NCBI GenBank assembly: GCA_963565915.1
Contig: OY751491.1
Location: forward strand, 1,550,001 to 1,614,000
From: Entoloma clypeatum
Taxonomy: Eukaryota; Basidiomycota; Agaricomycetes; Agaricales; Entolomataceae
Direction: 5' to 3'
DNA length: 64,000 nucleotides
In this document: positions 1 to 64,000 of the stretch, in pieces
How the letters are laid out: each line of letters starts with the position of its first letter
Numbering within the stretch: the stretch's first letter is position 1
Notes under the pieces: model-generated
What the model saw: only the letters and a program-made list of their open reading frames with translations
The model's database searches: none
Told to the model about the DNA's origin: nothing
Made by a program: the position numbers and the translations under genes

Positions 1-1503
1 ACTATAGGTTGGTCTCCGTGTCCTTCCTCCTGAGGGTCTTGGAATGGAAGCATGGCCAAATGAGCCAAATGGGGGTGCCGACATGGCCACACTTCCACCC
101 ACACCTCCACCTGCCATGCCACTGCCTGCGCCTGTGCTCTGCATCATGAACATCATCTTCATCAGCTCAAACTGTTGGTTTTGTCGGTGGGCGTCCAGCT
201 CCCGAGCCCGCATATCCATCTCCTGCTTCCGGAGCTTGGCCTCATGTCGTTGTTTGTCAAGTTCGAGCTGCTTCAAACGTAGCTTCATTTTCTCTGCGCG
301 ACGATCCGCGATGTCCTTTATCTCCATCATATGGACCTCATCGAAGGCGGTAGTCAGATCTCGCTTCTTGCCTGTAAGATTCCCATGACTTGATTTCCCC
401 TTAGCATTCTTGTTCTCCAGTTTTGGCTTTCCCGCGGGGGTCGAAGTTGAACGCGAACTGCTGCCACTGGTACCACAGCCTTGCGATGACTGGCCAATTA
501 GTTCACGGGCTTTCTGCAGATCATATTTCGGGGGCTGGAAGTGTTGGAGGTCCAAGGTGGGTGCAAAAATTATTCTCGAAGACTCGGAGATCACTCACCG
601 GAGAGCCATGTTTATTCGGCCTTATATCGTCATCCTCGCTAGTATGAGTTGCCATGCTTGTGACCCCCTGGCCATCAAGCTCACTTCCCCAACTTTCCAT
701 CTCAAACTTCTCGGTATTTAGGGAGGGATCCTCTGATGTTGCAAAATCGTCGATACCACTTCCGGCCTCCTCATCTTTATCTGTCATAGTGGGTCCTGTC
801 ATAAAAAGTGCACCTGCTTGCTGACTAAAGTCTTGACCAGGCTGGGAGTTGCTGACACCAACGGGATTGTAATTCGGAAGTTCGGACCAAATGCTGTGAA
901 GGTCATCGAAGAACGGCCATTCCTCCCGAATTTTCTCTAAGTAGTTTCGGTGAGTGACCTTAGAGGTCTACAGAATAGAGCTCAAACTCACCAGTTAGAT
1001 TTGTTGCAACCTCTCCTTCTTTAATCCCACCCCCAGTCTCCTTGAACTGAGCTCGGTAGCCTTGGTACGTCTTTTTAAGCCTTTCTCACCATAACTTGTT
1101 AATTGAACAGTGATGAAACACAGCTTAACGCTCACCGAGAAAATTGCTGTTGCGTGGATTTTGCAAAACGAGTGGAATCGATGCCATACGCTTGGCGGAT
1201 CGTGTCGGATACCTTGGTTGACGTGAAGACTGCCTCGGCAAGTTCTCCGAACAAGATAAGCTTCCCATCACCATTTTGAACCTTGCGACGTTTTTCTTGT
1301 TTAGCTTCGGACATTGAGTCGCTGAACAGCTTGATACGGAACTTGGGGTGCTCGTTCAGGTACTCGATCGCAAGGGTCGTCCACCCTTGGTTTTTCTCCC
1401 ACTCGATGCGCTTTGCACGCGGTTTCTTGTCTTTAGGTTCATCCACAGCCAAGGCTCCAGGTGTCTGTGCTGAAGCTTTGACCTTTGAGTTGCGGCCTAC
1501 CAT
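1..1503 (-). CDS. Myb/SANT-like (trihelix-type) DNA-binding protein, 3' end beyond window
   Basis: Probable nuclear DNA-binding protein of the Myb/SANT-like family common in mushroom genomes. I read four exons: 1503-1136, 1094-992, 936-599 and 534 to the window edge, joined by short GT..AG introns with phases that keep one frame. The start is ATG at 1503. The N-terminal third is basic and holds the SANT-like region (WTTLAIEYLNEHPKFRIKLF and, after the first introns, a Gly-rich turn and IREEWPFFDDLHSIWSELPN, the family's usual C-terminal signature). A Ser/Asp-rich linker follows, and the last exon is a long charged coiled coil (KLRLKQLELDKQRHEAKLRK) leading to a Met/Gly-rich stretch. No frame break was seen. 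The family is often transposon-linked or expanded, so domestication is possible. The C-terminus lies left of the window. Confidence 0.72.
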
Positions 1504-2582
1504 CTGGTAGTCGGGCTACGATGTTGACAAGGGATTCTGAGACTTATTCAAATGATATGGTAATTACAAAATTATTTAATTCAAAGAACTGAGACTGGAA
1601 AACGAGCTGAAAAAGAGTTGAAAACGATGCAAAAGGAGGGTCTGAGCTCCTTTCGCATCCTCGAAAAACGACATCGTTTTTTCGAAAAACCGGAGAAAGC
1701 CGAACAAAAAACGGAAGTGAAAATGGATTGAAAAACAATGAAAAACCCCATCGTGAAACCCCCTAATACAATCCTCCTTTTTGTTGACTGCTCTCGCAAC
1801 TCCATCACCCTCCTATAACCTCCGATGCTGCTCCGATGCTGCTCCGATGCTGCTCCGATCTACTCCGAAATCTCTCCACCTGTTCCGACTCTCCTCCATC
1901 CACCCCCACTGGTTTCCAATGTTCCAAAGCCTTGTTCAGGATAGTTCCCTCTGATGGATTTCCATCCATCTTACCGTAAGGGCAACATCGCTTTCATTGG
2001 TTTCACTAACACCAAGGTCCATCTTACCCTCCGTATTCCTATATCCTGGTACCTCCATCAGAGCTCCGCACTTCCTGCACACTTGACACTGTCGTTTCTC
2101 CATTGGAGCTCCACATTTCTCCATGCCCAGCGATACAGGCAATATCCCTTCCCTTCTCCTTTCTTCTCCCTTTCGCATTCTCTTTCCACCACCTCCGACG
2201 ATTTCCGATGATCTCCGACGATTCCCAACATACCTCCGACCCTCCGGTTATTGGACTTCTAGATGTGGTGCATTTATTACTTACACTTACTATACTTTAC
2301 ATTTTCCTTTTCCTTTCCAAACACCTCCAATGTATCTCCGATATTCCGACGGCCTGTTCTCCACCCTTCGGTCTTTCGACATGACCTTATTACTTCAAGT
2401 CCATGCACAGTACGATACATCACTTATATATTTATCTCTTCAACCCCCATCTCCGACGTCCTCCGATCCGCTCTGCTTTTCAGAGCGGATATCTTATTTC
2501 AAACATTCCTACTATTTCATATATTCTTGTTGCTGTTCCGCTTCCATTTCCAATTCCCTTTTTCTATATATCTGCTTTGGTT
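1504..2582. other. Non-coding, pyrimidine-rich, TCCGA-rich region; possible decayed LTR
   Basis: No convincing gene. The stretch is C/T-rich on the plus strand and full of the pentamer TCCGA, the same word that dominates the LTRs of elements A and B below. A 12-bp tandem repeat (unit TCCGATGCTGCT) runs about 1822-1861. A TATA-like AT-rich run near 2425-2435 follows. I infer a diverged LTR or LTR cluster of the A/B family, but no clear TG..CA ends were found. Confidence 0.35.
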
Positions 2583-2732
2583 GCAGGGGATTCCTTAGAG
2601 TTTTCTCTTTGGATCTCCCTTGCAAGGTATGATATATTGTTGTTTAGTAGTCTTTAATCTAACCTTTGGATCTTTCTTGCAAGCCGTCCGATGTCGGAGT
2701 CGCTTCGGAGCACTTCGGAGTTGTTGAATCGT
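2583..2732 (+). repeat. 150-bp direct repeat, copy 1 (left of Tc1 element)
   Basis: Begins GCAGGGGATTCCTTAGAG and includes two copies of TTTGGATCT..CTTGCAAG, ending in GGAGCACTTCGGAG. A diverged copy in the same orientation lies at 4391-4541, on the other side of the Tc1 element. Confidence 0.6.
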
Positions 2733-2765
2733 AAGGTCGCCCTTACACCATCCATAGCTCATGTA

Positions 2766-2977
2766 CAGTGCCTCACAAAACTGATTCAATGTTTGCTACT
2801 TTGTGAATACCTTCAAAATAACTTTGCAAATAATGCCAATCAAAAGAAGGTATTGGTACCTGGTTAAAAGCCCTGCTTCAGGACTCTCGGAATCTGCAAT
2901 AATTATGTAATTCCCATAAAAAATGATCAATATATGATCAAATTACTCCAGGGACTCATTGAATCAGTTTTGTGAGT
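2766..2977 (+). repeat. Left terminal inverted repeat of the Tc1 element with internal inverted motif
   Basis: The outer motif CTCACAAAACTGATTCAATG sits at about 2772-2791. Its reverse complement, preceded by ACTCATTGAATC, recurs at about 2954-2976. The two sites inside this one TIR therefore face each other, unlike the direct IR/DR repeats of Sleeping Beauty-type elements. These are the likely transposase binding sites (inference). Confidence 0.8.
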
Positions 2978-3005
2978 ATGTACAATAAATACAGTATTTT
3001 ATACT

Positions 3006-4013
3006 TTAGTACTTGGTATTACCCCCCTTAGCTTTGATTACTGCCTCTACCCTTCTTGGCATACTTTCTATCAGGTTTTGACACACTTCTGGCTCTATAT
3101 TATTCCACACCTCTGCTGCTCTGTCCCAAATCTCCCAGACTCTCTTGGGTGGTGTTGGATATTCATTCAACTTCCTTTTAATATGAACCCAGAGGTGTTC
3201 AATAGGATTGAGGTCTGGGGACTGTGCAGGCCAATCCAGCAGAGCAATATTCTTGCTGTCCATCCATTTTTTGGCCTTCTTGGAGGTGTGCTTGGGGTCA
3301 TTGTCCTGCTGAAAAATGATCTCCTCTTCAGAGATTCCACTCTCCTCCATGCTGGGCAGCAAATTGTCCTCCAAAATGGACACATACTGATCAGCATCCA
3401 TCCTCCCCTCAACCTCTGCAAGTCTCCCCACACCTTCCCAACCCCAAACCATAATATTTCCTCCCCCAAACTTGACTGTGCCCTGAACCTCTCTTTCAAT
3501 AAGCCCCTCACCCTTCTTTTTCTGGACCCATTCCTTGCCATCTGACCCAAACCTGTTGATTTTGGTCTCATCTGACCAAATGACCCTCTTCCAGTCCTCC
3601 ACTGTCCATTCCCTGTGCTTCATAGCAAATGCCAACCGCCTCTTCCGATGTATGGCCTTTAAGAAAGGTCTTTTCTTCTTTGTTACAGCCTTGAATTCAT
3701 GTTTTCTGAGAACCCTTCTCACAGTTTCTGGGGAGACAGGATTGGAGATGACAGTGTTGATGTGTTTGGTAGCCTTCACAGCATTGGAGGCTCTCCCTGA
3801 GGTGATTTGTGAAAGTATGTTTCGTGTGTTGGTGGGAGAAAGCTTGGATGGACGACCACCAGAAGAGAGATTGCGATGAGAAAGAAGATTCTGAAGCACT
3901 CTGGAGACAGTTGGTTTGCTGACACCCAGGTCAGAGGCAATATGATGAGTGAAGTGACCATTGGAGGCCAGAGAAAGAATGTTTTCCTTGTGGGAAGAGG
4001 AGATAGGGCGCAT
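3006..4013 (-). CDS. Tc1-family DD34E transposase, 335 aa, intact
   Basis: Cut-and-paste transposase that binds the TIRs and inserts at TA. The N-terminal ~110 residues form the paired helix-turn-helix DNA-binding region (LGVSKPTVSRVLQNLL is one recognition helix). The catalytic core shows all three acidic residues: D in VIWSDETKI, D in IIFQQDNDPKHTS and E in SPDLNPIEHLW. The last two are separated by 34 residues, the classic DD34E spacing. Length (335 aa) is normal for the family. The start ATG at 4013 is followed by a continuous frame with no intron. Most similar by eye to fungal and animal Tc1-like transposases. Confidence 0.96.
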   Translation of the reverse strand: MRPISSSHKENILSLASNGHFTHHIASDLGVSKPTVSRVLQNLLSHRNLSSGGRPSKLSPTNTRNILSQITSGRASNAVKATKHINTVISNPVSPETVRRVLRKHEFKAVTKKKRPFLKAIHRKRRLAFAMKHREWTVEDWKRVIWSDETKINRFGSDGKEWVQKKKGEGLIEREVQGTVKFGGGNIMVWGWEGVGRLAEVEGRMDADQYVSILEDNLLPSMEESGISEEEIIFQQDNDPKHTSKKAKKWMDSKNIALLDWPAQSPDLNPIEHLWVHIKRKLNEYPTPPKRVWEIWDRAAEVWNNIEPEVCQNLIESMPRRVEAVIKAKGGNTKY

Positions 4014-4162
4014 GATTAATTATGGAGGCTGTTGAGGTTGGATTCTTCTTATACAACTTTCCTTGACAACCCATCAGGGTTCTATTCAAGTTCCATCAGT
4101 AAGTCATGACAACTGGTTACCATACAACCAGTGAAGCATTTGATTCTGATAATTGCCATAGG

Positions 4163-4375
4163 TACTCACAAAACTGATTCAATGAGTTGCTGATTTAATT
4201 TAATCATATCTCCATGGATTCTGATCTAAATCATATGATTCCTTTATATTCTGAAAGCCCTGAAGTAGGGCTTTCAATTATATACCAAAGGTTTAATTCA
4301 ATTGGTATTCTTTGCAGAGTTATCTTGAAGGTATTCAAAAAGCAACAAACAGTGAATCAGTTTTGTGAGGCACTG
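4163..4375 (-). repeat. Right terminal inverted repeat of the Tc1 element
   Basis: Mirror of the left repeat: inner motif ACTCACAAAACTGATTCAAT at about 4163-4184 on the plus strand, and the outer motif reversed at 4353-4375. AT-rich sequence with hexamers related to the left arm lies between the two. Confidence 0.8.
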
Positions 4376-4390
4376 TAGCTGCCCAGCCCT

Positions 4391-4541
4391 GCAGGGGAGT
4401 CCTTAGAACTTTCTCTTTGGATCTCCCTTGCAAGGTGTGTGTTGTATTGTACATCGTCGAGCTTAATTCAAACTTTGGATCTCCCTTGCAAGCCATCTGA
4501 CGTCGGAGCTGCTTTGGAGCACTTTGGATTTCAAGCAAAGT
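4391..4541 (+). repeat. 150-bp direct repeat, copy 2 (right of Tc1 element)
   Basis: Starts GCAGGGGAGTCCTTAGAACT and again carries two TTTGGATCTCCCTTGCAAG words, ending near GGAGCACTTTGG. Diverged partner of 2583-2732. This may be an older duplication or two copies of a short dispersed repeat between which the Tc1 landed. Confidence 0.6.
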
Positions 4542-5080
4542 GGAGCTGATGGCTGGGGCCACTGGGCATCTCCAAGGATTCCCAGTTCATGAGAGCCAAA
4601 ATCTCACATCTTTGATGGCTGGTTGGGGGTAACTTGGGTGCTGGCAAACCCTGGCTGGGCAGGAACAGAGCTCATTTGGGTTCCCCTGACTGCCTGCCAC
4701 ACCCAGTCAAAATCGGCCCTAGTAGGGACATGGGCTGTGGTGAGAAAGTAGGGTCTGATTGGGGACAACTGGCAGGATTCTGTGGGTGCAGGCTAAACCA
4801 TCTGGGGGTCACCTGGATTACACCGCGAAACCAAGCAAAAAAAAAAAATTTAACAGATGTCTCCCCACACATTTATAGATATTAGGCAAGATTCCTGTTT
4901 TATTCGGAACAGTGGGTTGACCATGGATCCATCGGGGGAAAAGCCCAAAGGGGCTGGATCCAGCTGGATCTGATCTGATTTCCCCAACTGGAAATATGAT
5001 CCCATTTTGACTGGGTGCCACAGCCAATGTTGCTACTGAATGGTTGCCCTCCGGTGCTTGATCGTATCGAAACAGCATGC
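4542..5080. other. No gene seen
   Basis: Short open frames only, none with recognisable protein. A run of 12 or more A lies near 4838-4850. No TIR, LTR ends or RNA gene were recognised. Confidence 0.4.
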
Positions 5081-5410
5081 CTACAAACGCAGGGGAACCT
5101 GGGTAAGATACTCACATTGGAGGAGAGAAGAGCGAGAAGAGCATTGATGAAGGTACTTGGGTAAAAGTCCTGTAATTGCAGATACAGATACATCGAGTAT
5201 TTATACCTACAAGAATGCGCAGAGACCATGTACAAAACAAGTACAAACTGAGTCCTGTCGCAGAACCATAAACTCATGTATATGGTAATATGTGACTTAT
5301 AGTCACATAGTGTGACAAGCACATGATGTGACACAACATGACATATGTTATGCACGTCTGACACATATCTAATGAGTCAGTGATCTAGAGGGCACTCTAA
5401 CTATAGGTGG
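5081..5410 (-). repeat. LTR-like remnant (minus orientation)
   Basis: Read on the minus strand this begins TAGTTAGAGTGCCCTCTAGA, continues AT-rich, and has a TATA box (GGTATAAATACTCG, near 5190-5205) followed by a pyrimidine-rich leader: the layout of a compact Ty1/copia-type LTR. No partner LTR, TSD or coding region is attached. The call rests on layout and on a 30-bp match to 6465-6496. Confidence 0.35.
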
Positions 5411-5639
5411 AGCACAGACCTCACCTATCTGAGTTCGAAATACTTACCTTTTTTGTCCATGAGATAACTCGGCCAAACAACAAACCGAATTCCAACTCAC
5501 GCCCTTCAACGTCGACAATGCTGCCGATAGCAACCACCAACGACCCTCCGAAGTGTCGAGGATGACCTCCCAGGATGGAGAACAGTTGTGACACAGGGAA
5601 AGGCAGCTGACCAGCTGGCAGGCCACGTGAGGACGCAGC

Positions 5640-6105
5640 CAAACCCCAACTGCTGCAGTCTCATCCCCCTTCGCGCCCAACGGCCGTACTTCACACTTAA
5701 TGGCCTCCCTTCACGCCCAACGGTTGTCCCTCACACCCAATGGCTGCGTCTCGTCCCCCTTCGCGCCCAACGGCCGTACTTCACACTTAACGGTGTCCTT
5801 CATGCCCAACGCCCACGTCTCATCCCCCTTTGTGCCCAATGGCCGTACCTCTGCCAAACCGCCTCCCTTCGCACCTAACGGTTGTCCCTCACACCCAACC
5901 GCCACGTCTCGTCCGCCTTCGCACCCAACGGCCGTCCTTCACGCCCAACGGCCGCATCTCATGCCCCTTCGTGCCCAACTGTCGTACCTCACGCCCAACG
6001 GCCATGTCTCGTCCCCCTGTCGTGCCCAATGGTCGTACCTTTGCTCCCAATGGCTGTACCTCTGCCTAACGGCCTCCCTTCGCACCCAATGGCCATACCT
6101 GCAGC
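5640..6105 (+). repeat. 20-bp minisatellite array
   Basis: About 20 degenerate copies of a roughly 20-bp unit close to CTTCRCNCCCAAYGGCYGTM, with some units lengthened by an extra TCTCGTCCCC block. Several long but meaningless open frames run across it on both strands because the unit is not a multiple of three and lacks stops. No gene is supported. Confidence 0.85.
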
Positions 6106-6464
6106 TGGGTTTTGACTCGACGGTGGGCAGTGTTAGTTGTCGGCGAGGTTGGTGAGGACGGTTACATATGAGGACTTATAATTTAGCTATTAAGCAGTAA
6201 AATACATGGGCAGCCAGGTCCTGCCAGTTTCTCAGATAAATGAATTTCTTTCTTTTCTCAGAACATTGCCCAGACATTGCCTGTTCATGTTTTCCAGATT
6301 CTGATAAATTCAGCTGTCAGTGAATCACACTCTGAGAGTCTCAAGTCCTTAGTACATTTATCGTCAGTGCTCGGCTTTCAAAAGTTAGGTATAGATAATA
6401 ATTATGAAGTACTCTTGTCATCGTCTTTTCTCCTCCCTCAAATTAATTTCTTCACATGCACTCC

Positions 6465-6650
6465 ACCTATAGTTAGAGTGCCATCTAGAGCAAGTCTAGA
6501 GTCTAGAACACTTCCATATGTAACTCCATATGGGAATACACATGTTTATAGACATGTGATTGACTATCGAGACAACCGTCTAGAATGTATTCTCAACAGA
6601 TCGTGGGTGAAGGGTGAACACCACCTTTATGGATTTTATCACCCCGCCTT
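6465..6650 (+). repeat. LTR-like fragment related to 5081-5410, opposite orientation
   Basis: CACCTATAGTTAGAGTGCCA at about 6468-6487 matches the start of the remnant at 5081-5410 in inverted orientation. The match fades within about 30 bp. AT-rich sequence with short palindromes follows. Confidence 0.3.
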
Positions 6651-7024
6651 GTAAAATGGCTTGATTAAGGCGACTTACTTTTTTATGTTTCTTGTCCCGT
6701 TTTGGGTTGCAAAAATAACATCACGTGACGTTGGCGGCATTTGGATGACGGCTACCTCCGAAACGACCCAGGCACTTCTAGACAACCTCGCCTTACAAAA
6801 ATATTCTCGCGCGGCAGGCCATTATGAAGAAGAGGGTCGCAGAAATCGTCGGTACCCTCGGCAGGAGTCAGGGTCGGTCGAGGAAAGGTGGTAGAGAATC
6901 GGCAAGCTCAACACCGCTTCCAGGGCCACCCACGCCTGACCAGGACCCCAACACACCGTCCTTCCACTCCACACCAAGCGGAGCACCTCTTCCCTTGCCC
7001 CCATCTGACCAAGCGGGGGCAGCT

Positions 7025-10000
7025 ATGGATCTCGGCGGTGACGACCTTCAGCTTAATTGCATCATCGAAGGCGAATCCGAGGCGTTTGTAATTGATGTTG
7101 GAGGGTCATTGTGGCACAATCCGAAATTCAAAGTTAGCCACCTGAAGAAGAGAATACAAGAGGAGCGAAAAGATGGTTCGTTAGCCGGCGTTGATGCCCA
7201 CATCCTAGTACTCTGGAAGGTGTGTGATATCGAAGATTCGCGATGTCAGACAATGCTTACTTCCCTGTCTTTTTAGCCCAAGGATACCAATCCCATCGAT
7301 GTGAACCTGGACGACCTTGAGTCTGTCCGCGGCGATGAACAACTGGCTGAGAAATTACCCCCTGCTCGTCCCGTCGGCTATTTTTTTCCAAACCAACCTC
7401 CCCTCGATCGTTTACATATTGTTGTGCGAAACCCGGATGCTGGTGAGTGACGGTCCGTTGCTATGGCCGAATATCGCTGATAGGGTCCTGTGTCAAATTC
7501 CCTTCCAATTGCCCTCATCGTTGTGCACTGCATGTACTCGGCTCGCCGCAAAACAAAACTTGGGTCGCTCGCCGCTTTCCGGATGTTCTTGTCTCATTTA
7601 TTGCCCCTTCACGTTGTCCCGTCCTGTGTTTTATTCTTGTCTTTCCATACTCCTGCGGGGATTGTTCATCTTTTCCCTTTTTCTCCACTAATTCCATGTT
7701 TATACTGTTCGCTTCCCATGCATATCGATTCCGCCGTTCATGGCTTTCACGCGCTGCCATCCATTTACCCCCCTTGCTTTCTGATACTGCCTCTTCCCGC
7801 ATGTTCTCCTGATTTCATCCTCTCCTTGTCGCTATCCCTTCATCTCCATTCCGCCTTTTTCTCCTTGGATCGATGTCGCGTCCTTCATCTGCGCCGAATG
7901 ACTGCTGTCCATCCCGACCCCTACATCCGAATATCTTATCCCGCCGGATGCTGGCATGAACTATCCGCCTGCCTTATATCCCTGCCGCCCGCGCGCTCTC
8001 CAGTTTCGCATACACGCTCTTCAGTATCCCCACAGCATCTTACTAAACGACCTCGCCTCGGTGAACCCCCGCACACCCCGCCTGCTAACATACAAGTAAA
8101 AATGGTGGAAGCCAAGAGTAAGTGGTGTACCTTGAAGCGTATGCGGCCTTGTGAATAGTTTTCATTAGCTTCACCCCCGCGCCTCACCCTCAAAGAGACG
8201 GAAGCTAACCTGGCCGCCGCACTTGCGGGCTTTGAGAACTACATGGAATACTTGGCTACTGGGAAACTGGACGGATATCTCGACTCGAACCGGCGTGAAG
8301 ACAAAGTTACAGACCTCGAGGTGCATCTGCCCCTTGACCCAATTCTTCTCCTTCACGACCTCGGCAAGCATCTAGACCAGGAGCGGGTCAGCAAGCTGTT
8401 TATACACGACACAGTGTTCGTGCCGTCCGGACAATTGTGCCGATAGTTAATTCTAATCTTGCTGTTTCCAGCCATCTATTTGGCGTCTCTGGCTCGGGTA
8501 AAACACGCCTTTCACTTGAGGGGCTTTGCCAGAATTGGGGCCTTTATATTTCGTGCAGGAGCAAGCGAGGTCCAGCGTCTGGCTCCGACGACTTCGAGAC
8601 AGCGACGGAAATGTTGCAATCCATGAGTACTTGGCATCAAGGCACAAGCGCTACGGACATTTTCAAGAACGCTGATGCTGCAGACCGTGTTTTTGCAATG
8701 TTGTTGTGTGCGCGCGTCTTTATCTTCAAACAACTTCTGCAACGCGTTCCTATTGGCACAGATGCCACACTAGCTCGACGGCGATGGATTCTTGCCCAAG
8801 TTTTGCCTCCTCGTCTGACCTTGGAGGGTGACGACCTCTTCGTCAAAGTCGTTCGGGACCTTCGGTATGCTGATACTAAGATCATGCTCAAATTTATCCG
8901 CTCCACGCTGCGTGCGCTCATGCAGGAGAGAAAAGATTGGTTTCCTGTGGGAAGCGCTACACCTCTATTCGTCGTGATTGACGAGGCACAGGTGGCTGCC
9001 GACTATCTGACGAATTTCTTTCGCTCCACCACAGGGACCGATCTGCGCCCCATTCTTCGTGAAATGTATAGGTTCTTTCAGGCGTCTGGAATCTTCGCTG
9101 GGATTATTCTCTCGGGAACTGGTCTGTCGATGAAAATGGTGAAAGATGCGGTGGGTTCTGTTTCCGCAAAAGAGGTGGACAAGAGCGTGCAGCCCCGAGT
9201 CTTCACTGATATTGGGCGTTTCACGAGGGACAATTCTTCTCAAGTGGTCTATATTCGCCGGTACCTCACTCTCTCGGACGATGACATCTCGGATCGGCGA
9301 TTGTTGGAACGCATGGTGTACTGGTTTTCTGGCCGGTGTGTCAATCGTTTGACGCTACAAGCTTCCTTCTCATCGTCGATATCGTAGTCACCGCCTGACA
9401 GCTAGCCTTATTGAGCTTCTCCTCTACTCGGAAAATGTCCCGCGCCACCGTGTCCTGACCTCGTTCGCTGAGCAGTTGACTGGCTTCAAAATCACTGACG
9501 CACTCGAACTGGAGGATGATGAACCCCCCATTTCACCCGGTCTGTCCTTGAAAATCGAACGTTATCGACCAATATGTGAATTGGACCGCCTTTTCAAAGA
9601 ACAGGATGGTCAGTGCAATATCTCTTTTACGACCTCATGGACCAACCACATATTTGATAGGAGCCGAATTCATACAGTGCCTAGTTGACGTTCTTATGCG
9701 GTGGACTCTTGGAAGTCAGACTACGTCCGTTCCCGTCGAACGCGATATGCATTACACCATTGCGTTGGGGATAGGTTTTTTGGACAAGATGGCGAGCACT
9801 CGGAAATTCGATCCTGATGTGAACTACCCTGTATACATTTCCGAACCATTGGTAGTTCTTTCCCTCCGCTCGCTTTTCGAAGAGCAGAGTTGGACGACGA
9901 GGCGGACATGGATGATCGGATCATTTCGCAATGCTCGTAACAACTCGTCGCTTGGATTCGTGTATGAAGAGGTCGCGCTTTGCGTGCTCATGGAGATTTT

Positions 10001-10777
10001 CGGGGGGAAGTTCAATCCTCTCGCGGACGCCTTCCACTGTAGCGGGTCATTAGGGTCGAGGAGGGTTACCTTGGTCTCGCTGAAGCGGGGGCCTGGCGGC
10101 GTGATGCAGAGCTACCCGGTATCGTGGAATACAGGCGGTTCCGATTGCTTTGGTCTCAAGGCTAGATTCCCCGCCGACGTTCTCACTTTCTTAAACGATC
10201 CGGATGGAAGGGCCTTTCTTTTTCCAGATACCCACATGGGCCCCGACCTGTTGTGTTTTCTCCAAGATGAGGAGACGAAGGAACTGATTCTTGCTGCGCT
10301 GCAAGGAAAAATTTCACCGACCCTCAATGCTCAGACCTGGCGAAGTGCCGTCATTTCTCTTATGCCCGAATTCTTTTACACGGTGGTGGTATGCATCAAA
10401 CCCGTCGCACTCAACCTTTATTCTAATGTTTATAGGGTGGAGGAAAACGGAGTCAATACGCACCAGTGTCCTATCCAAATCTCATAAAGGATCTGATGGG
10501 GACTTTGGATATGGTCCTCGGGCCAGAAGTATGCGCGCCAATAGCTGACACTTATCGCAGCAACCTCCGCAGCCGCACCAAAGCTCGGCAACAATCCGCT
10601 TCGTACTCAACACGACAGACTCCCAGATTCCTTCGCATCATTGCAACACCTGACGATGAACAGCAAAAGCGTCTAGAAGGGGAATGGAAGGGTGATATGG
10701 CCGTTTTGCAGTGGGATGTTGTGAAGGAGTATTTAGGTTCAACGGCCGATTTGGTGAAGGCTGCGGTGGGGGTCTGA
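7025..10777 (+). CDS. Crinkler-type protein: CRN N-terminus, P-loop NTPase and REase-like C-terminus
   Basis: Member of the CR (Crinkler-RHS-type) family, whose NTPase-plus-nuclease forms are thought to act on nucleic acid in the nucleus. Exons read by frame continuity: 7025-7219, 7277-7442, 8004-8117, 8169 to 8415 (or 8424), 8472-9335, 9388-9608, 9661-10388, 10436-10777; about 960 aa. The N-terminal ~120 residues match the ubiquitin-like CRN header (LQLNCIIEGES, VDAHILVLWK, LHIVVRNP). Walker A is GVSGSGKTR (about residue 245) and Walker B is LFVVIDEAQ (about 405). The C-terminal part shows YEEVALCVLMEIFGG, then MGPDLLCFL and LQGK, compatible with the REase-fold D..QxK signature. All exons are open. 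The 561-bp third intron is unusually long. An in-frame ATG at 6824 could extend the N-terminus by 67 residues. Canonical CRN starts favour 7025. Confidence 0.85.
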
Positions 10778-11247
10778 GTGTTTGTTTCTGTCATTACGAG
10801 ACCGAATTTTTGTTTTTTATGTTTTGTCAATGCCAAAATTGGCACAAGACAAAGTTTCCACATTTTTGCCATCAGAAGTTGACCTTGATTTTATATCTAG
10901 ATCTTGTATGGACTTTTTAGTGTTTCATGGAGGGTTTGAACCACCGCAATACTGAATCTTGGCACCTCGATCCAGATTCATGACCATGTCCTCTGGCAGC
11001 CCCAAATATGCTTTCTCCCCAACACATTGCACAAAGAAAGTTATCCCACACAAGGGCGTGGCGGTGTACTGTGTCTCCCGCTCCGGCTATGATGTATGTC
11101 CCCAAAACATGGATGCTTGCTCAATGCTATGACATCTGTTTTTCTGCTTCAAACAGCTGGCCCACCACAGCCTACATGGTTATCGAGCTATTGAGCTCCT
11201 GGAGAATTGAATGCCCCACCCGCGCCGACTAATACGAATAGCTCGAC
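10778..11247. other. Intergenic, no gene seen
   Basis: 3' flank of the Crinkler gene. A T-rich segment at about 10800-10840 follows the stop. No open frame with recognisable content. It ends at the TCGAC target duplication of the solo LTR. Confidence 0.5.
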
Positions 11248-11790
11248 TGTCATAACCATACGATTCACATCCGACTTATCCGACGACTCCGACGATTCAT
11301 CCGCTCCGACATCTGCTCCAACAACATTCTATTTATATTGATTATACTTCTACTACGTAACATCTCAACCATACTTACAAGTAGACATATGTTGTTCACT
11401 TTTCATTTGCTACTCTCCGTACTCCGAATGTTCCGATGGTCAACTCCGATATCTGCACATCACTTATAGTAATACTGATCATTCTAGTCTACTATAAATA
11501 GTGTACAAACCTGTCGTAGAACCTCAGTTCAAATATCATATGTTACACCTCATTCACATCCGTCTCTACTTGCCTTTGAGCATTCTCTCCGTCACCTCCG
11601 CTCATCTGCTCATCTGCTCATCCGACATGTGCCAATCCGAAATCGAGGACCACATCAAAGAGTGGGGCGCAACGCACAAGTTGAAGCCAGGTCCTTTCTG
11701 CCAACGTCGCACTTACCACATTGCGCTCCTCCGCTACTCCGCTCCGACTCGTCCGACGTTTTCCGATGTTGAGAAACACACTACGTGACA
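11248..11790 (+). repeat. Solo LTR of gypsy family A
   Basis: Runs TGTCATAACC ... CTACGTGACA, 543 bp, near-identical to the 3' LTR of element A (27646-28180). It is flanked by a perfect 5-bp duplication TCGAC (11243-11247 and 11791-11795), so it is a complete insertion whose interior was lost by LTR-LTR recombination. A TATA box and the CAGTTCAAATAT start region are present as in the full element. Confidence 0.95.
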
Positions 11791-12278
11791 TCGACCACTG
11801 GCCAGGAACACAAGAAGTTTCCAACGAAGCTTGAAATGTAGCAAAGTAAGCTCTGCAAATGCTCAAGTGAGCCAAACTTAGGAGCGACGCAGTATAAGTG
11901 AAGATCCAGAACTGTTGAGTAACCCCGCTGATAAGGCCGCGCTGCGTCTAGGCCTAAAATCTGCACATTTGCACCCTTTCACACCATCTCTAAGGGATAT
12001 AGAGAGTCCTAGATGAGCTCCGATTCTGAGGACTTAGTGGCAACGTTAGAGAGAGACCAGCGACCCTGGCAATGTAGGACATAGCGCTGGTCACCACTAT
12101 GGGCTTAGCTATGATACTCGAGAGCTATGGGATCGTCTCACGAGATAGAAAAGACTATTGAGTGCCTCTCATGACGAAGCGTGAAACAAGGAGATGGGTT
12201 ATATTGGAATTATCGATGACACTAGCACTGTCTACTATACGTCGGGGCTTGACCGGAGACATTCTCGCGAGAGGTTTG

Positions 12279-12759
12279 TGTTAAGAACTGATCGACAAAA
12301 CGTCGGAGCTACGTTGGACGCGTCGGAAGGTCGGAGGGTCGGAGCGCGTGCAACGTAGGGGCAAGGACTTGGCTTCAACTTGTGTGTTGCGCCCTCGCTA
12401 ATACGTTGGTGTCCTTATTTCGGAGGATCGGAGGATCGGAGGTCGGAGGTCGGACTCAAGTTAAGAGTCGGAAAGAGGACGGGAGGTGTGATGTCGAATC
12501 TAAGTTGATATTCAAACTGAAGCTAATACATGATTCATAAGTTTAAATACTATGTCGGAGGACATGTGGCTTCGTCGGAGTCGGATAACGAGTGGCTGTT
12601 GGAGATTCTTAACATAAGTAAAATGGTCGGATGTAAGTAATGTACGTAGTAACGAGATTCATAACAGTAAGTATGCATAATAAGTATTAGTCAAAATGTC
12701 GGAGGTGTCAGAGGTGTCGGGATTGGTCGGAGATCGTCGGAATGGATCGGAATGTAACA
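12279..12759 (-). repeat. 3' LTR of element B
   Basis: 481 bp. On the plus strand TCGGA occurs many times. The right edge abuts the polypurine tract of B. Differences from the 18902-19382 copy are single bases, seven of eight being CpG versus TpG or CpA. Confidence 0.95.
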
Positions 12760-12776
12760 GTATTTCCCCCTTGGGG
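12760..12776 (-). promoter_or_regulatory. Polypurine tract of element B
   Basis: Read on the minus strand, CCAAGGGGGAAATAC ends directly at the LTR start TGTTACA. The block GGTTCGGCCCCAAGGGGG is shared with element A (27626-27645), where it also abuts the LTR. Confidence 0.85.
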
Positions 12777-12924
12777 CCGAACCCATGAGGCTAAGGACCT
12801 AGGTGGTCGGTGCGCGTGAACTGCGTCATGTGATGCGTTGGTTGAAAATACCGTCTGAGTGGTTCTTTCTTCTTGTTCCCCCATTCTCTTTTCGTTTTAA
12901 ACTCTTCCAAAAATAAACCTCAAT

Positions 12925-13900
12925 ATGTCGGCATCCCATTTTCAAAAGGAGATGGAGGCGCTGCAGGCTAAGCTCGCGGAGGTGGAGGCGAAAAAGCGAG
13001 CAGCGGAGGAGGAGGCTGCGAGGAAGGCTGAGGAGGAGCGGAGAGCGGAGGAAGAGAGGGCTGCGGAGGCGGCGCGGTTAGCGGAGGAGATGCGGGTAGC
13101 GGAGGAGATGCGGGTAGCGGAGGAGATGCGTCGGGCATCGGAGCTGGCGGCTCAGAAGAGGGCCGATGAAGTGGCCGCTGCGCAAGGCGCATCGAGCAAG
13201 GGGTCGGGGGGGCCGCAGGCGGAGAAGAAGAAGAAGACGACGAAGAAGAGGAAGATGGAGGAAGTGTCGGCGATGGTCAGAGAGGGGTCGGGAGTCGGGG
13301 TCGGGGTCGGCACCTGTGATAGGTGCATTGTGAAGGGCGTCGAATGCGAACGCGATGAGTAAGTTCTTCTTTGGTTCGTCTCTTCTGTTTTAACCTTTTG
13401 TTTTTAGGAATAAGACGTCCTGCAAGGGTTGTATCAAAGACAAGAAGAAGTGCGAGGTCGGAGTGTCGGAGGGGAAGTCGGAGGTGAAGCGTACGGTGAA
13501 GGTGAAGGGAAAATGGAAAGCGACAGAGGTCGGAGGGTCGGAGTCGGAGGTGACGCTGTTGAGCGTCTTGAAGGAGATTTTGGTGGAGACGAGGCAGATC
13601 CGAAGACTGCTCTCAGCAGTTGAAGGAACTGTCAACATTGCATACGTGCCAGAGGAAGTGGAGGAATCGGAGTCGGAGTTGGAGGGATCAGGGAAGTCGG
13701 ATGTGAATGAGGAGATAGAGGAGTTGAGCCTGGAGCAGAGGCTGGTGAAGAAGATCAAGCAAGACATGTTGAATTGGAAGAGGTTGGATATGCCGGAGCA
13801 GTCCGACATGGACATATCGGACGAGTCGGAGAAGGCGGAGTCAGAGGGGGAGTCGGACAAGGAGGAGGGTCCGTCCAACAAGAAACAACGTACTAAGTAG
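12925..13900 (+). CDS. Antisense accessory gene of element B: coiled-coil protein with Zn2Cys6-like cluster
   Basis: Two exons, 12925-13358 and 13408-13900 (49-bp intron, GTAAGT..TTTTTAG), 308 aa, on the strand opposite gag-pol. Its stop lies 27 bp from the pol stop, tail to tail. Residues 1-85 are a highly charged coiled coil with the repeat RVAEEM. A basic NLS-like EKKKKTTKKRKMEE follows. The six-cysteine module is C131-x2-C134-x6-C141-x8-C150-x2-C153-x6-C160, fitting the Zn2Cys6 spacing, with the intron splitting codon 145 between the third and fourth cysteines. The rest is acidic and Ser/Glu-rich, ending PSNKKQRTK. It is homologous to the antisense gene of element A. No frame break, although gag and pol of this copy are broken. 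Function is unknown; a nuclear DNA- or chromatin-binding role is inferred only from the module. Confidence 0.85.
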
Positions 13901-13927
13901 ATCGAATAGTACTTGTTTTTTCTTGTT

Positions 13928-16900
13928 TCAGAGCGATGTGAGCGGACCCGGTTTGTCGGGATAAGCGGAGTGAAAGTCGGAGACAAGCTCGGGGGCGTTT
14001 TCCAATTCATTGGCTGGTAGCCAAGAGAATTCTTCATCAGTGTTTTCATATCCTAACCAACGGACGAAATATAGTAGCTTGCAGCTACGTCGTCGGTCGA
14101 TCTTTGAGTCGACTATTTCAGCGATATCGTACTCAAGTTCTCCGTCAATGTCAATCGGAGGAGGCGGAGGTTGGGTCCGATTCGGAATGGTGTTCGGAGT
14201 TGCGGGTTCAAGCATGGAGACGTGGTAGACGGGGTGAACACCGCGGAATGTGTCGGGGAGTCGGAGGGTAAAGGAGTGTGTGCCGGGTTGTGCAATGATC
14301 TCGTATGGTCCCAAGTACTTTTCTGAGAGTTTCTTGGATGGGCGTGTTGTGCGGAAGAACTGTGCTTTGACGAAAACCTGTTGTCCGACAGAAAATGTCG
14401 GAGGTGCGATCCGATTATTGTCGGAGGACTTCTGGTAGCGTCGTTGGGCGTCGGAGATGGTGGCTTTCAGTTCTTGGTGAAGTTCGTCTAAGTCGGTCAT
14501 GAAGGATCGGGCTCGGGAAGAGGCGAGGTCTCGTTCCGGGTGAACAGTAATGTTTGGATGGTAACCCTTTTTAGCAAAGAAGGGAGATATGCCAGTGGTA
14601 GCACTAGGTGCATTGTTGTACGCGAACTCCGCAATCGGAAGGAGAGTGGACCAGTTGTCCTGTTGGTAGTTGCAGAATATCCGCAAGTATTGTTCGAGGG
14701 TCTGGTTAGTGCGTTCAGTTTGGCCATCGCCTTCGGGGTGGTAACTGGAGGTGAAGTGGAGGGTCATGTTTAGAGCCTTTCCGAGAGATAGGAAGAATCG
14801 GGAGACAAATTCGGGGCCGTGGTCGGAGGTGACATGTTCGGGGACGCCGTGTTTAGAGAAGACGTGTAGTACGAAAAGTACGGCAAGGTCTTCGGAGGTG
14901 CAATGAATTGTTGTCGGAATGAAAATACTTTGTTTCGTTAATCGGTCAACGATAACGAGGATTGAATCAAAGTTGTCGGAGGTCGGAAGGGTCTCAATGA
15001 AATCCATTGAGATAGAATTCCAAGGACGTTCGGGGATCGGAAGCTGTTTGAGTAGGCCGTAAGGCTTGTGTCTTTGGGGCTTCGATCACATGCAAGTGGT
15101 ACATGACTTGCAATAGTGTTTAACGAAATCTCGTATTCCGGGCCAGGTATAATCACGCTGAATGAGACTGAGTGTCTTGTTCTGACCTGGGTGTCCAGCA
15201 AGCATATGATCGTGCTTGTGCTGTAGGACTCGGAGTCGGAGGTCGTCGGAGTCGGGAACATATATCCGATCGTCATGTCGGAGGAAACCATCGGGGTCGA
15301 GAGACCAGCGGGGTTTAGGATCTTTAGAAAGAGTGTCGTAAAGAGTGTCGGAAGGGAGTGCTGTGTGTATGTCATGGTGAAGCTTCTCTGTGTCCATGAT
15401 AATGGTTGCACGGAGGACGGGCTCAAGGAGTTGAGTTGCGCGAACTGAAGCGGAGAGCTGTTCTTGCGAAAAGACTGGTCGGAGGTTGGTCGGATTGATG
15501 TCGACGTAGTCGCTATTTCCCCCTTTAGGATAGACATCCCAACGTCTAGTTAGAGAGTCAGGTTTAGTTCCCAATTGGCCGGGGCGGAATCGGATGACGA
15601 GGTTGAACTGAGAAAGGTATTCTGACCATCGGACTTGTCGGTGTGAAAGAACTTTGGTGGTGGCAAAATACTCGAGATTTTTGTGGTCGGTAACGACGTC
15701 AATCGGAGTACTGGAGCCTTCGAGGTAATGGCGCCAAATTTTAAACGCTTCGTAGATGGCAAGAAGTTCCTTATCGTGGGTGTCATAGTTTACTTCGGGG
15801 GCCGTGAAGGTGCGGGAATGGAATGCGACGGGGTGGACTTCATTGTCGGAGGTGACTATCGACAGAATAGCCGCTAGGGCATAGTCGGATGCGTCAGTTT
15901 CGACAATTATCGGAGAGTCGGGGATCCAGTGTGTCAGGATCGGAGCGGTGGTAAATGCCTTTTTCAGGTCATTAAAAGCGGTTCGAGCATCGTCGGAGAA
16001 CAACCAAGTGGCATGTTTCCTGGTTAAACGAGTGAGTGGAATAGTGATGTTGGAATAGAATGGAATGAAACGTTGGTAAAAGTTTGCAAAACCTAAAAAG
16101 GACTGGACGTCCTTCACTCTGCGCGGTTCAGGCCAATCCTGAATAATCTTGACTTTCGCTTCTGACATTTTGAGTCCGTCGGGAGAAAGGATAAATCCAA
16201 GATATTCTACAGTTTCGGCAGAGAAGTCGCACTTGTCGGCGCGGGCGTAAAGACCATGTTGTCGGAGTCGTCGGAGGACTTCTCGGACATGTTTTTTGTG
16301 TTCCTCGGGGTTGTCGGAGTAGATCAGGATGTTGTCGAGGTAAACGGTAACGCAATTGTCCAGAAGGTCGGAGAAGATGTCGTTCATAAAATGTTGAAAG
16401 GCTGCAGGTGCGTTAGACAATCCGAATGGCATGACTAACCATTCAAATGATCCATAGCGAGTGCGGAATGCAGTTTTCCATTCGTCACCTTCAGCGATGC
16501 GGACTAGGTGGTATGCGTGTCGGAGGTCTATGGTGGTATAAACGCGTGCTTTTCCGGCAGTGGCTAAGAGGTCGGAGATGAGTGGAAGTGGGTATCGGTC
16601 CTTCTTCGTGATTTTGTTCAGGCCTCGGTAGTCGACGCATAGTCGGAGTGATCCATCTTTCTTTCGGACGAAGAGGATCGGAGTGCTGTGAGGTGAACTA
16701 GAAGGTTTGATGAAACCGATATTGAGGTGCTCGTCGATGAAGTCTCGGAGGGATCCGAGTTCGGATTGCGAGAGTGAGTACATCGGACCAATCGGAGGGG
16801 AAGTACCTTCCTCCAAATTGATCTTGAGGTTGTACGGTCGGTGGGGTGCAAGGGTGTCGGCTTTTTTCTTACTGAATACATCAGCAAAATCGTGGTATTC

Positions 16901-17628
16901 CTTGGGTATGCCAGAGAGGTCGGGAGCGTCGTCGGAGACAGACGCGGAATCGGCGGAGATGTCGGAGAGGTGAACGCGGAAAGCGTATGCCCCAGGAGCT
17001 TTACATGCATGGAGATATGTGGCTGCATTGACCATGGTAATCTGTGGCAGGTCGGAGGTGTTCGGAGTGAGCGGATCGGAGGTGCCCATCGGAGAGGGCG
17101 GACACTGCAGAGGTGGCGGAGCTGCCTCAGCAGTCAACGTTGGAGTCGGACTCGGAGTGTTGGGTAACATAGAACGGAATAAGATACTGCCCAATACCCA
17201 ATCAATCAATGGATTGTAGCGGGTGAGCCAGTTGTGTCCTAGAACCAAATTACAAGACAAATCGAGGGTTGTCACGTAAAATGCGACGGTCAGAAGTTCA
17301 CCGGAAGGAAATCGGAGAGGAAGATCGATAGATTGTGTGATATAAGTATTTGAAGAACCGTCAAAAAGTTTCAAAACCATAGGTGAAGGAATCGGAGTCG
17401 GAGATAAGTTTAAAGAAGAAATAAATCTGGTATCTGCGAAGCAATGTGTAGAACCAGAATCAATAAGAGTCTTTATCGGAAGAGAATCGGAAAAGGTCGA
17501 AGATATCAAATCAATACATAGAGAGTTCGGATTTGAGAGAGCGGACGCATTGAGTCGGAGGGTTTCCAAAGGTGCACGAAAGGAGTCAACGCAATCCCCA
17601 GTACGTGCTGGAATCTGAGGACTGCTTA
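13928..17628 (-). pseudogene. pol of element B: protease, RT, RNase H, integrase, chromodomain
   Basis: In order: aspartic protease ([13 protein letters not shown]), RT ([11 protein letters not shown]; catalytic motif reads YLDN, with the Asn codon at 16331-16333, instead of YLDD), RNase H (VETDASDYAL), integrase zinc domain (HDHMLAGHPG..CKSCTTC), DDE core ([27 protein letters not shown]) and a C-terminal chromodomain (CKLLYFVRWLGYENTDEEFSW). One in-frame TGA at 15086-15088 separates the integrase zinc domain from the core. The frame from 17569 is offset relative to gag by small indels near 17540-17628. RT and integrase losses both fit CpG to TpG or CpA change (D to N in YLDD; DRG to DHG beside the second catalytic Asp). 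Confidence 0.95.
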
Positions 17629-18855
17629 CTATTTTTTTGACTCGGTCGTCTTCTCCGATTTGTCCTCAGCTTGGGCCGCGCGGGCCTTTGCTTTGGCGTT
17701 AGAAGGCAATTTCTTCGAGCAGTCGGAAGCCCGATGACCAACGTTGCCGCAAAACATGCATAAATTATTGTCAAATCGTCGTTGGCGTTCTTGGGGAGTT
17801 AATTTCCCATCTTTGCCAAGTTTGTCGGAGAGGGCGGATTTCGGAGAGGTGGATGACGATTTTTGTTGTTGTTGCGAGTTGGGTTTAGACGATGAGGAGT
17901 TGTTGTTGGAGGATGATGAAGCGGGGGTCTGTTTTTTGTCGGATTTGTCGGATTTGTCGTATTTCGGGGTAGATTTGTCGGAGGAGCGCGATTTCTCGCG
18001 TTGACGTTCCCAGTAGTGAGCATCAATGTTATGGGCCATTACTTTCAACTCGGCAAGAGTCTTTGGTTTGGGAAAAGTCCCCAAAACGTCCTTGATGCAT
18101 TCCGCTAAACCGGTATAGTACCAATATCGGAGTGCGCCATCATCCCACTGCGTGCGAGCAGAAAGACGTTTGAAGTCCACGTTGTAACGTAGGATCTTCT
18201 GATTGTCGCGCATCCGAAGGTGATCCAGGCTATCCTCTGCTTCTCCGGTCGGATCGATAGGTCCGAATTCGGATCGGAGGATGTGCACAAAGGCGGACCA
18301 GTCGTCCAACCAGACAGAGTCGTCGTCGGACTCTCCCAAGAGGGTGGGCTCAAACCATTCGAGCGCGGTTCCTCGGAGGTACGACAGAGCGAAACTGACT
18401 TTGTTATCATCGTCGTCAAAGGCAGGGTTGTTTTGGAAATATAGCGTGCATTGTGCGAGGAAACTGGTGAGTTTCCGAGAGTCGGAACCGTCAAAAGTGT
18501 CGGGTTCCTTCGACTTCTTTTTCGGAGTTTTCGGAGTCTCTCTACATCAGAGCTCCTGCGTCATAAGCATAATTGCTTCGGCGAGGTTTGGAGTTTGCTC
18601 GCGACGGAAAGGGTTGTTATCGTCAAAAGGAGAGGTCGGAGATTTAAAAGGACGGAATTCTTCAGGAATCAGAGGTCCTTGTGTCTGAGGTGTTCGGAGA
18701 CGAGGTGTCGGAGATATGGGGTCAGGTTTGGGTGCAGATTCATCTGCGGGAATATCTTGGAACGTGTGTAGAAATGTCGCCCTGGTGTCCTGCAGGTTTG
18801 AAGCTTCCGCTGCGGCTGCTGCTGCGCGGGAGTTCTGTGTGTTGCGGGCTGCCAT
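17629..18855 (-). pseudogene. gag of element B, one internal TGA
   Basis: Starts ATG at 18855 (MAARNTQNSRAAAAAAEASN). The capsid region includes EPDTFDGSDSRKL, SYLRGTALEWFEP and YNVDFKRLSARTQWD, then a Lys/Ser-rich linker and one zinc knuckle CMFCGNVGHRASDC (C-x2-C-x4-H-x4-C). It ends ESKK-TAG at 17629, as in element A. A single in-frame TGA (18547-18549) lies after LMTQEL. The rest of the frame continues unbroken on both sides, so one base change probably inactivated it. Confidence 0.9.
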
Positions 18856-18887
18856 AACTGGAATTTGAAATACGGATAAGCGAGTGG

Positions 18888-18901
18888 CAGTTTGAATATA
18901 C
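18888..18901 (-). promoter_or_regulatory. Self-primer binding site of element B
   Basis: The first bases after the 5' LTR on the minus strand are GTATATTCAAACTG. ATATTCAAACTG (18899-18888) is the exact complement of CAGTTTGAATAT in the LTR (19142-19131), itself about 30 nt downstream of TATTTAAA (19172-19165). There is no TGG-starting tRNA primer site. See the Tf1-like self-priming finding. Confidence 0.7.
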
Positions 18902-19382
18902 TGTTAAGAACTGATCGACAAAACGTCGGAGCTACGTCGGACGCGTCGGAAGGTCGGAGGGTCGGAGCGCGTGCAACGTAGGGGCAAGGACTTGGCTTCA
19001 ACTTGTGTGTTGCGCCCTCGCTAATACGTTGGTGTCCTTATTTCGGAGGATCGGAGGATCGGAGGTCAGAGGTTGGACTCAAGTTAAGAGTCGGAAAGAG
19101 GACGGGAGGTGTGATGTCGAATCTAAGTTGATATTCAAACTGAAGCTAATACATGATTCATAAGTTTAAATACTATGTCGGAGGACGTGTGGCTTCGTCG
19201 GAGTCGGATAACGAGTGGCTGTTGGAGATTCTTAACATAATTAAAATGGTCGGATGTAAGTAATGTACGTAGTAACAAGATTCATAACAGTAAGTATGCA
19301 TAATAAGTATTAGTCAAAATGTCGGAGGTGTCGGAGGTGTCAGGATTGGTCGGAGATCGTCGGAATGGATCGGAATGTAACA
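18902..19382 (-). repeat. 5' LTR of element B
   Basis: 481 bp. The promoter is inferred from TATTTAAA at 19172-19165 on the minus strand. The inferred transcript start region is CAGTTTGAATAT at 19142-19131. The outer edge is followed by the GTTTG target duplication. Confidence 0.95.
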
Positions 19383-20317
19383 GTTTGGTCAACGTGCGCT
19401 GTGCTTCACGTCCAAATTGTCCGTATCGGGAATATCGAAATGACATCGGATGATACAGACTGAGATCGGGTTTGATATGTTGCGATCAACATGACCTTAT
19501 GGTGAACTTTGATAGAGATCGAATCTGATGGGTGGCTTACCGAGGCGACCCTTAATTGATGCAGTTGATACCTCACGGTAACTAGTCAGCATCATCCCGG
19601 GTACATTGCAAAACCCAGCTATTGAAATAGTGGCCTCTCCAGTACGGCAGAGGTTCGGATATGGAAAAGGGGCGCACCTGTGGCATTGTCTACCACATGG
19701 GCGCATCGAAACGACTTTAGCGAAGGTCATTTGACTGGATACCATTTATCAATACCACATGCAACCTTTCTCTATATTTATTGCTGCTCATGTATAAAAT
19801 CTCGTAGTTTCGTCGTAGATAGGTTAGGTTAGATTGTGCCCCAGAATTGATAGCATTTGTCTTGTGCATCTGTCGTCATTCACGAGTATCATTGAAGCCT
19901 CGAGATTGTTTGGTTTGCATCGGAAGTCAGTTGCGATTGTGTTTTGTGTGTTCGAGAACTTGTCAATCGTCAAATCATGTTATCTATCGGTCATATTGGT
20001 CATTGTCGTGTTCGTATTCAGTTGAGATCATGTTTGCGAAGTCTTGTTGGTTTGGAAATCACAAACCTCAGTTCATTATCTATTGAGAACTATCTCTAAG
20101 TCTTGTTCAAGACTTATTGAGCCATCGCTAAGCGAGTTATTCAATTGTTGTTTGGAAGAGTCGCATCCTGAGTGATCCCACTCATCACCCCGAACTATAT
20201 CGATTGAGAAGTACGCATCGCGAGACTTGTTCGGTCTTCGTTGTTGTGTTTGGTGTTTGTGTGTGTGATAGAGATATCGCTCGCGCTCATCCCCAGACTC
20301 ACTTCCTTCGTTTCATC

Positions 20318-20336
20318 TGGAGCCCACCGTGAGGGG
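20318..20336 (+). promoter_or_regulatory. Primer binding site of element C (candidate)
   Basis: TGGAGCCCACCGTGAGG begins 2 nt after the 5' LTR end (20315). The TGG start and position fit a tRNA-primed site, complementary to a tRNA 3' end. The tRNA was not identified. This differs from the self-primed A and B elements. Confidence 0.6.
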
Positions 20337-20467
20337 TGGTTCTAAAATAACAAATTTACTCAGTGTCGGCTCGATACAGTTCCTCTCAAGGAATTTAGTT
20401 ATAGTTCTCACTTGAGAGATAACCCTGTCCTCTACAAGCAAACCCACTGTTGCATCTAGCAGCAAAC

Positions 20468-21472
20468 ATGTCAAAGCAAACTCGTGGAAGCCTCCAGTTC
20501 ATAAAAGAGGTCTCGCGAGCGGTCATAACCCGAAGACAACGTCTCTAAAAGCATCATCTTCAAAAGCAACAAATTCACAATCTATTGAAACAGCTCGTGA
20601 GCACGTGACCCGTAGTCTATCGAAAGCAGGAGCAGAACTAGTAGGACCTCTCAAAGAGCCCATAAAGCCTACTCAAAAGAGAACACTAGAAAACCTTGAA
20701 TCAGAAAGGCTACTAGCATTGCGAGAGCATTCAGTATCCATTGTGCAACCAATAGAAACTCAAAATCAAAATCTTAACAGTCAATTGTCGACATATACAA
20801 TGGCTACAAATACACAGAATGTTGCAGCAACTGCACCAAGGAATGGTTTGAGAATGCCGCGTTGAAGTGAACGAGGAGCCCCGAGATTTGATAAAGAAAA
20901 GGCCTCCGAGCTTTTAAGATTTATCGATGAAGTCGAAATCTGCTTTGACCACGCAGGTATAACCGATACTGTGGAAAAGAAAAAGTTAATCGGAGGCTAT
21001 GCAGATAGTGTCTCGGAAGAAGAATGGACAACCCTCGATTCCTATGCTACAGGAACATGGGAGGAGTATAAGAAAGAGTTAATAAACAACTACCCAGTGG
21101 TAGCGAGCAGACGTGACGGTACCTTGGCCAGATTATCGAGTATCTGCAAGGAGTACAGTCGTCTTGGATTAGGCAATCTAGATGAAATTATGTCCCTGAA
21201 ACATAGTTTCAAAGCCGAAGCTAAGAAACTGACTGGTGCGAATGGTTGTATCTCCAATCATGAGCTCATGGGGAGGTTCTTGAGTTGTTTAAACGACAAC
21301 TTTGCAGAAGCGGTCAAGTTGAGATTGTCCATGATGGACAACGCGGCCACAGCAAATAATGCCGCGGCAGCAGTGGTAAGACATCAGGATAATCTCGTAG
21401 ACTTGAGTGACATGATAGAAATTGTTGAGAAAATGGCAAGGCACCATAACGATTTCACCGCTTCCAATAATT
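20468..21472 (+). pseudogene. gag of element C, 5' part, cut off by element A
   Basis: An ATG at 20468 (MSKQTRGSLQ) opens a frame that shifts near 20545. The main frame then runs from about 20605 with an in-frame TGA at 20863-20865. The capsid-like region follows (GAPRFDKEKASELLRF, KKLIGGYADSVSEEEWTTLD, SRLGLGNLDEIMSLKHSFKA). It breaks at 21472, where element A's truncated LTR begins. The zinc-knuckle end of this gag resumes at about 28181 (HFLRECTELQM). Confidence 0.8.
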
Positions 21473-21516
21473 ACTCGTCCGATGTTTTCCAATGTTGAGA
21501 AACACGCTACGTGACA
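21473..21516 (+). repeat. Truncated 5' LTR of element A (44 bp remain)
   Basis: ACTCGTCCGATGTTTTCCAA to CTACGTGACA matches the last 44 bp of the LTRs at 28137-28180 and 11747-11790. About 490 bp, including the promoter, are missing. Confidence 0.9.
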
Positions 21517-21529
21517 GTATATTTGAACT
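21517..21529 (+). promoter_or_regulatory. Self-primer binding site of element A
   Basis: GTATATTTGAACT directly follows the 5' LTR. ATATTTGAACT is the exact complement of AGTTCAAATAT in the A-family LTR (27924-27934), which lies 33 nt downstream of TATAAATA (27891-27898). Element B has a different but equally paired sequence. Confidence 0.7.
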
Positions 21530-21567
21530 ACCACCATTCTTTGATTTACCCAACAACCTCTACCCAC

Positions 21568-22854
21568 ATGTCTCAAACCCGTAATACAGTTCGAACAACT
21601 AGGACTGCTCGTGCAGCAGCAGAACGTTCATCCTCCACATCACGCTCTGCTTTTCTTCGAGGAACATGCAATGTAACCATTACCCCTCGAGGAGCCACAG
21701 CATCATCATCCGCTCCTACCCCCGGACCATCCGTTCCTGCGCCTTCTTCCGACTCTCAGCTCCCACCACTTCCTGCCAGTCCTCCACTAAACCCACCAAT
21801 GGAACCCTCCGCACCTCTAAATTCTGGCTTATTCGGCGGACCTCCAGGAGGATCTCCTCCTCCTTCCGACGGTAGTTTACATGGAGATTTGGACGACTCC
21901 GATTCCAATCCAGATCAGGAACCCAATCTAGCTGAAGCCATTCTGCTCATGACCAAAGAGTTGAAACATCGAGATACAAAGAAGAAAAAGTCGTATGCCA
22001 ACGAACCGGATACCTTCGACGGATCCGATCCGCGCAAACTCTCCGCATTCATTTTACAATGCAAACTTTACTTCTCCGACAATGACAACTTCGACTCAGA
22101 ACATTCCAAAGTCAACTTTGCCATGTCTTACTTCCGAGGCACAGCACTCAAATTTTTTGAACCCTTCATTCTTGACAATGATGAACCCAATTGGCGGGGT
22201 TCTTTCCCCGAGTTTGTCCGACTTCTCCGCTCCGAGTTTGGTACCATTGACCCTCAGGGCGAAGCCAAAGAACAGTTGGACAACCTACGGATGAAGGAAA
22301 ATCAAAAGATATTGAAGTACAACGTTGAATTCCAATGTCTTGCTACCAAGACTGACTGGGATGAAAACTCCCCCCGACACCGCTACTACGTCGGACTTCT
22401 GGATCGGATCAAGGACATCCTCTCCCAACAACCCAAGATCAAGTCTTTACCAGACCTACGATCCGCGGCTCATACTATTGACGCTCGCTACTGGGAACGT
22501 CAACGAGAGAAATCCAGAACCGATAAACCCACTCCCAAGTCCGACAAGAAACAATCCACTCTGAACCAATCCACTGCACAAACATCATCAACCAAACCCT
22601 CCGCTACCGCTTCCGCTTCCACATCCGCTCCGAAACCCGACCTCTCCAGTAAATTAGGCAAAGACAGCAAACTGACATATCAAGAACACAAACGTCGTTT
22701 CAATAATAACCTTTGCTTATTCTGCGGTAGCGTCGGACATGCTGTCAAGGACTGTCCCAAGTCCGCCTCCTCCGCTTCCAAGGCTAAAGGGAAAGCCGCC
22801 CAAGTTGGCACTCAAGCCAAGAAAAAAGGTAAGGAGATCGAGTCAAAAAAATAG
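21568..22854 (+). CDS. gag of element A, 428 aa, intact
   Basis: Start ATG at 21568 (MSQTRNTVRTTRTARAAAER), chosen by match to the start of B gag. A Pro/Ser-rich N-terminal linker, capsid core (EPDTFDGSDPRKLSAFIL, SYFRGTALKFFEP, NVEFQCLATKTDWDE), basic linker, and one zinc knuckle CLFCGSVGHAVKDC. It ends ESKK-TAG. pol continues in the SAME frame right after this TAG, so pol expression needs read-through, reinitiation or a similar event. The same gag end is seen in B. Confidence 0.92.
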   Translation: MSQTRNTVRTTRTARAAAERSSSTSRSAFLRGTCNVTITPRGATASSSAPTPGPSVPAPSSDSQLPPLPASPPLNPPMEPSAPLNSGLFGGPPGGSPPPSDGSLHGDLDDSDSNPDQEPNLAEAILLMTKELKHRDTKKKKSYANEPDTFDGSDPRKLSAFILQCKLYFSDNDNFDSEHSKVNFAMSYFRGTALKFFEPFILDNDEPNWRGSFPEFVRLLRSEFGTIDPQGEAKEQLDNLRMKENQKILKYNVEFQCLATKTDWDENSPRHRYYVGLLDRIKDILSQQPKIKSLPDLRSAAHTIDARYWERQREKSRTDKPTPKSDKKQSTLNQSTAQTSSTKPSATASASTSAPKPDLSSKLGKDSKLTYQEHKRRFNNNLCLFCGSVGHAVKDCPKSASSASKAKGKAAQVGTQAKKKGKEIESKK

Positions 22855-22857
22855 GCA

Positions 22858-25800
22858 GTGGTCCTCATGAAGCACGGTCTGAGGACTGCATTGACTCTCT
22901 CCGTGCCTCCGCTCCCATCCGACTTAACACGTCCGCTCTCCGATCCGAACTCTTTACGTATCAATATCTCATCTTCTTTTTTCTCTTCAGATTCTGTCCC
23001 AGCACTTATTGATTCAGGATCTACCCACTGTTTTATTGACATTAACTTTTCCTCCGCTTATGATCTTCCAACCTCCGCTATTCCGCCTTTAGAACTAAAG
23101 CTTTTCGATGGTTCTTCTAACGTGTTTATCACTCAAGTTGTAACAATACCTATATGTTTTCCTTCAGGTGAATCTTTCGAACAGGATTTTTATGTTACTC
23201 CGCTCGACTCCGCTTCTTCCGTGGTTCTTGGATACAACTGGCTCACCCGCCACAATCCTATGATTGACTGGGTATTGGGCAGTATCACTTTCCGTCCACA
23301 GATGCAAAAAGAGCCGTTTCCGACATCGATGTCGACCCCCTCCCAAGGTAGGACAGCTACGCTTCCTCCTCCGGAACCTCCGATCGTACCTCCGCAGATT
23401 TCACTCATTAACGCAGCCGCATTTATGAGGGCATGCAAATTGCCTGGTACACTATCCTTTCGACTTCACCTTTCAACTCCCTCCGTTTCCGCTCACTCCG
23501 CATCTGCTTCCGACACCCCCGACTTGACAAACGTACCCGAAGAATACCACGACTATGCTGACGTCTTCAGTAAAGGAAAAGCAGACACTCTTCCACCCCA
23601 CTGTCCCTACGACCTCAAGATCAAACTTGAAGAGGGCTCCGCTCCTCCGTTCGGTCCGATCTACTCCCTTTCACAAACTGAACTCAATGCCCTCCATGAA
23701 TTCATTGACGAACACCTCACCATTGGATTCATCCGACCCTCTTCCTCTCCGCACGGTGCTCCTGTCCTTTTCGTTCGTAAAAAGGATGGCTCCCTTCGTC
23801 TTTGCGTTGATTTCCGTGGTCTTAACAAAATCTCAAAGAAGGACCGATATCCGCTTCCGCTCATATCCGACCTTCTCCAGACCGCTGGAAAAGCCAGTGT
23901 TTATACGGCTCTCGACCTCCGACATGCCTATCACCTCGTCCGCATAGCAGAAGGAGATGAATGGAAAACCGCCTTCCGCACGCGCTATGGGTCTTTTGAA
24001 TGGCTTGTCATGCCATTTGGACTCACCAACTCCCCAGCTGTTTTCAATGCTTCATGAACGACATCTTCCACGACCTGCTCGATAAGTACGTTACCATATA
24101 TCTCGACGACATCCTCATCTACTCCGACTCTCCCTCCGAGCATCGGAAGCATGTCCGCGAAGTCCTCCGATGTCTCCGACAACACAGCTTATATGCATGC
24201 GCAGACAAATGCGAGTTTTCTACGGATACTGTTGAATACCTTGGCTTTATCCTCTCTCCGACAGGCCTCCGCATGTCAGATAAGAAAGTCAAAATTATTC
24301 AAGATTGGCCTGAACCAAGGAAGGTCAAAGACATTCAGTCTTTCTTAGGTTTTGCCAATTTTTATCGACGATTCATTCCTTACTACTCCGAAATCACTGT
24401 TCCGCTCACTCAACTCACCTGCAAAAACACACAATGGCATTTCTCTGACTCCGCTCGCGAATCTTTCAAAACTTTGAAGAAAGCCTTTACCACGGCACCT
24501 GTTCTTATGCATTGGATTCCCGACAGCCCTATTATCATCGAAACCGATGCCTCCGACTATGCTTTGGGTGCGATCCTCTCCATCCGCACCTCCGACGACG
24601 AAATCCATCCGGTCGCTTTCCACTCCCGCACCTTTACACCTCCCGAGTTAAACTATGACACCCATGACAAAGAACTATTAGCGATCCACGATGCATTCAA
24701 GGTTTGGCGTCACTACCTTGAAGGCTCCGCTGCTCCAATCGATGTCATAACGGACCACAAAAATCTTGAGTACTTTTCTACTACCAAGATTTTATCATGT
24801 TGACAAGCTCGTTGGTCTGAATACCTCTGCCAGTTCAATCTCGTCATCCACTTCCGCCCTGGCCATTTAGGTACGAAGCCCGATCTTTTAAGTAGACGAT
24901 GGGACGTCTACCCTAAAGAGGGAAATAGCGACTATTCGTCCGTCAACCCAAGCAACTTCAAACCCATCTTCACACAAGAACAGCTCACCACTTCACTTCA
25001 CGCAACAGAGTTATATATGCCCGTCCTCCGTGCCACAATCATCATGGATACAGATCAGCTCTGCTCCGACATCCTCTCTGCTCTTCTGACCGATCCCATT
25101 TACACCTCTTTCCTCAACAGTCCTAATCCATGCTGGTTCGTGAATGAAGCAGGTTATCTACTCCACAATGGACGTATCTACGTTCCCGACTCATCCGACC
25201 TCCGTCTCTGCATCCTCCGCAATAAGCACGACCATATCCTCGCTGGACACCCTGGTCAAAATAAGACTATTAGTCTTATCCAACGAGAATACACTTGGCC
25301 TGGAATGCGCGACTTCATCAAAAAGTATTGCAAGTCATGTACCACTTGTATGCGCACCAAACCCCAATGTCATAAACCCTACGGTCTGCTTAAACAACTC
25401 CCTATTCCTGAACGTCCCTGGCATTCTATTTCCATGGATTTCATTGAACCCCTTCCAACATCCGCTGGCTCCGATGCGATTCTGGTCATTGTAGACCGCC
25501 TCACTAAACAAGGCATCTTCATCCCTACCACCATTAATTGCACATCCGAAGACCTAGCAAACCTTTTCGTGCTTCACATCTTTTCCAAGCACGGAGTTCC
25601 GCAAAATGTCACATCCGATCGTGGACCTGAATTTGTCTCCCGCTTTTTCCGCTCTCTTGCAAAAGCCCTCAACATGAGACTTCACTTCACTTCTGGATAT
25701 CACCCTGAAGGTGATGGTCAAACTGAACGCACCAACCAGACACTGGTCCGCTTTGCTTCTGCTTGCGGAGTTTGCTTACAACAACACTCCGAGTGCCACT

Positions 25801-26469
25801 ACAGGTGTATCACCATTCTTCGCCAACAAAGGTTATCATCCCGACATTACACTCCATCCGGAACGTGATCTAGCATCCGATAAAGCTTGACAATACATCG
25901 TCGACTTAGATGAATTACATCAAGAACTAAAGACTGCTGTCGCAGAGGCACAACAATGTTATCAAGGCCCTGCGGACGTCCGACGTTCTCCGCCTCCTCC
26001 GCTCCGCGTTGGACAAGAAGTCTTTGTTAAAGCCAAGTTCTTCCGCACCACACGACCCACCCAAAAGTTATCCGACAAATATGCTGGCCCATTTGAAATC
26101 ATAGCCCAACCCGGCACGCACTCCTTTACACTACGTCTACCCAACACCATGCGTGCTATACACCCCGTCTTCCACATATCCATGCTCAAACCAGCAACTC
26201 CTAACGAGATTCCAAATCGGATACAATCTCCTCCGCCTCCACTCGAGATGGACGGAGAAACCGAATACGAAATTGCGGAAATCGTCGACTCAAAGATTGA
26301 TAAAAGACGATGCTGCAAACTCCTTTACCTCGTCCGCTGGTTAGGTTATGAAGACACCAGTGAAGAGTTTTCTTGGTTACCCGCATCCGAGCTTGAACAC
26401 GCAGCGGATACGGTAGCGGACTTCCACTCCGCTCAACCAACTAAGCCAGGCCCCTTATCGTGCTTGTAA
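22858..26469 (+). pseudogene. pol of element A: protease, RT, RNase H, integrase, chromodomain
   Basis: Protease [26 protein letters not shown] and intact YLDDILIYSD (near 24100); RNase H ETDASDYALGA; integrase zinc domain HDHILAGHPG..CKSCTTC; core [27 protein letters not shown]; chromodomain CKLLYLVRWLGYEDTSEEFSW; stop 26467-26469. Breaks: a one-base loss near 24044 shifts the frame before YLDD; TGA at 24801-24803, where B has CGA in the same codon; a deletion of roughly 15-20 codons after TNQTL near 25745; TGA at 25888-25890. The promoter-bearing 5' LTR is also lost, so the copy is dead. Confidence 0.95.
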
Positions 26470-26513
26470 CAAGAAGAAAAGAAAATCTATTAAAATTTTA
26501 TACTAACAAAAAA

Positions 26514-27514
26514 CTACTTTCGCTGTTTTTTGTTAGATACCCCCTCCGTTTCCTCATTCCACTCCGATCCAGATTCCGCATCCGCTTCCTCCATCCGTTT
26601 CCGCTTCTTTGTTTCTTCTTCTTTTTCTTCTTCTTCTTCTACCTCCCTTCCCAAGTCCTCCAATACCCTATCATACTCCTCCGCATCCTCGTCCTTGTCG
26701 GATCCCTCCTCCGAAGCCTCCAAATCCTCCCTCCACGCGATAACCGTCAAAAGCTCCTTGATCTCCCACAGTTCCTTCAACTCCGCCTTTATCAGCCGCA
26801 TCTCCCTTATCATGCTCCTAAGCCCTCTCACCACCTCCGTGCCTATGACCACCTCCAGCGGACCAAACCCCTCCGGCATGAACTCTGGCTCCTCCGACGC
26901 TGCGGCTATCCGCAATCCCTCCGTGGTCCCCTCTCCCTTGGACGATCCCGCCTTCGCGTTCTTCGTCGCACCACCTGCCACCTTAGCCTTTCCGACCCTC
27001 ACCGCCTTGGTCATCCTCCGCTTCACCTCCGACTCCGCTTCCGCTCCCGTTCTGCAGCTTTGTTTTAAACGCTGGCACCGCCAGCACGATGAAGCATTGT
27101 CATTCCTAAAGAACAAGTTAATAACGAAGCGTATAAAGAAATAGAAAAAACTCACTCCAATGGCCAAAAACACAAGTCCCCCGCTTTCAAGCAGGAGGTG
27201 CAATCCTCCTTCCCCTGCTCGTAACTCGCAGGCATATTCTTGAAAACCCCCTGCAGCCGGACCTTCTTCACCTCCGCATTCGCCACATCCACATCCGCAC
27301 CCGCACCCACAACCGGTTCCTTCGCCTTCGCCTTCTCTGCCTTCCTCTCTGCTCGTCTCTGCTCTTTTGCTGCCCTCTTTGCCTCCGCGTGCTCTGCATC
27401 TTCCTTCGTGCACTCCTCTGCCTCCTGTAGTTTCCTCTCCAACTCTTCAGTGACCTTCTTCTGGCGCTCCCTTTCAGCATGAAGAGCGGCGAGGGGTGAG
27501 TTCTCAGCGGACAT
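26514..27514 (-). CDS. Antisense accessory gene of element A: coiled-coil protein with Zn2Cys6-like cluster
   Basis: Two exons on the strand opposite gag-pol: 27514-27156 and 27105-26514 (50-bp intron GTGAGT..CTTTAG), 316 aa. Its stop is 45 bp from the pol stop, tail to tail. The N-terminal ~80 residues are a charged coiled coil (ERERQKKVTEELERKLQEAE) with basic RRAERKAEKAKAKE. The six-cysteine module is C105-x2-C108-x6-C115-x11-C127-x2-C130-x6-C137. The intron splits codon 120 (GA|G), followed by Asn, exactly as in element B. Then a helical stretch (MIREMRLIKAELKELWEIKE), a long Glu-rich acidic tract, a basic KKRKRMEE, and C-terminal VSNKKQRK, shared with B. No frame break despite decay of pol. 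Function unknown; nuclear regulator of the element or of host chromatin is inference. Confidence 0.85.
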
Positions 27515-27623
27515 AACGGATAGGCGTCGGGATAGATGTTGTGGTTGGGTGACAAGAGAGAAAGATCACGCACAAAGCTTTTCAACCAACAGTCACGTGG
27601 ATTACCTCATCTGGGCCTCAGGG

Positions 27624-27645
27624 TTCGGCCCTAAGAGGGAAATAC
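27624..27645 (+). promoter_or_regulatory. Polypurine tract of element A
   Basis: GGCCCTAAGAGGGAAATAC abuts the LTR start TGTCATAACC at 27646. It is nearly identical to the tract of element B. Confidence 0.85.
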
Positions 27646-28180
27646 TGTCATAACCATACGATTCACATCCGACTTATCCGACAACTCTGACGATTCATCC
27701 GCTCCGACATCTGCTCCAACAACATTCTATTTATATTGATTATACTTCTACTACGTAACATCTCAACCATACTTACAAGTAGACATATGTTGTTCACTTT
27801 TCATTTGCTACTCTCCGTACTCCGAATGTTCCGATGGTCAACTCCGATATCTGCACATCACTTATAGTAATACTGATCATTCTAGTCTACTATAAATAGT
27901 GTACAAACCTGTCGTAGAACCTCAGTTCAAATATCATATGTAACACCTCATTCACATCCGTCTCTACTTGCCTTTGAGCATTCTCTCCATCACCTCTGCT
28001 CATCCGCTCATCCAACATCCGCCAATCCGAAATCGAGGACCACGTCAAAGAGTGGGGCGCAACGCACAAGTTGAAGCCAGGTCCTTTCTGCCAACGTCGC
28101 ACTTACCGCATTCCGCTCCTCCACTACTCCGCTCCGACTCGTCCGACGTTTTCCGACGTTGAGAAACACGCTACGTGACA
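27646..28180 (+). repeat. 3' LTR of element A
   Basis: 535 bp, TGTCATAACC..CTACGTGACA, with TATAAATA at 27891-27898 and the self-primer partner AGTTCAAATAT at 27924-27934. TCCGA pentamers are abundant. It differs from the solo LTR 11248-11790 by an 8-bp indel and scattered bases. Confidence 0.95.
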
Positions 28181-29755
28181 GCCGCACCATTTCCTTCGAG
28201 AGTGTACCGAACTTCAGATGCATCTAGCGCAAGGAAAAATCAAAGCCACCCACAAGGGATCTGTTTGCCAGACGGAGGCTACATTCCTCGCGAGCCTAGT
28301 AATATTAGTCAGAAGGATCGGTAGAGCAATTGTCGGCCAATAAGCAATTGTATCAAGGGTATTTCAAAGACAAGCAAGCTCCTGGTGTACTTAACCTTGC
28401 GCAAATACAGAACAATTCAGACTACTCTCTGTTTACGAATAAGCCTCGCGATCAGCGAGATGAGAATCTGCGGTTGATGCAAGAAGGGATGGCCAAGTGC
28501 AACCAACAGATTGTGGCATTGAACAATCTCTTAGCGCAACAACAGGCCGGTACGGCAATCCCACCGTTAAACCCGGTTCAGCAGCCATTTAATAATTTCA
28601 ATATGATATGCAACTGTACGGTACTGCTCCAGTGGTTCCCGTGCACTATACCCCAGTCCAGAATTCTTTTATATCTGGAATATCAAACCCAGTTCCCCAG
28701 AACGCGGTGTTGCAGAATTGAGTCGTGATGCCGGGAATGATGCCAGTCCAGCAACAGTTACCCAGCAATGAGCCTGAGGGTACTTCGGGAAAGCCTGATA
28801 TGCAGGAAGCATTCCTTACAATGACTAAAGCGATGCAGGACATCAGTCAATTTGTAGTCACCCGGTCGGGGAACACTAAGAAGGAATCGGGTTTTTAGAA
28901 CGTTTGAGGAAGGCGAAGCAGATTCCATCAAGGTCTAGGGTTGAAAAGAATCGTGCCAAATCGCCGGAGAAATGGACTGAAAACCGAGACCCAGATAGTG
29001 AAACAGAAAATGAAATAGAAAAAGATATTGAAGAAGTCGAGGAAGTAGATAGCGATGATGATGAGCCAGAACCTGAGTTAACGCCGAAGCCATCGGCCAA
29101 GACAAGGTCTGTCACCCAAAAAGATAGTGACCGAGTGTTTACCCACGAAGAAGTCACTAGACCAACAGTTGATTTGCCGTTTCGTGATGTACCAGAAGTC
29201 GCTTTTGTTCCCCTTGGTAAAAATAAAAGACCAGACCGCGAGACCATCCCTGACGTTGATCGAAAGGGCCCGGCGTTTCGCACCAAGACACCTATCGAAG
29301 AACAATTGAAGGGTGTCGCAGTCTCGGCAGTGCTCGAGACTCCGATCACGATTGCATTGGGCGATTTATTGAGGGCAGATAAAGTAGTACAAGAGGAATT
29401 GCGAAAGCTATTGACTAGGAAGAGAGTACCTGCGAATATTCGAGCGTTGAACCTACTAGATTCAATGGACAACAGCCAGTTGTCATATTGGAAAAAGTTT
29501 GCCCAAACAAACGAACTAGAAGATATAGTTAAAGTAGATGAATTGCCAGTGGCGTCGTTCATGATCATGGAACAGACTGTAAACAACCTACCTGTCAGTT
29601 CGGTGGTCGTCTCGGACCCCGTCTTACAGTATCTCGAGAGTTTGCCGCCTGGGACAGCACCTAAACCAGTATATGTCGCACAGGAATCAAAGAGTCTCCA
29701 GACAGTAAGTGCCGTGGTGAATGGAATGATGGAAGAACAGTGTATTCTTGATGGA
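28181..29755 (+). pseudogene. Element C gag end and gag-pol linker up to the protease motif
   Basis: Resumes C coding right of element A with HFLRECTELQMHLAQGKIKA, the second half of a zinc knuckle whose CxxC half is lost. The frame then shifts several times (near 28265, 28600-28900). The best part is 28904-29755: acidic Glu/Asp-rich linker, FRTKTPIEEQLK, ITIALGDLLRADKVVQEELRKLL, ending ILDG at the LINE insertion. The protease motif ILDGGSQIVSMS is completed only after 31735. Confidence 0.75.
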
Positions 29756-31721
29756 CACTAAGGCCTTCTCAGCAACGGGAGCCCTACTATCCCTGGGAAA
29801 CTCAGTCCGTGGACTCACTCCCAAACACAAACGCACCCTGTACCGATCGTGTATTTTGCCAATTGCGCTATACGGTGCTAATCTTTGGAACTTCGACGGC
29901 GCCCGTAACAAGGGTGTCGTCAAGTCTATCTCCAAAGTCCAAAGACACGCAGCGTTATGGATATTGGGAGCCTTCCGCACCACCCCCACAGGGGCGGTCG
30001 AAGCACTTGCCGGCCTGCCTCCGGTGCACTTGCACCTCAAGAAGCTCTCCTGCAGAAACCGTGTCCGCATGCACTCCCTTGCACCCAGACACATGACTGT
30101 CATGGTATGCGACGAGGATGACCCCTCCAAGCGTCCGTGGTACTCCCCGGAATTTATGTACAATCTTAAATCCCCCCTCGTTGATATCTGGGCATACCGT
30201 GCAAATGTGACTGTCCCCCTATCGCCCTTTAATAACTACAACGAACCAGGGAAACGCGTCCTCGACCGATTTCCTGAACACATAATTCATGACATCACCC
30301 TCATCCGCGGCAAGACCGCTAAGAACCGTGCCGAAGCCAGAAAGTCGTGCCTCATCACCCTTAACAAGGTGTTTGATGCCAACATCTGCTCCAACAAATC
30401 CGCCGTCATTGTCACTGACGCGGCAGTTCCCTCCCTCACGTCGGGCCACCAAGCTGTTGCAGCCTGGGAAACCTGGCACATGGGGCACTCCATCGACAAA
30501 GATTGGGCGGCCGGCGGCCTCGCAGTCTCTGATGACACTGAAACCTTAGCTATCGGACACGGGTTCTCGAACCTGGTCAGTCTGCTAGGGGGTCTCTCTC
30601 AACTGGAAGTAATCCATATTTTCACCGACTCTGTCAATGCCATTCGGCGCGCCACAGACCCGGATCTCCACTCCTCGCAGGCAACTGCGCTCGCTATCAG
30701 CAGTAACCTGATTCCTTGGTTTGAGGAACCCGGTCTGAATTCCAAGATCATCTTTCACCATGTCCCTGATTGCTCGGACCATGGCTTCGAACCTCACCGT
30801 GCAGTGCACGACTTTGCCTCCTCAATTCACATTGAGTGTGGTGAGTCGGCCGCCAGATCCCTTGACTTCAATACGAAGCAATTCACAGACGACATGCTCG
30901 GTGACTGGAACAACATGTACCAGTCCCCCAAGTATGTTGGCCGATTCTACCAATTCCCGAGATCGTGCGTCAGACGCCAAGACCACGCTCGGGCCAAACA
31001 TATGAAGCCGTCCCACCTCAAGGGCGGTACATGGCTTAAGGATGTGGGTCACTCCCAATCCCTCACGGCTCAAATGGTCCGTGGCCTCACCAGCCACGCC
31101 CCAATTGGCCACTATAGACATAGGTTCAACATTGGTGACAAAGTTGAACAATGCGACTGTGGTCCGAGGTCCGTCGAGGACTTCGCCCACGTGTTCTACA
31201 AATGTCTGCACCACCCCACCAGGCCACCAGACATGCCCACCTTCTCGAGGAACTCTCCCATCTGGGACGTCTTCGGGGAATTTATCATGGATAACCCAGG
31301 GGCATTTGCCTTCCGGGATCGTCCAACGCCCAACACAACCGTTGGCGGTAGTCACGTGGTAGCGCGCTGGGTTCAAAGGGGTGCAGCCCCCTCTGGCAAG
31401 CGAACACGATCGAAGGGTAAGAACCGCACAGGCGCTTCTTTGGGGGGTAGGGCGCAGACACCCCCCAGCGCCGTCAACGGCCAACTTCGAAAAGTTGGAG
31501 TGATCCTGTATCGCGCAACCGAGTACTCGGGTGCGCATACTAACGCGTTTGTTTATAACAAACCCCCCCGTCCTGGCGCAAGGACTTATCAGCTCGACGG
31601 AGCTTTGCGCCGCCTGTTCTTCACGCGTACGTAGATCCTCGGATCGATGTAGTTTACTCTACGTCAAGCGGACTGTACCCCTAGTATACTGCTATATAAA
31701 TTGATGACCAAAAAAAAAAAA
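29756..31721 (+). mobile_element. 5'-truncated LINE (Tad-like), 1966 bp
   Basis: Flanked by a 14-bp target duplication GTATTCTTGATGGA (29742-29755 and 31722-31735), and ends in a run of 12 A (31710-31721): a textbook target-primed insertion. The 5' end, including endonuclease and most of the RT, is absent. The target is the protease-coding DNA of element C. Confidence 0.95.
29757..31634 (+). pseudogene. LINE ORF2 C-terminal fragment: RT thumb, RNase H, zinc motif
   Basis: One open frame from the truncation point to a TAG, about 625 aa. It starts within the RT thumb and connection region (SLGNSVRGLTPKHKRTLYRS, ALYGANLW, VQRHAALWILGAFRTTPTGA, VEALAGLPPVHLHLKKL). RNase HI follows, with acidic residues in VIVTDAAVPS and IFTDSVNAI and a late HVPDCSDHGFEPHRAVHDFA. 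Near the end is a Cys/His cluster CDCGPRSVEDFAHVFYKC. This architecture is that of Tad/I-clade LINEs of basidiomycetes. No internal stop, so the insertion is recent compared with its host element C. It lacks the RT catalytic core, so it cannot act alone. Confidence 0.9.
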
Positions 31722-31735
31722 GTATTCTTGATGGA

Positions 31736-33834
31736 GGCTCCCAGATCGTCTCAATGTCGAAGGCTGCAGCCGTCACGATGAGGCTTTCGTGGGATCCAGA
31801 CATATGCATCCATATGCAAAGTGCCAATAAGCAAATCGAAAAGTTGCTGGGACTATCACGAAACGTGCCGTTCCATTTTGATCACATTGTAGTCTATCTG
31901 CAGGTCCATATTATCAATGAGCCAGCCTATAGAGTGCTTTTGGGGCGACCTTTCGACATGGTAACTTGTAGTAGTTATCAAAATGATAGAGATGGAGGAC
32001 AACTCCTGACCATCAAGTGTCCGAATACTAGTCAGAAGATCATGATCGCAATGTCGGAACGAGGAAAGGATCCTGATCTATTGAAGAGGAAACAGCCCAC
32101 CACTGAAGCAGATGGTATGGGTTTTCAATCTTTGATGAACTGGTCAGCCACCAGGGAGAGATAATTATAAACATTGATTCTAGCAATATTGAGAGACCAT
32201 ATATAGTGGCTTACGGCATTGCGGAAAATGGAAAATTTATGAGAGACGAAATTAGAGACCTGTATCTCGAAGCGTCGTGAGATAGTGTTGCGGACGAGAA
32301 TGCACAGGCCCTTTTAGGGGCATATTGGGACAGAAAATTGAAGGAACATCCAGAATGGCTTCACGATGACGAATGAGAAATATTAGACCAATGTCATGGT
32401 GGGATTGTACAAGTGCTAGCGGGCAAAAAATATAAACCCATTGACAAAAAGGTGCGACCAGTATTGGGAGAGTTGTCCGAGACATTTTGCATAGTTCGCG
32501 AGATAAAAGGGGACCCCCTTGCTGAGTTACCAAAGTTGAACCCAAAACCACCGGGGTTTGCGCCCAAGGGTCGCTACACCCAGGAAAGGATGGAGCACAT
32601 GGACAGTATACACGACCATGATTTTCTCTGGAAAGAAGAAATGAAACTAGTACATCATTTATTGAGTGAACAGAATCAAGCATTTGCATGGAATGATTCG
32701 GAGTGTGGTAGCTTTCGCAAGGATTTCTTTCCTCCAGTACAGATACCTGTGGTACCGCACACTCCGTGGGTACTAAGAAATATTCCTATTCCACCTGGGA
32801 TACATGATGAAGTGTGTAAGATAATAAGGACGAAGATGGCCGTGGGCATGTATGAACCGTCGAATTCCTCATACAGATCCCGGTGGTTCTGTGTATTGAA
32901 AAAGGATGGCAAGAGTCTCTGTATCGTCCACAGTTTAGAACCGTTGAACCAAGTCACTATAGCACATTTGGGCCTTCCCCTGGCAATGGAGGAATTAGCC
33001 AACCATTTTGCAGGACGTGCTTGTGGTGGAATGTTTGATCTCTATGTGGGATATGACGAGCGAAAGTTAGCGGTCCAGTCTCGCGACTTGACTACATTTC
33101 AGACGCCATTCGGTGCTCAAAGATTGGTTACTTTACCAATGGGTTGGACAAATTCGGTACCGATCTTTCACGATGATGTTACATATATATTGCAGGATGA
33201 AATACCAGATGTTACTATTCCCTACATCGACGATGTGGCGGTTCATGGCCCATCTACGCGATACGAGTTGCCTGATGGCAGATACGAAACTATAGAAGAA
33301 AATCCAGGCATTAGGTGATTTGTATGGGAACATGTACAGAATGTGAATAGAGTGTTACAGAGGATGCGGTATAGTGGAGGAACGTTCTCTGGGTATAAGT
33401 CACTAGTATGCGTGAGCGAGATAGTGGTAGTTGGCCATCGTTGCATGTACGAAGGACGGAGACCCGAGACAGATAGGTTCGGAGTTATAAGCTGCTGGGG
33501 ACCTTGCAAAGATATACATGATGTGCGGTCGTTCCTTGGAACGGCTGGCACTTGTCGAAACTTTATTAGAGACTTCGCAAAGAAGGCGGAACCTCCAGTC
33601 AAGTTGACACGAAGTCGTGAACTCTTTGTCTGGGGATCTGAACAGGAGAAGGCCATGCAAGACATAAAGGATGCTTTAGCGGCGTCCCCCACGATCAAGC
33701 CAATATATTATCATGGTGGAGGTGCGGTGGTCCTTTGCGTAGACAGCTCGTGGCGGGCGGTTGGCTTCTATATCTGTCAAGAGGATGAGGGTGATTCTAA
33801 GAAGAGGACCGCCACGGTACGAGTATCCCGATAA
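31736..33834 (+). pseudogene. Element C protease, reverse transcriptase and start of RNase H
   Basis: Continues the protease (GGSQIVSMSKAAAVTMRL, YRVLLGRPFDM). Frame breaks occur around 32162-32412, then the RT runs from 32413 (WVLRNIPIPPGIHDEVCKII, YRSRWFCVLKKDGKSL, LVTLPMGWTNSVPIFHDDV) with intact active site TIPYIDDVAVHGP. An in-frame TGA lies at 33316-33318 before the thumb (VRSFLGTAGTCRNFIRDFA). RNase H starts VVLCVDSSWRAVGFYICQED but is cut off at about 33834: most of the domain is deleted and the sequence jumps to a linker (RYEYPDKENG). Confidence 0.85.
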
Positions 33835-35572
33835 GGAAAATGGTATCCCTAATGTGGAAAAGAATGACCCGTTAGAGTTCGACGAGTTTAAAACAAAGAT
33901 AGACACATGCGGTGGTTATCTTTGGGCTATGTCGGTTAAAGACTTCCAGGGAGAGCTTGCTGACGCTCGCAAGAGATTGAATATTGAACGATTATATCTT
34001 GAGTGAGTGTGTAAGGCCGGGCCGCTCTCGCAATTTGTGGGGGAACTGGCGTTGCCCGACGACTCTTTGAAATGGGATGAATCAATGCGAGAACCTTATG
34101 ATGAAGATCATCGCACAATGACCGCGAAGTTGCAGGATGACCGCATTCCTGACATCAAGATTTGGCTCGAGGATCCTTTTGTGAGACCAAACGGCCTGAA
34201 TGACCGACAGTATAAACAGTTTGTGCAGCGGGCGAGACAATTCTTTGTCGCTGATGATGGCCGGCTCTATAGAAGAGGTAGTGAGGGAAAGCACAAACTA
34301 GTGGTCAAAAAGGGGCATCGCATGTACATGATGAGGGCGTCCCATGATAGCCTTGCACACCGCGGCTTCTATGCAACAAAAGAGCTTATTGTGCAAAGAT
34401 TCTGGTGGCCGGAATATGAACGCGATGTTCGCCTATATGTCCAGACTTGTCATATATGTCAGCTGAGACAGAAGACATTGGTTCGCATTCCTCCTACGGT
34501 AACCCATACGCCGGGTCTGTTTCAGGTCCTACATGCCGATACGCTACACATGACGCCAGCGTCAAATGGTTGTAAATACATTGTTCACGGCTGCTGTGCA
34601 CTATCGACATGGATGGAAGGGCGGCCGCTAAGGCAAGAAATGGGTAGGACTGTTGGGCATTGGCTCTTCAAAGACATACTATGTAGGTGGGGCGGTATGG
34701 TCATGATTGTGACCGATAACGCGGGGCCATTCAAGGAAGCTTTGGCCTGGATAAAACAGAAGTATGGAATTAAGGGGATTATGATCTCGGCTTATAATTC
34801 TAGAGCAAATGGACAGATCGAGAGGCCGCATTGGGACATTCATCAGGCTTTGTTTAAGGCCACAGGCGGTGATATCGGCAAGTGGTTCTGGTTCTTCCAC
34901 CATATGATGTGGGCAGATAGGATCATGATTCGGAAGGGTTTGGGATGCTCGCCATATTTCGTGTGTACAGGGGCGCATCCCATCCTTCCCCTAGATATTG
35001 TCGAGGCGACATGGCTAGTGAAACTTCCAGATGGGCCGCTGTCAATGGTGGACCTGATCAGATTTAGGGCTTGTGCGCTCGCAAAGCACCAAGTGCACAT
35101 TGATGAGATGCATAAGCGGGTTACGCATGCCAAGATGACGGCGGTACTTTGTTATGAGCAAGAGCACCGGCATAAGATCAGAGATTATGACTTTAGAGAG
35201 AGAGATCTGGTTTTAGTACGCAATACAGCGGTTGAAAATAGTCTCGACAAGAAAATGAAGCCCAGGTACTTCGGTCCTATGGTGGTTGTCACGAGGAATA
35301 AAGGTGGATCATACATTGTTGCAGAACTGGATGGGTCGGTATGGCATGAGAAGGTTGCAGCATTCAGACTCGTTCCCTACCATGCGAGACGTGCCATTGC
35401 AGTCCCTAAAGGGGTGTTAGACTTCATTGATATTACAAAAGCGACATTGGAAGGATTGAAAAATTCAACTGGGGCTGCTAAGGACAGCGGTGAGGACCTG
35501 TGGTTCGACGGAACGAGGCTGGACTTAGATAAGAATGACAGGTTTGAGGATATGCCACCGTGGATGACGTAG
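33835..35572 (+). pseudogene. Element C integrase
   Basis: Starts after the RNase H deletion in a linker, crosses a TGA at 34004-34006, and is then open to the TAG at 35570-35572. Zinc domain HDSLAHRGFYATKE..CHICQLRQ; catalytic core D in VLHADTLHMTPAS, D in VTDNAGPFKEA, E in NGQIERPHWDI; C-terminal KMKPRYFGPMVVVTRNKGGS. No chromodomain, unlike A, B and D. Only the single TGA interrupts this 1.7-kb region. Confidence 0.88.
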
Positions 35573-35811
35573 GGGTAGTCTCAGACGAGGATTCCAGCTC
35601 GGATGAGGAATTACCGGGCTCGCGGGACTTACATTGAAGGAAATCACCACTGGTGTAATCTCGCGAGGCCTAGGGCCATGTTGGAATGACTTAGCGATCA
35701 TATCGAACGCCTATGTGCCAGCAGAGGAAGACCTGTATTACGGACTATACAGTAAAAACCTCTAGAAGGGGACCTGTGGCTTTTGCTGCGGCAGGAAAGG
35801 TGAAGGGCAGT

Positions 35812-37139
35812 CTACTCATACTGCTCCTTCAGTTCGGAAAGGAGAAGGCTGTGTCGCTGCTTAAGGTATTGTGCATACTTTAAGTTGTAATCAAGAGAAG
35901 AAATTGTAGTAAGAAATTGGGATCGGACGAGGGCCTCAGTGTCATGAAGGGACTTCTTGGTGTGAGTCAGGGGCATCTCCAGGATCGACCCAGTCTCCGA
36001 GAGGATCTTGTTTGCGAGGGGATTGTCCATCGCGAAGCAAGCGGCTGCGGGGTGACATATTAACGATGGATGAGGAGGGCGGAGACGTTTAGTATGGTAC
36101 CTTCTTTGTGGAAATTACCTCGCTGCTCCACTTGTGCTGGTCCCATCGGTGCTGTGTCCTTGAACGGGGCTTCCTTGGTCTCCAGCTGCAGTTTCTTGTT
36201 GGATTTGGGACCCGGGGCCGATTTGCCCTTCGACCCAGACCCTTTCTGTGATATGGGGAAAATTAGAAGAGATTGTCGGGGGCAGTATGTCGACGTACCG
36301 TGCCGGACGATGATTTCTCTGTCAAAGGAGCAGTAACGGACTTCTTGGCAGACCCATCGTCTGCAGTTATGGGATGGAGGGTCTCGGGGTCGACGTCCAT
36401 CTTCTTGCACAGTAGCGAGAAGCGGCTTCAATACCATTGGAAGTCGGAAGGTAGTATAAGAATAATGACAGACCTCATGATCAGATTCATCATCTTGCGA
36501 TCGCTTACAAGGTTCGATGGGGCGCTCGGCATTTCTGTCGCTGTTGTTGCTGTCCCCAGCTGGGTTAGTTCAGGTTCCGCAGCGGCGGACGGGCTGTTTG
36601 CATCTGGGATATTAGAGACGTCGAGGTTGAGATCGGTGTCGGGATCAGTTACCTTGACCTGGTTGAGCCATTCAATTAGTGCGGGGGATGGACTCCAGCT
36701 CTCGCGTCAACTCACTTTGGGTTTCTCGCTGTTGGCCAGAGGCTCACTTGCAGGTGGAGGCATGGTCTCCTCGGTGGATGTAGGTCCTTGAGGGTGAAGA
36801 ACATGGGCGGGAGTCTCCAAGACTTGTTCTTGTCATGGAATGCCTGTAGGCCATTCCTAGCTACGAAAACGTGGTCCGCGAGTTGTGCGTCCTTGAGGTA
36901 CTCATTGGAAATATGTGCATGATGGAGATTTAGAGGCTGACGAAATAGTTGGAATGGTCAAACAGGTTCGGTGTGCTGTTGCGACATACTTTGAGGTCGT
37001 CATATGTGTACCAACAGATGAGGTATGCCTCGGAGCAGGTTGGCAGCTTCTTGGCGGGTGCCTGGGGATCTTCCGGGAATGAACTGATGAGCGAGGCTAA
37101 GACCTTTTTCACAGCCTGGGTTTCGTCTTCATTAGACAT
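35812..37139 (-). CDS. Second antisense gene of element C (unrecognised, multi-exon)
   Basis: Lies between integrase and 3' LTR on the opposite strand. Start ATG 37139 (MSNEDETQAVKKVLASLISS). The first intron is 36941-36901, placing NYF before YLKDAQLADHVFVARNGLQA. Further short exons are readable: a Pro/Ser-rich part, MDVDPETLHPITADDGSAKK, KGSGSKGKSAPGPKSNKKLQ, and a final exon at about 36045-35812 with a coiled coil (SSLDYNLKYAQYLKQRHSLL) ending SELKEQYE. Exact borders between 36800 and 36045 are uncertain, and one small indel may be present near 36790. No known family recognised. The SNKK basic patch is reminiscent of, but not clearly homologous to, the tails of the A and B accessory proteins. 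Confidence 0.6.
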
Positions 37140-37839
37140 CTTTTTTTTAGAGGCGGTGTGTGACCCGAGGGCGAGTTTGTCTAGCGGGGTCGATTTGTGC
37201 TAGGGTGAGGGTGGCGTTTACTCTTTGAGTGGTTGCGGGCTTTTATAGCTTCCCTGGCGACTTAGTAAGGAAAGTCTTTTTTGGAGGCCGTGCTATACCG
37301 GATGGTAGTGGCACCCAGGATTGCGTGGTTAGGCACGGCGGTTCCATCTATGAGGGGATAGTCAGCCCTTGTGATAGTCGACAGGGGGAGCTTCGCGATG
37401 CTGGTCTTGCCTTCACGGAATAGAGCAACATCCAACTCGGAGAGTTGTATTCTTTAGTGTGGGGGAGTGGGGGGTCACAAGCCTGTTCCAGTACAATTGC
37501 GAACCTCAAATCGCCATAAATGAAACAGAACATGAAAGAGCGGAATCTCGGAAGGAGATATCAGAAAGACATAATCACCGTCAAATAGATATACCGAACC
37601 CCTGAGTGCCATGCAGCATAATGATCAAAGTAAAACAAGACGTCGTCCAACGTCTTAGCGATAGACTTAGTAATACTTTAGTTCTGAGCAGGAGGCCCTT
37701 AATGGACTTAATCAAAGATCGAAGAAAAGCAATATATTTGGGCGTAAGCCCACAGCGAGTGTATACAGAGAAAATATAAGGGCGTATAGCCCGTGACATG
37801 TGCAAATATAAAAAATAAAAAAAAGAAGGCCCGCAGTAC
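37140..37839. other. Spacer between the two antisense genes of element C
   Basis: No gene seen. Holds the upstream region of the 37139 gene and the 3' flank of the 39457-37840 gene. An A-rich run at 37807-37826 lies next to the latter's stop. Confidence 0.5.
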
Positions 37840-39457
37840 CTAGGCGACATCGCGAGATGACCCCTGAATGAACAGATCCTTCGCAACTTCATCGGCATCT
37901 TCCTCCACAGGAGAGTCCTCGTCAGAAGCCGAGTCTGATTTCTGGACAGGCGCAACCTTCTTGACGAAGATGGGATTCTCGCGGGAGGACTGTTGACCAG
38001 CGGGAGGGTTGAATCAAGCAAGGCCGAAGACTTCGAAGAGCTCCTGGCGAGCCGCCTCGTCAGCTACCAGGCCCTGAGGAAAGTCGCCCTCACGACAATA
38101 CAGCTGAGCCAGCTGGTGAAGGAAGAGGGTAATGGACCATTCGCGACGAGTGGCAATGGCCAACAAGGCTTCCAAGAGGTGGAAGTGGAGAGCAGTCGAG
38201 GCATGGATGTCGACAAGGGTCTCGCGGATGGCTGGAAATAAATTGTTAGCGGCTAGTAAAAGAGGGCAGATGGTAGGACGCACCAGCCATGGTCACGAGA
38301 AGTTCCGCACGTTCACCACTCACCTCGAAAGAGCACCCTACTCGACTGCCACTCTGGCAGTTGGAGCACTTCTTGCCCCAACCTTGGAAACGGCAGCGAG
38401 CCACACTTGGTCCACCGGCGCAAACGAGGCAGGGAAGGCTGGGCTAAGAAAAGGCATAGTTAACTATAGAATGAGTCAGGAAGAAAGAAAATGTACCATA
38501 ACGGGCAATGCAACACGGAGTTGTCGCAACTCATCTGCCTTGAGGGCAGTACCCTCTTTCGCATCGACCTGCGGTGCTTTTGCGACCGTGGCAGGTTTCG
38601 GTTCAGGCTGAGTAGGGGGCCTCGCGGGCACTTTTTCAGTGACCACGGGCGCTGTTACGACACGGGGCCTAGTAGCAATGGGTTGAGGTCTGGCGGGGGT
38701 GTGCGCGCCGACCACCTCAACGTCGTCATCCTCGCTGTCTGCTTGCGAAACTTGATGACCGATATCGGAGCGACGTTTCTGGAAGGAAATTTAGTAAGAA
38801 GTAAAAGAAATAATCAGGAGATTCACCTTGAGAGCTCCCTGACTGGGAGGCGAATGAGGAGCCGCACGCTTACCGCTAGTGCGGGTCACAGGCTTCAATC
38901 GTGCAGTGCGAGAGGTCGACTTGCCCTGGTCCTCAATGTGGAGTGAAGTTGGACCGGCCATCATGTACCCTATGGCCTTCGCGATGAGCTTGGCGGGCCG
39001 TTTCCCGCTGGAGATGGACGGTTCGGGAACGGGGACAGCCTCGTCCTCTTCCAGTAGGCGATCCTGCATAAATATAATGTGGGAATTAGCAAAGCAAATA
39101 AGCAAATGACTCACCTCGGGGAGGTCTTGGAGGGTTTGCCCATGAAGGTCGGGCCACCATTTCCACCAGCGGCGGTCCATCGTGTAGCCAGCATGGTATA
39201 AGTTGTATGCGATGGTGTTTAAGAGCCGCTCGGCATAGTCGTCCACACAACCTGCAGCCATGACCTGAAAGAAGAAATGTTTTAGTAGGAAACAGGGTTT
39301 CGCGAGCATGACTTACCAGTGTATCGTGAAGTTCGAATAAGATTTCCCAAACCCATGCTTCTCTGGACTTGCGGAGTTGGTTGAGATCGGTGAGGATATT
39401 GAGTTCGACCTCGAACTTGGAAAGACAAGTGTAGAGCTTGTTCGAAGAAGTGGTCAT
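37840..39457 (-). pseudogene. First antisense gene of element C: six-cysteine cluster protein, one TGA
   Basis: Six exons joined by frame and GT..AG: 39457-39317, 39264-39115, 39063-38827, 38778-38497, 38443-38284, 38231-37840; about 453 codons. Start MTTSSNKLYTCLSKFEVELN. Two helical exons (YAERLLNTIAYNLYHAGYTM, DRRWWKWWPDLHGQTLQDLP), a basic linker (SGKRPAKLIAKAIGYM), a Pro-rich linker, then the cluster C275-x2-C278-x8-C287-x8-C296-x2-C299-x7-C307 (CLVC..CSNC), a helical stretch (AELLVTMA, LHFHLLEALLAIATRREWS), and an acidic tail (SDSASDEDSPVEEDADEVA). One in-frame TGA (38014-38016) truncates the last 58 codons. The order coiled helix, six-Cys module, helix, acidic tail parallels the A and B antisense proteins, but cysteine spacing is looser and the intron positions differ. 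Confidence 0.72.
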
Positions 39458-39799
39458 GTTGAACGGGAGGAAAAGTGAGAACTGGAGAATGAGGAAGAAT
39501 GCCCCAGCCTTTATGGGAATTGGAAGTCTCACAAGGCTACTGCAGAGAAATTTTATCTGTCAAGATCCATCAGTGTGGAGTTAGGTCGCAAGAACGGCAA
39601 ACCTTTGATATTACTTGGTATAGGCAAACATGAGGCCAGTGGGGGCCGAGTGTGGACTTTGTGTGTCCACAGTGCGGCGTGTCAAGTGGGGCCGTCTCGC
39701 GAGAAAACTTTTGGGGTGGAACTCGAATATATGAAAACGGTGCTAGAGTGGACTGGTCATATCGCTGTCGTTAGATAGGATTGACTGGGACAGTCAGGA

Positions 39800-39815
39800 T
39801 TTAGTGTGGGGGAGA
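39800..39815 (+). promoter_or_regulatory. Polypurine tract of element C
   Basis: TTTAGTGTGGGGGAGA directly precedes the 3' LTR start TGATAAGG at 39816. Confidence 0.75.
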
Positions 39816-41093
39816 TGATAAGGCCGCACTGCGTCTAGGCCTAAAATCTGCGCATTTGCACCCTTTCACACTATCTCTAAGAGATATAGAGAGTCCTAGA
39901 TGAGCTCCGATTCTGAGGACTTAGTGGCAACGTTAGAGAGAGACCAGCGACCCTGGCAATGTAGGACATAGCGCTGGTCACCACTATGGGCTTAGCTATG
40001 ATACTCGAGAGCTATGGGATCGTCTTGCGAGATAGAAAAGACTATTGAGTGCCTCTCGCGACGAAGCATGAAACAAGGAGATGGGTTATATTGGAATTAT
40101 CAATGACACTAGCACTGTCTACTATACGTCAGGGCTTGACCGGAGACATTCTCGCGAGAGGTTTGGTCAACGTGCGCTGTGCTTCACGTCCAAATTGTCC
40201 GTATCGGGAATATCGAAATGACATCGGATGATACAGACCGAGATCGGGTTTGATATGTTGCGATCAACATGACCTTATGGTGAACTTTGATAGAGATTGA
40301 ATCTGATGGGTGGCTTACCGAGGCGACCCTTAATTGATGCAGTTGATACCTCACGGTAACTAGTCGGCATCATCCCGGGTACATCGCAAAACCCAGCTAT
40401 TGAAATAGTGGCCTCTCCAGTACGGCAGAGGTTCGGATATGGAAAAGGGGCGTACCTGTGGCGTTGTCTACCACATGGGCGCATCGAAACGACTTTAGCG
40501 AAGGTCATTTGACTGGATACCATTTATCAATACCACATGCAACCTTTCTCTATATTTATTGCTGCTCATGTATAAAATCTCGTAGTTTCGTCGTAGATAG
40601 GTTAGGTTAGATTGTGCCCCAGAATTGATAGCATTTGTCTTGTGCATCTGTCGTCATTCACGAGTATCATTGAAGCCTCGAGATTGTTTGGTTTGCATCG
40701 GAAGTCAGTTGCGATTGTGTTTTGTGTGTTTGAGAACTTGTCAATCGTCAAATCATGTTATCTATCGGTCATATTGGTCATTGTCGTGTTCGTAGTCGGT
40801 CGAGATCATGTTTGCGAAGTCTTGTTGGTTCGGAAATCACAAACCTCAGTTCATTATCTATTGAGAACTATCTCTAAGTCTTGTTTGAGACCTATTGAGC
40901 CATCGCTAAACAAGTTATTCAATTGTTGTTTGGAAGAGTCGCATCCTGAGTGATCCCACTCATCACCCCGAACTATATCGATTGAGAAGTACGCATCACG
41001 AGACTTGTTTGGTCTTTGTTGTTGTGTTTGGTGTTTGTGTGTGTGATAGAGATATCGCTCGCGCTCATCCCCAGACTCACTTCCTTCATTTCA
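39816..41093 (+). repeat. 3' LTR of element C, 1278 bp
   Basis: TGATAAGGCCGC..CTTCATTTCA, uninterrupted, and proves the empty site for element B (GAGAGGTTTGGTCAACG at about 40157-40173). TATA-like sequences near 40550-40580 are followed by a leader with frequent TTGTT words. Confidence 0.95.
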
Positions 41094-41528
41094 ACGCTAG
41101 GGTCCGCATATAGATGTGTACTTTTGGCGAAAAAGCATGAAACAGCAAGGTTGAAATGGAGGAAAGGGAAGTGAGTTTCGGCAGGCGAGTTTAGAGCTTG
41201 TTCTTCTGTTGAGATGACGCTAAGTCAAACGACATCGCGAGCCCAAACTTAGGAACTTAGAAGATGGAACGTGGAAAGATGAGGAAGGGGCTGTATTGCC
41301 AAGAGACCCAGCAGGAATCTCAAGAGAACAAGCTATCGAATACAAGTGAAAGTACCCTACTTATATATGTAAATACCATGAGGCTGTGTTGAGGCAGCGT
41401 CATGCTATGCGACCCTGGATCCTTCGCATCCTGCTGCGTTGTAATGATAAGATGTCCTCATGTATGACACGATGTAGATAAGATAAGATTGAGATAAGAT
41501 AAGATAAAGTGAAAAAGTGAAAATACGA
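41094..41528. other. Short non-coding stretch with GATAA microsatellite
   Basis: No gene. AGATA/AGATAAG repeats run about 41473-41512. This is the junction between element C and the KDZ/ULP block. Confidence 0.5.
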
Positions 41529-42779
41529 TCATAACAGTTTCTGCGATATCCTGGTCATCGGTTGCTGACTGAGTTCTTCTCTCAGTGCACTGACTTCCCT
41601 CATGAGCAGGCCGATTTGCATTTCATGACTGTCCTTCATCTGCCGCATCTCCACTCTCAGCATCCCAACATCCTCACGGAGGCTTCCTAGTTCTGCCAGA
41701 CTGGCATCCTGGTTCTGACGGATTCCCTCAAGGTCATTTGCAATGCCTACCATTTAATGGGGATCAGGCCTGAAAGCAGAAATCTGCATCAACAGTCGGC
41801 GGTACTCACCTTCCTTCCACTCACCCCCAATGAGCTCTGGGGCCGAGGAGCGAGCCTTGCCCTCTCTCCGAATGACATCCTGATTTTTCCTTGCCCTTCC
41901 TATTGCCCGGGCAATGGAGGTGTGGCTACACCATTGCTGTTACGTGTGGCAGGGAACACATGCCGACCAGGTGGGGTGCCGATCACAGGGAAGCCGATTC
42001 TCCCTGCATGCCGTACATGGCTCCGTTATCAAAGTGTCCTGCTGGGGCTGTGGACTGGAGACAGGAGTGGAGGGATGTGGGCGATGTTTCAAAACCCCCG
42101 GCCAAGGGGCCTGGAGAATGACCTGATACTGCCCTGTTGCGGTTGCTGCCTAACAGGGAGAACGGGAGTCAGGCAAGGGTGTGTTGGACAGGGAATGTAT
42201 TGTAAACTCACTGGGGAACCTCTAATACTCCTCTCGTCATTGTTCTCCAATGCATCCCCACATTCTCCACTTCTAACCATTTCCTGCAGCCATTGCTGAG
42301 CGACCCCAAGCTGCTTGGGAAATTGAGGGGTTACAAGGTTCTGCGAGGGGCATGCATGAGGATCAGGTGGGTTGGGAGTGCAGAACGTCTCGTGCTCAAG
42401 TGCTATGGCATCTGGAAGCACAGAACATGTTCCTCGGAGTGAGGCTGTCAGGAGAACTTCATCCCAGGGGATTGGTTGTCTATCCTGAATTGCTTTGCCA
42501 ATGATCTGGCACATGTGATGAATATACCGTGTCTTCGGAAACTGAGCATGGTTCAAGTCAAGAAGAAATTGATACTGTGAAAAAAGGTCAGCTTAGTTAG
42601 TATGCTAATAAAGCAAAACATACAACACGCCGTCGGAGCATCCGCTCTGCCCCGCTGACCAGATCCTGGGGCTTGTGTGCAAATTGGGATATTTTGATTT
42701 CGAGGCTGGTCTGTATGATGGTCAATGCGGTGTGACCAAGGGTGTCCTTGTTTGTCATATGATCGTTCCTTGAGGACAT
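41529..42779 (-). CDS. Unrecognised minus-strand gene beside the ULP protease (coiled-coil C-terminus)
   Basis: Start MSSRNDHMTNKDTLGHTALT at 42779. An intron 42623-42575 joins RRRVV to YQFLLDLNHAQFPKTRYIHH. The middle (SLRGTCSVLPDAIALEHETF, FPKQLGVAQQWLQEMVRSGE) is open to about 42090, then the frame is lost for about 340 bp. The C-terminal exon 41753-41529 is a clear heptad coiled coil (LAELGSLREDVGMLRVEMRQ). It is divergent from the ULP gene, with starts about 220 bp apart. The same pairing (minus gene plus divergent plus-strand gene) recurs at 45-50 kb. Probably transposon cargo; function unknown. Confidence 0.5.
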
Positions 42780-42996
42780 CGCGTGGTGGAAGAAGCTGTT
42801 TCAACCTCCCTGGCAGGTCAACAGGCTGTGACGGTAGAGATGTGGCCCTTGACATCATGCATCGAGCGACCCTGTGATGGCCACTCCAGTCACAGGTTGT
42901 CATCCTTGAATCGGACAGTTCATAGCAAAGGTGAGCCCAGGATGTTCTCTGAATCCAGAATTGACTCAAGTAACAAGTTTATAGATCTCTCCAATC

Positions 42997-44669
42997 ATGG
43001 CCAATATTTCACCATCCTACAACACACCCCTTCAGTCCTTCCCCTTACCTCCTCTCACACCTGAAGGCTCTCCTGAAGGTGGACCTATGCGTCTGGATAC
43101 CAATGCCCTGGTGTATTGGCAAACATTTGACTCACTGTCACTGGCCTTGTCTTCCCCAGGACACATTGATTGGCAGGACTTTGAGTCACCAATGTCTGTT
43201 CCGTCCGATACCACCGGGGATGAACATGTCAACTGGAAGGACTTCAGGTCAATTCCTCCTTCACCGACATGTTCTGCAGCAAATTCTTCACGGAGTTGCA
43301 GCCTGTCGGGCCTGGAAGGCAGAGCAATCGGGAGTACCACTGACTGCGTCGGGGGAAGCCTGTTGTTCAGTTTGGATAGATTGACTACAGTAACAGATAC
43401 CCAACTTCCTGCCCTGGACATCCCAGGCCTCTCTCCTGGCACTCCCTCGAGCAGCAATGGATCAATGGGCTGAGGCAGCGATACTTCACCAGACCCAGGG
43501 CATTGGGATATCATCGATGTCACTTCATCTCCAGCTACGCCTCACTTTCCCGTTTTGACTTCCCAGATGGACTCAGGCCAAGTCTATCCCTGCTGATCCA
43601 CAGCACCACTCTTGAGTTGGGACACCTGCCAGTGTTGCCACCAAGCATATGTACCAAGCCCTGCTGTGCGCCCCGCTTTTATCAGGAACCCTCCAATGTA
43701 ACCAATGATGATGAGGTTCTCAAGTGTCTCAAAACCATCCCCTGTCCTGGGCGGGGGAGTCTCAGGAGGTGCTGTCATTTCTGGGCTGCTGGGGGCCAGA
43801 AACCCTTCCAGTCCATTGAGGTCCATCATGAGAAGCAGCCAGTGAAACTTCCAGCTTGGTGTCTTGCATTCTGGGAGCCTATGGCATTTTATTGGAAGGA
43901 TGTCTGCTGGTGGTACAAGGCAGTCAAGATGCTCGAAGAGGCTGGTGACCAAACCACACTTGATTTCATCACAACTATTCCATGGCATTCCACTTGTCCA
44001 GTTCGTGGCTTCGAAACCTACGACCTTGTCCGATTCGCAACCAAGGCCTGGCTCTCGGACAACCATATCGGCATGCTAGCCTGGCTGATCAACCGGGATG
44101 TCTTGGACTTGGGATTTGAATTCCTAGCACCTGTGTTTCCAATCAGATTGCTTCGTGAATACCGGCGGCGCCAATCCGACAAGCCTCCCCAGACTACATA
44201 TCCATTCCTTGACAATATCAGGAACAGACTCAAGACCAGAGCCCTAAAACAGGCTGGCTTTTGTCTGCACATTGAGTCAGGCAAGGGCTTACCAGCCACA
44301 GAGGAGCTCGGTAATCACTGGGTTGGGGTTGTCATCAATGTCATGAATGATCGGATCTTGTATGGGGATTCTATGGGGGACCCTCCCAGCACAAAGGTCC
44401 TCGCGATGCTGAACTGGTGGTTGGAACCAGCATTCGGATGCTCATTCACAGTCCAGGAGCTGTCTTGCAACCAGCAGGCTGGTGAGTGGAGTTGCGCCGA
44501 CTTTGCCTGCAACATGATTGTGCATCATCTCGCTCCTGACAAATACCCCCTCCTCACTGGCGACTGCGAGGACGAAGCTGTGAGGAATAGGCTGCGCCTC
44601 TTGTTCCAAACCATGGAGTGCATCCGTTCTGTGGTATGTGATCTACTCATTCTGAGAATACAACACTGA
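42997..44669 (+). CDS. ULP1-type (C48) cysteine protease-domain protein
   Basis: The C-terminal ~390 residues form one open frame (43503-44669). A Trp-rich front part (WEPMAFYWKDVCWWYKAVKM) precedes the peptidase core: catalytic His in GNHWVGVVINV, Asp in RILYGDSMG, Gln and Cys in SCNQQAGEWSCADFACN. The core is 44320-44520. The C48 family removes SUMO or similar tags; transposon-borne C48 copies are common in plants and fungi, where substrates are unknown. The likely N-terminus is the exon starting ATG 42997 (MANISPSYNTPLQSFPLPPL), Pro/Ser-rich. The junction between 43270 and 43560 was not resolved. All four catalytic positions are present, so activity is plausible. Confidence 0.8.
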
Positions 44670-45060
44670 TGGTCCTTGGTGCTCAGGATAATACTTGGGT
44701 GTATGAATCCCAATCGCCACCGGCCTCCGTGGGCGGCATTGTTGGCAACCCGTCGGGCCCATAAGCCCCCGCATTCCTTTTGTCAATATTTCCATTTTTG
44801 CCTGTCTTGATGTCCGATGTCACCCTGTTTGGTCATATAGAACCGGTAGCCATCAGATCCCCTGACATTGTCCCCAAGTTATCATGCCCATCCATCTTTG
44901 TACTGTTAGTGTCTACATATTCACAGATGGACCAATGCAATGAGATTCTGTGGATAGCATGACACCTCGATCAAGGCTCAGCCCAAGAGGCCCTCCATGC
45001 ATGTTGTCAGGGTCCATCACTGGTGTTGCCCCCCTGTCATGCTTGGGAGGGAAGTATGGA
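44665..45060 (+). repeat. Dispersed repeat, copy R1
   Basis: From GGTCCTTGGTGCTCAGGATA to GGTGTTGCCCCCCTGTC. Homologous over its length to R2 at 50830-51260, same orientation. Core words: AACCCGTCGGGCCC, ATATTTCCATTTTTG, GTCTTGATGTCCGA. Confidence 0.75.
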
Positions 45061-45176
45061 AGAATGTCTGTAAAGATTCAATCATTCCCTTCTATGTACA
45101 AAAGATCCAGCAGAGACATGTTTTTGTCTACCCTTTTTTGCAATACTACAGGCCTCCCCTCTGCTCCCGGAGGTTT

Positions 45177-47181
45177 CTACTTGCGGTGCTGTTTCCGTCT
45201 TGCGCTCAGATCAAAAGGATCAGCACCATTCTTGCTGTCCATCCTTTCTGCAGTCACTTCCTCTCCTTGAATCCTGGACTTCTTCCTGGGATGTGGGATA
45301 TCTCCTGAGTGATTGCTGTTGTCCTTCCGTTTCTGCCCCACTCCATCAGGTTGGCCTTTACGGGTGATACCAGGCCCAGTGTCCGCTATCTCGTCCTGCT
45401 TCTTGACCTGTTCAACAATTTCTGCAACTACAATACCTTTCTGCTTTGCCTGTCTTCTGGTTTGCAGTGATTCTCTGACATCCGGCCTATTCTTCTTGTT
45501 GATGGGTTGGCCTATTGGGTGTTCTGTGAATGGCTTGTCTTGTCCTTCACTAATCTGGCCGTTGATGATACCAATACCCATAGCATTTTCCATCTCTTCA
45601 AGTCGTTGTCGGAGTCTTTTAAATTCATTGAGAATTGGATTCTGGGCCTGTGATGTCCCGCAGCTCTGATGATGTTTCATTTGCGCTGTGACATCAATGG
45701 GTGACAGTATAGAACCATGACTGGACTCCCCATGTTTGGGCTGCGGCGGAGGATCCAAAGGACAAGCCGGCAATCCAACACCGGGCCCGACGGCGTGGAA
45801 ATGCGGCCTCATATGTCCCTTCAGGAGGACCATCTCATCGGACAAGATCCCGATGCCCACATCCATGTGTGTTGGTTCATCCTCTTCTCCCCGCTCCCTG
45901 TCACGTTTGCTGTGATTGTGCACCTCAACAGCCCTCACCTCAGCCAGCCCCCCCTGCATCATAATCCCTCCAGTCCTCATGTCACCCATTGTAGACCTGC
46001 TTTTCTTCTTGTCCCTGTCCATATCATCTTCCCTGCTTCTGCTCATATCGGCAGCTGTCGTTCTTGGAATCCCCATCTCCTGCCCACTTTCTCCTTGCTT
46101 GCCCATGACCGGCCTCCCTTGCTTGCCCTTTTTTCTCTGCCCTTTTTTTTCTGACCTTTCGGCTGTGTCATCCCGAATATTCTGATCACCTGCAATTGCC
46201 TCGACATAGTCGGCCATGGCCTCTCTCCAGGTATGGTGGAATCGGAATGCTTGTCATCCCACAATCTGCGACTCCCACCACAATCGCAGACAGCTGTTAA
46301 AAGGCTCAACCGTCATTCGACTTGGTTCCTTCAGCTCCACTCCATCTGGAAGAAATTCTGAATCAAAGAATGATCTTGGGCTGTTCATCAGCTTTGCCCA
46401 GGGTGGAGTGCATCCAGAGCCTGGATATCTGATGCCTTTTGCAATCGCTTTGTCCTGATGTCAGTGCTTCATTTCTAAAGGCCACTATAAGTCAATTGGG
46501 CTCTCACCATAATGTGCCTTCACGAAGCATCTGACAATCTGTTTCTTATCATCCAATTTCACCTGCAAACAGTCCGCGGGAATCTGAGGCTCTCTGTGAG
46601 CATCCCGGTCAAACACAATATCAGCCTTGTGTGTCGACAGTTTACCACCCCGCATCGCAATGACGTTCTTCTCCCCATTGGCATTGGCAGCTGTTTCATC
46701 ATCCGTGAGGTTGTTGCTGATGTACTGGTTCCACGCTACTTCACATTCCTTCACAGCATCCTTGTATTCTGGCAAGAACACTTTCTTGCCACGTCCCAGA
46801 CTGGCATTGTAGTCAAAACTATAATATATGCATTGTTAGATTGTCTTTTACCAAATCTGGTTTACTCACTGTCTGGCACAAGCTTCATCATTTGTGTTCC
46901 GGTAACCCACCATAACCGTACATCTTGCGCCGAGTTCGAAATACATCCAGCTTGTAAATTCCATGACCATTTTTGCAGCCTTTTTCTCTGCCATTCTTGT
47001 CCCCCCAGCTCAGCTGGCAAACATAAGAGCAAATCTTGGTGACATACTGCTTTCTCCTCTGCCTCGGAGGGCCCTTTGAAGTCCACTCATCCCGAGCAAT
47101 CTCCAACTTTTCCCGTTCATCCTTCAAGATCGCTTCCGATTGCAGCCGGCTTTGAAGGGCACTCAACTCTTTCTTCCACAA
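45177..47181 (-). CDS. Minus-strand gene divergent from the KDZ transposase (unrecognised)
   Basis: Coding blocks on one strand: 47181-46880 (coiled coil WKKELSALQSRLQSEAILKD, then QRRKQYVTKICSYVCQLSW), a second part in another frame (MAEKKAAKMVMEFTSWMYFE, LGARCTVMVGYRNTNDEACA), 46820-46485 after a short intron (FDYNASLGRGKKVFLPEYKD, ECEVAWNQYISNNL), and a long Lys/Arg-rich, low-complexity last exon 46217-45177 with a coiled coil (ILNEFKRLRQRLEEMENAMG) and NLS-like PRKKSRIQ. The frame change near 46980-47040 means an unrecognised intron or an indel. Its start lies within tens of bases of the KDZ coding start, so a shared promoter is likely. No family recognised. Confidence 0.55.
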
Positions 47182-47195
47182 TCCAAGGAATCTGA

Positions 47196-50100
47196 GCTAA
47201 TATCAAAGTAAACCGCACCTCTGAAAACCCTGTGGAGAAGGCAGAACAGGCCGAAACCTGGAACTATGACTTTGGTCCTGAAGATCCCCCACTCTTAGTA
47301 TTTGAACCAGAGCTTGAGTCAACATTTACTAGCAAAACCCATACCAAGGTCAGACTCTGCCCTATGTCACCTCCAGTAATAGCTGAGTCTCCTTGTATCT
47401 CACAGTCCCAGCATGATTTCATGGATGAATGGTTGCCCCATTGTCTTTCGTACCTTAGGGCACTCACATTGCGAGATCATCAAGCATCTACTCAATGTGA
47501 TCAGTGCTCCACTACTGCAGCATTCTGGCATTGTGAGGACTGCTTTGGATGAAATGTCTTGTGCTGGGAATGCTGCCAGACCACGCACAGTAACCTACCA
47601 TTCCATCAAATCCATTACTGGACAGGTACTCACTATGAACGGGATTGGCTCTCAAATCTCGGTGTTGTTATTCATCTAGGTCACCGGAGCCAGCCCTGTT
47701 TTGTGAACAATCCTGTCAAGATTGCCAGCAAAGTGACAATCAGAGCTGTCCATTCTGAAGAGTTTTGGCATGATATTTATGAATCGCCTTCTGGAACTCG
47801 GGACAGGCCATTGGACTGTATCCCATTCACAATCGGTCACATCAATGGGATCCACAAGTGCTGGGTAAAACATTGTGGATGTCAAGAGGGTGGTCAAGAG
47901 TTTCAGCTATTACAGCTCGGGCTGTACCCTCTCAGTTATCAGAGGATCGAATCTGCCTTTACATTTGATCTATTGGATGGTTGTCATTTGGAGAACCTCA
48001 AATGTCATACATCTGTATATCATCTTTACACAAAGCTCCGTTGTTTGACCTCAGCAATGTTTCCCCATGCTGTTCCTGTACGTACCCCTGCCATTAATTT
48101 GTGCCCCTTACTCATTGTCCAGCTTTAGAACCAATATCAAGAACTCTATAGAATCCTCCGACAATGGAGGAACCTCAAGGAGTGGAAATGGAGCGGGGTC
48201 ATCTATCAGGAGGGCTCCCCCGTCAGGCCCAGGTCTCTCACATTGTTTTGTGCCTCTTGTCCTCAGCCAGGGATCAGCATCCCCGACAACTGGCAATCTG
48301 ATCCAGATGCCTTTGCCTACACCCGAAGCTTTGTCATGGACGGAAATTTCACTGCATCCCACCAGAGGAGAAACAACACTGTTCCCGAGAAATGTCTAAC
48401 TGATGGCCATCTCTACATGGTCAGCAAAACCAAATATCAATGCCATCTTGCTTCTGCAAAGGAATACAAGGAGGTAATGGTCTTTTTGCTCACTTCTGTC
48501 CTGTGATTCAACATCTGTAGCCATCAACATGTAACGAGCACCATGCTATCACTGATAAGTTTGTCAAGCACAAGGGCCAGGATGTCACTGGGATTGGTGC
48601 CACGGCATGCGCCCGGCATGGTGCATTTTGCCCGACTGGCGTTGTTAATTTTCAACTTGGAGAAAGGTATTCATCAACTATCAATCACTCCTATCATTCT
48701 GTAATGTGTTTGTGTGGTGAAAACAGACAAAAGAACATGGATTACTCCTTGTGCCATGGAATTACTAATAGCAACATCGGGGACATTGACAGACTGATAC
48801 TGTATTATGATGTCATCTGCCAGTATTGCATCTATCTGTTGAGAAGGGTAAGAGAGGGAAAGATGTTCCGCCCTAACCCCTTGGAAGGAACAATTTACTA
48901 TGGCATTGGCGCCTTCCACATTTCTGGCCATATCCCCCGATGTTTCCCCCGATTCTCACCTCAATTTATCCCTGGTGCTGGAGTCATTGATGGCGAGATT
49001 CTGGAGACCCTTTGGGCTGTGCTCAATCAAGTATCCCCCAGTACACAGACTGCCACTCTTGCAGCTCGAACAGAACTCCTTGATCACCACATCCTTGATT
49101 CGAACTGGAAAAAGACCATAAACATAGGTATGCAAGTGCCGTCCAATATTGCTCCTCTACTCAATCACCCTCTTTCTGACAGTTCCAACAATTTCCAAAA
49201 AATATTGGAAAGCCATACTTGGCGCAGAGCAGAGTGCAAGATATCTGGAAGAACTGTCAGAGAATATTGATCCCCGGTCTCTGAAAAAGTGGGAGAAACA
49301 AATATCGGAGGCACAGGCCAACCGAACATCTGACATAGGGGCCATGGACATTTTCAATACTCAGCTGGAAAATGGTGATGAATCCATTTAGCTATGCCCA
49401 CTGTATACTAACAGCCAGGTGTTCATAGCACCAACATGTGCTGAAAAACAGCTGGAACTCATTGTGGAGGAGGCCCAGTCATCACATCTATGTGGTTGTA
49501 CATCTTGGCTTGTTGAGGGCTTGGAGATTCAGCAATTACAGTATGCCCATCTTTGGCCCAAACTGGAGTCGCACTTCTGACATCCTAGGCAGACTAGTAC
49601 TACACTCCGAGGCTCAAAAGCTACGAACCAATGTCACTCCAGATCAAGAGCTTACATTGGCAAAAAAGCGTCAAGCCCTTGATGAGCGGATCGACCGACA
49701 CCAGGACCAGGCTGAGAAATATCTACCGGGAAGGGCAGTTGACAAGATTCTCGATCCCACTAACAATGGATCTGATGACGATTGGGCAACTGATGATGAG
49801 AGTCAAGCTGATGATGATCAGCCAACAGCTGGGGCCAATATTCCGTTCACCTTCTCTGCAGCCCTACCTTCTCAGCTGGCTGTTCTCGCTGACAAGAAGT
49901 CCATCTATCTTCCTTCCACAAGTGGCTACGAGACGTGTAATGAAATGGGCCTCCAACACCTTGTTCACAATGAGCTCTTGCTCTGACAAGGCCAGGCAAA
50001 TGATGCTTTGCAGGCCATAAGACTGGCAATTGGAGAGAAGTCCTTCCGGTTCCGAAATCAACTCCGGCATGCAAAAAGCAAGGTAAAGAAGACACGATCC

Positions 50101-50696
50101 TGGGATGCCATCCACACAGCCGACAAACAGTTGCAACATCATTGGCTTGTCTACAGACAGGCTCGGCATGCCATGGTTCAACTGGGAGGGGGCAAGGACA
50201 TCCTCAATTGATACTTGGAGCTCAAACCGGGAGACCTCCGCACGAATACTGCCGTCCAGGAGCCCAATGCTTGGGGTCAAAGAAATCAGGAGCTGTCCTG
50301 GATTTGGAAAATGCCTGGACTGAACTTCGCCAATGAACGGACTGTCCTTCATGAATGTGAGCCATTCTCGGCTCAGTGCTGCTTCCCACTCAATTTCCTC
50401 CAGTATATAGGGTAAATTGGCTCAGGGCAAAGTCCCAGCACGATTGCTGGCACGAAGAGCTGGTGATCACCAATCATGAAATGGTTTGGATGATCCTCTG
50501 GTTTCAACACCGTGCTCTGGAATGGCAGAATTGAGCTATGGCACAAATTGGCCTTGCCTCATATGAAGGCCTGGCTGCTTATGCCTTTTGACAGGCTGGA
50601 AACTGGGAAAGATTGAAAATGGTGGCCCTGGGTTCATTCCAGAGGCTCAATCCAGATATCAAAAAAGTATTTGGTTTTGAACATATTCATGTATAG
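47196..50696 (+). pseudogene. KDZ-family transposase, eight exons, five in-frame TGA
   Basis: Exons: 47196-48077, 48129-48473, 48521-48666, 48727-49127, 49183-49374, 49429-49540, 49593-50356, 50404-50696. N-terminal cysteine cluster associated with KDZ (CDQCSTTAAFWHCEDCFG, LCWECCQTTHSNLPFHQIHY), then GIHKCWVKHCGCQ..FQLLQLGLYP and ESAFTFDLLDG. RNase H-fold core: D in FVMDGNF, D in LYYDVICQY, E in DGEILETLWAVLN. C-terminal helical region QGQANDALQAIRLAIGEKSF, TRSWDAIH, NAWGQRNQELSWIW, YRVNWLRAKSQHD. The in-frame TGAs are at 47550, 49984, 50209, 50532 and 50589 (first bases), three of them just before Gln or a family Arg position. No start ATG is left in frame. Splice sites are all intact. Confidence 0.92.
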
Positions 50697-50829
50697 AATG
50701 ACTGTAAATGATTGTTTCCTGATCTGGATTGATGACATTTAGCCATCCTGAAACCAAAGTCCACCATGTGCTAGATTGTTCCTCATCTCTGACAAGGAGC
50801 ACTCAGCATGCCTTTGCCCCTGGTTTTGG

Positions 50830-51260
50830 GAACTACAACACTGCTGGTCCAGGGTGCTCAAGATAAGACCTGGGTGTATCTACACCGATTGCAAGCAGGC
50901 TCCAACGGCGGTGAAGTTGCCCCCCCATTGGGTCCGGGGAATGCCCGCATGCCGCTATCACTATTACCATTTTTGGCCATCTTGATTTCCGACGGCCCGA
51001 TGTGTTTTTTGATAGGTCCAGTCACCTATATTTTCCCCCGTCAGACCTGTTTCAGAGTCCCGAACACTTCCCAAAGTCATCATGCCCTTCCTAGAACTCT
51101 TGTGTGGTTATCCAGTGATGAGTGCCATGGTATTATCTATATGACATGATGAGGGACAAGAGAGCTTGATTGAGGATCACCCAAAGAGACTCTCCATGCA
51201 TCTTGTTCGGGTTCATTGCGCCCATAAGGGTGTTCACTCCATTGCCCTGCCTTTTGGGTG
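50830..51260 (+). repeat. Dispersed repeat, copy R2
   Basis: From TGCTGGTCCAGGGTGCTCAA to about ACTCCATTGCCCTGCC; partner of R1 (44665-45060). Core CCATTTTTGGCCATCTTGAT is shared with R4. Confidence 0.75.
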
Positions 51261-51261
51261 C

Positions 51262-51415
51262 ATGCTATGGGTTTGGTTCGATGAATGCCGATCGTAACCC
51301 AACCCCGACAGCGGCAGTGTTTCCACCCCATTGGGGCTGGGGGGCACTCGCATCCCTGCTGGCGAAATTGCCGGTTTTGGCCAGCTTGATTTCCGAAATT
51401 CATGTTCAGCGGATT
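51262..51415 (+). repeat. Dispersed repeat, copy R3 (core only)
   Basis: ACCCAACCCCGACAGCGGCA, CCCATTGGGGC, GCCGGTTTTGGCCAGCTTGA: diverged core of R1/R2. Confidence 0.6.
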
Positions 51416-51689
51416 TGAAGTGCTAAAGATGTTAAAAAGGCATCATAGTATATCTTGATATATGGCACTGTTGGATGTATGCTTGGTGTGGAATTAGAAC
51501 CATGAAAACTATCTTATATAACCTCAGTTGTGCGATAGCAAACTGAGCTGTGATGGGGCCATAGATAGCAACCATTATAAATGTAGATCATATTAGACAA
51601 AAGATTGTGGCCTTTCGCTATTTAAAAGCCCCATACATGAATATGAATGTAGAATAAAAATACTTGCTATCTTCAGGCATCAGACTTGC
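51416..51689. other. AT-rich spacer, no gene seen
   Basis: No open frame of note. It lies between repeat copies R3 and R4. Confidence 0.4.
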
Positions 51690-51915
51690 AACTGCAATGG
51701 CTCGAGTATCAAAATCCATCCCGATGGTAACCAGATGCCGACCACAGCGGTGTTGCCAACCCATCGGGCCCGGAATGCTCCTGGATCCCTGTTATCAATA
51801 TTGGCATTTTTGGCCATCTTGATTTCCGAATTCCCTCCACTTTTTTGTATAGTTCCAGTCGCCTTTATTTCCATCCCTCTGGCCGTGTCGGAGTTCCCAA
51901 CATGTCCTTTATACT
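51690..51915 (+). repeat. Dispersed repeat, copy R4
   Basis: Contains CAACCCATCGGGCCCGGAAT and GGCATTTTTGGCCATCTTGA, core of the R family. Confidence 0.65.
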
Positions 51916-51935
51916 GTCACCTAGATACATAGATA

Positions 51936-53113
51936 CCTACTCTTATACATAGTAGAATATACTATTACCAATATCCAACCAACCCCCTGAGGTATAGGTG
52001 ATTAATATGGCTAAAAAAGCGGTCAGGGATGGAGGAGTGAGAAGGAGCACATACCTCTTCTTGAGATACTGGCCTCCCCAGCCAAGATGTTACATGTAGG
52101 TTGGTTATAGAGTATATATGTGTGTGGGGGAAGGTACATGGGCACGCCAGCATGGGTAGAACAAGGTGAAAAGAGTGAAGATGTATGTACTTACCTTGGG
52201 TGCAGATCATTGTCTTGACCCCTCAATATGGTCAGGGCACCTATTTAGGCCTATTCTATAGTATAAATAGGTCTTCAAGTATTGGTAGTACAAGGTGTGC
52301 AATGGCTAGATTAGGTAGAAAAGTGTATAGAATGAGATGTACATCAAAAATACATATTCCTCAGCTAGCATTAGTATCTTATGATAGATAAATATATAGA
52401 GTGCTACAGAGAGTGTCATGGATGTATATATACACACTGAAAAAGACCCCAAAGAAATCCAAGCAGTGTGGAAGGCAGAGGATACCGCTTTGTCTGAATT
52501 GCACTTCAGGATGGTATGTTTATAATAAGTCTTGTTCTCTAGTTGTGTTTTCGGTACTGAATCATGTCTCCCACCTTCCACACTGCTTGGATTCCTTTGG
52601 GGTCTTTTTCAGTGTGTATATATACATCCATGACACTCTCTGTAGCACTCTATATACTTATCTATCATAAGATACTAATGCTAGCTGAGGAATATGTATT
52701 TTTGATGTACATCTCATTCTATACACTTTTCTACCTAATCTAGCCATTGCACACCTTGTACTACCAATACTTGGAGACCTATTTATACTATAGAATAGGC
52801 CTAAATAGGTGCCCTGACCATATTGAGGGGTCAAGACAATGATCTGCACCCAAGGTAAGTACATACATCTTCACTCTGTTCACCTTGTTCTACCCATGCT
52901 GGCGTGCCCATGTACCTTCCCCCACACATATATATACTTTATAATCAACCTACATGTAACATCTTGGCTGGGGAGGCCAGTATCTCAAGAAGAGGTATGT
53001 GCTCCTCCTCACTCCTCTGTCCCTGACCGCTTAGTTAGCCATATTAATCACCTATACCTCAGGGGGTTGGTCGGGGATTGGTAATAGTATATTATACTAT
53101 TTATAAGAGTAGG
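51936..53113. repeat. Fold-back: 540-bp near-perfect inverted repeat
   Basis: Left arm 51936-52475 and right arm 52573-53113, reverse complements at roughly 96-97% by eye, separated by a 97-bp spacer. Arms start CCTACTCTTATA and include CAACCCCCTGAGGTATAGG, a TATAAATAGG box and AAAAAGACCCCAAAG at the inner edge. No protein. It fits a fold-back/MITE element or two identical repeats joined head to head; flanking target duplication not certain. A transcript across it would form a 540-bp hairpin. Confidence 0.9.
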
Positions 53114-53279
53114 GGAGATCAAGGGAAGATGTGGGGATGAGGGGAGGTGGCAGGGAGGGGCATGGGAGTCTACCGAGACATCATTCAGCATCGTCAGGAC
53201 TCGATCTGAGGCGGTGGGAGATGGTGGGAATGGGACCTGGACATCGTCGATGGAAGCCCCCTTGATTGATCATGCATCG

Positions 53280-54420
53280 TGTGGCACGTCCTGTACCGTT
53301 TCTCATGCATCCTCCCACTCGTGTGTGCCCTGCACTCCCCGCATGTCATGTACCATGTCGAGTGTCCCCCTCATCGCGTGTTCTGTATCGTTCCCTGCCA
53401 TTCTCGTGCATTTCATCAGTGGTCTGACGTGGACATGAACAGAGCACTGCTTACCCGTTCTTGCATATCCCGCCATTTCTCGCACGAGTCCCACCGTTTC
53501 TCGTGTGTCACGCCGGTCTTGCGCATCCTGCACCGTTGTCGCGTGTCCTGCACCGCCCCTCGCGTACCCGCCATTCCTGCATGTGCCCCGCCGTTCTCAT
53601 GTGTTTTGTCAGTAGTCTGACATGACGTGAAAGGCCTGGTGCTTACCTATACATGGCCTCAGTGGCTGCATGTGACCGGAGGGAGGAGGCATCCAGGGAA
53701 GAGGAGGGAGGGACGAGGGAGTGGAGGGAGGTGATGGGGGGAGGCAAGAAGTTGACGTGGCGAGGCTGGGCGATTGATGTATACTTGGCAGGTTCCAGGC
53801 CAAGGCACCTGTGATGATCAATGAAACATCAGAACTTGCCGACCCAGCAACAGCCAAAAATTGAAAAATATCCAAAGTCCCCATCACATCTTCTTGCCTC
53901 CCCCCATCACCTCCCTCCACTCCCTCCTCCCTGGATGCCTCCTCCCTCCGGCCACACGCAGGCCACTGAGGCCATGTATAGGTAAGCACCAGGCCTTTCA
54001 CATCACGTCAGACCACTGACGAAACACGCAAGAATGGTGGGGCACACACAGGAATGGCGGGTACGTGAGGCACCACAGGACATGTGACAACGGTGCAGGA
54101 TGCGCAAGACTGGCATGACATGCAAGAAACGGTGGGACACACACGAGAAACGGCGGGACACACGTGAGAATGGCGGGACATGCAAGAAATGGTGGGTGGC
54201 ACACGAGAAACGGCACAGGACCCACAACAATGACATGAGAAATGGCACAGTGGGAGGCACATGAGAAGCACTGGAGAGGTGAGAATGGCAGGACACACAT
54301 GAGTAACAGTGCAGGACACACGAGAACAGGGCCACCTGCGACAACGGTACATGACACGCGACAATGGCAGGATACGTGAACAATGGTGGTGGCGGCGGTG
54401 GACACATGGGGAGGTGTGCA
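53280..54420. repeat. Palindromic minisatellite region
   Basis: Degenerate ~20-bp units (about ACACAYGAGAAYGGCRGGAC and its complement) on both sides of a clear inverted repeat whose arms are about 53453-53752 and 53890-54190. The inner edges are GATGGGGGGAGGCAAGAAG and its complement, with a ~137-bp centre. Long open frames here are low-complexity artefacts. Confidence 0.75.
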
Positions 54421-54444
54421 AGAGCAGCGGAGACGCACCGAGCC

Positions 54445-54478
54445 ATGCAAGGGAGGGATTATAATTCCTCCCTTGCAT
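54445..54478. repeat. Short perfect hairpin
   Basis: ATGCAAGGGAGG (54445-54456) and its exact complement (54467-54478) around GATTATAATT. Confidence 0.7.
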
Positions 54479-54479
54479 C

Positions 54480-55780
54480 GAATGATAATCTTTTGCACTA
54501 CCCGAATTATAATGTTGTAAGGCCCTTACATTATATTATGATACATACATTTTTATGTGAGTCCCTTAAAATCGTGTAATGAATTATCATACTGTTACAA
54601 GGACACCTCTTTGACTGATGAGTACCAACTCGAAAACACCAATGTATTACTTGAGGCAGGGTCTGTACATGACTGCTGCTTGAAAACACTTGGAGGTGTC
54701 TTGGAATACTTGAGCATTGAAAGGGCCAAGACAGTGTCAAGAACAATGGAATTCTCTTGGAAATCATGAACCCTTGAGAGCCTTGAGAGGTATCTTGAGA
54801 GTCTTGAATGCCTTGAACACCATCTTGAGATCTTGGAAATCCCTCAAGAAACTTCAAGACATTTCAAGAAAAGTTCAAGTAAAAAGACATTTTGCTGATA
54901 TGGCACATTGCCGGTGCCTGCACATCAAACCATTGGTTTTGGGGTTCCGTTTTGATCTCTCCACTCGCAAAACCTCCGTGAAAAATATGTGAACCATAGT
55001 ATAACATACTACTCCAGCTCATTTAAATTTCATTTCTGACTGCATAGCTAACATGTTACATCACAATGATAAAGTAAAGCATATATATAATTGGGCAGCA
55101 TAAGTACTGTTCAAGATTTACGGACATGATTTTCTTATGTCAGTCACAAAAAACATAATATGTTGGCAGATCCGTGGCACAGGTTCCTTTCATTTCTATT
55201 CCCCATCAATTTGTATTTATTTGCAGTGATTTTCGCTGAACAAATAAGGCAGACTCCACATCTGTGACTTGATGAAATAATTCAGAAATGATGCAGGAAA
55301 ATCTACAAAAACAAAACATACTTGTGTTCTTTGCACTGCAAGATAATGTAGGACTAACAGGCTCTGAAGTGTGTCAAGATTCCTGGCAGAAAACACCTTG
55401 GATGGGAACCAGAGTGAGGACGACAGTAGGTAGCATTTAATCTGTAAGTTTAAGTTGAGATTTGGGCTATTTTGTGCACCTGTTGTCTGACCTTTTCATT
55501 TCAAGGGTCCAGGCTTTTTCAAGTGTCTCATTCAGAGAAATGTCCTACAAATCATGTAATCCTGTAATATCTAAAGGAATTATCCAGAGGATGGCACACT
55601 GTAAGGTAATCCATGTTTTTTTTGCGAACCTCAAATGACGGTCAATATTGTAGTCATGTGATGGAAAGTTCAACTTTCCGCACATCCTGACCAATGCATC
55701 CAATGTTCAACACCCACACCAAGCCCATGCCATCAATGCCCATATCCACAGTATCAACATATCAATGGGGTGTTGCCTCT
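54480..55780. other. No gene seen; CTTGA-rich short repeat
   Basis: About 54765-54880 is dense in CTTGA/CTTGAGA words. The remainder is AT-rich with only short frames. Confidence 0.45.
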
Positions 55781-55910
55781 GTCAACACCTGCATGCAGCT
55801 GGGGGATGTGTAAGCAAAAGACAAGTCACAAGACAGACAGAACAAGGCAAGTGATTGGGGGTGAGACAGGATGAGGATGGGAGATGCGACAGGACAAGAG
55901 CTGTGAGGTC

Positions 55911-55945
55911 ATTAGATGAGATGAGATGAGATGAGACGAGAATTG
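55911..55945 (+). repeat. GAGAT microsatellite
   Basis: Five or six tandem copies of ATGAG(A/C) around 55911-55945. Confidence 0.8.
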
Positions 55946-55971
55946 TAACGGGACAAGATGAGACGTCCACA

Positions 55972-56680
55972 ACCTGCCCCATCCATGACCGCCCCATCCA
56001 TGACCACCCTATCCATGACCATGATTGCCCTGTCCATGACGGCCTGTCCAGACTACACTGACCACCCCACGTCCATGACTGCCCTGTCCAGACCATCATG
56101 TTGTTAAGAACTGATTGACAAAAATGTTGGAGCTACGTCGGACGCGTCGGAGGGTTGGAGGGTCGGAGTGCATGCAACGTAGGGGCAAGGACTTGGCTTC
56201 AACTTGTGTGTTGCACCCTCACTAATACATTGGTGTCCTTATTTTGGAGGATCAGAGGATCAGAGGATCAGAGGTCAGACTCAAGTTAAGAGTAGGAAAG
56301 AGGACAGGAGGTGTGATGTCGAATCTAAGTTGATATTCAAACTGAAGCTACTACATGATTCTACATAAGTTTAAATACTATGTTGGAGGATGTGTGGCTT
56401 CATCGGAGTCAGATAACGAGTGGCTGTCGGAGATGCTTAACATAAGTAAAATGGTCAGATGTAAGTAATGTATGTAGTAACGAGATTCATAACAGTAAAT
56501 GTGCATAATAAGTATTAGTCAAAATGTTGGAGGTGTTGGAGGTGTCAGAATTGGTCAGAAATCATCGGAGCTGATTGGACTGTAACACATGTCCACAACC
56601 ACCACGTCCACAACCACCCCATCCACGATTGCCCCGTTCATGACTGCCCCGTCCACCACCCTGAACCTGCCCACTGCTGC
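55972..56680 (+). repeat. Minisatellite of CCATGAC-type units, interrupted by a solo LTR
   Basis: Units close to CCCCATCCATGACYGC (16-18 bp) on both sides of the LTR at 56102-56587. The left block runs 55972-56101 and the right block 56588-56680. Confidence 0.75.
56102..56587 (-). repeat. Solo LTR of gypsy family B
   Basis: TGTTAAGAACTG..GACTGTAACA, 486 bp, flanked by the 5-bp duplication CATGT (56097-56101 and 56588-56592). Same family as the LTRs of element B but visibly older: many CG positions of the B LTR read TG or CA here (for example CGACAAAACGTCGG versus TGACAAAAATGTTGG). Confidence 0.95.
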
Positions 56681-56689
56681 CACCTACCT

Positions 56690-57159
56690 GTCCCCCAAAT
56701 GGCGCGGGAGGCAAAACCAGTGGCCAGAGAGGGGGATGTGCACTGGGAGGCTCGTGACAGCAAGTGGCCCAACAATGCGAGCACTGGGGAGGTCCACAAC
56801 AGCAGGCAGGTACTCAACACTGAGAGCCTGTCGCCGCTATCATCCTCATGAAAACATGTGGGTTTTCTGTACCCCCACACCCATTATAAGCTGCGCCATC
56901 GCAGAGGGGCTACCCCTATCCCAGATGATCCCCAACCTGTGAAACCCCATATGAGGAAGGAATAAAAATAACTAGCTGATGAATTAAAAAGGGAATGGCG
57001 CACAAGCATGGCCATGGTTCATTATATTGGCTGACTGACTAAGTTGCATGAACCAGCAAACAGAAATGAACCACAAAGACTTTGGGGGAGTCATGATAGA
57101 TTACAATGAGGGTGATATATCACTCATGATGTATCACCCAGTAGACCTGTAATTAATGC
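56690..57159. other. No gene seen
   Basis: Short frames only; left flank of gypsy D. Confidence 0.4.
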
Positions 57160-57590
57160 TGTACACGCAACACAGTCGTGCTAAGATGTGTTATGCTTAA
57201 CAAACCGTTCCAAGGTTCGGGCAGAGTATGCAGGAAAGTGGAAAGGCGAAGAGCAAAGTGATTGCTAAATCTAAGGAATCTACTATAGTACAAGAGGTTT
57301 ATATAGGTACTGACTATAGGCGGTAGCGGATGAGTCAGTACTGCGGAAGGCAGTGCGCATGAGTAAGGCGACTGTGGAAGGCTATGTACAGTGAATAAGC
57401 TGACTGCGGAAAGCGAGTCAGCGTGGGAGCGAAGTATACTAAAGGGGATGACGAAGTAATGTAATGAGTCAGACTGGAAATCAAAGGTTGCGAAAGTAGA
57501 CATTAGAATTAGTAAGCTCGTAAGAGGGCGCCGAGTCGGGCCGATAAGTAAAAGATATGACGTGGTCCTCATACCGTAGAGTCCGTAACA
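57160..57590 (-). repeat. 3' LTR of gypsy D
   Basis: Minus strand: preceded by a purine tract (GCTTGGAGAGGGGAACA), then TGTTACGGACTC, a TATA box (CCTATATAAACC, about 57305) and an end at about TGTACA (57160). The downstream end is assigned by TG..CA only, as no second LTR is in the window. Confidence 0.65.
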
Positions 57591-57624
57591 TGTTCCCCTC
57601 TCCAAGCTCTGTGTCCTCACAGAG

Positions 57625-57996
57625 TCATTGTCCCCATCCCTCGTTGTTGCCGGGATCGGACCAGTTCAGACTTTCCTTGAGGCTCCAATCATATATCAAC
57701 TCCTCATTGATGGCTACGGCGAGTTTGAGGCCTTTGATAGCCAGCCGAATACGTCGATTCTCAATTACGAGGGTGCTGGTGTAATTTCCGAGAATTTGTT
57801 TTTCCTCAGGACTCGGGGCGACAGGTAGGTTGGACAGTGAGTGAAGCCGGATATGCATCTGGCGATGGAGGAGGTCGGCAAGGGAAGTTTCGAGAGCATG
57901 GATTTGGTCTCTCAAGGAGAGTGCTTTGTTCATAAGGGCGGCGATGGCTGGGTTGATGTCGGTGGTAGAGGTGGAGGTAACGGTGGTGTTGGACAT
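57625..57996 (-). CDS. Small ORF of gypsy D between pol and 3' LTR, same strand as pol, 123 aa
   Basis: Start ATG 57996 (MSNTTVTSTSTTDINPAIAA), then a helical, coiled-coil-prone body (LMNKALSLRDQIHALETSLA, NRRIRLAIKGLKLAVAINEE) to TGA at 57625. No signal peptide or membrane segment, so it is not an env gene despite the env-like position. It is intact although D's integrase is broken. No family recognised; could be an accessory gene or a captured fragment. Confidence 0.5.
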   Translation of the reverse strand: MSNTTVTSTSTTDINPAIAALMNKALSLRDQIHALETSLADLLHRQMHIRLHSLSNLPVAPSPEEKQILGNYTSTLVIENRRIRLAIKGLKLAVAINEELIYDWSLKESLNWSDPGNNEGWGQ

Positions 57997-58130
57997 GGCG
58001 GCGAGGATGGTTGAGAGATAGAAGAAGAAGGGGGAGGCTATATTGGGCAGGGAAAAGGACTAGAGCGGGGAACTCGGTGTGTGGTTGACTGATGAGGTCG
58101 ATACTGCCATGGGTTTTGAGAACTCGTCTT

Positions 58131-59231
58131 TTATTGTGGACGAGACGGGTTCTGCCAATGGAAATCACGGATCAAATCTTGAGTGTTCTGAACATTAGCT
58201 CGAGGTTCCCATGTGTTCTCTTCTGGACCATATCCTTCCCACTGGACGAGGTACTGGATCTTTCCACGGAACTTTTGAGAGTCTAGGATCGTAGACACAT
58301 GGTACTCTTCTCATCCTTCGACGATGATCAGATCAGGGGCTGGTTTCTTTTTCTGGATGGCGTACTTCGGAGTTTCATATGGTGACAACAGGGTCTTGTT
58401 GAACACAGGGTGAATCATCTTCCAAGTCTTCGGAAGATCAAGAAGGTACGCGCTAGCTCCTTTCTTCTCTAGGACTTTGAATGGTCCATGTCAGAGTGCA
58501 TCAAGTTTCTTTGCGGGGCGATCGGTCCTGATGTTAGTCCCTTCCAGCCACACCTTGTCTCCGATGCGGTAGTCCCGAGATGGACTTCGCCGTGTGTCAA
58601 CTGTCTTCTTCATCTGATCCTGTGCTTGTTTCAGCGCAGCATTGGCTTCTTCTCGTGCCTGTTTGAGTTTTCTCAAGAAGTTGTTGGCAGCCGGATTGGT
58701 ATCTTCTAACACAAGCTCTCCCTTCCACGGATGTAAACCGTAGTTGAGGTAGAATGGGGTGTGCTTCGTCGCCTGATGTTCTTTGTCGTTGTACTGGAAC
58801 TCTGCGATTGCGATCCATTCAGCCCAATCATCCTGTAGGTGGTTGACAAAGTTTCGTAAGAACGCTTCCGTCTCCTGATGCGATCGCTCGGCCTGTCCGT
58901 CAGTCTGTGGGTGGTATGCGGTGGACAGGTTCCTTTTGATCCCTAGCATGCGGCAGAGTATCTCCATGAACTTCGTGGCGAACTGTGGTCCCCTATCGCT
59001 GATGATCTTCTTGGGGATCCCATGAAGCTTCCATATCTGATCCCGATAGATCTTGGCTAATCCTTCAGCTGATAGTTCCACGGTTGTCGGAATAAGGTGA
59101 AGCATCTTCAAATGTCTATCCGTGATGACCAGAATTGTGTTTTTTCCATCAGATTCTGGTATCAGTCCCACGACGTCGATTCCTATGTCTTCCCATGGGT
59201 GACTTGGTGCTGCATGGGGATGTAGCGGAGC
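58131..59231 (-). pseudogene. gypsy D integrase core and chromodomain
   Basis: Begins in the integrase core at the copia insertion (HPWEDIGIDVVGLIPESDGK), with D in TDRHLKMLHLIP context, D in IISDRGPQFATKF and E in DGQAERSHQETEAF, then the C-terminal domain (FKVLEKKGASAYLL) and a chromodomain ([19 protein letters not shown]) ending TAA at 58131. In-frame TGA codons at 58491-58493 and 58311-58313. The Pol C-terminus resembles Tcn1-type fungal chromoviruses. Confidence 0.9.
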
Positions 59232-59541
59232 TGTTGAAGTTCCACCTGGGCGCTAGCCACAGATGTACTGAGCAACACAGCTACAGTGGAAGTACTCTAC
59301 GATACCGCTATGGTCACTTACATGGTTTGGAGGGGGTAAGGCTGGTGAGAGCGGTTGAGGCTGGTGAGAGCGATGGAGCTGGTTAAGAGTCAAGAGACAA
59401 CTTGTTGATATTGACAGTTTCCTGGTCTTATATACCGTACTACTGTTTGTACCAACCAAACAAGTATGTAATGAAGATATGTAAAGGTCACGTGATGTAA
59501 TCTAATCTAATCTAATCTACGTGATGGGAAAAGTTTCAACA
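59232..59541 (-). repeat. 3' LTR of copia E, 310 bp
   Basis: Minus strand TGTTGAAAC..GAACTTCAACA, with 7-bp terminal inverted repeats TGTTGAA/TTCAACA. Preceded by the purine tract AAATATGGGGGGG. Contains TATATAAGACC (about 59425) and a TAATC microsatellite at 59498-59520. Confidence 0.9.
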
Positions 59542-59618
59542 CCCCCCCATATTTAGTACATACTTCTAAATACATCTTACTTTTTCCCACATATATATAT
59601 ATAGGTACTCTGTTTCGC

Positions 59619-62600
59619 CTAGTTTTTTATTAATCCGAAGTACGGGATAAACTTGGAAAAGAGGATTTTTCCCAGATTCTTAGTTAAAAGGTCTGCAGGG
59701 TTGTTCACTCCTTCAATGAATTCGACCATAATTATCCCTTCGGAGACTTTTTCTCTGACGAAGTGGAATCGCACGTCAATGTGCTTGGATCGCTTTTCAG
59801 TCACAGGGTTGGATGCGATAAAGACGGAGCCGTTGTTATCTCCATAGATCGGTACTGATCCGATCTGCATTCCAAGTTCGGCAAGCATGCTTCTCAGCCA
59901 TGTTGCTGCGCGACTGCAATCTGATAGCGCCATATATTCTGCTTCTGTAGAAGAGAGGGCGATGGTTTTTTGCGCCGATGATACCCATGTTATTGCTCCA
60001 GACGCCAGTGATATGAAGAAGCCGGTGGTAGACCTCCTCGTGTTCTCATCTGACGCCCAGTCGGAGTCTGTGAATGCATAGATCCCTTTCCCTGAGTCCC
60101 CATCATACATTATTGCGTAATTTTTTGTTGCCTTTAAATATCTGCAAATATCCCTAGCCACCTCTAAATGGTGTTTTGTGGGATTTGCGGAAAATTGGGA
60201 CATTTTGATTACAGCAAAGCAGATGTCAGGCCTCGTTCCAATCATCAGATATAGGAGTGATCTGATGACGGATTGGTACTTGGATCGAAGTTCCGCATTG
60301 GGTTCATCTTCGGACGCCATGGGTTTGTAGCCCGTAGGGAGTGGGGTATAGGTGGCGTTAGATTCGCTCATCCCCATGCGTGCCAGAATTTTCTCAAGGT
60401 AAGGTACTTGATCAATGAAGATCCTCTTCCCACGTTGCCTTATTTGGATTGAGAGAAATTCCTTTGGTTCCCCATCGGGCACTAGGTGACCTAGGTCCCT
60501 GCATTCCCATGTTGTCATGAAGGCCTTCTTCTTTTCTAGCGTATATTCCTGGTTTGTGCCGAGAAAAGCAGAGTCGTCGACATAGATGATGGCAATTACA
60601 ATTTCCCCGTTGGTACTTTTGTGAATGAACACTCCCGCATCGGAGTGAAGCCGGACAAAGCCGAGCTTTTTCATGGAGGAATCAAGTTCCCTCCACCAGG
60701 CTAATGCGGCCTGCTTAAGTCCATATAGAGCTTTGAATAGTTGGTACATGAGGTGTTCTTTCCCTTTTACTATGTAGCCCTCAGGCTGTCGCATGTAAAT
60801 GACTTCATGGAGCGTTCCATAGAGGAAGGCTGATGAGACGTCCAAAAGTGTCATGAACCATCCTTCAAGGGCTGTCAATGCCAGTATCAGTCGGACGGTT
60901 TCATATCTTACGACTGGTGAGAAGATCTGATCAAAGTCGATCCCTTCTACCTGTGAAAAGCCTTTTGCGACAAGGCGTGCTTTCAGACGCCCGTCGGACT
61001 TTTCGTTATAGACCCATTTGTTCCTTAGAGCTTTCCTCCCTGCAGGCAGGGGTACTAGCTCCGTGATCACCCCGCGGCGTTTGAGCATGTCTAGCTCTTT
61101 ACGTTCAGCCGCATACCAGTCTTCTTTATTTGGAAGAGGGTATATGTCTTTATGGGACATTTCAACGATGCCAACTTGGACTGATATTGCTTCCATCAGG
61201 AGGTCATTCATCCATGCCGTTTGACCGCCCAATCTCCGTCTTCGATCTAATTTTTCAAGATCAGATGCTGGAGTGTCTTCCCCATAGATGCTTCCTGGCA
61301 TCTTCCGAACTCGTCGTTCCCTGATCGGTCGATCTGGTACTTGCTCGGGTTCCGGAGTGGGTACTCGCGGTTCGTCATCAGGCTCACTGGCAGGCAATTC
61401 GTTGTCTGATTCAGGTTGATCCTGTTCAATGGGAACTGGGTCATGAGGTGTTTCGTTGTGACTATCGTCGTCATTGCTGCCGGGAATGAGATCCTCAAAC
61501 TCATCAGCCGGCTCTGGGTTTTCCATTTCTGGGTGGTTTTCTGGCAACGGGTCGATGTGGCATCTAGGGTACTTGCTTTCATCAAAGATAGCTTTCCCGC
61601 CCATGAAAATCATGTTAGTCTCAGGATCCATGAAGCGGTATCCTTTGACCCCTGGTTTCGATCCGAGATAAATCATCAATGGGGATCTTGATTCCAGGGA
61701 GTTCCTATGTTTCTCCTTTGGGATATATACATATGCCTGACATCCAAATACTCTGACGCTGGACATGTCGGGGATCTCATTGGTCACCCTGAAGTAGGGG
61801 GTTTTCCATTCAAGACGCTGCATGGGGGTTCTGTTGTAGAGAAATGCTGCGTGTTCCAAACAGAATTCCCACCACATGGGCGGTAAGCATGCATCGAAGC
61901 GCAATGCCTGAGATTTTTCCCATAGTGTTTGATTGATCCTTTCTGCTCTACCATTCTGCTGGTGCTGATATGGGAGCGTGACGTCGATTAGAATTCCATG
62001 ATCGGCAAGTACATCCTTGTATTCGTCAAATTCTCCACCTCCATCAACCCGCCATTTTTTAGGGGTGGCGGCGAATTGATTCTGGATCATCGCAAGGAAT
62101 TGTTTCAGCGCCGTGATGGCGCCTGACTTTTTCCTAAGCAAGACGACCCAGACATGGGAGGAAAAATCATCCAAAAAGGTAAGGAAATATTTGTACTTGT
62201 GGTACGATGCCGTGGATATCTGTTTCAAGTCCGAATGGATCAAATCAAAGGGTTTGACAGCCCTTGTCACCGAGTTAGGGTAAGATTGATTCGGCATTTT
62301 CCCTTTTAGACACCCCGTGCAGCTTTCCTGTGATTTCTCACGTACTAACGTTTTGGGTACTCCTTTGGTACTGGTGGGAATCTTATTGAGCGCCTGGTCA
62401 TTTGGGTGGCCAAGGCGTTTATGCCAGGTTTCGACAGTGATTTCGCTAGAGATCGCATGGATTTGGTCATAGCGTATTTCAGTGTCTAACCAATAAATGG
62501 TTTGTCCGAGAATGTGAGGTGAGAACTGTATTTTGTTCTGGCCTTTGGAGATGTTGATTTCTCCACGCATTCCGTCTACTTTGTAACCGTGATTAAGGAA

Positions 62601-64000
62601 GACACCTAGGGACAATAGGCGTGTGTCCATGTCCGGAATGTAGAATACAGGTCGGAGAAGGTGGGTTTTTATTTCCCCATTTAGGGTATGCCGTACTGGA
62701 CCGGCCCCAACTCCGAGAATTTCCAGTTTCTTTCCCTTTTCAGCTGTTTGGACAAATCACTTAGCCTTGAGAGGCCTGTAGTACGCGAAGTCCTTGAACT
62801 CATGGGTAAAGTGTAACGAGGCACTGGAGTCTAAGATCCATTGTGCGCGTTCTTTCTCCTTACAGTGTGTGCATGACGCAAAGTGCTTTGTATATTTTTT
62901 ATATAGATCGTTGTCAATATGATCCATACATTCTGCACTAGTACTAGCTAATATTTTACACGTCTGTAAGGAGGTGTTATTAGCTTTCCTTAATTGGTCA
63001 GATTCAGGAGAGGAAGGTGACGAACCATCAAGTTCAATCAGCCCATCTTCAAATTGCTCCGGCCCCATCCGTTCCTGGTCGATATCCATCATCTTCAGCG
63101 ATTCTTCTATCGACGGGGCTACGCGACGCTGTTTAGCCGGCCTTTCGTCGATGTCAGAGATGATGGTATCCAAGATACGAAGGTTCGACCCTGAGGGGCG
63201 AGCACCAATGCCGCGCGCGAGTTTGCGAACATGGTCATTCTTTTTCCACACGGACGGCTTTCCAGATGGAAGTCCGGTGTACTGGGAAGGAGGCGGGTTC
63301 ATCCGTTGCAGGAGCGACTGCATTTTTGCGGAATCGGGCTGGGCGGTACTTAACGTTTTCCCGCGGCCAGTGACGGTGGTGAAGGATGGTGCCGGAAGAG
63401 GAGGGAAGTGGATGGCGGGAGCAACGAACTCAACCGTCTCTTCCACCTGGTCGGACGCGTTGTCCGCAGTGTTGGCGCTTTTCTTCTGATTGCGCCAGCG
63501 TCCTTTTCCCTTCTTCTTTTCAGAAGCGGTACTCGGGTCGGTCGAGTTAGGCTGCTCGTCAGCGTCATTGTGCGAGGTACTCGGCTTTTGCTGCTTTTCC
63601 CATTTGGGGTCCTGCCCCTTTCGCTTTGTCCCAGAAATTTTCTTGGCCTGCTCATTGGACGCACGAGTAGACCCGATCGAGTACTTGCGCCGGTATTCAG
63701 AGATGATGCTCTCGGCGACGGCTTTGTAAGTGAAGTCATCGGCGTCGTAGACCTGGAAGAGGGCAGTGGAGAGTGACGACCAGGCGTCGGGGATCGCGTT
63801 GGCCAGGATCATTGCCTGCATCAGATCGGGAACGACGAAGTTCGAATCGGCGAGCCGGGCGAAAAGGGATCCCAGGCGTTCGATTTCGGGCACGGGGTCG
63901 CGTCCAGACAGTTTGTATGTGGCGGCGGCCTTGAAGTCGCCGAAGATGATGGCCGGGGATACCTTGGAATAGGCATCTTTCAACGCTGCCCATGCTTCAA
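59619..64000 (-). pseudogene. copia E gag-pol, one TGA, 5' end outside window
   Basis: The frame is open from the window edge (EAWAALKDAYSKVSP, typical copia gag helix), through a Lys-rich linker and the protease, whose active site reads WILDSSASLHFT (canonical DSGAS, so Gly to Ser). One in-frame TGA lies at 62757-62759, then it is open to TAA at 59619: GAG-pre-integrase HKRLGHPNDQALNK, integrase D in LIHSDLKQI, D in VDGGGEFDEYK, E in QNGRAERINQTL, RT with NKWVYNEKSDGRLKARLVAK and YVDDSAF, and RNase H YAFTDSDWASDENTRRSTTG. Pol is otherwise complete at about 1000 aa after the stop. The TGA and Gly to Ser are both explained by CpG transition. Confidence 0.93.

What the first reader, a model, noticed from the sequence alone, without database searches (positions are those of the whole stretch)
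12925..27514. Homologous antisense Zn2Cys6-like genes carried by two gypsy chromoviruses
Element B (12925-13900, plus, against minus-strand gag-pol) and element A (27514-26514, minus, against plus-strand gag-pol) each encode a ~310-aa protein between integrase and 3' LTR on the opposite strand. Shared: a two-exon structure with a ~50-bp intron cutting the same codon (GA|G, then Asn) between cysteines 3 and 4; C-x2-C-x6-C-x8 or 11-C-x2-C-x6-C; N-terminal charged coiled coil; acidic tail; terminal SNKKQR motif; a stop 27 or 45 bp from the pol stop, tail to tail. Seen directly: layout, cysteines, intron. Known: this cysteine spacing is that of fungal Zn2Cys6 binuclear clusters. Inferred: an element-borne nuclear regulator transcribed convergently with gag-pol, for example controlling its own element, insertion or silencing. 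Both reading frames are intact in copies whose pol is dead, hinting at selection or trans function. I do not know of a description of such a system.
Basis: partly seen in the sequence, partly recalled or inferred. Interest (0 to 1): 0.92.

Follow-up and report, generated by a model that had tools for sequence, protein, structure and literature searches.

The report
Antisense zinc-cluster-like genes in retrotransposons
Several families of jumping genes in one genome, probably a fungus, carry a conserved, spliced gene on their opposite strand that looks like a DNA-binding protein, and the same elements are peppered with a short one-directional DNA word such a protein could recognise, hinting at a self-recognition system.

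Summary
Elements A and B each carry, antisense and tail-to-tail to pol, a two-exon gene (316 and 308 aa) with a 49-50 nt phase-2 intron inside a C-x2-C-x6-C-x8/11-C-x2-C-x6-C module. The genome holds at least 150 matches to each and to a third family, D. Within A and B, dN/dS is 0.17-0.39 (14 pairs; upper 95% limits 0.27-0.57), lowest in the zinc module: purifying selection on a protein.

New: A, B and D are studded along their length with (T/G)CGGA on the antisense-gene strand (131-154 sites, 26-30 expected; 8-19 on the other strand). In B pol it exceeds synonymous shuffles in all three frames; positions turn over between A and B; flanks differ by family. CGG is the classical zinc-cluster half-site (recalled). 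A copia ORF and an old gypsy lack the excess. But chromovirus C, with no antisense gene, has it too, less strand-biased.

Best reading: an element-encoded nuclear DNA-binding protein recognising its own element (VANC-like activation or anti-silencing). Antisense accessory ORFs are known (plants, Botrytis Boty brtn); I found no zinc module or polar word described. Binding is inferred, not shown.

The parts
12925..13358 (+). B antisense gene, exon 1 (N-terminal charged coiled-coil-like stretch, basic KKKK..KKRK, Cys 1-3)
   Evidence: same exon in the B-type copies aligned
13359..13407 (+). B intron, 49 nt, phase 2, between Cys 3 and Cys 4
13408..13900 (+). B antisense gene, exon 2 (Cys 4-6, basic linker, long helix, acidic tail, C-terminal SNKKQRTK)
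13480..13840 (+). patch of exon 2 (approximate ends) exchanged between B subfamilies: 58-80% identical to copy L042 while most flanking windows are 93-100%
27156..27514 (-). A antisense gene, exon 1
27106..27155 (-). A intron, 50 nt, same phase and place as in B
26514..27105 (-). A antisense gene, exon 2
12279..19384 (-). element B (gag-pol on minus), LTRs 12279-12761 and 18902-19384; 154 (T/G)CGGA on the plus (antisense-gene) strand against 17 on minus
11246..28180 (+). element A (gag-pol on plus), LTRs 11246-11790 and 27644-28180, split by the nested B; 135 (T/G)CGGA on the minus strand against 19 on plus
12303..12751 (+). TCGGA array in the B 3' LTR: 18 sites, none in the other orientation, 9 of 17 spacings 6-10 nt
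   Evidence: other-strand count 0 over the LTR windows
13928..15085 (-). B integrase core, SH3_Tf2-1 and chromodomain; its stop faces the antisense gene's stop
15086..17665 (-). B protease-RT-RNase H-H2C2; TCCGA 44 against 13.5 (sd 2.7) in synonymous shuffles, frames 15/15/14
25891..26469 (+). A SH3_Tf2-1 and chromodomain; its stop faces the antisense gene's stop

Best explanation
A clade of chromovirus (Ty3/gypsy) families in this genome encodes, antisense at its 3' end, a spliced nuclear DNA-binding accessory protein: N-terminal charged coiled-coil-like part, six-cysteine binuclear-cluster-like module, basic linker, long helix (probable dimerisation), acidic tail, C-terminal basic motif. I propose that it binds CGGA-core sites (B: GTCGGAG; A: (A)GCGGA and TCGGA; D: (T/G)CGGAG) spread in one orientation along its own element, densest in the B and D LTRs, and by coating the element raises its expression: most likely by opposing silencing, as VANC proteins do for Arabidopsis VANDAL transposons, or by plain activation of the LTR promoter. 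Shown: gene, intron, purifying selection (A, B), motif excess, polarity, and turnover of sites (A against B). Inferred: transcription, nuclear location, zinc and DNA binding, identity of the binder, and the outcome.
For: Gene and intron conserved in A, B and D; A-D module similarity z = 6.2 and A-B z = 11.2 against shuffles of the same composition. Purifying selection: 14 within-family pairs 0.17-0.39, all upper 95% limits below 0.6; zinc module 0-0.20; C-terminal NKKQ kept between A and B although codons differ. Motif on the antisense-gene strand against the other strand: B 154:17, A 135:19, D 131:8, with 26-30 expected on the first by dinucleotide shuffles. B protease-RT-RNase H ORF 44 TCCGA against 13.5 (sd 2.7, max 21 of 300 synonymous shuffles), equally in three frames. 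Only 15 of 58 B sites are kept in aligned A pol, near background (19% of all 5-mers, 42 of 198 other NCGNN), so density, not position, is kept. Triple direct repeats of TCGGA: 3065 in the genome against 2 for the reversed pattern. Family flanks differ: base before CGGA is T in 77% of B, G or T 42% each in A, G 36% and T 40% in D. Best solved-structure hit of the B module is GAL4 (a CGG binder, recalled), though at E = 1.
Against: Chromovirus C (pol 37% identical to B) has no antisense gene (pol stop 11 nt before the 3' LTR) yet shows the same excess (88 and 53 sites against 19 expected per strand), so a host factor or another shared factor may be the binder, or C may use the protein in trans. 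B-D module similarity alone is not significant (z = 1.4). Pfam Zn_clus below cut-off in A and B, no such hit in D. The reason for strand polarity is unexplained. No expression data. A and D coding enrichments over synonymous shuffles are weaker than B's: two of four A ORFs stay within the null maximum for both words, and three of six D pieces only equal it.
Confidence: 0.5

Rival explanations
1. The CGGA arrays are binding sites of a host zinc-cluster (or other shared) factor that all these chromoviruses exploit; the antisense protein is a separate accessory protein, for example an adaptor or chaperone in the nucleus.
For: Family C has the motif without the gene; its LTR also carries an array; the genome has other Zn_clus matches (29 at E<=0.01).
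Against: Strong polarity is seen in 3 of 3 examined families with the gene, 7-16 fold, against 1.7 fold in the 1 examined family without it; motif flanks differ between families, which a single host factor would not obviously cause.
Confidence: 0.28
2. The motif works in RNA: the genomic RNA carries UCCGA/UCCGC repeats recognised for packaging or export, by Gag or by the antisense protein acting like a Rev-type factor.
For: One-strand polarity over the whole element including coding sequence.
Against: Family C is enriched on both strands, its ORF with hardly any polarity; a CGG core suits a zinc-cluster DNA binder.
Confidence: 0.12
3. Only the antisense transcript matters (double-stranded RNA or interference with pol); the ORF is incidental.
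For: Convergent, tail-to-tail layout; antisense transcripts proposed as silencing triggers in plants (PMC7264820, passages).
Against: dN/dS far below 1, conserved intron and reading frame, protein-level conservation of Cys module and C-terminus.
Confidence: 0.05
4. A captured host gene carried passively by recent copies.
For: None found beyond the presence of an intron.
Against: Shared by families A, B and D with diverged pol, same intron site and phase, purifying selection in A and B.
Confidence: 0.02

Closest known systems
aORF-3R: antisense additional ORFs between pol and 3' LTR (plant Grande gene23, RIRE2, Retand TRP28; fungal Boty brtn)
   Same: Same place and orientation; present in most copies; nuclear or DNA-binding role suspected; Boty shows it occurs in fungi (PMC7264820 passages and section 5; PMC11963269 passages; brtn seen only as cited, Zhao et al. 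2011 not read). [quoted passage not shown] orientation not seen).
   Different: In the two papers on plant aORFs a search for 'zinc' and 'intron' gave 0 occurrences in the main text; here a six-Cys module, a phase-2 intron inside it, and family-specific polar CGGA sites.
VANC anti-silencing proteins of Arabidopsis VANDAL transposons
   Same: Element-encoded protein with a short motif that accumulates in its own element, differs between related families, and is shared by an unrelated element (AT9TSD1), as C, a distant relative, shares it here (PMC5735166, passages; PMC10398659, abstract).
   Different: Plant VANDAL elements, not retrotransposons; motif in non-coding tandem repeats, whereas here it is in LTRs and coding sequence and in one orientation; no demethylation data here.
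Fungal Zn2Cys6 binuclear cluster proteins (GAL4 type)
   Same: Cysteine spacing; CGG as core of the enriched motif (GAL4 site recalled, not from a call).
   Different: Below the Pfam cut-off; no other Pfam domain found in A or B; module preceded by a coiled-coil-like part; encoded by a retrotransposon.
TET/JBP dioxygenases carried by fungal DNA transposons (PMC12730594, start of abstract in the listing only)
   Same: Fungal elements carrying an accessory gene that could oppose DNA methylation.
   Different: Enzymes, in DNA transposons; no sequence motif system described in what I saw.

Membership tests
aORF-3R (antisense accessory ORF) | lies between pol and 3' LTR, antisense to gag-pol | tested here: met
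   A, B and D
aORF-3R (antisense accessory ORF) | kept in many copies of the family with conservation like other element proteins | tested here: met
   153, 153 and 151 matches for A, B and D exon 2 (capped lists, some loci give two matches); by hand count about 36, 19 and 12 of the roughly 150 listed rows have a stop in the matched stretch; dN/dS 0.17-0.39 against 0.08-0.41 for the pol tail. The share of all A, B or D copies that keep the gene was not measured.
aORF-3R (antisense accessory ORF) | own antisense transcript | not testable with these tools
   no RNA data
Zn2Cys6 (PF00172) | C-x2-C-x6-C-x5-12-C-x2-C-x6-8-C (spacing range recalled) | tested here: met
   x8 in B, x11 in A, x10 in D
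Zn2Cys6 (PF00172) | score over Pfam's gathering cut-off of 21 bits | tested here: not met
   11.5-15.8 bits for A and B modules, partial profile; no PF00172 hit for D; none for whole A and B proteins
Zn2Cys6 (PF00172) | two zinc ions bound, CGG sites recognised | not testable with these tools
VANC-type sequence-specific anti-silencing | short motif over-represented in the element's own sequence | tested here: met
VANC-type sequence-specific anti-silencing | motif lies in non-coding tandem repeats, not in coding regions | tested here: not met
   sites also in gag and pol
VANC-type sequence-specific anti-silencing | protein binds the motif and removes methylation | not testable with these tools
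   needs binding and methylation data
Boty brtn | sequence homology to BRTN | not tested
   BRTN sequence not available here; paper not read

The most novel reading that the evidence does not exclude
LTR retrotransposons of a fungus run a sequence-specific self-recognition system: an antisense-encoded zinc-cluster protein reads a polar, family-specific word written through the whole element, coding sequence included, to keep its own family active, and a distant family (C) has evolved the same word without the gene and uses the protein in trans. The word is kept by selection on density while sites come and go, so protein and word co-diverge between families.
Probability: 0.33. Interest if true: 0.93.

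Novelty: new variant of a known kind. Interest (0 to 1): 0.8.

Why it matters
The function of antisense accessory genes in LTR retrotransposons is still open (PMC7264820, abstract: roles not yet determined). Here such a gene comes with a recognisable DNA-binding-like module, clear purifying selection, and a candidate target word in its own element, so the question becomes testable by one binding assay. A polar motif in all frames of B pol, with turnover of positions between A and B, is an unusual signal of an element-wide cis function and, if bound by the antisense protein, would be a VANC-like recognition system arisen independently in retrotransposons. The family without the gene offers a built-in test of use in trans.

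Tried and rejected
Protein homologues: three searches of the 5.8-billion collection found nothing (B whole, E<=0.001, only the 7993 candidates sharing most words scored; B-type region 110-300, E<=1; D region 85-215, E<=1). I did not check how well fungi are covered there, so absence elsewhere is not shown. Solved structures: A module one irrelevant hit (E 0.75), B module GAL4 at E = 1 among 6 weak hits, D none. Hypervariable-cassette idea: the diverged patch in exon 2 of B turned out to be an exchange between subfamilies (post-zinc dS 0.69 against pol 0.022 for L005-L042; 0.085 against 0.536 for L033-L005), not diversifying selection (post-zinc dN/dS 0.31-0.40 in the six pairs that involve B1 or B2). 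Motif tied to patch type: not seen, B copies with either patch use GTCGGAG. Motif as dinucleotide or codon bias: rejected by shuffles for B. Motif exclusive to gene carriers: rejected by family C. Motif universal in LTR elements: against it stand a copia ORF (7 and 5 against 5.0 and 5.0 expected) and an old gypsy-like stretch (9 and 15 against 12.9 and 16.2), and a short chromovirus fragment (9 sites in 2.3 kb, no null computed); the last two look decayed, so they are weak controls, and beyond the copia ORF that same locus has a few more TCCGA. The other 28 kb of the window have 55 against 40.4 (sd 6.2) on one strand and 34 against 41.3 on the other: at most a slight excess. Structure of exon 2 alone: mean pLDDT 55.9, only the first long helix is confident, so no fold search was made. 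Literature: searches showed no zinc-cluster antisense gene or CGGA system in fungal LTR elements in the listings; the library holds open-licence papers only. The organism was not identified; 'fungus' is inferred from short introns and Zn_clus matches.
Full report
What is there. The two genes are real. In B (gag-pol on minus) a spliced gene runs on plus from 12925 to 13900; in A (gag-pol on plus) one runs on minus from 27514 to 26514. Both have a 49-50 nt intron with good splice sites, cutting the codon GA|G between the third and fourth cysteine. The elements are chromoviruses by Pfam (RT, RNase H, integrase, SH3_Tf2-1, Chromo). B is nested in A between A's 5' LTR and gag, with a 5-bp duplication. 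Neither antisense protein has any Pfam hit at E<=1 when searched whole.

The gene in other copies. The window lies in a 60.08-Mb, 20-contig assembly. Exon 2 of A and of B each gave 153 matches at E<=0.01; the scored candidates were capped at 150, so these are lower bounds, and some loci give two matches. By hand count about 36 (A) and 19 (B) of the roughly 150 listed rows have a stop in the matched stretch. I took loci from these lists, favouring good hits: 74 loci, 67 distinct places. 66 gave a spliced ATG-to-stop reading (172-348 aa, some truncated) and 62 of these a 48-53 nt intron at the same site; L007, L047, L054 and L056 were read with other introns by my script, and L072 gave none. 54 of the 67 rows kept for the next step have the family N-terminus (those rows exclude six duplicate loci and L072, and still include L019 and L028, which are the same place). 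For the alignments shown I kept rows over 270 aa and dropped odd-intron ones: 38 B-type, 13 A-type.

Selection. Sixteen chosen pairs were compared by Nei-Gojobori counts. Fourteen within A or within B: whole-gene dN/dS 0.17-0.39, bootstrap upper limits 0.27-0.57. Two A-B pairs: 0.50 and 0.40, with high synonymous distance. The zinc module has 0-0.20 in the fourteen. The pol tail has 0.08-0.41 in the 13 of these 14 pairs where it could be compared, so the antisense gene is not under stronger constraint than pol. Pairs are not independent. The antisense protein changes faster than pol (A-B dN 0.68-0.72 against 0.14). CpG decay is visible in some copies (for example SNKKQR to SNKKQC or SNKKQH).

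An exchanged patch. L001 and L042 are mostly 93-100% identical except over some 360 nt in the middle of exon 2 (58-80%). Synonymous distances show that B1 copies hold a patch from a B2-like element (post-zinc dS 0.085 to L033 but 0.69 to L042; pol dS 0.536 and 0.022). It reads as a recombinant that then multiplied, not as a sign of diversifying selection.

A third family. An array search (below) led to element D (L077). Its gag-pol is on minus and its antisense gene on plus: ATG 1009 (chosen by me; upstream in-frame ATGs exist), intron 1335-1383 (49 nt, phase 2, again between Cys 3 and Cys 4), 265 aa, C-x2-C-x6-C-x10-C-x2-C-x6-C, acidic tail, end PPAKKAKTQ. Exon 2 of D gave 151 matches at E<=0.001, about 12 of the listed rows with a stop. 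Module similarity to A is z = 6.2, to B only 1.4, so the homology of D with B rests on A and on the shared intron and plan.

The word. TCGGA occurs 337 times in the window against 137.8 (sd 13.4) expected. It is concentrated in A and B, on the strand of the antisense gene. Counting (T/G)CGGA per whole element against 100 dinucleotide shuffles: B 154 on the antisense-gene strand (29.6 expected) and 17 on the other (13.1); A 135 (26.6) and 19 (14.2); D 131 (26.3) and 8 (12.5). TCGGA, TCGGAG and GTCGGAG are the top 5-, 6- and 7-mers of B; CGGAG, GCGGA and TCGGA are the top three 5-mers of A. LTRs hold arrays, most close spacings 7-10 nt. In coding sequence, shuffling synonymous codons gives 13.5 (sd 2.7, max 21) TCCGA in the B protease-RT-RNase H ORF where 44 are seen, in frames 15, 15 and 14. 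B integrase has 15 against 5.3 and gag 15 against 4.8. A is weaker: TCCGC 16 against 5.9 (max 13) and TCCGA 10 against 4.1 (max 9) in the protease-RT piece, TCCGC 7 against 1.4 (max 5) in the last piece; the gag piece (10 and 11) only equals the null maxima and the integrase piece (6 and 6) is inside them. D, TCCG(A/C): 85 in six pieces against about 50 expected; three pieces exceed the maximum of 200 shuffles, three equal it. Of 58 B sites in aligned pol only 15 are TCGGA in A, close to the 19-21% kept for other 5-mers: density is kept, positions are not. Genome-wide, three direct TCGGA repeats 7-11 nt apart occur 3065 times against 2 for the reversed pattern.

The result against a simple story. 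Family C (L075) is the commonest intact chromovirus in the list (about 40 of 150 listed rows have its 1356-aa frame). Its pol ends 11 nt before the 3' LTR, so there is no room there for an antisense gene, and it is only 37% identical to B pol. Yet it has 88 and 53 sites per strand against 19 expected, also above synonymous shuffles. Its polarity is weak (1.7 to 1). So either a shared host factor reads the word, or C uses the A/B/D proteins. A copia ORF and an old gypsy-like stretch show no excess, and the other 28 kb of the window at most a slight one on one strand (55 against 40.4, sd 6.2).

How it most likely works. The protein plan (coiled-coil-like part, six-Cys module, basic linker, helix, acidic tail, basic end) is that of a small nuclear DNA-binding protein. 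CGG is the usual half-site of zinc-cluster proteins (recalled). I therefore propose that the protein binds its own element along its length and keeps it expressed. VANC of Arabidopsis is the nearest worked-out parallel: an element protein with a short motif that accumulates in its target elements, differs between related families, and is shared by an unrelated element (PMC5735166, passages). Which effect follows (demethylation, activation, even repression) is not decided by sequence.

Known and new. [quoted passage not shown] PMC11963269, passages; PMC8365987, passages). Retand's antisense TRP28 proteins are also suspected to bind DNA. A fungal chromovirus survey names an additional ORF of unknown function (PMC2864245, passages). 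What I did not find is a zinc-cluster-like, intron-bearing antisense gene, or a polar word spread through a retrotransposon.

Noticed in passing
window 12274-19387: Element B is nested in element A (between A's 5' LTR and gag) with 5-bp duplication GTTTG; B LTRs 98.3% and A LTRs 96.0% identical.
   Followed up: yes
L075 27-6128 and rows: A very abundant chromovirus (intact 1356-aa pol frame in about 40 of 150 listed rows) shares the CGGA word without an antisense gene; the window holds two pieces similar to its LTR, at 2581-2683 and 4390-4500.
   Followed up: partly
window 13480-13840; L005, L033, L042: Exon-2 patch swapped between B subfamilies; the recombinant then amplified.
   Followed up: yes
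window 3006-4019 (minus): 337-aa open frame that looks like a Tc1/mariner-type transposase (recognised by eye, not tested).
   Followed up: no
window 51936-53113: Large inverted repeat: 540-nt arms, 97% complementary, 98-nt spacer.
   Followed up: no
G000 C2:3074309, C12:78105, C12:198951, C13:87257: Four weak Zn_clus matches with the same profile span and nearly the same score, perhaps a repeated zinc-cluster gene on another mobile element.
   Followed up: no
window about 12760-12791 and 27615-27645: Block with the polypurine tract and GGGCCGAACCC(A)TGAGG is nearly identical in A and B although the surroundings have diverged; possible antisense promoter or priming element.
   Followed up: no
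window 58134-59282 (minus): Chromovirus integrase fragment, 43% identical to C, with few CGGA sites.
   Followed up: partly
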